A stretch of 35,213 bases of DNA from Nodularia spumigena CCY9414. GTDB taxonomy: Bacteria; Cyanobacteriota; Cyanobacteriia; Cyanobacteriales; Nostocaceae. The position numbers were made by a program, and so were the translations under genes. Below, one piece after another: positions 1 to 35,213 of this stretch (positions within the stretch are counted from its first letter, which is position 1; each line of letters starts with the position of its first letter). The stretch is taken from the NCBI RefSeq assembly GCF_000340565.2, contig NZ_CP007203.1, positions 2,062,288 through 2,097,500 on the forward strand, given 5' to 3'. Below the pieces are notes generated by a model that saw only the letters and a program-made list of their open reading frames with translations, searched no databases and had not been told where the DNA came from.

Positions 1-866
1 AATAATCCCCAGGAAGCACAGCGTTTAGTAGGGCTGAAATATGAACAGTTGCAGGAACTTTTAGACAAAGCCATTAAACTGCACAATCATAAACGAGAAT
101 TGCTTGAAGATAGAAAAGTGAGAATTATTCTGGGTGGAGGTGGTCGCAGACCAAAATTATCACCATCGGAGCAAATAATTCTCACCCTAACATATTTACG
201 ACATTTAACCACATTTCAACTATTGGGTATTCAATTTGGCGTGAGTGAAACAACTGCAAATGATACGTTTAACTATTGGTTGCCATTATTGGGAGAATTA
301 TTACCACCAAGTTTAGTAGAACAGGTAAAAAAAACTCCAGTGACTATGAAATTGTTAAAGAAGTTTTAACAGACTTTGAACTAATCGTAGATAGCTATGA
401 ACAGCCCATAGAAAGACCTTCAGAGTATCAACAGCAGGAAAAATATTACTCAGGTAAGAAGAAAATGCACACTAGAAAAAGTCAATTAATTGTTCTGCCT
501 AATGGTAGAGATATTGTTGATGTAGTAGCTGGTGAGCCAGGACGAAAAAGTGACATAAATTTATTTCGGGAAAATAAAAATGGGTTTGAAGAGAAACAAA
601 AATTTTCCGGTGACAAAGCTTACCAAGGAGAGAAATCAATTAAAACACCTGAAAAAAAGCCTAGAAAAAAAGAATTAAGTTCTGAACAAAAAATTCAAAA
701 TAAAGAACTGGCATCAGAGCGCATATTTGTAGAACATTTAATTCGTTTAGTGAAGATATTTAGAGTAGCTCAAGAAAGATTTAGATTAAATTCCTCTAAA
801 TACGAGCAGATAATTATGACTATTTGTGGACTCGTTAGATTACGCATTGGCACATTTATTTTGTAA
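1..866 (+). CDS. IS5-type transposase in two overlapping frames (-1 frameshift), 5' end outside window
   Basis: DDE transposase. The first frame is open from base 1 (no start inside the window; the TTG at 49 is not a convincing start) and ends at 369. It carries the helix-turn-helix part, with a SPSEQIILTL segment and a GVSETTANDTF recognition-helix-like segment. The second frame carries the catalytic part: first Asp in LIVDSYEQPIERP, second in GDKAYQG, and the Glu in RIFVEHLIR. The frames join at a run of eight A (327-334), which fits the slippery heptamer A AAA AAA; a -1 slip gives continuous KKNSSDYEIVKE. This is therefore either a programmed frameshift, as used by some IS5 members, or a one-base indel. 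All three acidic residues are present, so the element could be active. Terminal inverted repeats were not found. Confidence 0.85.
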
Positions 867-980
867 CTATAAAAACTTGAAATTATTTATAATAAAATTA
901 CCTCAAAGAGATCCTACTTTTGGCTAATTACCAACAACACGCATTTCTAACACCTATTCTACCGTAGAATCTCAGGATAT

Positions 981-1021
981 TTGCAGTTAGCGATCGCTCA
1001 CCAAAAATATCGTAACTGCAA
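981..1021. repeat. Imperfect hairpin in the 867-1182 gap
   Basis: TTGCAGTTA at 981-989 pairs with TAACTGCAA at 1013-1021, and the stem can extend by CGAT past a single bulged base. A HIP1 octamer lies in the loop side. No gene is visible in 867-1182; it holds this hairpin and the dispersed repeat at 1071. Confidence 0.45.
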
Positions 1022-1070
1022 GGGTTTGATAGTTTTCGGAGATGTCTAATAAATCTTGATTAATAAAAGA

Positions 1071-1110
1071 CCCCACCCCTAACCCCTCCGGTGCAAGCGA
1101 GGAGGGGAAA
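1071..1110. repeat. Dispersed 40-bp repeat, copy 1
   Basis: Forty bases identical to 17171-17210. The core is a hairpin, CCCCTCC at 1083-1089 against GGAGGGG at 1101-1107. Such C-rich/G-rich hairpins are scattered between genes in Nostocales genomes. It lies downstream of the propeller gene on the minus strand and could weakly terminate it, but no clear T-tract follows. Confidence 0.7.
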
Positions 1111-1182
1111 AAGAGTACAGGGGTTTAATATGTAATTACACTGGGTTTATACTCAGCACTCAGCGCTTTCAAAAGCACTCAT

Positions 1183-2421
1183 CTAGGCGGTAAACCATTC
1201 TGGAGAAAGTCTATTTTCTTCGGCGATAAAAGACTCAGTTGCTGTTGTGCCATTCATCGACCAAATTCTATCTACACCTGTTTGTTGGTCGCGCCAGTAA
1301 ATGTCAGTTGTGCCATTACCATCGAAGTCACCCAATGATGGGGTCAAACCAGGAGCAATGCTAGGTAGGAAAGCTTCAGTACTGACTGCTGTGCCATCCA
1401 TTAACCAGGCGGTGTTCTCACCAGTTACCTGATTATTCCAGAAGATATCTGTCTTACCATCGCCATTGAAGTCACCAATGGAAGATGTCCAGGATGAGTC
1501 TCGTGTTGCTAGCGCACCTTCAGTGACAAAAATACCATTCATTGTCCAAATCTTGTTCTCGCCTGTTTCTGCATTGCGCCACAGCAGGTCAGTTCTAAAG
1601 TCGCCGTTGAAATCACCAAGGGTAAAGTCCCAAGATGGGTCTTGCGATTGCAGAGCAAATTCGGATTTGTTAGTCCCATCCATGAACCAAACTTTGTTTT
1701 CACCAGTTGTTTGATTGCGCCAGAAGACATCACTTTTGCCATTACCGTCAAAATCTACAATGGTGGGAGCAAATAATGCGTCTGTGGTTTCTAGAACGGT
1801 TGCGTCAACAACTGTAGTACCATCCATTGTCCAAATAGCATTTTGACCGCTTTGGTTACTATGCCAGAAAATATCGGTTTTGCGATCGCCATTGAAATCG
1901 CCAATGCTAGCTGTCCAATTGGGGTCAACTGATTCGAGTGCAAGTGTATTAGCAACTCTTGTGCCATCCATTAGCACAATGCGATTATCGCCTGTTGTCT
2001 GATTACGCAACAAGAAGTCAGTCTTACCATCACCGTTGAAGTCGGCAATTTTGTAAGACATCGATGATAGGTCATATTGACCGAGGGAAGCTTCTTCAAT
2101 AATCCTGGTTCCATCCATTAGCCGAACGATGATTTCACCTGTTTCAGCATTTACCCAAAGTTTATCTGTTTTGCCATCACCGTTGAAATCAGGAACTATC
2201 GCCGCACTGGTTAAGTAAGGATTAGGGTTGGGGTTTGATCCTCCAAATAAATTGGGAATTGTGGCTGTACTGTTGAATTGGGAGGAACTACTACTACTTG
2301 GTAAAGTAGTACTTAATTCTGAGGAAGAATCAGATAATAAAAACGCTGATTTTGCCAAAGAATTATCAAATGCTTTCTTTATTGTTTGCTCAAACACAGA
2401 GGAACTTTGCTGTCCAAACAT
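1183..2421 (-). CDS. FG-GAP/VCBS seven-repeat beta-propeller protein
   Basis: 412 aa. Residues 1-80 are Ser/Asn/Pro-rich and look disordered, including a run of serines and an NPNPNP stretch. From about residue 78 there are seven repeats of roughly 47 residues, each with a DF(N/D)G(D/N)xxxD calcium-loop motif followed by hydrophobic-Trp, an N-x-x-TG(E/D) turn and a (W/L)(F/S/T)MDGT strand. Seven units match one complete seven-bladed propeller, as in the integrin alpha N-terminal fold. No signal peptide is visible at the chosen ATG, which is odd for a family that is usually extracellular; export by a type I or other leaderless route is possible. The repeats have diverged in protein but remain similar in DNA. 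Role unknown: surface binding or adhesion would be typical. Monocistronic, divergent from pepP. Confidence 0.85.
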   Translation of the reverse strand: MFGQQSSSVFEQTIKKAFDNSLAKSAFLLSDSSSELSTTLPSSSSSSQFNSTATIPNLFGGSNPNPNPYLTSAAIVPDFNGDGKTDKLWVNAETGEIIVRLMDGTRIIEEASLGQYDLSSMSYKIADFNGDGKTDFLLRNQTTGDNRIVLMDGTRVANTLALESVDPNWTASIGDFNGDRKTDIFWHSNQSGQNAIWTMDGTTVVDATVLETTDALFAPTIVDFDGNGKSDVFWRNQTTGENKVWFMDGTNKSEFALQSQDPSWDFTLGDFNGDFRTDLLWRNAETGENKIWTMNGIFVTEGALATRDSSWTSSIGDFNGDGKTDIFWNNQVTGENTAWLMDGTAVSTEAFLPSIAPGLTPSLGDFDGNGTTDIYWRDQQTGVDRIWSMNGTTATESFIAEENRLSPEWFTA

Positions 2422-2864
2422 AGTGTATTTTTATGACTTGTTGTCATATAAGTTTTACCTTTTTTGTTTAATCGGTTTCTGTTATTTCAATACCTTTTTT
2501 GTAATTTAAATATTTCTTTATGAACCTTTATTTTTAATAATTGTCACTTTTCTCAGACATTTCTAGGTTTACTTAACCAATTTATGGAAGTAAATTATCA
2601 GGATTTATAGACAATGTATAATATATATTTAGTCGCATTAATTATCATGAAAAATCTATATTTAACTAGCGCTAAATTGTGAGAGAATACTGTTATTATG
2701 AATACATTATAAAACTTTGATTGAATTGATCACAGATGTTGATAGGGTTATAAGTGATTAATGGCATAAATATTGTTTAAAATAATTGTAATTAGCAACA
2801 ACATTCCCCAGTCTACAGTTGCCTAAAGTGTAGAATAATACTAAAATTAACAAATTGATTAGCT
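2422..2864. other. AT-rich divergent promoter region
   Basis: 443 bp between two divergent genes, strongly AT-rich. It must hold promoters for the propeller gene (-) and pepP (+). No gene, strong hairpin or dispersed repeat was seen; no -10/-35 pair stands out enough to call. Confidence 0.4.
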
Positions 2865-4175
2865 ATGCAAGCAGAATATCAGCAGCGTCGTGAAAAGTTA
2901 ATGGCAAAAATTGGTAATGGTACGGCGATTTTTCGCAGTGCGCCAATGGCAGTCATGCACAATGACGTGGAATATACTTATCGTCAGGACAGTGATTTTT
3001 TCTATCTGACTGGGTTTAATGAACCCCAAGCTGTAGCAGTATTAACGCCACACCATCCAGAACATCGGTTTGTGTTGTTTGTCCAACCGAAGAACCGAGA
3101 AAAGGAAGTTTGGACTGGTTATCTTTGTGGAGTAGATGCAGCCAAGGAAATGTATGGTGCTGATGCAGCTTACCCAATTGCTGAACTCGATGAAAAGTTA
3201 CCCCAATATTTGGAAAAAGCCGATCGCATTTACTATCATTTAGGACGCGATCGCACTTTTAATGATAAAATCCTCACACATTACCAAAGTTTACTGCGGA
3301 CATACCCCAAGCGTGGCATAGGCCCCACTGGCATCGAAGATACTGGAACCATCCTCAGCAGCATGAGATTGGTAAAAAGTCAACCTGAATTGCAATTGAT
3401 GCGTCAAGCTGCCGACATCGCCGTGGAAGCACACAATCGCGCTAGGGAATTTACCGCACCCGGACGTTATGAGTACGAAATCCAGGCGGAAATAGAACAT
3501 ACCTTTAAGTTACGCGGTGGGATGGGGCCAGCTTATCCTTCCATTGTCGCTTCTGGGGTGAATGCCTGTGTATTACATTACATCGAAAATCATCGGCAAA
3601 TGCAGGATCAGGAATTACTGCTGATTGATGCTGGTTGTGCTTATGGTTATTACAACTCTGATATTACCCGGACATTTCCAGTAGGGGGTAAGTTTACACC
3701 AGAACAAAAAACATTGTATGAGATTGTTTTAGAGGCTCAAAAACAGGCGATCGCCCAAGTAAAACCCGGTAATACTTTTAACGCAGTTCACGATGCTGCC
3801 GTGCGTGTCATCACTGAAGGATTAGTAGAAATTGGTATCCTCAAAGGTGAAATTGACAAGTTAATTGAGGAAGAAAAATATAAACCTTATTATATGCACC
3901 GCACCAGCCATTGGTTAGGTTTGGATGTTCATGATGTGGGTGTTTACCAACACGGTGAAGATAAACCGCAGATTTTGCAAGCTGGACAGGTGTTAACTGT
4001 GGAACCGGGAATTTATATAGTTCCAGATACCAAACTAGCAGAAGACCAACCAGAAACAGACCCGCGCTGGGTAGGTATTGGGATTCGCATTGAAGATGAT
4101 GTTTTGGTAACGCCTACAGGCCATGAAGTTTTAACGGCTGGGGTTCCCAAAGAAGTGGCGGAAGTGGAAAGATAA
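2865..4175 (+). CDS. pepP: Xaa-Pro aminopeptidase (M24B)
   Basis: 436 aa, the usual length for aminopeptidase P. It removes N-terminal residues that precede proline, in the cytoplasm. The N-terminal creatinase-like domain (about 1-165) includes the typical FFYLTGFNEP segment. The C-terminal pita-bread domain has all five dinuclear (Mn) metal ligands: D255 in LLIDAG, D266 in SDITRTF, H349 in the SHWLGLDVHD segment, E380 in TVEPGIY and E410 in IRIEDD. The conserved VHD histidine at 356 is also present. Between the two Glu ligands there is a short insertion (PDTKLAEDQPETDPRW) seen also in other cyanobacterial members. Single gene; no strong Shine-Dalgarno precedes the ATG. Complete and probably functional. 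Confidence 0.95.
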   Translation: MQAEYQQRREKLMAKIGNGTAIFRSAPMAVMHNDVEYTYRQDSDFFYLTGFNEPQAVAVLTPHHPEHRFVLFVQPKNREKEVWTGYLCGVDAAKEMYGADAAYPIAELDEKLPQYLEKADRIYYHLGRDRTFNDKILTHYQSLLRTYPKRGIGPTGIEDTGTILSSMRLVKSQPELQLMRQAADIAVEAHNRAREFTAPGRYEYEIQAEIEHTFKLRGGMGPAYPSIVASGVNACVLHYIENHRQMQDQELLLIDAGCAYGYYNSDITRTFPVGGKFTPEQKTLYEIVLEAQKQAIAQVKPGNTFNAVHDAAVRVITEGLVEIGILKGEIDKLIEEEKYKPYYMHRTSHWLGLDVHDVGVYQHGEDKPQILQAGQVLTVEPGIYIVPDTKLAEDQPETDPRWVGIGIRIEDDVLVTPTGHEVLTAGVPKEVAEVER

Positions 4176-4512
4176 AATCAATGGGATGGTTTACAGTTAT
4201 CAGTTAAGAGCAAGTCCTAAGTTGACAATTTCATAGACAAAACTATACTTATATTGACAAAAATCAATATATATTTTAGGAAAAAATCAACTACTTGATA
4301 TATAATACGGTGATATCAAGTATTGAATTGAGACTATTGCCGACGCGAAAACCAAGCAATGATGGTGGTAGCCTTTTTCAGAAACTTAATTGGAACACAA
4401 TCGCGTCTGGCTAAGGCGTGAAAGTCTACTGAGGGATAACTGCTCCCATGCTCCCGTTGAAGTAGAAAGTAAAGTCCAGTTTTGTCTAGGTTTTATATAG
4501 CAGGGATAACTT
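4176..4512. other. Gene-free stretch, possible degenerate mobile remnant
   Basis: Between the convergent pepP and Uma2 genes. No intact gene. The segment about 4330-4495 reads in broken form on both strands (for instance GVKVY-stop-GITAPMLPLK-stop on the plus strand) and resembles the tail of an IS200/IS605 TnpB gene, but this rests on memory of such tails and is weak. Confidence 0.25.
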
Positions 4513-4560
4513 GTTAACAGTTAACAGTTAACAGTTAACTGTTAACTGTTAACTGTTAAC
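4513..4560. repeat. Perfect 48-bp palindrome of 7-bp STRR units
   Basis: Three GTTAACA units, then three GTTAACT units, then GTTAAC. The whole 48 bp equals its own reverse complement. Because the unit core GTTAAC is itself palindromic, the array switches from GTTAACA to GTTAACT at the exact centre. Short tandem heptamer repeats (STRR) are known in Calothrix and Nostoc; a perfectly mirrored array is not the usual description. It ends four bases before the Uma2 stop codon, between convergent genes, so it may fold as a long hairpin in both transcripts and act as a bidirectional terminator or 3'-end stabiliser. Confidence 0.9.
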
Positions 4561-4564
4561 TGAT

Positions 4565-5119
4565 TTAATTGCGATCGCATATCTGTTCTACAGAAATAGA
4601 AATATCTGGAAATGCCAGAGGTTGAATTGTTCCTGTAGTCAAGGTTTGTTTTGTCGCGTATTCTCCATCTAGGATGTCTCTAAACACCACTAAATGTAAC
4701 TTTTTGAGATTTACAACCCAATACTCTAAAATACCTGCTGCGGCGTAGATTTTGGATTTTAGTGCTAAATCTTTCTCTAAACTAGAGTTAGCATACTCAA
4801 TTAACCAAAAAATATTTTCTGGATAGGGATGATGTTCTCGATACTCCCGTCCTAAACTTTGGACAATGGCTAAATCAGGTTCGGGTTCCGAGTCGTTGGG
4901 TAGGGTAATGGGTTTAGCTTGACGTATCGTGGCACGTGTGCCTAACAAATTTGTGAGATACTGACCCGCTTCATGGCTACAATAAGCATGGGGTTCTCCT
5001 TCTGGCGACATTTCAACAATTTCTCCTTCCAATAATTCCACCTTGCGATCATCTAAAATACCAGAGTCAATCATGCTGTGATATTCGTCAATCGTCCACT
5101 TAGCCACAATCACGTTCAT
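4565..5119 (-). CDS. Uma2 family endonuclease
   Basis: 184 aa, normal length for Uma2 (DUF820), a PD-(D/E)xK-fold family greatly expanded in cyanobacteria whose function is mostly untested. Visible family features: the N-terminal Y-x-x-M-x-x-x-G-I-L-D/E-D-R-K-V-E-L-L-x-G segment (13-33), the SEPEPDLAIV strand (about 77-86) and the FWLIEYANSSLEKDLALKSKIYA block (about 104-126), which holds the E...K catalytic pair and the DxxxKxxxY helix. It lies 45 bp downstream of the large restriction-modification-like gene on the same strand, so the two are likely co-transcribed. The 3' end abuts the 48-bp palindrome. Confidence 0.85.
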   Translation of the reverse strand: MNVIVAKWTIDEYHSMIDSGILDDRKVELLEGEIVEMSPEGEPHAYCSHEAGQYLTNLLGTRATIRQAKPITLPNDSEPEPDLAIVQSLGREYREHHPYPENIFWLIEYANSSLEKDLALKSKIYAAAGILEYWVVNLKKLHLVVFRDILDGEYATKQTLTTGTIQPLAFPDISISVEQICDRN

Positions 5120-5164
5120 GATGATTGATTCCTCCCAATCATACTTTTAAAACATCTTCTTATC

Positions 5165-8100
5165 TTATTTTATCGGGAAATCAGGAATTAAATTATCAAT
5201 TTCCTGCATTAAGCGCAAAGTTTCTGTTAAAGCAACAACGATTTTTTGATAATGAATAATTTCATCATCAGATAATACACGATTCGCATTTTTTCGATCT
5301 TTCAACCATTTATCTAATACTTGATATCCACCTATTTTAAATTCCCAAATATGTTGAGTAATATCTGTAAAATAACTCTGTTTATTGATATATACTCTTT
5401 GCAGTTCTGAATTATAAGTTACTTCACTAACTTGGTTATTTCCCTCATTTGCAAATGTGGTAATTAAATTGTTCAGTGTGGTAGATTTCATTAAATGTAA
5501 ATTTACTAATTTTTCTCCTTTTTCAGCTAATGAGTCAAACAGTTTTTGATTACTGGTTAAGGGAAGACGAGGAAAATCTATTTTTAGAAATTCAGCGTAT
5601 CTGCTGCGATAATTGGGACTGTGAAAAATAGCATAAGCATAGTAAAATATTGCTTCTGGGGTTGGTGTTTTACCCAGTTTATGTTTTATGGTTTCTAAAA
5701 ATTTTGGGGATAAATTAGAAGTTTTTTCTATAAATAGGTTCGTTTGTTGATTTCCCGTATTTGGGTAAATGTAGAGAGGGAAAACACTTGGTCTTCCTCT
5801 ATTACTAAAAAAACTACGATTATCCACTATATGATTACAAACCATAAAATGTGTATATTGATTATCTCCTGAAGCTACTTGTCTCATCGCCAATAGTCCC
5901 AGGTTATCTTGTATTAAATTTGTTAAAACTTTTTCTTGCATTCTTCTAAGAATGCTATGAAAATATGTGAATCTTATATCAAATGGTCTATAATATATTC
6001 TTTTAATTAGATGATCTTGCATTCCATCTTTGATGATCAATAATCGAGATTTAAAAAAATTCCAGTTAGAAGAATCTCCAATTTTATAAATATCAGCTAT
6101 GTCTTTATCAGAAATTTTAGGGTCAGCTAATTTTTTAATAAATTCTTGAAGTTGATTTTTTTCAAAATCAACTAAAACATCATCTTTTCCCGTTTCTATG
6201 ACGTTGGAATAGACTAAAAATATATCTTGAATATTCCAATAATTTTTATATTCTTTCTCTGTATCTAAAGAATAATTGATAGCTGTAAAAAAGTAATTAG
6301 GTGCTGTTGGTTGTAACTCTATCCAATCAACATTATTTAAATTTGCAGATTCCAAAAACCGATATTTATCTTCACGACTTCCCCAGAGGTCATAATACCA
6401 GACCTTTGCCATTTCCTTCACACCATCTCTGGATTTATAAGCAGTGGAAAAATAATCAGGTTCGCTTTTTTCCCGCACAGCAATTAAAATCGCTACCCCC
6501 TGCTGAATATCAAAGACATTTTGATCAACATTTCCCTCTGGTGTAGTTTCTTTTAATAAAGAATTACCATGCAAATCCATGATATATAATGTATCAAAAT
6601 ACTTTAATAACTCCTCTCTCATCCCCCGATGAATTAAACCATTGAGATAGGAATGATTAGTAATAAAACCAATAATCCCATAACCTTTGGGTGTTTTCTG
6701 AATTTGATATTGAGCAAAACGAATAAATTTAATATAATCATCATCCAAAGGTTGAATATTCTTTTCTTTTTCTAACCTAACTCTACCTTTATATAATTCC
6801 AGAAGTTCGCCAATATGGGTTAATTCAGTAATAGTTTTACCTGCTTTTCCAGTTTTATATTTCTTATTCCAAGCTGAACCAGTATATTCAACATCAGCCA
6901 AATATCTCTCATCTTGATTTAAGATTCTTTTGCGTTTACTCGCATTTTGGGAACTAACAGAATAAGGAGGATTTCCTAATACCACCATTACCGGAACTTC
7001 TGTTTTCACTTTTCCCGCTTGACTGGATTCTTCAGCAATAATTTGGGTAATACCAGGAATTAAATCACCTTGTTTTATTCCTTCCTCTAACGCATTAGTT
7101 AAATAAACTTTTAATCTTTCTTCTGGGGCGAATTTATAACCTAAATCTCCTAATAATAACCCTAATTTTAAATGTGCTATGGTATAAGGAGTCATTAATA
7201 ACTCAAAACCAAATAGACGATTTATAAGTTTCGCATCTCTTAAAAAAGTATTCCATTTATCAATTCCATATTTAGAAACATTATCCCGAATTTGTTTAAT
7301 AACTGCATATAAAAAAGTTCCGGTTCCGGTTGCGGGGTCAAGAATTGTAACTTTACGATTTCCTAAACCATGTTGTAAATCAAAAATTTCTTCATTCACT
7401 AAAATATCATTAACAGCACGAACGATAAAATTAACTACAGGTTCAGGAGTGTAATAAACTCCGCGACTTTTTCTTAATTTAGCTTCATAAGCTGCTAAAA
7501 ATGTTTCATAAAAGTGAATAACTGGGTCTTCTGTGCGGGTTTCTTGTCCAAATGTTTCTAAAATATTGGTCATGTCAACTGTATTTAATAATTCTACTAA
7601 ATTTTCAATTGACTTGTGAATTTTGCTCACGCTATCAGTAGCAATAACTATATCGAATAAACCTTTTAAAAAAGGGATTCTATCACTAATATAAATACTT
7701 GCTGTTGTGCGGTTGAATGTAAATTGTCCAGGGTTTTGTGCGTGACCAATTCTAGCAGTAAATAAACCATAAGCAATGGTTTGAGCATACATATCAGCAA
7801 AACTTTGATTATCTATATCCAGAATCAATATTTGTTTAAATGTTTCTTTTAATTTATTTAATTCTTCGGTGTTTGCTTCTATATTTAAAGTTGAGAAAAT
7901 CGCATTTCTAATAGTCTTAGTATAAGCTGCCATTTCTTTAGCCAAATCATAATAGTTATTAATATCTTTGGCTTTTTGATCAATAAATAATTGCAGTAAT
8001 TCTGCAATGGGTTGTAAATCATCAACTAGGATAATTTCACCTTGTTCTAAATCAGCTAATTTAGCAATTTTTTCACATTCTCCATCTACATACCAATGAA

Positions 8101-8410
8101 ATTCGAGATAATTAGTTAAAATTAAGTTATAACCAATGTTTGATTCTAGATAACGTTTGAGTTGTTCTGTTTTTTCGGTTTTAGCTAAATCAACATTAAT
8201 ATCTTTAGCTTCTATATATCCTAAAACTCGATCATTTTTTCTGATAGTGAAATCAGGAATACCTTCTTGATTACCTTTTTCTTCAATTCTGGCATTAATT
8301 CCAATCATTAAACCTTCAATCAGTCGTTGTAAACTGGGGTAATGACTGCGTTCTCCACCGCGTTTAATATTGGTTTGTAGGTCTTGGATATAGTTGATAA
8401 ATTCAGTCAT
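5165..8410 (-). CDS. Nuclease-methyltransferase fusion, type ISP/IIG-like restriction-modification enzyme
   Basis: 1081 aa. N-terminal PD-(D/E)xK nuclease: P52-D53 in GIPDFTI and E67-x-K69 in YIEAKD. Middle: N6-adenine methyltransferase with SAM motif I D358-PATGTGTF and catalytic motif IV N480-PPY. C-terminus: the target-recognition domain of the type ISP class, including FFSNRGRPSVFPLYIYP and the PRLPLTSNQKLFDSLAEKGEKLVNLHL block near 960-990. True type ISP enzymes (LlaGI, LlaBIII) also carry a superfamily-2 helicase/translocase between nuclease and methylase; no Walker motifs or DExx box are visible here, and the length is well below theirs. The domain set is therefore closer to type IIG, with self-contained cutting and methylation by one chain. 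No frameshift seen. AT-rich and low in HIP1 sites compared with neighbours, which fits horizontal acquisition. Leads a probable two-gene transcript with the Uma2 gene. Confidence 0.85.
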   Translation of the reverse strand: MTEFINYIQDLQTNIKRGGERSHYPSLQRLIEGLMIGINARIEEKGNQEGIPDFTIRKNDRVLGYIEAKDINVDLAKTEKTEQLKRYLESNIGYNLILTNYLEFHWYVDGECEKIAKLADLEQGEIILVDDLQPIAELLQLFIDQKAKDINNYYDLAKEMAAYTKTIRNAIFSTLNIEANTEELNKLKETFKQILILDIDNQSFADMYAQTIAYGLFTARIGHAQNPGQFTFNRTTASIYISDRIPFLKGLFDIVIATDSVSKIHKSIENLVELLNTVDMTNILETFGQETRTEDPVIHFYETFLAAYEAKLRKSRGVYYTPEPVVNFIVRAVNDILVNEEIFDLQHGLGNRKVTILDPATGTGTFLYAVIKQIRDNVSKYGIDKWNTFLRDAKLINRLFGFELLMTPYTIAHLKLGLLLGDLGYKFAPEERLKVYLTNALEEGIKQGDLIPGITQIIAEESSQAGKVKTEVPVMVVLGNPPYSVSSQNASKRKRILNQDERYLADVEYTGSAWNKKYKTGKAGKTITELTHIGELLELYKGRVRLEKEKNIQPLDDDYIKFIRFAQYQIQKTPKGYGIIGFITNHSYLNGLIHRGMREELLKYFDTLYIMDLHGNSLLKETTPEGNVDQNVFDIQQGVAILIAVREKSEPDYFSTAYKSRDGVKEMAKVWYYDLWGSREDKYRFLESANLNNVDWIELQPTAPNYFFTAINYSLDTEKEYKNYWNIQDIFLVYSNVIETGKDDVLVDFEKNQLQEFIKKLADPKISDKDIADIYKIGDSSNWNFFKSRLLIIKDGMQDHLIKRIYYRPFDIRFTYFHSILRRMQEKVLTNLIQDNLGLLAMRQVASGDNQYTHFMVCNHIVDNRSFFSNRGRPSVFPLYIYPNTGNQQTNLFIEKTSNLSPKFLETIKHKLGKTPTPEAIFYYAYAIFHSPNYRSRYAEFLKIDFPRLPLTSNQKLFDSLAEKGEKLVNLHLMKSTTLNNLITTFANEGNNQVSEVTYNSELQRVYINKQSYFTDITQHIWEFKIGGYQVLDKWLKDRKNANRVLSDDEIIHYQKIVVALTETLRLMQEIDNLIPDFPIK

Positions 8411-8525
8411 GGGTAGTAGGACAGGATAGATTATTTGTAATAATTCAGAGTAATTATTTTAAAGTACGAATAAACTATTATATAGCCAATCCTATTTGAT
8501 TTATTAATTTATCGTTAGTAGTATT

Positions 8526-8603
8526 GTAGGGTGCGTTAGGATGAAATCCGTAACGCACCAAAGCCTTAAGAATGGTGCGTTACGCTGCGCTAACACACCC
8601 TAC
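8526..8603. repeat. Nested palindromic element (MITE-like)
   Basis: Outer arms GTAGGGTGCGTTAG (8526-8539) and CTAACACACCCTAC (8590-8603) pair with one mismatch; inner arms CGTAACGCACCA (8549-8560) and TGGTGCGTTACG (8573-8584) pair perfectly. This family of small foldback repeats is frequent between cyanobacterial genes. It lies between ftsH and the nuclease-methyltransferase gene. Confidence 0.75.
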
Positions 8604-8652
8604 TGCTTGTACCTCACTTGAAACAGATGTGTTTAATTGATTAGTTATTAGT

Positions 8653-8683
8653 AAAAAAAATAGGGATGGTATCAACCATCCCC
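8653..8683 (-). terminator. Rho-independent terminator of ftsH
   Basis: On the minus strand: GGGATGGT, four-base loop, ACCATCCC, then TA and eight T. Stem bases are 8663-8670 and 8675-8682. It begins 27 bases after the ftsH stop codon. Confidence 0.85.
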
Positions 8684-8709
8684 ATTAATCTCAAATTCAA
8701 TTCAAAACT

Positions 8710-10596
8710 TTACAGTTGTGGTACAAACTGATTTTTTTCAGGGACTTCAGCGTACTCAGCGACAATTTGGCGGAATTCTTCGCCGTCAATGGTTTCTTTT
8801 TCGATGAGCAAATCTACTAGGCGATCGCAGACAGTACGATGATCACGCATAATTTGTTTAGCGTTGTCGTAGCACTTTTCTACAATTTCGCGGACTTGAG
8901 CATCAATGCGAGCCGCAATGGATTCAGAATATTCAGAGCGGGTTGTCCAATCACGACCTAAGAATACTTCACCTTGTTGGCTTTCCAAGGATAGAGGTCC
9001 TAAGTCGGACATCCCGAACCGAGTCACCATTTGGCGAGCCATTCCGGATAATTGCTGTAAATCTCCACCTGCGCCAGTTGTGACTTCCGCAGCGCCAAAC
9101 ACCACTTCTTCAGCAGCGCGTCCACCTAACGCACCAGTAATTCTGGCTTTGAGTTGAGAACGGGAAATTAATCCTTGTTCTTCATCAGGAGTAAACCAAG
9201 TTAAACCCTGTGCTTGTCCGCGTGGGATGAGAGTGACTTTCTGTACGGGGTCATGTTCTTTTAACAAAGTCCCGACTAAAGCGTGTCCGATTTCATGGTA
9301 AGCAATCAAGCGCTTGCTCTTGCTGTCTACCAAAGGAGTACCTTCCATACCCGCCACGACTCTATCCACTGCATCATCAATTTCGCGGATAGTAATGCCT
9401 TCTTTACGTCTTCTGGCGGTGAGAATTGCGGCTTCGTTGAGCAAGTTAGCTAAATCAGCACCAGTGAAACCAGGAGTCCGACGAGCGATCGCATCTAAAG
9501 ATACACTAGGGTCAAGCTTCTTATTCCGGGCGTGAACTTGTAAGACTTCCAAACGTCCTTTAATATCAGGTGCATCAACAGTGATTTGGCGGTCAAAACG
9601 ACCGGGACGCAACAATGCTGAATCTAGGACATCAGGACGGTTGGTAGCAGCAATAATAATAATGCCTGTATTACCTTCAAAGCCATCCATCTCGGTGAGC
9701 AATTGGTTGAGGGTTTGCTCTCTTTCGTCATTACCGCCACCAATCCCAGCGCCTCTTTGCCGTCCCACAGCGTCGATTTCATCAATAAAGATGATACAGG
9801 GAGCGTTATCTTTCGCTTTCTTGAACAAATCGCGGACACGGGATGCACCCACACCCACGAACATTTCCACAAATTCTGAACCAGAAATACTAAAGAAAGG
9901 TACACCAGCTTCCCCAGCGATCGCTTTAGCTAGTAAAGTTTTACCAGTTCCTGGAGGTCCAATTAACAACACGCCTTTGGGAATGCGTGCGCCTACAGCA
10001 GTAAACCTTTCAGGCTGTTTCAGGAAAGTAACAACTTCTTGCAGTTCTTCTTTAGCTTCTTCAATACCTGCTACATCGTCAAATTTGACTCCGGTTTTCG
10101 CGTCCATTTGGAAACGAGCCTTAGATTTGCCAAAGTTCATCGCTTGACCAGGACCACCGGGCATATTGCTAGAGCGACGGAACAAAAAGAACAATCCAGT
10201 AATCAATAAAATTGGAAAAATGAGATTCCCCAACAGTCCCCAGATAGCGCCATCATTACGCATGGGGTGGGCATCAAAACTAATGTTTTTTTCTTTGAGC
10301 TTGCTAATTAACTCAGGAGAATTAATTGGCAGATCCACCCGCCACCGTTGGACATTATTTTCGATATCTTGATCGCTTGCTTGTACAATTGCTGTCCTAC
10401 CGCCTTCATACAGATCCACACTGTTAACACGGTCAGCGTCCAAGTATTCCAGAAAGCGGCCATAGGTCATGCGGGTATTGGCTGCATTTCTACTCATGTC
10501 AGCAGGAGCGCCAGCAAAGGCCCCTTGCCAGAAGAAAAAGCCAATTACCAAAGCAGGCAATGTCCAGAGTACCGCGACTCTCCAGGAGAATTTCAT
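8710..10596 (-). CDS. ftsH: ATP-dependent zinc metalloprotease FtsH, Slr0228 (FtsH2)-like
   Basis: 628 aa, full length. Membrane-anchored AAA+ protease; in cyanobacteria the Slr0228 type forms hexamers with FtsH3 in the thylakoid and removes damaged photosystem II D1. Order: transmembrane segment about 8-28, lumenal/periplasmic domain, second transmembrane segment about 118-139, AAA+ domain with Walker A GPPGTGKT (213-220), Walker B IIFIDEID (268-275) and the second region of homology ([20 protein letters not shown], 317-336), then the M41 protease domain with HEIGH (434-438) and the third zinc ligand near D512. The MKFSWR start, the [20 protein letters not shown] linker and the VPQL-type end closely recall Slr0228, so the FtsH2 subgroup is a fair assignment although four paralogues exist. 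Single gene with its own terminator. Confidence 0.96.
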
Positions 10597-11076
10597 TTTA
10601 ATTTGCCTCTAGATGCCAATACAATTAACCATCTCTAGAAACCGATGATCCGATCACCTGTGACTAGATGAGGTGTGCCATTTTGTTTAATTTGATCTTT
10701 GATCCTAAATCGCTATAGAGCCAATAGGGCATTACGGCGATGTCAAAAAGTATCTTAATTAAAGTTAACTTAATTTTAATACAACTTTGCACCAGAAGTG
10801 AAGGAACCGAGGAGAAGAAAAGACGGGCAAAATACCCAGAATAACTATCCCTAGGTCATTGCAGCCTTTCTACAGCACTCAAAAAATTACCAAATTCTGA
10901 GTTGAGAATGGAAACTTGCTTGTTTTCAACTTTCTAATATTCCTCATTTTTCTAGTAAAGAAGCGATTTAGGGACTTCCCAAATCAAAAAATATCCCAAA
11001 AATTATTGTCGAGCGGGCAAGATGCCCATCCCACAATTGGGAATAATTTATTTTCTGTTGTTGCCTGATCCCATCT
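10597..11076. other. ftsH upstream region, gene-free
   Basis: 480 bp with no convincing gene. It must contain the ftsH promoter. Near 11010-11042 there is a short GGGC...GCCC / TCCCA...TGGGA repeat of a type often seen between cyanobacterial genes. No riboswitch or RNA gene recognised. Confidence 0.35.
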
Positions 11077-11571
11077 CTACTGAACTTGTGTAATTTTTAA
11101 CGTATAAGGAAAATACTTATCTTTTTCGTATGAACCCAGCCAAATTTGGTAAATTCCGGGTAGCCATTCCCCCACTATGCCGGGATTTTTACCCTCAAAA
11201 TCGTCATTACACCAAGTTCCGCCAGGGCCTTTGACAATCATAGTGGTATCTTGAGGACTTTCTACCACTAATTTCAGGTACTCAAATGCACTTGTTAATT
11301 TGAATGTATGTCCTGGGGTTTTATCTACAAATCCGGTACATGGGCCTGTGGGTGTTTCCGAGCGCCCAGCCACTGTGTTTCCTCGTACTGAGCCGCCACT
11401 CATGCCTCGAACTGTCAAAGGATCGGGAGAAAATTGTTGGTTAATAGTCATGTCTCCAAATATCGGTGACGCTTCTTGAGCATCAGCTACGGCATGAATT
11501 CCCGATGTGATGCCGAGCGTAACTATCATCAACGATAATTTTATCCCTTGGTTTAGCGCTATTTTCGACAT
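11077..11571 (-). CDS. Small secreted protein, PPC-like fold possible
   Basis: 164 aa with a signal peptide: basic start MSKIALNQGIK, hydrophobic LSLMIVTLGITSGIHAVA, likely cleavage after ADA. The mature part (about 130 residues) has two cysteines (PCTGF and TWCNDDF) that could form a disulfide, and a C-terminal beta-rich run (MIVKGPGGTWCNDDFEGKN, then WLPGIYQIWLGSYE) that resembles the bacterial pre-peptidase C-terminal (PPC) type of domain. Related hypothetical proteins are common in cyanobacteria. Cell location is periplasm or outside. Function unknown. Alone on its strand, with about 280 bp separating it from gltX. Confidence 0.75.
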   Translation of the reverse strand: MSKIALNQGIKLSLMIVTLGITSGIHAVADAQEASPIFGDMTINQQFSPDPLTVRGMSGGSVRGNTVAGRSETPTGPCTGFVDKTPGHTFKLTSAFEYLKLVVESPQDTTMIVKGPGGTWCNDDFEGKNPGIVGEWLPGIYQIWLGSYEKDKYFPYTLKITQVQ

Positions 11572-11660
11572 TGTGGTTACATAATTTGCTCAGTGTTTTT
11601 TCAAGACACGAATTTTACACAGCAAGTTCCCAGGATGAGAGAAATTGACTAACCATTTTA

Positions 11661-11771
11661 GGCGTTGCTGAATCAAAGTATGAAATGCCAAAATCACCTT
11701 TATTTTTCTTAGTTCCTTTGCGCCTTTGCGCCTTTGCGTGACACTAATTCATATCTCAATTCAGCAACGCC
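11661..11771. repeat. MITE-like element with GGCGTTGCTGAAT ends
   Basis: GGCGTTGCTGAAT at 11661-11673 and its exact complement ATTCAGCAACGCC at 11759-11771; the arms continue to pair imperfectly for another dozen bases (AAGTATGAAAT against ATTCATATCTC). ATTTTA lies immediately left and, two bases out, right of the element, a possible target duplication. Inside are tandem TTTGCGCC units (about 11716-11738), a repeat commonly seen in Nostocales. There is no coding capacity. Confidence 0.65.
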
Positions 11772-11855
11772 CTATTTTAGATGCTGTGCAGGTGATAATT
11801 CATGAGGAAAAACTATGAAAAATTTCTCGTCTTCTTGTCCCCTTTTCCCAAGTCG

Positions 11856-13301
11856 CTAATTTGCAGCAGCGATCGCTTTATTTAAACGGAGCTTGTCTAA
11901 ACTAATCTGATTCAGGAGTAACCAAGATTGAATCAAATCGGGGCCATGAACATCTCCAGTTAAAGCGGCTCTAAGCGATCGCATCACTAAGCCTTTCTTC
12001 AGTTTTTGCTCTTTTACCACCTGTTTAATGATATCTTGGGCGGCTGCTTCAGAAAATTCGGGTTGATTCTCCAAAGCTGTGAGAATTGCCTGAAGCGCAA
12101 CGGCGGAACCTTCTTTTTGCAGTTGTTCCCTACCTTCTGCGCTAAATTCCACTGTTTCGGTGAACAAAGGTTGACTCATGTCTACAGCATCTACCAGACG
12201 AGTTAAACTCTGACTGATTAAAGTGACTAACTGCTCTAACCAGGGGCGTTCTCGTCCACCTGCAAAGGTAAATCCCGCCTCTTCCCAAAAAGGGATGATT
12301 AAATCTGTCAGTTTATCTATGGGCATATGATGCAGATACTGACTATTCAACCAATCCAATTTTGCCCAGTCAAATTTAGCTCCGGCTTTGTTCACACGCT
12401 CAAAGCTAAAGTTTTTCGCTGCGGTTTCTAATGTAAAAATTTCTTCAGTGGAGTCTGGGGGCGACCAACCCAGCAAGGTCATGTAATTTACTAAAGCTTC
12501 CGCAGTGAACCCCATTTTCTGAAAATCAGTAATAGAAGTAACTCCATCCCGTTTAGAAAGCTTGCGCCCTTCCATATTCAAAATCAGAGGCGTGTGGGCA
12601 AATTCGGGAATTTTTGCGCCTAAAGCTTCATATAACAGAATTTGCTTGGCGGTGTTGGCGATGTGGTCTTCTCCCCGGATGACATGGGTAATTTGCATAT
12701 CTATGTCATCAATGACAACGACAAAGTTGTACAGTGGTTGACCAATACCAGCTTCTGAGGCGCGGGCGATGACCATATCACCACCAAGATCACTACCTCG
12801 CCAAGTCATTGTTCCCCTTACTAGGTCATTCCAGACAATTTCGCGTTCATCGGGAATTTTGAACCGAATTACACAGCTGCGCCCTTCGGCTTGGAATGCT
12901 GCTTCTTGTTCTGGTGTGAGGTTACGGTGGCGGTTGTCGTAGCGGGGAGCTTCGTTTCTGGCTTTTTGTCTTTCTCGTAATGCTTCTAGTTCTTCTGAGG
13001 TAGTGTAGCAGCGATAAGCTAATCCTTGTTCTAGAAGTTTTTCTACCGCCTCTTTATACATATCCAGGCGTTGGGATTGGAAAAATGGTCCTTCATCCCA
13101 GTTCAACCCCAGCCAGCGAAATCCAGCCAGAATATTTTCAGTATATTCGGGACGCGATCGCTCTAGGTCTGTGTCTTCAATGCGTAGAATAAACTGACCA
13201 CCGTGGTGGCGGGCAAATAACCAGTTAAATACAGCAGTTCTGGCTGTACCAATATGTAAATTACCAGTTGGACTTGGTGCAATACGGACTCTAACAGTCA
13301 C
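11856..13301 (-). CDS. gltX: Glutamyl-tRNA synthetase
   Basis: 481 aa, normal for bacterial GluRS. It charges tRNA-Glu; in cyanobacteria, which lack GlnRS, the enzyme normally also forms Glu-tRNA-Gln for the amidotransferase, and Glu-tRNA-Glu feeds chlorophyll and haem synthesis. Class I signature: [15 protein letters not shown] at 9-23 (HIGH box as HIGT) and KLSKR at 247-251 (KMSKS box), followed by the [11 protein letters not shown] segment and the helical anticodon-binding domain. Full length, ATG start, no disruption. No operon partner: tRNA-Asp lies about 150 bp upstream on the same strand. Confidence 0.97.
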
Positions 13302-13451
13302 AATTAATTCTCTCTTTCACAAAGCATGATCAATTTAGCTTATCCCAAGCCTTGAATCCTGAGTTAAAGGACTAAGGACTATAGATAGATATCCCCAGAC
13401 AGATATATATTATCTGCTAGGGAATGGAAAAATTATTACTCGGAATTATAA

Positions 13452-13525
13452 CGGGACTGACGGGGCTCGAACCCGCAACTTCCGCCGTGACAGGGCGGTG
13501 CTCTAACCAATTGAACTACAGTCCC
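13452..13525 (-). tRNA. tRNA-Asp (anticodon GTC)
   Basis: 74 nt cloverleaf on the minus strand: acceptor GGGACTG/CAGTCCC with G discriminator, D-arm AGTTCAATTGGTTAGAGC, anticodon stem CCGCC/GGCGG around CTGTCAC (GTC), T-arm GCGGGTTCGAGCCCCGT. CCA is not encoded, as is usual for many cyanobacterial tRNAs. An open frame overlapping it is spurious. Confidence 0.97.
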
Positions 13526-13665
13526 TTGATTTCCAACTTTACTATCGTCTCTGTTTTTCCGCGATTTGTCAAGTCTTTTTTGGGAAAAAACCAAAATTTT
13601 TATTTCGGCTTTTTGCAAATATATTTTCTAGCTTAACTTAACACAAAATTTTAGCACTGCCTAGC

Positions 13666-15168
13666 TTAGGGCTGGAATGCCATTTTTTGTTCCAACCGGG
13701 CTTGCATCTGTTTATAATGTTGCTTTAAAAGATTTTTGCTCACATGAGCTTGAGATGAGGGTGGTAGAGTTTGACTGTGTTCTACCCAGGCTTTCAACAT
13801 TTGTTGCTGATGCAGATCGATATCGCTGCTGAGAACCCTGGTACAGGCGTGGGGTGGTTCTAGGGTAAAGCAAATTACAGGATAACGTTGATGCTTGGCT
13901 AATGAATACACCAGTTGATGATTTTGGGGATTTTGCATATCTAGGTAACAAGGTAACCACTTCAAACCCATTGCTGGAGTATAGATGACTGTCACCCACA
14001 GCAGCATCGGATGAGGAGATGAGAGCCAGATAAACTGGTTGCGAAGTTTACCAACCGCACGTTTATGGATTTCTTGTTGTGACAACATTAAACATATTGT
14101 TGGTACACTTTCGGGTGCGGTATCTAGAAGATGAGGAAATACAATTTCCTGGATAGGTTTGTTTTTCGGCCATGTAACTTGCCAACATTTTTTTTCTATG
14201 GCTGGCGATAACCGCGAAACTACAGGTTTGTTCGCGGTGGATTTAGGTGCTAGAGTGGAATGCGAATCAGGAGAGATGGATTTTTCTAAACTGTCTAAGA
14301 CTTGCAATATTGCTGTCATGTTTTCGGGGCGATCGCTTGGTTTTTTCGCCAGACAAGCCATGATTAAATCATTGATCTGTGGAGGTAGCTTGAGTTGGGG
14401 TTTCACATCGGCGATCGCTCGCGGCGCTTCAAAATGATGTGCTTTATACCAAGCGCCAAATAAATTTGTTTCTGGCTTCCAAGGTTTAGCGCCTGTCAGC
14501 ATTTCAAACATCATCACACCCAAACTATAAATATCAGAGCGACTATCTAATTTTCCACCTTCTAATTGTTCTGGAGAAGAATAGGCCAAAGTCCCATGAA
14601 ACCCGTTATTTTTTGTGGCTTTGGCGGCATCATTTAAAAATTTCGCTATCCCAAAATCCAGGATTTTTACTAATTCTCCTAATATCGGATCAGGTACAAC
14701 TAAGATATTAGCAGGTTTGATATCTCTATGAACTAAAGGACAAATTTTACCCTCTACATTAATACCTTGATGAGCGCATTGCAAACCCAAGCAAATTTGT
14801 CGTGTAAGATGTAAAAATTTGGGCAAAGACATGGGAATTAAATCCTTTAAAGTTTTCCCATCGACATATTCCATAACATAGAAAGGTTTCCCGGATTCAC
14901 TAACACCATAATCATGCGCCCGCACGATATGTATGCTTTTTTGACTCAATGCTGCACTCACCAGGGCTTCATGAATAAAATCTTGTTTCATTTTGGCGCT
15001 GGAAACAGTTTGAGACAGGAATTTAACAGCAACGGGTATTCCACCTAGCAAAATATCATCAGCTAAAAAAACTTCGCCCATTCCCCCTGTAGCGATCAAG
15101 CCCTTAATCAGATAACGCTGGGCAAGTAAAGCTGTATTATGTGAAGAAGCAAATGCACTTTGATTCAC
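13666..15168 (-). CDS. Ser/Thr protein kinase (Hanks type) with unknown C-terminal region
   Basis: 500 aa. Kinase domain about 19-295: glycine loop LIATGGMGEVF (24-34; first Gly replaced by Ala), ATP-binding K49 in VAVKF, HRDIKPAN (147-154) with catalytic D149, DFG 171-173, SPE 198-200 (APE), and the DIYSLG helix (212-217). All catalytic residues are present, so it should be active. Residues about 295-330 are a Ser/Pro linker (SPDSHSTLAPKSTANKP). The C-terminal ~170 residues have no recognised domain, contain WLSSPHPMLLWVTVIYTP, and no transmembrane segment is evident, so it is probably cytoplasmic. Kinases of this type are numerous in filamentous cyanobacteria and target unknown processes. 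Monocistronic, with a long gene-free region upstream. Confidence 0.92.
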   Translation of the reverse strand: MNQSAFASSHNTALLAQRYLIKGLIATGGMGEVFLADDILLGGIPVAVKFLSQTVSSAKMKQDFIHEALVSAALSQKSIHIVRAHDYGVSESGKPFYVMEYVDGKTLKDLIPMSLPKFLHLTRQICLGLQCAHQGINVEGKICPLVHRDIKPANILVVPDPILGELVKILDFGIAKFLNDAAKATKNNGFHGTLAYSSPEQLEGGKLDSRSDIYSLGVMMFEMLTGAKPWKPETNLFGAWYKAHHFEAPRAIADVKPQLKLPPQINDLIMACLAKKPSDRPENMTAILQVLDSLEKSISPDSHSTLAPKSTANKPVVSRLSPAIEKKCWQVTWPKNKPIQEIVFPHLLDTAPESVPTICLMLSQQEIHKRAVGKLRNQFIWLSSPHPMLLWVTVIYTPAMGLKWLPCYLDMQNPQNHQLVYSLAKHQRYPVICFTLEPPHACTRVLSSDIDLHQQQMLKAWVEHSQTLPPSSQAHVSKNLLKQHYKQMQARLEQKMAFQP

Positions 15169-15715
15169 TTTTTAAACCTCTTTTATCGCCACACTTTTAA
15201 ATAATATAATAATTTCCATTATATTATTTTCTACTGGTTTCCATTCCCATATAATTTTTGCAAAACTTTACATAATAAAGTTGCTCACCAAGTTTTCACA
15301 TCTGCGGTTGTTTAAAATTTTGCCAATATAAACCTCTTTGTCGGTTTCTGGCTTGGGCATATTTGGAAATTTTACGCTATGAAATAATTGCTTAACTCCA
15401 AATTATATCAGTGTCTGTGAATATTTGTTGCTGCTTTTGGCAAGAGTTATTAAATATTATCTAAACATATAGGACTCCTATTTGATTTCTGTTGGCGTAG
15501 CCTGCGCTTTGCGCTTACAACTCAAAAAGCTGTTTCCCACTCCCCCGGTTACTGAGCGCAGTCGAAGTAACTCCCCACGGACCACCTACGCAAGTAAGTA
15601 TGGCTACGCCACGCAAGCTATCAAAAATCAAAGCGGATTACTATATTTATTTTAAAAAACCTATGAGGAGATTTACTGAACCTATCAACAAACCAAAATA
15701 ACTTGGTTATCAATC
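15169..15715. other. Repeat-rich gene-free region upstream of the kinase gene
   Basis: About 550 bp without a gene. The first 200 bp are AT-rich and likely hold the kinase promoter. From about 15490 to 15625 there is a cluster of GC-rich short repeats typical of Nostocales intergenic DNA: GTTGGCGTAGCCTGCGC, GAGCGCAGTCGAAGT and TGGCTACGCCACGC. TGGCGTAGCC (from about 15494) and GGCTACGCCA (about 15602) are complementary, so the segment could fold as a whole. Confidence 0.5.
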
Positions 15716-15860
15716 AGGACTTACGCAACAATTGCCAAAAATCTTGATTTATCTAACCGCCTTCGCGCAGCGTATGCCCCCAGGGCTTTAGTCGCCCGCG
15801 CGCAGCGATGCCCGCAAGGGCTGTAGAACGCCAATAAAACGTAAATTATGCGTAAGTCCT
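15716..15860. repeat. MITE-like element with AGGACTTACGCA ends
   Basis: Perfect 12-bp inverted ends, AGGACTTACGCA (15716-15727) and TGCGTAAGTCCT (15849-15860), with ATCAAT present at 15709-15714 and again at 15861-15866 as a probable 6-bp target duplication. The 120-bp interior has GC-rich foldbacks around CGCGCAGCG and GGGCT and no coding capacity. AGGACTTACGCA ends are a recurring Nostocales foldback family; mobility would need a transposase supplied elsewhere. Confidence 0.75.
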
Positions 15861-15951
15861 ATCAATAACAGTGTATTTACGGTAATTGATTAATATAACA
15901 ACTATAAGATTTTCCAGTTAAATTATTTACCATAACCTGGATTATGGGTGT

Positions 15952-17136
15952 TTAAAACTGTAAACTAGGAATTAAACGGCGTAATAATCTGATAATTGGT
16001 GATTCTATTTTGATTTTAAAAGCCAGAAATTGATTGCGTTGCAGTGAATGAAAATTGTTATCACTAATCAAGATTAATGAGCGCTGTCCATCAGGTAACC
16101 GAAGGCCAAGGGTTAAGCCTTCGATATTGTCTAACAATACATCTAAAGTTCTCAAATCTAATAACAGTTTTTTCTTGACTGGTTTAATGTTCTGGGAGTC
16201 AACGGCTAAAAGGCTATCGATATTGTGAATATCATCAGCAGCTTCTAAGGAAATTTGAAATAGGGAAACAGCAAATCCCAAGCCAGTAAAAGAGCGTTCT
16301 ATACTCAGGAAGTGTCCTTGATTATCTAAAGCTAGTAAATCAGGTAATCCACTAGCAAACCTACCAGTTATATTCAGGATTTCTGCTACTGGTTCAGTTT
16401 TGTACAAAAATTCCTTTTCTGGTAGATTATTGCGGAGATTATACTGCAAAATCCGGGAAGGGCTACCAATATTGGGTTTAGCTGCTGTTCCATCTTGAAT
16501 TAGAGCATTTTCTGTGGCTGTAAACAAATGCTGATTATCAGGTGTGATGGTGAGACTTTCAAAGGCTAAGTTGTTGCGGATACCCTGTTTAAGGTTTTGA
16601 TTTGGTAAAAATTTAGTTGGTATGGATAATTTTCTCAGGGTTTTACCAGAAGCGAGGGAGAATTCTTGAATAAAAGGATTAATTAATTGTCTGACATCGC
16701 CTTCAGAAGAAATAAAAACAGTATCCTGATTAGTTAAAGCCATCCCCTCGGTATCGGTTTCCCCAGAAGCAAAGGGTTGATTATCTTTATTTAAGAGAGT
16801 AGTTACACCCACAGGAACAATATCGCCATTTTGCAGTATACCTTTGCTCAAGTCTATTTTGAGGGTGTAAAATCGGGGGTTAGCTTTTTCTCCCCGGTCA
16901 TCAGAAATAGCATAATAAAGGTTATTTTTCGCGTCGTAGGTAATTCCAGATAACCCGCCAATTTCTATATTTTCAAAAGTTAATTTTCTGGGTAAAGTGG
17001 CTTCACCAATAAACTCGATTTTACTAATTTCTACAGCATTTGTATATAAATTAGCAAATAAGAAGCTGATAATTATTATTGCCATAATAATGTAAAGAAT
17101 TCGGGGGAAATGTAAAAACTTTTTAATTAGCTTCAT
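15952..17136 (-). CDS. Esterase-like/phytase-like beta-propeller protein, membrane-anchored
   Basis: 394 aa. One N-terminal hydrophobic segment (ILYIIMAIIIISFLFANLY, about 13-31) acts as signal anchor or uncleaved signal. The rest matches the 'esterase-like activity of phytase' family (PF13449): GLSGITYDAKNNLYYAISDDRG near residues 57-78, DTEGMAL near 127-133, FESLTITPDNQHLF near 192-205 and NIEGLTLGLRLPDGQRSLILISDNNF near the C-terminus, the conserved glutamate- and aspartate-containing turns of that propeller. Substrate not known; phytase activity is not established for most members. Expected in the periplasm. The gene stands alone between foldback repeats. Confidence 0.85.
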   Translation of the reverse strand: MKLIKKFLHFPRILYIIMAIIIISFLFANLYTNAVEISKIEFIGEATLPRKLTFENIEIGGLSGITYDAKNNLYYAISDDRGEKANPRFYTLKIDLSKGILQNGDIVPVGVTTLLNKDNQPFASGETDTEGMALTNQDTVFISSEGDVRQLINPFIQEFSLASGKTLRKLSIPTKFLPNQNLKQGIRNNLAFESLTITPDNQHLFTATENALIQDGTAAKPNIGSPSRILQYNLRNNLPEKEFLYKTEPVAEILNITGRFASGLPDLLALDNQGHFLSIERSFTGLGFAVSLFQISLEAADDIHNIDSLLAVDSQNIKPVKKKLLLDLRTLDVLLDNIEGLTLGLRLPDGQRSLILISDNNFHSLQRNQFLAFKIKIESPIIRLLRRLIPSLQF

Positions 17137-17170
17137 ATAGTTTTGCTCAATTATACTCAGTTTCGGGAAA

Positions 17171-17210
17171 CCCCACCCCTAACCCCTCCGGTGCAAGCGA
17201 GGAGGGGAAA
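17171..17210. repeat. Dispersed 40-bp repeat, copy 2
   Basis: Identical over 40 bases to 1071-1110, with the same CCCCTCC/GGAGGGG hairpin. Lies just upstream of the phytase-like gene. Confidence 0.7.
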
Positions 17211-17354
17211 TGGATTTCTGGTTAAATTCTGTTTTTAGGACTGGAAAATATCTTTGGTTCAGGATGTGGAGGATGTGTGTACACCTTAGCCTATGAGGAA
17301 AGGGAAAAGGAAAAACTTTTGTTGCTGAAATGGGGAAAGTTCAAAGACGTAAAT

Positions 17355-17437
17355 GTAGGTTGGATTGAGGTTTTGGGAAACCAAACTTTACCCAATATTT
17401 GCTGTTCTTTGTTGGGTGGCGCTATAACCCAACCTAC
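17355..17437. repeat. Foldback repeat with GTAGGTTGG ends
   Basis: GTAGGTTGG (17355-17363) and CCAACCTAC (17429-17437), with inner TTGGG/CCCAA elements. This is a common cyanobacterial intergenic foldback. A long open frame across it (17291-17560, minus) is produced by the repeat and is not a gene. Confidence 0.65.
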
Positions 17438-17453
17438 TTTTTGAGTGGGAAAA

Positions 17454-17999
17454 TTAGCGGAGGTAGGAACGATTTTGTCTGCGGCGTTTTTTCCCAAGTT
17501 TGTGGAAGAATAAAGTGAAGCTGTTGGTATTTTGTTGGTTAGGTTTTGCAGAGTTTGCACTGGTTTGTTTGTTTTTTCTCCAATGATCGAGGGAGTAAAT
17601 ATTGAAGCTGTTTCCAGCTAATAAAATAAACAGCACGAGTGCATAACTCAACATTGATGTAGCCGCACCCCAATTTTGGATTGAGGTAACGCCCATTTTC
17701 AAGATGATCATGAGGATAAATGTGGCGATGAGGGCGCTGCGAGTTGCTAAACCGATGGTGATTAATACTCCCACGATTAATTCGACGGGGGGAACAAGGT
17801 AGGAGTTAATTCTAACGAGAAATTCGGGAAAATAAGAATCTTTTAGTTGTTCGACTATACCTTCTGCAAATCCTGGAATATCGAAGATGCGGGTAAATCC
17901 ATGATTAAAGTAATTGACACCAATGAGAATTCGCAGCAATAAATAAGCGATCGCAATATCTTGGGGTTTGAGTTTAATATCAGTTTTATAATCATTCAT
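17454..17999 (-). CDS. DoxX family membrane protein
   Basis: 181 aa. Four hydrophobic segments: about 14-34 (IAIAYLLLRILIGVNYFNHG), 68-86, 88-105 and 113-130. The LRxxxGxxxFxHGxxK-like start (LRILIGVNYFNHGFTRIF) is typical of DoxX/DoxD-type inner-membrane proteins, which often accompany quinone-linked oxidoreductases. It starts 21 bp after the NDH-2 stop, so the two form an operon. The last ~40 residues are polar and low in complexity (KRRRQNRSYLR end) and reach to within 16 bp of a foldback repeat; they may be an extension created when that repeat arrived, since related proteins usually end near the WRK. Confidence 0.85.
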   Translation of the reverse strand: MNDYKTDIKLKPQDIAIAYLLLRILIGVNYFNHGFTRIFDIPGFAEGIVEQLKDSYFPEFLVRINSYLVPPVELIVGVLITIGLATRSALIATFILMIILKMGVTSIQNWGAATSMLSYALVLFILLAGNSFNIYSLDHWRKNKQTSANSAKPNQQNTNSFTLFFHKLGKKRRRQNRSYLR

Positions 18000-18020
18000 G
18001 GCGGTGATTTCAAATTATGA

Positions 18021-19286
18021 TTAATAAATGGGCAAAATTAACCGCACGGCGCGATCGCCTAATAAATAGGTATAAAGCCAAGTGAGTAAAACTAGCAAGC
18101 GACTACGATATCCAGGTAAATATACCAGATGAACGCCTAACCAAATTACCCAAGGTAAGAAGCCTGTAAATGCAAAGTTACCAATTTTTCCTACCCCAGA
18201 ATAACAGCCAATAATTGCTAATCTACCTTTATTAAAATAACTAAAGGGTTTTGGTGATTTACCCCGCAGCTGTTGTTGAATATTGCGGGCGACTGTTACA
18301 CCTTGCTGAAGTGCGACTGGCGCAACCCCAGCTAATGGTTTACCATTTTGCTCTATATAAGCTAAATCCCCAATAGCATAGACGTTGGGTTGTTCTAGTA
18401 GTTGTAAGGTGGGATGAACCGATAATTTTCCTTTTTTGGCTGTGGATATTTCCTCTGGTGTTTCGGGAGAGTTGGCTTCTAACCCCGCAGTCCAAATTAC
18501 TGTTGCGGTGGGAATTATTTCGTTGTTTTGCAGGTGTACAGATTCTTTGGTGACTTGACTAACTCTGGTTTGCAGGTAAACTTCTACACCTAATTGAGTT
18601 AATCTCTTGTAAGTATAGACTCCCAGTTTTTTGGGTAGTTCGGCTAAGAGGCGATCGCCTGACTGAATTACAATTAATCTCAGTTGCTGTAAATCTAATG
18701 TGGGATAATCCCGGCGAAATTTACCGCGTAGCATTTCTATCAAAGCACCGGCGATTTCTACCCCAGTCGCACCACCACCGACAATGGTAAATGTTAGCAG
18801 TTGTTGGCGTATCTCTGGATCAGATTCCTGGCTAGCGAGTTCCAAACAAGCCAGAATCCGGTGGCGTAATTTAATAGCTTCTGCTAAAGTTCTCAGAGAA
18901 AAGGCATATTCTGACGCGCCAGTTACACCTAAATACTGAGTTTTGCTTCCAGTTGCTAGTACGAGAAAATCATAGGCGATCGCACAACGATCTGTCTTGA
19001 CAATCTGGGCTTTAAAATCAATGCGCTGTACCTCCGCCCATAAAAACCGAGTTTTGGGCTTGTGCTGGTGTCGTTTCCCAGAAAATCGCCGGATAATCGT
19101 GCGAATAGGGTAAGCAATATATTCTGGTTCTAGTTGACTTGTGGCGACCTGATACAGTAGTGGTACAAAAGTATGATAGTTATGGCGATCGATTAAACAG
19201 ACATCTGCTCCAGAATTAGCTAAAGATTGAGCAGTTTGCAATCCACCAAATCCAGCGCCAACTATGACAATGCGGGGAGTTTGCAA
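18021..19286 (-). CDS. Type II NAD(P)H dehydrogenase (NDH-2)
   Basis: 421 aa flavoprotein that passes electrons from NAD(P)H to membrane quinone without pumping protons. FAD-binding GAGFGG at 10-15 followed by the acidic strand end LIDRHNYHTFVPLLYQVAT; NAD(P)-binding GGGATG at 170-175 within FTIVGGGATGVEIAGAL; second FAD motif VYAIGDLA near 305; the C-terminal amphipathic/hydrophobic region (HLVYLPGYRSRLLVLLTWLYTYLLGDRAVRLILP) is the usual membrane-binding part. Cyanobacteria have several (ndbA-C) and the subtype cannot be set by eye. First gene of an operon with the DoxX gene. Confidence 0.93.
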   Translation of the reverse strand: MQTPRIVIVGAGFGGLQTAQSLANSGADVCLIDRHNYHTFVPLLYQVATSQLEPEYIAYPIRTIIRRFSGKRHQHKPKTRFLWAEVQRIDFKAQIVKTDRCAIAYDFLVLATGSKTQYLGVTGASEYAFSLRTLAEAIKLRHRILACLELASQESDPEIRQQLLTFTIVGGGATGVEIAGALIEMLRGKFRRDYPTLDLQQLRLIVIQSGDRLLAELPKKLGVYTYKRLTQLGVEVYLQTRVSQVTKESVHLQNNEIIPTATVIWTAGLEANSPETPEEISTAKKGKLSVHPTLQLLEQPNVYAIGDLAYIEQNGKPLAGVAPVALQQGVTVARNIQQQLRGKSPKPFSYFNKGRLAIIGCYSGVGKIGNFAFTGFLPWVIWLGVHLVYLPGYRSRLLVLLTWLYTYLLGDRAVRLILPIY

Positions 19287-19360
19287 CTTTCCTCTCCTAA
19301 TTTAGCTAGTTGGTTAAGTTTATATAAACTATATTAATTTTTATCTCAAGATAAAAAATA

Positions 19361-20779
19361 TTACAATCTACTATAGGTAGAAAAGTTGCCCGACGATACA
19401 ATTTTCACTTCTAGCGTAAAAATACTACCTTTTCCCACCTGACTTTCAACTTTCAGATGCGCTTGATGTTTTTGGGCGATCGCCACAGCTATAGCTAACC
19501 CCAGCCCTGTGCTTACGGTTTTACAAGAGCGTAGGCGCAGCCCGCCGTAGGCATCGCTATCAACACGGTAAAAGCGATCAAAAATTCGCTTCTGATCAGC
19601 AAGCTCAATCCCAACTCCCGTATCTTTTACTGCAATTAGAGCAGTGTAATCACTCTTGACTAAGTTAACAGTTACATATCCCCCACTGGGTGTATACTGG
19701 ATGGCATTGGCAATCAAATTTGACACTAAACGGTAAAGTTGCGATTCATTACCTAAAGTGTAAACCTCGCAAGTGGGAATTTGGCAGGTTAAATTAATAT
19801 CAGCAGCAGTAGCCATCTCTAAAAATTCTTCGGTCAAATCGCTCACCACATCATTTAAGCAACAGGGCTGAAAAGGTTTTGCACCTGAATTTTGCTCCAG
19901 ACTGGTTAACAAGAGTAAGTCAGCGATTAAATGGCTCAATCGTCGTCCTTGTCGCTCAACAGTATGAAGCATGATTTGTATATCTTGTTGATTGGATTGC
20001 GGTATGCGGAGGATAGCTTCCACAGTCGCCAACAAACTAGCCAGAGGCGATCGCAATTCATGGGCAGCATTTGCAGTAAACTGTTGCTGTTGCTGATAGG
20101 ACTGGTAAATTGGCTGCATTGCTAAACCTGAAAGCCACCAACTGGAAGTAGCAACTAAGCTCAGAGCAATAGGCAACCCAATCGCCATAATCCATTGAAT
20201 CCGCCTGATTTCTGCATCAAAATGTTCTAAAGTGCGGCCAATTTGCAAATAGCCCCAGGATGAATCAGCATTGGCTTCATTAGTTAAAGGATGGGTATTA
20301 GCACTATGCAAAATTGTAGTGAATTGGTGATAGCGAATGCCCTTAGCCGTGCGAAAAGTTTGCCATGAACTGCGGTTGAGAGTTGGCGGCAGAGATAGCG
20401 GTTGATTGGGTGAAAAAGCCAGGAGTTTCCCTTGATGATTAAACAGACGAATATAATATGTAGTGCGATCGCTAATGCCGATAGTGTGCCGTTGAATCAG
20501 CGTTGGGGTAGCCTTGCAGGGTTGTCCACTCAAACAAAGATCAGGAAAAATTTGTTGCAACACCGCAGTCGGTTCTTCAGAAGGCGGTAACAGTGGTTCA
20601 ACGCTATCGTGTAAAGTTCCAGCAATTGATTCAATTTCGCGCTCCATTCCTGCCCACTTTGTTTGTACCATTGCGCGATACATCCCCAAACCAGAAACAC
20701 TCAAAATCACACCCATAACTCCCGCATACCAGAGGGCTAACCGTAGACGACTGCGCCGAAAAAGAGAGTAGCTATTCAT
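19361..20779 (-). CDS. rppB: Sensor histidine kinase, RppB/NrsS type
   Basis: 472 aa from the ATG at 20779; that ATG overlaps the rppA stop by 8 bp (ATGAATAG), the arrangement expected for translational coupling. A longer frame reaches 20836 but would overlap rppA further. Layout: first transmembrane segment about 14-37, external sensor domain about 40-190 with a C-x5-C pair (C82, C88) that could bind metal or sense redox, second transmembrane segment about 196-220, HisKA with H240 in NAAHELRSPLASL, N-box NLIANAIQYTPSGG, G1 KDTGVGIE, and a GLGLAIAVAIAQKH G2 box. In Synechocystis RppB/NrsS pairs have been linked to redox control of photosynthesis genes and to nickel sensing for an efflux operon. 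The pump 4 kb away makes a metal signal attractive here, but that is inference. Confidence 0.88.
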   Translation of the reverse strand: MNSYSLFRRSRLRLALWYAGVMGVILSVSGLGMYRAMVQTKWAGMEREIESIAGTLHDSVEPLLPPSEEPTAVLQQIFPDLCLSGQPCKATPTLIQRHTIGISDRTTYYIRLFNHQGKLLAFSPNQPLSLPPTLNRSSWQTFRTAKGIRYHQFTTILHSANTHPLTNEANADSSWGYLQIGRTLEHFDAEIRRIQWIMAIGLPIALSLVATSSWWLSGLAMQPIYQSYQQQQQFTANAAHELRSPLASLLATVEAILRIPQSNQQDIQIMLHTVERQGRRLSHLIADLLLLTSLEQNSGAKPFQPCCLNDVVSDLTEEFLEMATAADINLTCQIPTCEVYTLGNESQLYRLVSNLIANAIQYTPSGGYVTVNLVKSDYTALIAVKDTGVGIELADQKRIFDRFYRVDSDAYGGLRLRSCKTVSTGLGLAIAVAIAQKHQAHLKVESQVGKGSIFTLEVKIVSSGNFSTYSRL

Positions 20780-21467
20780 GAGAATTAAAGCGATAGCCAG
20801 CACCAGGAACAGTTTCAATCGGGCAGGGACAGCCATAATTTGCTAACTTGCGACGTAGTAAGCGCATTTGTGCCGCAACTACATTACTAATCGGCTCTTC
20901 GTCCATGTCCCAAAGTTGTTGACGCAATTTGCTACCGGGAATGATGCGATTGGGGTTCTGCATCAAATACATGAGCAACTGAAATTCTTTGGTAGTTAAG
21001 GGAATAACTAAGGGCGTAGATCCATCGGAATTTACTTGAAGGACATTATTTGCTGTATCCAGAGTAAAACCTGCAACAGTTAGGGTGGACGGTTGTAGTT
21101 GAGGCGATCGCCTCTGAAGGGCGCGCAACCGTGCCAGCAATTCTTCCATCACAAACGGTTTGACTAAATAATCATCCGCGCCCGCATCCAGCCCTGCGAC
21201 ACGATTTTCAGGCTGCCCCAAAGCAGTCAGCATCAGCACTGGTAAGGGATTTTGGTGTAGTCTGAGCTTCTGACATAACTGTAATCCCGACATTTCCGGC
21301 AGTAGCCAATCAACAATAGCAACTGTGTAGTCTGTCCACTGGCTTTCAATACAGAGCCATGCTTCAGTGCCATCTGTTACCCAATCCACCACATATCGTT
21401 CGCTAATTAGGACTTGCTTGATTGCCAGTCCCAAATCCGCTTCATCTTCCACCAGTAAAATTCGCAT
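20772..21467 (-). CDS. rppA: OmpR-family response regulator, RppA/NrsR type
   Basis: 231 aa. Receiver domain 1-115 with acidic pocket E7/D8, phospho-acceptor D53, T81 and K103 (VKPF). Winged-helix DNA-binding domain about 125-229, with LTTKEFQLLMYLMQNPNRIIP and the final ETVPGAGYRF hairpin. The RALQRRSPQLQP linker and the NVVAAQMRLLRRKL helix are typical of RppA/NrsR. It is followed by rppB with an 8-bp overlap. Its start codon lies only 34 bp behind the vapC stop codon, and those 34 bp plus its first ten codons are repeated next to the efflux operon at 25524-25590. It thus appears to have lost its own promoter region and may now be read from the vapBC promoter. Confidence 0.92.
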   Translation of the reverse strand: MRILLVEDEADLGLAIKQVLISERYVVDWVTDGTEAWLCIESQWTDYTVAIVDWLLPEMSGLQLCQKLRLHQNPLPVLMLTALGQPENRVAGLDAGADDYLVKPFVMEELLARLRALQRRSPQLQPSTLTVAGFTLDTANNVLQVNSDGSTPLVIPLTTKEFQLLMYLMQNPNRIIPGSKLRQQLWDMDEEPISNVVAAQMRLLRRKLANYGCPCPIETVPGAGYRFNSHE

Positions 21468-21501
21468 TGTTCCAGGAAATCAACCACGAGCTTGATTTTA
21501 C

Positions 21502-21897
21502 TCACCACGCTACTGCTTGTAGACTCTCCACTTCTTGAAAATGAGCATCGCGTGTTACTAGAATCAGAGCGTGTTGCAGTGCAAGAGATGCAATCCAGAT
21601 ATCGTTCTCAGGTAACGGACGACCCTTGAGCCTTAACTTGTTTTTGACCTCACCGTATTGCCGTGCGGTTTGAGCGTCACATCCCAATATCGTGCTGCTA
21701 ACAACTAGTTCATCAACTCTTGCCAAATTTGCTTCAACTCGCCCTGACTTTTTGGCTCCATAACACAACTCACCAATCACAAAACTTGGAATGAAAACTT
21801 CGTTGGCTTGAGCAAGATTGCTTTTGACGATCGCTTCATCTGCAAAAAGAGCAATGATGATGTTGGTATCGAGCAAATACCTACCACTCATCGACAT
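21502..21897 (-). CDS. vapC: VapC-type PIN-domain toxin
   Basis: 131 aa, typical PIN size; a probable RNase. The acidic residues expected in the active site are present: D10 (YLLDTN), E43 (IGELCYG), D99 (PENDIWIA) and D117 (TRDAHF). The start overlaps the end of the antitoxin gene by 17 bp; an internal ATG six bases in (MSGRYLLD) is equally possible. Target RNA unknown. Its 3' end coincides with the boundary of the duplicated rppA leader, so it is probably the outermost gene of an inserted cassette. Confidence 0.9.
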   Translation of the reverse strand: MSMSGRYLLDTNIIIALFADEAIVKSNLAQANEVFIPSFVIGELCYGAKKSGRVEANLARVDELVVSSTILGCDAQTARQYGEVKNKLRLKGRPLPENDIWIASLALQHALILVTRDAHFQEVESLQAVAW

Positions 21898-22108
21898 CTA
21901 CCCGTTCACAATCCTGCTCGATCGCCTCACGCATTACATGGAGATCGTCCGGAGGGATTGAACCTGCAAAACGTAGCAATTGCTGCCCTGGAGTTCCTCG
22001 AACTTCAGCTTTTACTAACGCTTGAGTAAATTCAAGCACTCGTTGTTGCAAGTGCTGCGGCATTATTTCTAGCCGTTTGATCACTTCATTGATAATGGAA
22101 ACACTCAT
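21881..22108 (-). CDS. vapB: VapB-type antitoxin (DUF2281-like)
   Basis: 75 aa, directly upstream of and overlapping vapC. The N-terminal part (INEVIKRLEIMPQHLQQRVLEFTQAL) matches the DUF2281-type antitoxin helix pair, and the acidic C-terminus (MREAIEQDCERVDVDEW) is the usual toxin-neutralising tail seen in cyanobacterial pairs. GAGGAGA lies just before the ATG as a good ribosome-binding site. Likely autoregulated with VapC, as is known for such pairs. Confidence 0.85.
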   Translation of the reverse strand: MSVSIINEVIKRLEIMPQHLQQRVLEFTQALVKAEVRGTPGQQLLRFAGSIPPDDLHVMREAIEQDCERVDVDEW

Positions 22109-22260
22109 TCTCTCCTCCTTTTCTTAAGGTCGTAGATAATCGCTGCGCCAACTCCATCAAAATCTCTCGCCCGTCCGCTTCATCGACTTGTTAGCTGGCT
22201 GGTAACACCTTTACTCAAAATCAAGGGCGTAGCGCATAAGGCTTTCAAGAAGTGTGAACA

Positions 22261-24573
22261 TTAATCATCGTCACTGTATGTCTGAAGTATAGACTGACAA
22301 TGTTCCAAATATCCACGATACTTAAATGTATTGGGATCATTGTCACCCAACATATCCAAATAGATTTGCTCGGCTTCTTGATAGAAAGGTCTTGCTTCAT
22401 TGTTTCTATTATTTGAACGATAGAGGTCTCCGAGGCTTTTCAAAGTCTTAGCAAGATGTTGAGGTTCTGCTGAGCGACATCTTTGCTCTTCTAATATTTT
22501 CAAAAGCAAGGGTTCTGCTTTTTTATAACCTTTCTTATAGCCTTTTTTTCGATCTTGGTAGAGTTGGACAAGATCAAGCATAGCTGGAATCAGCTTACGA
22601 TCCTCTTCAGGTAAATCATTTTGTAAATCTAGTGCTGTACGGTAAAAAGATTCTGCTTCTGCGAAACTTTCTTGTTCTTCCGCACGTTTTCCCCGAAGTC
22701 GGTATATTTGTGCCAGCTTGTGAATAGTCTTGATTACATATCGATTTTCGTCTCCCCACAAGCTCTTTTGTACTTTTAAGATTTCGCCTAAAATTGCTTC
22801 AGCATCGTCAAGTCGCCCTTGATTGCAATAAACATCTGCTAAACTTCTCTTGATTTCAGTGATAGGAGGATCTTCTTCTCTAAAGAAATTTCTTTGCAAT
22901 TCTAAAGCTTGTAGGTGCTGTTGTTCTGCTTCTTCCAAGTTTCCTTGAAGACGATATACAATTCCTAACTTATCCATGCTTCGAGCAATATCAGGATGCT
23001 CTCTACCTAAAAAATGCTCTTGTATCACTAAGGCTCTCTGCAATAAAAATTCTCCTTCGTCAAACCTTCCTTGAACACGATAAAGTGCTGCTAAGTTGAT
23101 AAAACTATGTACAATTTGAAGATTTTCTTCCCCTAACAAGTGTTTTCGTAAATCTAATCCTTTTAATAATAGGGGTTCTGCCTCTTCCAACTTTCCTTGA
23201 AGACGGTAGACCAAGCCCAGAAGATCAAAGCTCTCTGCAACATCAGAATGTTCTTCTCCGAAAATTTTTTGCCGTAACTCTAGAACTTCTTTCAGTATCG
23301 ATTCCGCTTCTATATATTGTCCTTGAAATAGATAGGATACTCCTAGTTCAACTAAGCAGGTAGCAAATGAGGGATGTGTTTTTCCTAAACGTTTCTGTAG
23401 TAAATCCACACTTTTCTCATGACAAGATTGATATAACTTATAAAAACCCTGAACGCGATAAAATTGACCCAACATCGAAAAAGACTGACTCAGGTCTTCA
23501 TCCTTGATTGCATCAGTCAGATTCTGTACTAATTCTTCTAAGTGAGGAATAGCATCCTTAACTGAATCAAAACTTTCACGGGTGAATATTCCAGGTTCAG
23601 TAGCGTATGTTCTCGGCACTGTTTTGGCGATTTCTACAAGAGCTGTGGCAAAGGCTTGCCTAAATTGATTTGAGTGTTCTGCCTCTTCCAGTTTCGCCTG
23701 TAAAAAACCTCTAATTAAGGGATGTATTTTATACAGAGGTTCTCCCTCTAACAATTGCTCAATTAAATGATGTTCGTAAAGTTGCTCGTTTGCAGTTTCA
23801 ATATCTAACTCTTGCCAATTTAGTGATTTACAGGCATACTCCACAAGTTCCCACGGAATACTAGTTGGTACAAATAAGCTCAAAAACTCGCCCATACGCT
23901 GTGATGTTGGTTTGAGTTCTTTCCAGCTTAATTCAAATACAGCTTTCACTCCTTGCAAAGGGATATCAACAGTTAACTGCGGCTGGTTAAGAAGTTCTCG
24001 CTGTTCCTCCAGTCGTTGCAACATTTTATCTAGTGACAAAAGAGGTTTTTTCCTTAAATATCGCCCTACCAACTGCAAACCCAAAGGTAGATAGCCTAGC
24101 CTCTTACACAATTCTTGTGCTTGCTGTTTTTCTTTTTGTACTCGTGTGTCACCGACCAACTTTGTTAAAAGATTCAACGCATCTTCTGGCGACAATACAT
24201 CCAAAGGTATTTCTTCGATATCGGGATCGAGATTTCGCAATCGTGTTGTTATTAACACCCGAAAACGTTTTACTTTTGGCAGTAATTGATAAAAGCTTTC
24301 TAAATTGACAACATCATCTAATACAACCAATACTAAACCTTCCGGCGGTTGCCAATTGTGCCAACACCACCACACTTGTTCTTCTAGTGGCTTTCCCTTT
24401 AATTCTTCAGGTATTTCTAATTTCAGAAATTGCTTAAACTGGTTGATAATCTCAGTCGCTAAGTTCCCTTCTCGTGCATTTAACCAGCAAATTCCACCGA
24501 GATAATCATCTTGATGTTGCCGTGCATATTGTGTCGCCAACTCTGTTTTACCCACACCACCCATGCCTGCCAC
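22261..24573 (-). CDS. STAND NTPase (NB-ARC) with kinesin-light-chain-like TPR repeats; true 5' end disputed
   Basis: From the first usable start, a GTG at 24573, 770 aa; but the frame stays open to 24726, right behind the in-frame TGA that ends the upstream 137-aa ORF. The GTG start is doubtful because it sits two codons before the P-loop (GMGGVGKT, 3-10), whereas the 51 codons before it encode the conserved NFVGRIDELAKIHEKL lead-in of this family and offer no ATG, GTG or TTG. Seen after the P-loop: Walker B VLVVLDD (81-87), sensor-1 LITTR (107-111), GxP-type LGYLPLGLQLVG (159-170), a winged-helix region to about 300, then about eight 42-residue TPRs (370-750) of the HP...A...LG.VYR.QG..EEAE type. 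Repeated KKGY residues near 680 show a small expansion. Proteins of this build act as signal sensors and often in anti-phage abortive systems; which applies here is unknown. Confidence 0.82.
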   Translation of the reverse strand: MAGMGGVGKTELATQYARQHQDDYLGGICWLNAREGNLATEIINQFKQFLKLEIPEELKGKPLEEQVWWCWHNWQPPEGLVLVVLDDVVNLESFYQLLPKVKRFRVLITTRLRNLDPDIEEIPLDVLSPEDALNLLTKLVGDTRVQKEKQQAQELCKRLGYLPLGLQLVGRYLRKKPLLSLDKMLQRLEEQRELLNQPQLTVDIPLQGVKAVFELSWKELKPTSQRMGEFLSLFVPTSIPWELVEYACKSLNWQELDIETANEQLYEHHLIEQLLEGEPLYKIHPLIRGFLQAKLEEAEHSNQFRQAFATALVEIAKTVPRTYATEPGIFTRESFDSVKDAIPHLEELVQNLTDAIKDEDLSQSFSMLGQFYRVQGFYKLYQSCHEKSVDLLQKRLGKTHPSFATCLVELGVSYLFQGQYIEAESILKEVLELRQKIFGEEHSDVAESFDLLGLVYRLQGKLEEAEPLLLKGLDLRKHLLGEENLQIVHSFINLAALYRVQGRFDEGEFLLQRALVIQEHFLGREHPDIARSMDKLGIVYRLQGNLEEAEQQHLQALELQRNFFREEDPPITEIKRSLADVYCNQGRLDDAEAILGEILKVQKSLWGDENRYVIKTIHKLAQIYRLRGKRAEEQESFAEAESFYRTALDLQNDLPEEDRKLIPAMLDLVQLYQDRKKGYKKGYKKAEPLLLKILEEQRCRSAEPQHLAKTLKSLGDLYRSNNRNNEARPFYQEAEQIYLDMLGDNDPNTFKYRGYLEHCQSILQTYSDDD

Positions 24574-24726
24574 AGCAGCAGAGATCGCTACGGAACGGGA
24601 TGTGTGTAATTTTTCGTGAATTTTGGCAAGTTCATCTATGCGTCCAACAAAGTTGGCGGAACCTTGATAAGGAATAATATATTTAGAGGGATTTAACTTT
24701 ATCCGTTCCCGTTCGGACGACTGTAG

Positions 24727-25140
24727 TCAAAACTGAAATGTATTTCCTGTTACTGTATTAATTCCACCTTTAATATTGATTCCTTTCCAGTTTTCAATTA
24801 CTGTCGAAAGTTGAGGATTAGCTCTATTCAATTCTCGCTCGACGATTTCCGCCACTTTCGGTTCTGATAGCACTAACTCTTTAGTTTCCTCAAGCAGTTT
24901 TTTTATATCTTCGTTATCTTTTGCAATTGCCTCAATTTCTAAATACACTGTGCCGTAATCTAGGGGGTATTGGTCTGAACCTTCTATAAGAAGTGCGGCA
25001 GTAGGGGAGTCCTGCTTGATTCGAGATAGCAACTCATTCGACTTAAAAAATACAGCATGAGTCACATTCTCTCCAACCTTAGTTAATGCTCCTGTTGCTA
25101 CGATACCTGCAAGTGCGATCAGAATAGTCAGAGGATCCAT
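24727..25140 (-). CDS. N-terminal part of the STAND protein, ended by in-frame UGA
   Basis: 137 aa. The first 25 residues include a hydrophobic stretch (LTILIALAGIVATGAL) that could insert in a membrane; then a helical, charged region (YLEIEAIAKDNEDIKKLLEETKEL) and an Asn/Gly-rich end (GINIKGGINTVTGNTFQF) of the type that links N-terminal effector-like regions to NB-ARC or other modules in cyanobacterial multidomain proteins. The stop is TGA followed by CTA, and the next codons continue in the same frame into the NB-ARC ORF without a start. Together the two would make one protein of 959 residues. Either a recent nonsense mutation or a leaky stop explains this. On its own it has no recognised activity. 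Confidence 0.7.
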   Translation of the reverse strand: MDPLTILIALAGIVATGALTKVGENVTHAVFFKSNELLSRIKQDSPTAALLIEGSDQYPLDYGTVYLEIEAIAKDNEDIKKLLEETKELVLSEPKVAEIVERELNRANPQLSTVIENWKGINIKGGINTVTGNTFQF

Positions 25141-25259
25141 TGATTGCTTCCTTAATAATAATTCGGTTTACAGTTTACCAAAAGACCAAAGGGCTTAAAC
25201 GCACCTAATCTAACCAACTCGAACCGCAAGTGCAAAAACTTGATGCGAAGCCGGCTAAC

Positions 25260-25407
25260 TATTTTGCTACCCATTTATTACAAAACGGCTACGACATCCC
25301 TACAGTGCAGCAATTACTGGGACACAAGGATGTAAAAACCACGATGATTTATTTATACCCATGTTCGGAATCGGGGTGGTAAGGCTGTGCGTAGCCCCCT
25401 TGATTAG
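25260..25407 (+). pseudogene. Remnant of an IntI-like tyrosine recombinase (C-terminus)
   Basis: Reads [19 protein letters not shown], then [13 protein letters not shown], which is the last part of integron-integrase-like tyrosine recombinases, with the LLGHxxxxTT box and the nucleophile Tyr of MIYTHV. A 4-bp tandem duplication (TTAT at 25349-25352 and 25353-25356) shifts the frame; after it, the other frame gives [16 protein letters not shown] and a stop, the standard C-terminus of this family. Upstream, the HxxRH box is gone (KPANYFATH instead), so only about the final 50 residues survive. Dead, but it shows that a site-specific recombinase once lay at this junction. Confidence 0.85.
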
Positions 25408-25471
25408 AATTACTGGCATATATTTTACATGAATTTTGAACACCTAAAATGGTACAAAGTTAACACCCTAG

Positions 25472-25521
25472 CTCATAGCCATAACACCACACAGCAGGCA
25501 AGTGGATTGCCGATGGGTATT
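25472..25521 (+). pseudogene. Fragment of the efflux adaptor gene
   Basis: Encodes HSHNTTQQASGLPMGIL, matching the HSHD...TTQQASGGLPMGIL part of the adaptor protein encoded at 25683-26348, with an internal deletion. It joins directly, without a spacer, to the inverted rppA fragment that follows. A 75-codon open frame across this junction (25429-25656) is chimeric and not a real gene. Confidence 0.85.
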
Positions 25522-25523
25522 CT

Positions 25524-25552
25524 GCTTCATCTTCCACCAGTAAAATTCGCAT
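25524..25552 (-). pseudogene. First ten codons of a second rppA copy
   Basis: 29 bases identical to 21439-21467, the start of rppA (MRILLVEDEA). The leader just upstream of the ATG (25553-25590) is also related to the leader of the intact gene (21468-21501), with several substitutions and small gaps. The remnant is oriented away from the efflux operon, the divergent layout known for nrsRS and nrsBACD in Synechocystis. Confidence 0.88.
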
Positions 25553-25594
25553 CACTTCAGGGAAATCAACCACAAAGCTCTGATCTTACAAAAA

Positions 25595-25624
25595 CATCTG
25601 CCATTTCACCTGGATTTCATCTGC
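25595..25624. promoter_or_regulatory. Candidate OmpR-type operator: three CAYCTG repeats
   Basis: CATCTG at 25595, CACCTG at 25607 and CATCTG at 25618, spaced 12 and 11 bp, about one helix turn. The last two form tandem 11-mers ATTTCACCTGG and ATTTCATCTGC. Direct repeats at 11-bp period are the binding mode of OmpR/PhoB-type regulators. They lie about 60-90 bp before the efflux start codon and upstream of the rppA remnant, where a shared divergent operator would be expected. The binding protein is inferred, not shown. Confidence 0.55.
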
Positions 25625-25682
25625 CCTTTGGCAAACTATGGACAACTTTTGTTTAATCCCGTATCCATTGTGAGGAGTGATT

Positions 25683-26348
25683 ATGAAACCTTTTATGCTA
25701 ATGAGTTCCATTCTGGCAGCCAGTTTAATTATCAGTGCGCCCACAGTTGTATCTGCTCACGTTGGGCATGGTGATGAATTTCAAGCAACGGGTGGCATTA
25801 ATCGCGTCAAAGTCAATGCTCAAACCGATGAACTATTAGGTATTGTGGTGACACCGATCGCCTCCTCTGGGGGATCTGCTGTGATGATTCCGGTGACGGC
25901 ATTGGTTGATGCTGATGGCAAGCAGCTAGTCTTTGTGCAGTATGAGAATTTTTATGAGCCAGTGGAAGTTACCACCGGTGAGACTAAAGGCGAACTAATC
26001 GCTATTACCAAAGGATTGTCAGTTGGTGAAAAACTTGTTACCCAAGGTAGTTTGTCGCTATATGCCGAATCGCGTAAAACCCAAACCGCCGATACAGCAC
26101 CAAGTCCAGATGCGATCGCCACTCCTAAAACTGATACAGCCCATGCTCAGGCAGATGCTCAAGGAATACCTCATAGCCATGATGCAAGCGGTAATCTCGT
26201 CTCACAGGCTGGTGAAACAACTCAGCAAGCAAGTGGTGGATTGCCGATGGGTATTTTAGCAGGAGTCGGTGGTGGAGTTGTGCTTGTGGGCGGAGCGATC
26301 GCTGTTGTTGTAGGTATGGGTAAAAAGAAAAGCGACTTATCTGAATAA
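25683..26348 (+). CDS. Short periplasmic adaptor-like protein of an RND metal efflux system
   Basis: 221 aa from the ATG at 25683, which has GAGGAG five bases upstream; a GTG at 25677 overlaps that site and is less likely. Signal peptide MKPFMLMSSILAASLIISAP...VSA, His-rich mature start HVGHGDE. Residues about 35-130 (VMIPVTALVDADGKQLVFVQ, TKGLSVGEKLVTQGSLSLYAESRK) match the C-terminal membrane-proximal part of CzcB-type adaptors. The lipoyl and alpha-hairpin domains are missing, so it is about half the usual length. A second His-containing stretch (GIPHSHDASG) and a C-terminal transmembrane segment with KKK tail follow. It may anchor next to the pump and bind metal rather than build the whole tunnel. 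The RND gene begins 21 bp downstream in the same operon. Confidence 0.8.
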   Translation: MKPFMLMSSILAASLIISAPTVVSAHVGHGDEFQATGGINRVKVNAQTDELLGIVVTPIASSGGSAVMIPVTALVDADGKQLVFVQYENFYEPVEVTTGETKGELIAITKGLSVGEKLVTQGSLSLYAESRKTQTADTAPSPDAIATPKTDTAHAQADAQGIPHSHDASGNLVSQAGETTQQASGGLPMGILAGVGGGVVLVGGAIAVVVGMGKKKSDLSE

Positions 26349-26369
26349 GACAGGAGATTTTTAATTGCA

Positions 26370-29300
26370 ATGTTGAACTCCATTCTGAATCAGATTCTCA
26401 AAAACTCCATTGCCCAGCGTTGGTTTATAGTTATCTGTGCGATTCTAGTGACGGTGTGGGGAGTGTTCACTGTCACACAGATGCCACTGGACGTTTTTCC
26501 TGAATTTGCACCCCCCCAGGTGGATATTCACACCGAAGCGACTGGACTAGCTCCAGAGGAAGTGGAATCACAAATTACTGTGCCGATTGAGAGTGCGGTG
26601 AATGGTTTGCCGGGGGTAACTACGGTACGATCTTCCTCTAAAGTCGGGCTGTCTATGGTGCAGGTGGTGTTTGACCAGGAAGCCGACATTTATAAAGCTC
26701 GGCAATCAGTGACAGAACGACTCCAGCAGGTGACAAATCAGTTACCTGAAGGGGTGCATCCGCCGGAAATTTCGCCGTTAGCATCGCCATTAGGCACAAT
26801 TTTACAGTATGCCTTTACTGTGAATGGGCAAGGGAAAACCTCGCTGATGGATTTGCGCCGTCTGGTGGATAGCACCCTGAGCAACCAAATTTTATCTGTG
26901 CCGGGAGTCACCCAAGTTACTGTTTACGGTGGGGATGAACGACAAGAACAAGTATTAGTTGATCCAGAAAAATTGCGATCGCTTAATGTTTCCCTGACCG
27001 AAGTGACTAATGCTGCTAAAAGCGCAAATTCTAACGCTCCTGGTGGATTTCTCATTGGTGGTGGTCAAGAACTTTTAGTACGCGGTATTGGGCAGGTAAA
27101 ATCAATTGCAGACTTGCAGCAATCAGTGGTCAAGGTGCAAGATGGGAAACCGATTTTGCTCAAAGATGTGGCGGAAGTAAAAACGGGTGCAGCACTGAAG
27201 CGGGGAGACGCTAGTTTTAATGGGCAGCCGGCTGTGGTGATGATGATTAACAAACAGCCTGATGTCGATACTCCGACGGTGACAAAAGCAGTAGAAGCGA
27301 TGCTGCAATCGTTGCAGGACACATTTCCCCCTGATGTGCAGATGGCGCGGACGTTCCGGCAGTCTAACTTTATTGATACTGCCATTGCCAATGTCAGCAG
27401 TTCCCTAATTCAAGGCATCATCATCGTGTCGGTGATTATGCTGTTATTTCTGATGAATTGGCGTACTGCCGTAATTACTCTGAGTGCAATTCCTCTGTCT
27501 CTGTTGATTGGCTTAATGTTCATGAAAGCTTTTGGCTTGGGCATTAACACCATGACCTTGGGCGGTTTAGTCGTAGCCATTGGTTCAGTTGTGGATGACT
27601 CAATCGTGGACATGGAGAACTGCTATCGGGGACTGCGAACCAATCAGGCACAGGGCAACCCGAAGCATCCCTTTGAGGTGGTGTATGAAACCTCTGTACA
27701 GGTGCGGTTAGCCGTGATTTTTTCCACAGTGATTATCGTAGTCGTTTTTGCACCAATTTTTAGTTTGACGGGCGTTGAAGGCAACATTTTTGCACCGATG
27801 GGTTTTGCATATTTGCTTTCCATCTGCGCGTCTACTTTGGTGGCCATGACCCTTTCACCTGCCTTGTGTACCATTCTGCTGGCAAATCAAACCCTACCGC
27901 AAGAAGGTACATTTATCTCACGTTGGGCAGAACGGTTATATAGTCCATTGTTAAATCTGTCGCTGCGATCGCCCCAAATTATTCTGGGTGTAGCACTTGC
28001 CGCCTTGGTTGCTGCTTTTGCGATTATTCCCTCCCTGGGACGGGTGTTTTTGCCGGAATTTCAGGAGAAATCATTGGTTAATTCAATGGTTTTATTTCCA
28101 GGAGTTTCCCTCGATATGACCAATCGGGCTGGGATAGCACTGTCTAGTGCGCTTAAAGATAATCCTTTGTATGAGTGGGTGCAAGTACGGGCAGGACGCA
28201 CTCCAGGAGATGCAGATGGGGCGGGAGTGAGTATGGCTCATGTGGATGTAGAATTGAGCGATCGCGCCCTCGAAGACCGGGAAGCCAGTATTAAACAATT
28301 GCGGCAAGAGTTTAATAAACTGCCTGGTGTAGCATCTAACATTGGTGGATTTATTTCTCACCGTATGGATGAAGTGTTATCTGGGGTGAGAAGTGCGATC
28401 GCTGTGAAAATCTTTGGCCCGGATTTAACAGAACTGCGAAAGATTGGCGAACAAGTGCGAGATGTGATTCAGCCCATTGCTGGGGTTGTAGACTTGCAGC
28501 TTGAACCCCAACTGCCCATTCGTCAGGTACAAATTCATTATGATCGCGCAGCTGCTGCAACCTATGGATTGAGTATGGAGCAGTTGTCAAATGTGGTGGA
28601 AACTGCTTTAAATGGTCGTGTAGTGTCGCAAGTGGCTGAAAATCAGCAGCTTATTGATATTTCTATCTCCTTGACGGAGAAAGCCCGCAATAGTTTAGAT
28701 GCCATTCGCGCTATTCCCATCACTACCCCTACTGGGCAAACTATCCAATTGGGTGTGGTTGCTAAAGTAGAGTACGGTATGGGAGCAAATGTTGTAAATC
28801 GGGAAGATGTGTCACGGCTAATTGTTGTTTCGGCAAATGTGGCCGAGCGCGATTTGGGCAGTGTCGTTGGCGATATTCAATCCCAAATTCAACAGAAAAT
28901 CAAACTCCCCAATGGCTATTTCATCCAATACGGTGGACAGTTTGAATCGGAGCAGCGTGCTAGTAATAATCTCCTGGTATTTAGTATCTTGGCAGCGATC
29001 GCCATTGCGGTGTTGATGTTCTTCTCTGTTAAATCCCTCCCCGCGACAATCGCCATCATGCTCAATCTGCCTTTGGCTTTGGTGGGTGGTATTATCTCCA
29101 TTGCTTTGAGTGGCGGTGTGATGTCGATCGCCTCTTTGATTGGATTCATTACCCTATTTGGTGTTGCTGTCCGCAATGGTTTGTTGTTGGTAGACAACTA
29201 TAACAATAAGTTTGCTCAGGGAATGCCTCTTAAAGATGTGATTGTTAAAGGTTCTCTAGAGCGAGTTAATGCTATCCTGATGACCGCACTCACTTCTGCG

Positions 29301-29489
29301 CTGGGGATGCTGCCTTTGGCGATCGCCAGTGGCGCTGGAAATGAAATTCTGCAACCCTTAGCAATTGTAGTTTTGGGTGGTTTATTTACTTCTACAGCTT
29401 TGACTTTATTGGTTATTCCGGCTCTTTACGCCAAATTTGGCAAACAATTGATGCCTCAACAGAAAAGCGTTTTGGTTAACCAAAAATAG
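26370..29489 (+). CDS. RND family heavy-metal efflux pump (CzcA/NrsA-like)
   Basis: 1039 aa, normal for HME-RND. Inner-membrane proton antiporter; substrates are taken from periplasm or cytoplasm. First transmembrane helix about 18-36, two large periplasmic loops (about 40-335 and 560-860) and the usual twelve-helix layout. The PLDVFPEFAPPQVDIHTEATGLAPEEVESQITVPIE start is characteristic of the metal group. In helix 4 the motif is VVAIGSVVDDSIVDMEN, with D409 and E416 equivalent to CzcA D408 and E415; the first acidic residue of the classic DFG signature is replaced, so Co/Zn/Cd specificity should not be assumed; Ni (NrsA) or monovalent metals are alternatives. No outer-membrane channel gene follows. 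Probably controlled from the operator candidate upstream, by RppA or a relative. Confidence 0.92.
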   Translation: MLNSILNQILKNSIAQRWFIVICAILVTVWGVFTVTQMPLDVFPEFAPPQVDIHTEATGLAPEEVESQITVPIESAVNGLPGVTTVRSSSKVGLSMVQVVFDQEADIYKARQSVTERLQQVTNQLPEGVHPPEISPLASPLGTILQYAFTVNGQGKTSLMDLRRLVDSTLSNQILSVPGVTQVTVYGGDERQEQVLVDPEKLRSLNVSLTEVTNAAKSANSNAPGGFLIGGGQELLVRGIGQVKSIADLQQSVVKVQDGKPILLKDVAEVKTGAALKRGDASFNGQPAVVMMINKQPDVDTPTVTKAVEAMLQSLQDTFPPDVQMARTFRQSNFIDTAIANVSSSLIQGIIIVSVIMLLFLMNWRTAVITLSAIPLSLLIGLMFMKAFGLGINTMTLGGLVVAIGSVVDDSIVDMENCYRGLRTNQAQGNPKHPFEVVYETSVQVRLAVIFSTVIIVVVFAPIFSLTGVEGNIFAPMGFAYLLSICASTLVAMTLSPALCTILLANQTLPQEGTFISRWAERLYSPLLNLSLRSPQIILGVALAALVAAFAIIPSLGRVFLPEFQEKSLVNSMVLFPGVSLDMTNRAGIALSSALKDNPLYEWVQVRAGRTPGDADGAGVSMAHVDVELSDRALEDREASIKQLRQEFNKLPGVASNIGGFISHRMDEVLSGVRSAIAVKIFGPDLTELRKIGEQVRDVIQPIAGVVDLQLEPQLPIRQVQIHYDRAAAATYGLSMEQLSNVVETALNGRVVSQVAENQQLIDISISLTEKARNSLDAIRAIPITTPTGQTIQLGVVAKVEYGMGANVVNREDVSRLIVVSANVAERDLGSVVGDIQSQIQQKIKLPNGYFIQYGGQFESEQRASNNLLVFSILAAIAIAVLMFFSVKSLPATIAIMLNLPLALVGGIISIALSGGVMSIASLIGFITLFGVAVRNGLLLVDNYNNKFAQGMPLKDVIVKGSLERVNAILMTALTSALGMLPLAIASGAGNEILQPLAIVVLGGLFTSTALTLLVIPALYAKFGKQLMPQQKSVLVNQK

Positions 29490-29553
29490 TCAAACTAATG
29501 ATGCTGTGATTGATGTAATAAGACTGTGTTTTAAAGGTGATAACCTTGAAAAA

Positions 29554-31056
29554 TCAAAACAGTCGCCAACTAGATTCATTTTCCACAAATTGCACCAGCC
29601 AATCCTTCACACTCCGGGTAGCGCGACAATCATCTTCGTTGTAACTTTGAATAATATCCAGCAAAGTGCGATCGCCTGTTTCTAGCCACTGGTCATACCA
29701 GTAAATACACTTAGCACCACTAGCTTCTTTTTCCCGCCACTCAAAGCCCAACCAGCGAGCAATGGCTTTCAGGGCATAACTTTCTATAGGTAAAGCGACG
29801 CTTTTAGTTAATTGTTCATATACATCCACAAAACGATTTAATACAGGACGCACCGAAGAATTGGGAGTGCTGTAAAGTTTCGCTAACCTTTTAACTGTAT
29901 CAACTTCATACACACAAAAATGATAAATTGGCGCATCAGGATATTGCCAAACCAAATCTAGAAATTGCTGCCAAATTAATGCTTCCTCTTCTGGTTTCTC
30001 TGCTAGAAACGAATAAAACTTTTCTGTATTTTCTTGCTTATCAACAACCAAAATTCCCAAAAGATAATCTAAATCCAAATCTGGTTGTGCTTCAATATCA
30101 AAATAAAGCTCTACAGGAGCCGTAAATGTCAGATCCTCAGTTGGTAACGAATCAGGTAAAATAAATGGCCGTCTTTGCAGTACAGATTGCGCTTGTACAA
30201 TCAACTTGGGTGCGACTAAGCTGGTGAAACCAGGAAGGTTTTCCAAGGTGAGAGGACTGGTATGAGCGAGAGATTCCACAGTGTTGATAGATAGAGCTTG
30301 GAGTTGTTCGTAGCGAACAGGTGTGACTCCTGGTAACAAAGAAAGATGTTGCTGTGATTGCGCGATCGCATAACATTGATTATACCAATGGCAAAGATTG
30401 CACTTCTGACGAGAAATAAATACTTCTGGTGGTTCTGGTAACTCTAATGCTTGGATAAACTCCCACAAAATGCTCTGCATTTTTGGTATCCATTTGGATA
30501 AATCCACTGCATACTCCCTGTCTTTGGTACGCAACAGCAGCCAAGCTATTTCCGGCGTAATTTCCTGCACCTGTGCCAATACTTGAGCGTGAAACGCCAC
30601 CACAACTTGATATTCTTGCTTAGGACGCTTACCCAATTCGATATTTGTTGGTACATACATCCAATCGCCAAACCGGGACTGTCCTCGCTGTTTTACCAGT
30701 AAATCAGGGCGACTGAGGAGAGTGTATTCTAAAGATGGGGAAATATCTTGATTTTCCGGATCTGCCAAATTTTGGTAATTGGCTAACAGCACACCGCGAT
30801 AAATATACTCAACTCCATGCTGCATCAATTCTAAAGTCGCCGCGTGACCTGCGTCCCAGTCACCCCGTGAGTAATTTGGTTTGTGATAATAACCCAACTC
30901 TGCCAAAATACTCTTACGATGAGCGATTTTATCTTGTTGTAATTTGAGTAGCAACTCATTGGGCGCATCACGCTGAGGTTTATCGCCGTGAGCATCTAAG
31001 ACAGGTCGGCGTTTACAGCGTTGATATTGCAGTAGGTGTTCAGCATTGATTAACAT
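29554..31056 (-). CDS. TM0106-family RecB-like nuclease with RNase H-like domain
   Basis: 500 aa. The N-terminal half has a RecB/Cas4-like PD-(D/E)xK layout (RPDLLVKQRG with Asp near 117, then the NIELGKRPKQEYQVVVAFHAQVLAQ helix) and four cysteines arranged as in Cas4/AddB iron-sulfur nucleases: C14 in YQRCKRRP and a C-x2-C-x5-C near 230. A short helix-hairpin-helix-like part follows (LLPGVTPVRYEQLQAL, LENLPGF). The C-terminal half is an RNase H-like exonuclease (YFDIEAQPD carrying DxE; YNEDDCRAT with the last acidic pair), as in PF13482/YprB. A DNA repair role is usually assumed but untested. Convergent with the efflux operon, 64 bp apart, no obvious terminator. Confidence 0.88.
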   Translation of the reverse strand: MLINAEHLLQYQRCKRRPVLDAHGDKPQRDAPNELLLKLQQDKIAHRKSILAELGYYHKPNYSRGDWDAGHAATLELMQHGVEYIYRGVLLANYQNLADPENQDISPSLEYTLLSRPDLLVKQRGQSRFGDWMYVPTNIELGKRPKQEYQVVVAFHAQVLAQVQEITPEIAWLLLRTKDREYAVDLSKWIPKMQSILWEFIQALELPEPPEVFISRQKCNLCHWYNQCYAIAQSQQHLSLLPGVTPVRYEQLQALSINTVESLAHTSPLTLENLPGFTSLVAPKLIVQAQSVLQRRPFILPDSLPTEDLTFTAPVELYFDIEAQPDLDLDYLLGILVVDKQENTEKFYSFLAEKPEEEALIWQQFLDLVWQYPDAPIYHFCVYEVDTVKRLAKLYSTPNSSVRPVLNRFVDVYEQLTKSVALPIESYALKAIARWLGFEWREKEASGAKCIYWYDQWLETGDRTLLDIIQSYNEDDCRATRSVKDWLVQFVENESSWRLF

Positions 31057-31284
31057 TCCTTTAAGTTAACAAGAATTAGAGAAAACTGGTCATGTTCCAG
31101 ACAGCGAAACTGGCTGTAAATCAAAATATACCCTCTAACTCACATAACTTACGCAAAAGACCTCCCAAACCCTCATAACTCAGCGTACTCTGTGTCCTCT
31201 GTGGTTCGTTTCATCCAACTTATTCCTGATTCCGTGGGACAGTGAGAAACTAGAAAAGTGAAAAGATAGGTATTTTGAAGATTT

Positions 31285-32475
31285 ATGACTAATATTTCGG
31301 CTGCAAAAACTAAATTACATCAACATCGCGCCCAATTTCCCGCTTTAGGGAATAAGACTTATTTTAATTATGGCGGACAAGGGCCGATGGCTCAAGGGGC
31401 GATGGATGCCATTACGCAAACTCAAGCTGACATCCAACACAGTGGCCCTTTTGGGAATGAAGCCTACGCCAAAGTTTCTCAAGCCAAGGAAAATCTCAGA
31501 GATGCGATCGCCTCCCAGTTGCAAGCACCACAAGAAAGCATTACCCTAACAGAAGATGTTACAGTTGGCTGCAATATTGCCATGTGGGGGATTGACTGGC
31601 GCGCTGGCGACCATATGCTACTTTCAGACTGTGAACACCCAGGAGTAATTGCTGCATCCCAGGAAATCGCCCGCAGATTTGCTGTAGAAGTTACCACCTG
31701 TCCCCTGCAAGAAACTTTAAATACAGGCGATCCCGTCACAGTCATTGCTCAACACTTACGCCCCAATACTCGCCTAGTAATTTTAAGTCATGTCTTTTGG
31801 AACACAGGACAAGTTTTACCACTTGACAAAATTGTTGAAGTATGCAGAGCTAATAATTCATTAGTTCTCGTAGATGCAGCCCAGTCTGTGGGATTATTAC
31901 CTTTAAATTTAACCGAATTGGGGGCAGATTTTTATGCCTTCACAGGACACAAATGGTTATGTGGTCCTGCGGGTGTAGGTGGTTTATTCGTCCGTCCCGA
32001 AGCCAGAGAAAAATTACAGCCTACATTTATCGGCTTACGTGGGATTGTGGTAGATAGTCAAGGTAAACCAGTGAATTGGCAACCTGATGGACGAAGATAT
32101 GAAGTATCAACATCCGCGACTCCATTGTATGTTGGTTTAACACAGGCGATCGCCATTCATCAGCAATGGGGAACCGCACAAGAACGTTATCAGCAAATCT
32201 GCCGTAACAGTGAGTATCTTTGGCAACAATTGGGGACATTACCCGGCGTTCAACCTCTGCGAACCTCTCCACCCGAAAGCGGGATAGTTTCCTTCCAACT
32301 CAATCAGCCAAAATCGGGAGTCCATTTCAAATTAGTGCAATTCTTAGAAACACAAAGAATATTAACGCGGACAATTGCCGATCCTGACTGTATCCGCGCC
32401 ACCGTCCATTACTTAACTCTAGAATCAGAAATTGACCAATTAATAGAGGGTGTACAAAAGTTTATCCAGACGTAA
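31285..32475 (+). CDS. L-cysteine/cystine lyase C-DES-like (class V aminotransferase fold)
   Basis: 396 aa PLP enzyme. PLP lysine K223 in FTGHKW, the same number as in Synechocystis C-DES; D197 in VLVDAAQS binds the pyridine ring; DCEHPG (115-120) and SHVFWNTGQVLPL (168-180) match C-DES closely. C-DES splits cystine to cysteine persulfide, pyruvate and ammonia and can supply sulfur for Fe-S cluster assembly; it lacks the catalytic loop cysteine of SufS/NifS, and none is seen here either. The TIADPDCIRATVHYLT end is also as in C-DES. Cytoplasmic. Single gene; a GAAGATTT weak ribosome site precedes the ATG. A cysteine desulfurase role is the main alternative. Confidence 0.88.
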   Translation: MTNISAAKTKLHQHRAQFPALGNKTYFNYGGQGPMAQGAMDAITQTQADIQHSGPFGNEAYAKVSQAKENLRDAIASQLQAPQESITLTEDVTVGCNIAMWGIDWRAGDHMLLSDCEHPGVIAASQEIARRFAVEVTTCPLQETLNTGDPVTVIAQHLRPNTRLVILSHVFWNTGQVLPLDKIVEVCRANNSLVLVDAAQSVGLLPLNLTELGADFYAFTGHKWLCGPAGVGGLFVRPEAREKLQPTFIGLRGIVVDSQGKPVNWQPDGRRYEVSTSATPLYVGLTQAIAIHQQWGTAQERYQQICRNSEYLWQQLGTLPGVQPLRTSPPESGIVSFQLNQPKSGVHFKLVQFLETQRILTRTIADPDCIRATVHYLTLESEIDQLIEGVQKFIQT

Positions 32476-32622
32476 TGAGTGAAAACCTGCTATATTTTCA
32501 AGTGTCCCATCTTACAGAAATCTATAGATTAAAGGACAAGGAAAAGTAACTTAATAACTGTTCAGATATTCAAATTATTAAGTTGCTGTTTCAAGAAGAC
32601 CATTCAAGTAAACAGGATATCA

Positions 32623-32905
32623 ATGAATCGTTTCAATTACATAAACAAGATAATCTTGATTGCAATCGTTGCGATTGTACTTACAGTCAGTCCGGCACTA
32701 GCAAGGAATAATTATCGATATGAAATCTGCGGTGCAGACCAGTCTAACTCAGTATCCGGTGTGGAATCTCGTGGAGTAAACAGGTTGGTTAGTGATTTTT
32801 GACCGCCGTGCTGATGTCCCACCTATGAGTGAGAGAAGCACCACAGAAATTGCCATTAGTCCCCAGGGCAGAAATATTACAGTAATTCGGGGTTGGTTCG
32901 AGTAG
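32623..32905 (+). pseudogene. Small secreted protein disrupted by one-base frameshift
   Basis: Starts MNRFNYINKIILIAIVAIVLTVSPALARNN, a clear signal peptide with ALA cleavage site. The first frame stops at 32802 after 59 codons. Removing one base (an A near 32791) gives LVVIFDRRADVPPMSERSTTEIAISPQGRNITVIRGWFE and a stop at 32903-32905, i.e. a protein of about 93 residues with a natural-looking end. The frameshift lies just before a T5 run, so a sequencing error is also possible. One cysteine in the mature part. Function unknown. Confidence 0.6.
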
Positions 32906-33005
32906 GGTGAGTTAGGCGCTACGACATGATTTTTTCAAACCAATAATTCATACACCGTAACCCACCACAGAGACAGCTATGCTATCAGTACCAGGCTAAA
33001 ATAGC

Positions 33006-35213
33006 TCATGATGCCTCATAAAGTTGGATATTGCGGAACAGACCATTACTATCAGGTGAGGCTACATCATGGTCATTGGCAAAGGTGAGATAGTTGAAAT
33101 TGCCCGTGAAGTAATCTCCTACTTTAATACCATAAGATTGCCAACCAGAACCAGTGCTATAGTTTTTAAAGTCATCGAGTCCCCAATTTTGAGTTCCACT
33201 AAGTTGGAATAAGTTTTGGGGGTTATTGATGACATCATTGTCAGTATCAAAACCAATTCCGTGAATTTCTCCTCGTTTGCTGCTTTGGAATTCAAATTCC
33301 AGGATGGTGTTGTTGGTAATATTGTAATTACCAATGTCCAGTTTTTTCCAGGTGTTACCGGATAGTCCTAGTTGAGTTTTATCAGCCGAGATGGTGAATT
33401 CATCTGTGACATCTTGGGAGGCGGCGGAAAGAGCGTATTCGTTGCTATTACCGTTGATGTTGACGCTGAGGTTTTTATTCTCGTAGAGTTGGATATTGCG
33501 GAACTGACCATTACTATCAGGTGAGGCTACATCATGGTCATTGGCAAAGGTGAGGTAGTTGAAATTGCCCGTGAAGTAATCTCCTACTTTAATACCATAA
33601 GATTGCCAACCAGAACCAGTGCTATAGTTTTTAAAGTCATCGAGTCCCCAATTTTGAGTTCCACTGAGTTGGAATAAGTTTTGGGGGTTATTGATGACAT
33701 TATCGTCATTATCAAAACCAATACCGTGAATTTCTCCTCGTTTGCTGCTTTGGAATTCAAATTCCAGGATGGTGTTGTTGGTAATATTGTAGCCACCAAT
33801 GTCCAGTTTTTTCCAGGTGTTACCGGATAGTCCTAGTTGAGTTTTATCAGCAGAGATAGTGAATTCATCTGTGACATTTTGAGATGCGGCGGAAAGAGCG
33901 TATTCGTTGCTACTACCGTTGATATTGACGCTGATGGTCTTCTCATAAAGTTGGATATTGCGGAACTGACCATTACTATCAGGTGAGGCTACATCATGGT
34001 CATTGGCAAAGGTGAGGTAGTTGAAATTGCCCGTGAAGTAATCTCCTACGGTAATACTGTAAGATTGCCAACCAGAACCAGTGCTATAGTTTTTAAAGTT
34101 ATTTAGTCCCCAATTTTGAGTTCCACTAAGTTGGAATAAGTTTTGGGGGTTATTGAGTACATCATTGTCAGTATCAAAACCAATACCGTGAATTTCTCCT
34201 CGTTTGCTGCTTTGGAATTCAAATTCCAGGATGGTGTTGTTGGTAATATTGTAGCCACCAATGTCCAGTTTTTTCCAGGTGTTACCGGATAGTCCTAGTT
34301 GAGTTTTATCAGCCGAGATGGTGAATTCATCTGTGACATTTTGAGATGCGGCGGAAAGAGCGTATTCGTTGCTACTACCGTTGATATTGACGCTGAGGTT
34401 GTTATTCTGATTCTCGTAGAGTTGGATATTGCGGAACTGACCATTACTATCAGGTGAGGCTACATCATGGTCATTGGCAAAGGTGAGGTAGTTGAAATCT
34501 CCGGTGAAGTAATCTCCTACGGTAATACTGTAAGATTGCCAACCAGAACCAGTGCTATAGTTTTTAAAGTTATTCAGTCCCCAATTTTGAGTTCCACTAA
34601 GTTGGAATAAGTTTTGGGGGTTATTGATGACATCATTGTCAGTATCAAAACCAATACCGTGAATTTCTCCTCGTTTGCTGCTTTGGAATTCAAATTCCAG
34701 GATGGTGTTGTTGGTAATATTGTAGCCACCAATGTCGAGTTTTTTCCAGGTGTTACCGGATAGTCCTAGTTGAGTTTTATCAGCAGAGATGGTGAATTCA
34801 TCTGTGACATCTTGGGAGGCGGCGGAAAGAGCGTATTCGTTGCTACTACCGTTGATGTTGACGCTAACGTTTTGATTTTCATAGAGTTGGATATTGCGGA
34901 ACTGACCATTACTATCAGGTGAGGCTACATCATGGTCATTGGCAAAGGTGAGGTAGTTGAAATTGCCCGTGAAGTAATCTCCTACGGTAATACTGTAAGA
35001 TTGCCAACCAGAACCAGTGCTATAGTTTTTAAAGTTATTCAGTCCCCAATTTTGAGTTCCACTAAGTTGGAATAAGTTTCCAGGGTTATTGATGACATCA
35101 TTGTCAGTATCAAAACCAATTCCGTGAATTTCTCCTCGTTTGCTGCTTTGGAATTCAAATTCCAGGATGGTGTTGTTGGTAATATTGTAATTACCAATGT
35201 CCAGTTTTTCCAG
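33006..35213 (-). CDS. Large protein of ~155-residue secreted-type repeats, 5' part outside window
   Basis: Open on the minus strand from near the window end to a TGA at 33006-33008. Four complete repeats and part of a fifth; the same position recurs at 33023, 33488, 33950, 34421 and 34886, spacing 465, 462, 471 and 465 bp, all multiples of three. Each unit reads NEYALSAASQDVTDEFTIS, a GLSGNTWKKLDI strand, TNNTILEFEFQSSKRGEIHG, IGFDTDNDVINNPQNLFQLSG, TQNWGLNNFKNYSTGSGWQ, then FNYLTFANDHDVASPDSNGQFRNIQLYE. The all-beta pattern, rich in aromatic, Asn and Asp residues, resembles jelly-roll sugar- or calcium-binding modules, but the family is not firmly recognised. Linkers of 0-5 residues differ between units. 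No start or export signal lies in the window. DNA identity between units is very high. At 35205-35209 a T5 run replaces the T6 of the other four copies and would shift the frame. Confidence 0.75.
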   Translation of the reverse strand: MEKLDIGNYNITNNTILEFEFQSSKRGEIHGIGFDTDNDVINNPGNLFQLSGTQNWGLNNFKNYSTGSGWQSYSITVGDYFTGNFNYLTFANDHDVASPDSNGQFRNIQLYENQNVSVNINGSSNEYALSAASQDVTDEFTISADKTQLGLSGNTWKKLDIGGYNITNNTILEFEFQSSKRGEIHGIGFDTDNDVINNPQNLFQLSGTQNWGLNNFKNYSTGSGWQSYSITVGDYFTGDFNYLTFANDHDVASPDSNGQFRNIQLYENQNNNLSVNINGSSNEYALSAASQNVTDEFTISADKTQLGLSGNTWKKLDIGGYNITNNTILEFEFQSSKRGEIHGIGFDTDNDVLNNPQNLFQLSGTQNWGLNNFKNYSTGSGWQSYSITVGDYFTGNFNYLTFANDHDVASPDSNGQFRNIQLYEKTISVNINGSSNEYALSAASQNVTDEFTISADKTQLGLSGNTWKKLDIGGYNITNNTILEFEFQSSKRGEIHGIGFDNDDNVINNPQNLFQLSGTQNWGLDDFKNYSTGSGWQSYGIKVGDYFTGNFNYLTFANDHDVASPDSNGQFRNIQLYENKNLSVNINGNSNEYALSAASQDVTDEFTISADKTQLGLSGNTWKKLDIGNYNITNNTILEFEFQSSKRGEIHGIGFDTDNDVINNPQNLFQLSGTQNWGLDDFKNYSTGSGWQSYGIKVGDYFTGNFNYLTFANDHDVASPDSNGLFRNIQLYEAS
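33023..35213. repeat. Tandem ~465-bp DNA repeats, 4.7 copies
   Basis: Nearly identical units with boundaries at 33023, 33488, 33950, 34421 and 34886. Differences are scattered single bases plus in-frame length changes in the linker (for example an added run at about 34401-34415). The similarity at silent positions points to recent duplication or gene conversion. Confidence 0.92.

Follow-up and report, generated by a model that had tools for sequence, protein, structure and literature searches.

A regulator–efflux locus of Nodularia spumigena divided by integron-derived DNA, probably through a single crossover within a 29-base repeat

In Nodularia spumigena CCY9414, the first 29 coding bases of the response regulator gene rppA occur a second time about 4.1 kb away, beside an RND metal-efflux operon, with a toxin–antitoxin pair among the genes in between. 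How did the start of one gene come to stand on both sides of this DNA? The window considered here is the whole stretch of 35,213 nucleotides that was analysed, and the features of the locus are collected in Table 1. RppA and RppB face a CzcA-type RND operon, as in nrs/rpp loci, and this placing of an RppA/NrsR-kind two-component regulator opposite an RND metal-efflux operon resembles nrsRS–nrsBACD of Synechocystis PCC 6803, as described in the available part of PMC4284471. Compared with that description, the window has a split pair and a short MFP-like gene, and relatives alone possess an NrsD-like transporter (named by eye), within their inserts.

An earlier sequence-only reading of this DNA had pointed out that the start of rppA recurs exactly next to the pump and that the leaders beside the two copies are related. 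A repeat search and an alignment bear out both statements, the leaders adjoining copies A and B being related but not identical. In 40 simulated order-1 sequences of the window's length (35 kb), exact direct repeats reached 17 bp at most, so that a 29-bp repeat is not attributable to chance. At copy A, rppA starts 34 bases past the vapC stop codon, which directly adjoins the leader remnant, and the full leader stays with the pump. This pump-side leader contains a conserved direct repeat (25603-25623), a candidate RppA box judging from its conservation and the type of regulator.

Table 1. Features of the divided locus, in window coordinates
Feature	Position	Strand	Evidence or remark
rppB, sensor histidine kinase	19361..20836	-	NF041735 RppB equivalog 2.3e-200, over cut-off
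rppA, response regulator, complete	20772..21467	-	NF041734 RppA equivalog 7e-113, over cut-off
Repeat copy A (first 29 coding bases of rppA)	21439..21467		left flank resident-type, right flank unit-type
rppA leader remnant	21468..21501		34 bp kept; upstream part missing
vapC, PIN-domain toxin	21502..21897	-	PF01850 6e-21; NF047863 3.4e-23, below cut-off
vapB, presumed antitoxin	21881..22108	-	ORF; position and overlap with vapC
attC site	22122..22196	-	40.2 bits, E 1.1e-8, covariance model, filters off
STAND gene, main part (NB-ARC, TPR)	22261..24573	-	PF00931 4.7e-15, PF13424 4.5e-57
STAND gene, N-terminal part, same reading frame	24727..25140	-	sequence comparison
intI C-terminal remnant	25262..25406	+	TIGR02249 2.3e-12 over 25263-25358; DNA homology to intact intI
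Right terminal inverted repeat of transposon	25451..25470		sharp edges of dispersed copies; related tail 25407-25470
MFP', 3' fragment of MFP gene, 51 bp	25471..25521	+	Nodularia/RI552-type allele
rppA', first 31 bases of an rppA gene	25522..25552	-	contains repeat copy B, 25524-25552
Complete leader, divergent control region	25553..25676		retained on pump side
Short MFP-like gene (CzcB C-terminal type)	25677..26348	+	TIGR00999 3e-11, below cut-off
RND metal-efflux permease (CusA/CzcA family)	26370..29489	+	TIGR00914 9.6e-248, over cut-off

The insert between rppA and the pump, about 4.1 kb long, had been described as holding vapBC, a STAND gene and a recombinase remnant, and open reading frames and domain matches confirm this content. 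The 75-aa vapB frame has no match in Pfam or NCBIfam. An in-frame TGA (24727-24729) splits the STAND gene into open frames of 137 and 770 aa; no second close copy of this gene was among the matches listed for the genome, and in PADLOC it gave a TPR match only. DNA resembling vapBC occurs in 45 of 208 genomes.

The nature of the insert is indicated by the stretch upstream of vapB, which shares a 36-bp match with an intI-bearing locus and belongs to a dispersed element. Some part of a 96-bp stretch is matched in 44 of 208 Nostocaceae genomes (E 0.01), genomes G144 and G231 matching only its vapB side, and full copies of the element have attC architecture. A simple attC motif scan gave no clear excess (18 matches against 7-20 in 10 base shuffles), and a covariance model was therefore adopted, built from 13 aligned copies out of 15 pattern matches (L245 and L260 were excluded as aberrant). 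Its 16-pair fold contains six pairs with compensated changes, a number that neither 500 shuffles nor six slid versions reached, with the proviso that related rows can exceed shuffles. The site that the model reports in the window is about 11 bp shorter than the model and has the standard R''/L'' and L'/R' arms (consensus R'' RYYYAAC and R' GTTRRRY; PMC12901181), with R'' towards the STAND stop. Rfam gave nothing in 19000-29500 up to E 1. At E 0.001 this is the sole attC reported in the single-contig 5.46-Mb genome, and by our own arithmetic the odds that a genome's only attC falls by chance inside a 4.1-kb segment are about 1 in 1300; at least one attC was reported in 56 of 99 genomes (E 0.001, stricter filters, source genomes of the model counted in). 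Among 21 attC sites at nine loci, 16 are preceded by a same-direction open frame of at least 50 aa ending at most 150 nt before R'', compared with 6 of 21 in a mirror control. Cassette geometry is seen in the window as well: the STAND stop at 22261 is followed by R'' at 22196, and the intI remnant lies divergently (+) on the other side. Furthermore, attC follows vapC in genome G135 (22.7 bits), alone among eight vapBC loci scanned with the model, so that at least one relative has vapBC as an integron cassette; in G146 and G097 a first attC arm after vapC is visible by eye only. In the window vapBC has no attC of its own, and the rppA leader occupies the position where one would stand.

The intI remnant covers 32 of the 315 TIGR02249 positions and lacks the 5' side, and is no working integrase gene; a longer remnant is present in G004 (TIGR02249 3.7e-47). 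Position 25262, considered as an element edge, was rejected, being merely the point at which the window's intI breaks off. Genes scoring above the curated cut-off for intI were found in 8 of 145 genomes, two of them with internal stops. At four of the seven intI loci fetched (G079, G040, G019 and G111), attC lies on the 5' side of intI and in the opposite direction, as it does in the window; none was reported at the loci of G015, G113 and G006, the last of which has its 5' side cut by a contig end. The G015 locus (L226), with many short repeats and masked stretches, is unlike the other Nostocaceae intI loci and may be a foreign or contaminating contig. Judged by its attC and intI sequences, the insert is best described as integron-derived, the remnant of an integron. 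Cyanobacterial integrons and attC sites are already on record (PMC2426708, PMC8352920). The insert resembles the sedentary chromosomal integrons and CALIN-like orphan attC sites of these sources, as far as their available parts describe them, in its standard attC, its integrase remnant, its cassettes reading away from intI and its toxin–antitoxin cargo. It is unlike them in that intI is truncated and a single attC is left, and in that the remnant sits inside a metal-efflux locus with a copy of a host gene start on each side.

Uninterrupted counterparts of the locus were sought with a 311-bp probe from Anabaena UHCC 0204 that spans its rppA start and leader. It matched 44 of 217 Nostocaceae genomes, 16 of them strongly (with best matches of 232 bits or more, against less than 100 in all others). 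An uninterrupted order of rppBA, leader, MFP and RND genes is found in five of these 16 (L178, which is the probe's genome, L179, L180, L181 and L182), G121 has a 192-bp insert, and the other ten are rearranged (the window, G004, G006, G105, G106, G120, G138, G148, G177 and G214). Tolypothrix (L025) and Nostoc UCD121 (L083) were mapped but stand outside this count; in the latter, a truncated rppA is fused to the middle of the MFP gene, with a deletion across the leader. Uninterrupted leaders run ...TTAC directly into AAAAAC, and the empty site had been predicted to join the equivalents of 21501 and 25591, correctly to about one base. A wider collection yielded 76 loci found through RppA, 46 of them with a divergent RND gene in the stretch examined, and the distance from rppA to the start of the MFP match in these 46 is 109-140 bp in 30, 241-739 bp in seven and more than 800 bp in nine. 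The plasmid collection gave six records, none covering 80% of the locus.

In a tree of rppBA (15 rows), the window groups with Anabaena UHCC 0204, Dolichospermum UHCC 0259 and CAINGU (clade 99/99; the inner fork is weak, at 81/66, with the bootstrap unsettled), and in a tree of the RND gene (15 rows) it forms a clade of three with UHCC 0204 and UHCC 0259 (100/100). G004 and CCCryo were left out of the former and G004, G105 and Tolypothrix out of the latter, as their matches either were too short or fell on different copies. Since the nearest relatives common to both trees, UHCC 0204 and UHCC 0259, are uninterrupted, it follows that a resident pair was split. The proposal that a cassette broke a regulator–pump pair is supported to this extent, by the shared uninterrupted relatives and by the five intact loci. 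The same trees bear on the idea that the interrupted locus was acquired whole by horizontal transfer, the crossover having occurred in another lineage. Such a transfer would suit the 90-94% nucleotide identity of the locus across several genera, as well as the lack of a close match in the three other congeners searched, G004 apart, but both halves of the window have the same nearest relatives, which are themselves uninterrupted, and we regard it as quite unlikely.

At the pump-side end of the insert, MFP' is joined directly to the rppA' fragment, and its allele is unlike that of the resident MFP gene. The same MFP'|rppA' joint occurs in G004 (twice) and in G105. In two genomes, G231 and G144, a unit of MFP' (14 bases kept), an rppA fragment, a 35-base leader and vapC–vapB stands past a DnaJ-TPR gene; this is the unit as observed, and its observed parts do not include the STAND gene or intI. 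The G231 unit agrees with the window at 96.3% over 724 bp, and vapC is truncated in G144. No rppBA or pump DNA was found around these units in the 16-kb stretches compared with the window, and, although that genus has the DnaJ gene in 13 genomes, the other 11 of these have no such unit in the 330 bases after the match. When leader and vapBC were used together as a query, the window and G231 alone matched from the first base among the matches listed, others starting at position 29 or later. The sequence-only reading had named as adverse to itself the occurrence of vapBC and the STAND gene at this place with neither rppA nor a pump; the vapBC unit of G231 and G144 resembles such a finding but stands at another site. 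Two points go beyond that reading, namely that the insert is integron-derived and that the duplicate at its flank moves together with vapBC.

In G231 and G144, the leader|vapC and MFP'|rppA' joints are both carried by one rppA'–leader copy, whereas in the window they are spread over two copies (at 21501/21502 and 25521/25522). In the alignment, the left side of the 29-mer is resident-type at copy A and unit-type at copy B. On the right side the types are exchanged: copy A is unit-type, reading TTGTTCCAGGA-AATC where the unit has TTGCTCCAGGA-AATC, and copy B is resident-type, reading TCACTTCAGGGAAATC like UHCC 0204, UHCC 0259 and CAINGU. One crossover within the 29 identical bases would produce exactly this reciprocal exchange of flanks. 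The signal comprises few informative bases, and the unit-type leader is also found at a resident rppA in Tolypothrix.

The following history is suggested. A resident nrs-type locus, made up of rppBA, a divergent leader and an MFP–RND pump, would have been interrupted by about 4.1 kb of integron-derived DNA bringing in vapBC, the STAND gene with its attC, the truncated intI and the transposon end. The incoming DNA would also have carried an arm consisting of the MFP' fragment, 31 bases of rppA and 35 bases of leader, and because both MFP' and the unit leader resemble Nodularia/RI552 alleles, this arm appears to derive from another, Nodularia-like copy of such a locus. A single homologous crossover between the arm and the resident rppA start, inside the 29-mer, would then have achieved a Campbell-type insertion. 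The donor was presumably circular or tandem, a linear donor being possible too, and the direction was presumably integration and not excision. The likeness to Campbell-type integration lies in the direct repeats that flank the insert, the reciprocal junctions and the copy elsewhere that has both junctions; the case differs from the plain form in that the homology arm is a 66-bp regulator start plus leader travelling with a toxin–antitoxin cassette. As for expression, rppBA would have lost its own promoter side and would now be read from vapBC, with which, from the gene order, it is probably transcribed, and the pump would retain its metal-regulated promoter. The homologous regulator of Synechocystis governs both the pump and its own operon (PMC4284471), and by analogy the self-control of rppBA is probably lost in the window. 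A regulator shifted behind a toxin–antitoxin operon, with the pump left on its original promoter, is a testable consequence. The account as a whole, including the form of the donor and the effect on the promoters, seems to us probable, with appreciable room for doubt.

A local tandem duplication of rppA', leader and MFP, with transposon and integron DNA then entering the left MFP copy and most of this copy being deleted, would also be expected to leave an MFP 3' fragment joined to rppA'. G004, which holds this joint twice, speaks for it, as do CCCryo and G177, in each of which both repeat copies have lineage-specific bases in common, so that local duplication or gene conversion does occur at this locus too. 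These bases oppose one ancestral duplication for all genomes, favouring separate duplication or gene conversion. In the window such an origin is nonetheless unlikely, considering that the MFP' allele differs from the resident MFP gene, that the 29-mer has flanks of two types in reciprocal arrangement and that G231 and G144 carry both joints on one copy. The earlier suggestion of a duplicated unit largely deleted around the cassette was thus right insofar as part of a second efflux unit is present, but this fragment is no copy of the resident MFP gene.

Direct site-specific insertion at the rppA start by a transposase or a tyrosine recombinase, the repeat being a target duplication or attachment site, is very unlikely in our view. 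Both a transposon end and an integron-integrase remnant are at hand, and attC sites end at the rppA leader in Goleter, but the window's attC is at neither junction and the flank pattern is that of homologous exchange. In addition, the 160-bp MITE-like elements at L005, L014 and L007, both ends of which are like the window's transposon end, have target duplications of 9 bp (by eye), not of 29 or 66 bp. No left end pairing with the window's right end was found in the loci examined at up to four mismatches; at up to five, ten selected loci gave one possible end pair (L143, 725 bp). Of a complete transposon, which would have two inverted ends and a 9-bp duplication, the window holds the right end only. 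The reciprocal exchange of the two sides of the 29-mer also led us to discard the idea of a long target duplication or a phage-like attachment site.

Inserts between rppA and the pump also occur in other genomes, with varied cargo (gene names from translations). CCCryo and the Calothrix/N. carneum/G106 group have an NrsD-like MFS transporter, Goleter a RelE-like pair with methyltransferases, and G004 a GMC-type oxidoreductase; the G120 insert contains a hydrolase, vapB and a vapC piece, its vapB/vapC DNA being 98.9% identical to the window over 368 bp. Upstream of the inserted NrsD-like MFS gene at L183, L187, L188 and L189 stand GGGGGGTAT-type palindromes (by eye), which we take to be perhaps a CsoR/InrS-type operator. 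Goleter apudmare has three copies of the rppA start plus leader on two contigs (L100 and L101) in a presumed order, and a 200-bp segment to the left of two of these copies also lies beside different genes in G177, G120 and G004. In Goleter one attC (L101 278-364, 66.8 bits) has its end at the rppA leader, and GTTAAAC of the leader serves as the R' box of another (L100 10527-10612, 23.8 bits, E 0.0019-0.0044), which makes recombinase-driven entry likely there. A match at a boundary of this kind in Tolypothrix (18.4 bits, E 0.064) was disregarded as too weak. The insert starts within a few bases of the Goleter leader position in CCCryo, G177 and G121, and the model reported no attC at the insert start. 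The Goleter arrangement, once with a leader-supplied R' box, is akin to attG sites, through which integron cassettes enter genomes outside integrons (Loot et al. 2024, as cited in the available part of PMC12901181), while the window, which has no attC at a junction, differs from these in an entry that looks homologous.

Of 12 wide-gap loci checked outside Nostocales, L040 repeats the rppA start (42 bp, 95%) amid leader repeats. Leader repeats occur in L030 and L031 as well, a 29-bp leader match is present in L062, and the remaining loci have short or palindromic matches only, or none. In the seven loci where the gaps are largest, these are occupied by unrelated small genes, some of them toxin–antitoxin-like by eye. 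Within Nostocales, the findings mark the metal-efflux control region as a recurrent insertion site. It is conceivable, and put forward here tentatively, that the divergent rppA–efflux control region of heterocystous cyanobacteria acts as a standing landing platform for integron cassettes, either via GTT-type sites in the leader or via a homology arm of rppA start and leader, with accessory genes repeatedly put downstream of a metal-responsive promoter and with repeats that permit their swapping out.

An integron remnant, a toxin–antitoxin cassette, homologous integration and a metal-efflux locus are each of a known kind. What is new is that an arm of gene start plus leader moves with a cassette, that the crossover has been reconstructed and that this control region is a repeated target of insertion, and a search of open-access titles and abstract starts found no literature on integron cassettes at rppA or nrs loci. 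A short pair of repeats becomes a readable recombination scar here through its 29-base interval, its reciprocal flanks and the both-junction copy elsewhere, and this suggests that integron cargo may spread beyond the reach of its own integrase by taking along part of a host control region.

Elsewhere in the window, a DDE_Tnp_4-kind transposase is split over two overlapping reading frames (49-866), and a Type ISP restriction-modification enzyme is encoded at 5165-8410 (PF18135 3.6e-87; PADLOC type IIG match). An exact direct repeat of about 41 bp stands in intergenic DNA at 1070-1110 and 17170-17210, 16 kb apart, and long near-identical tandem repeats of about 465 bp each occupy 33041-35213, up to the window end.
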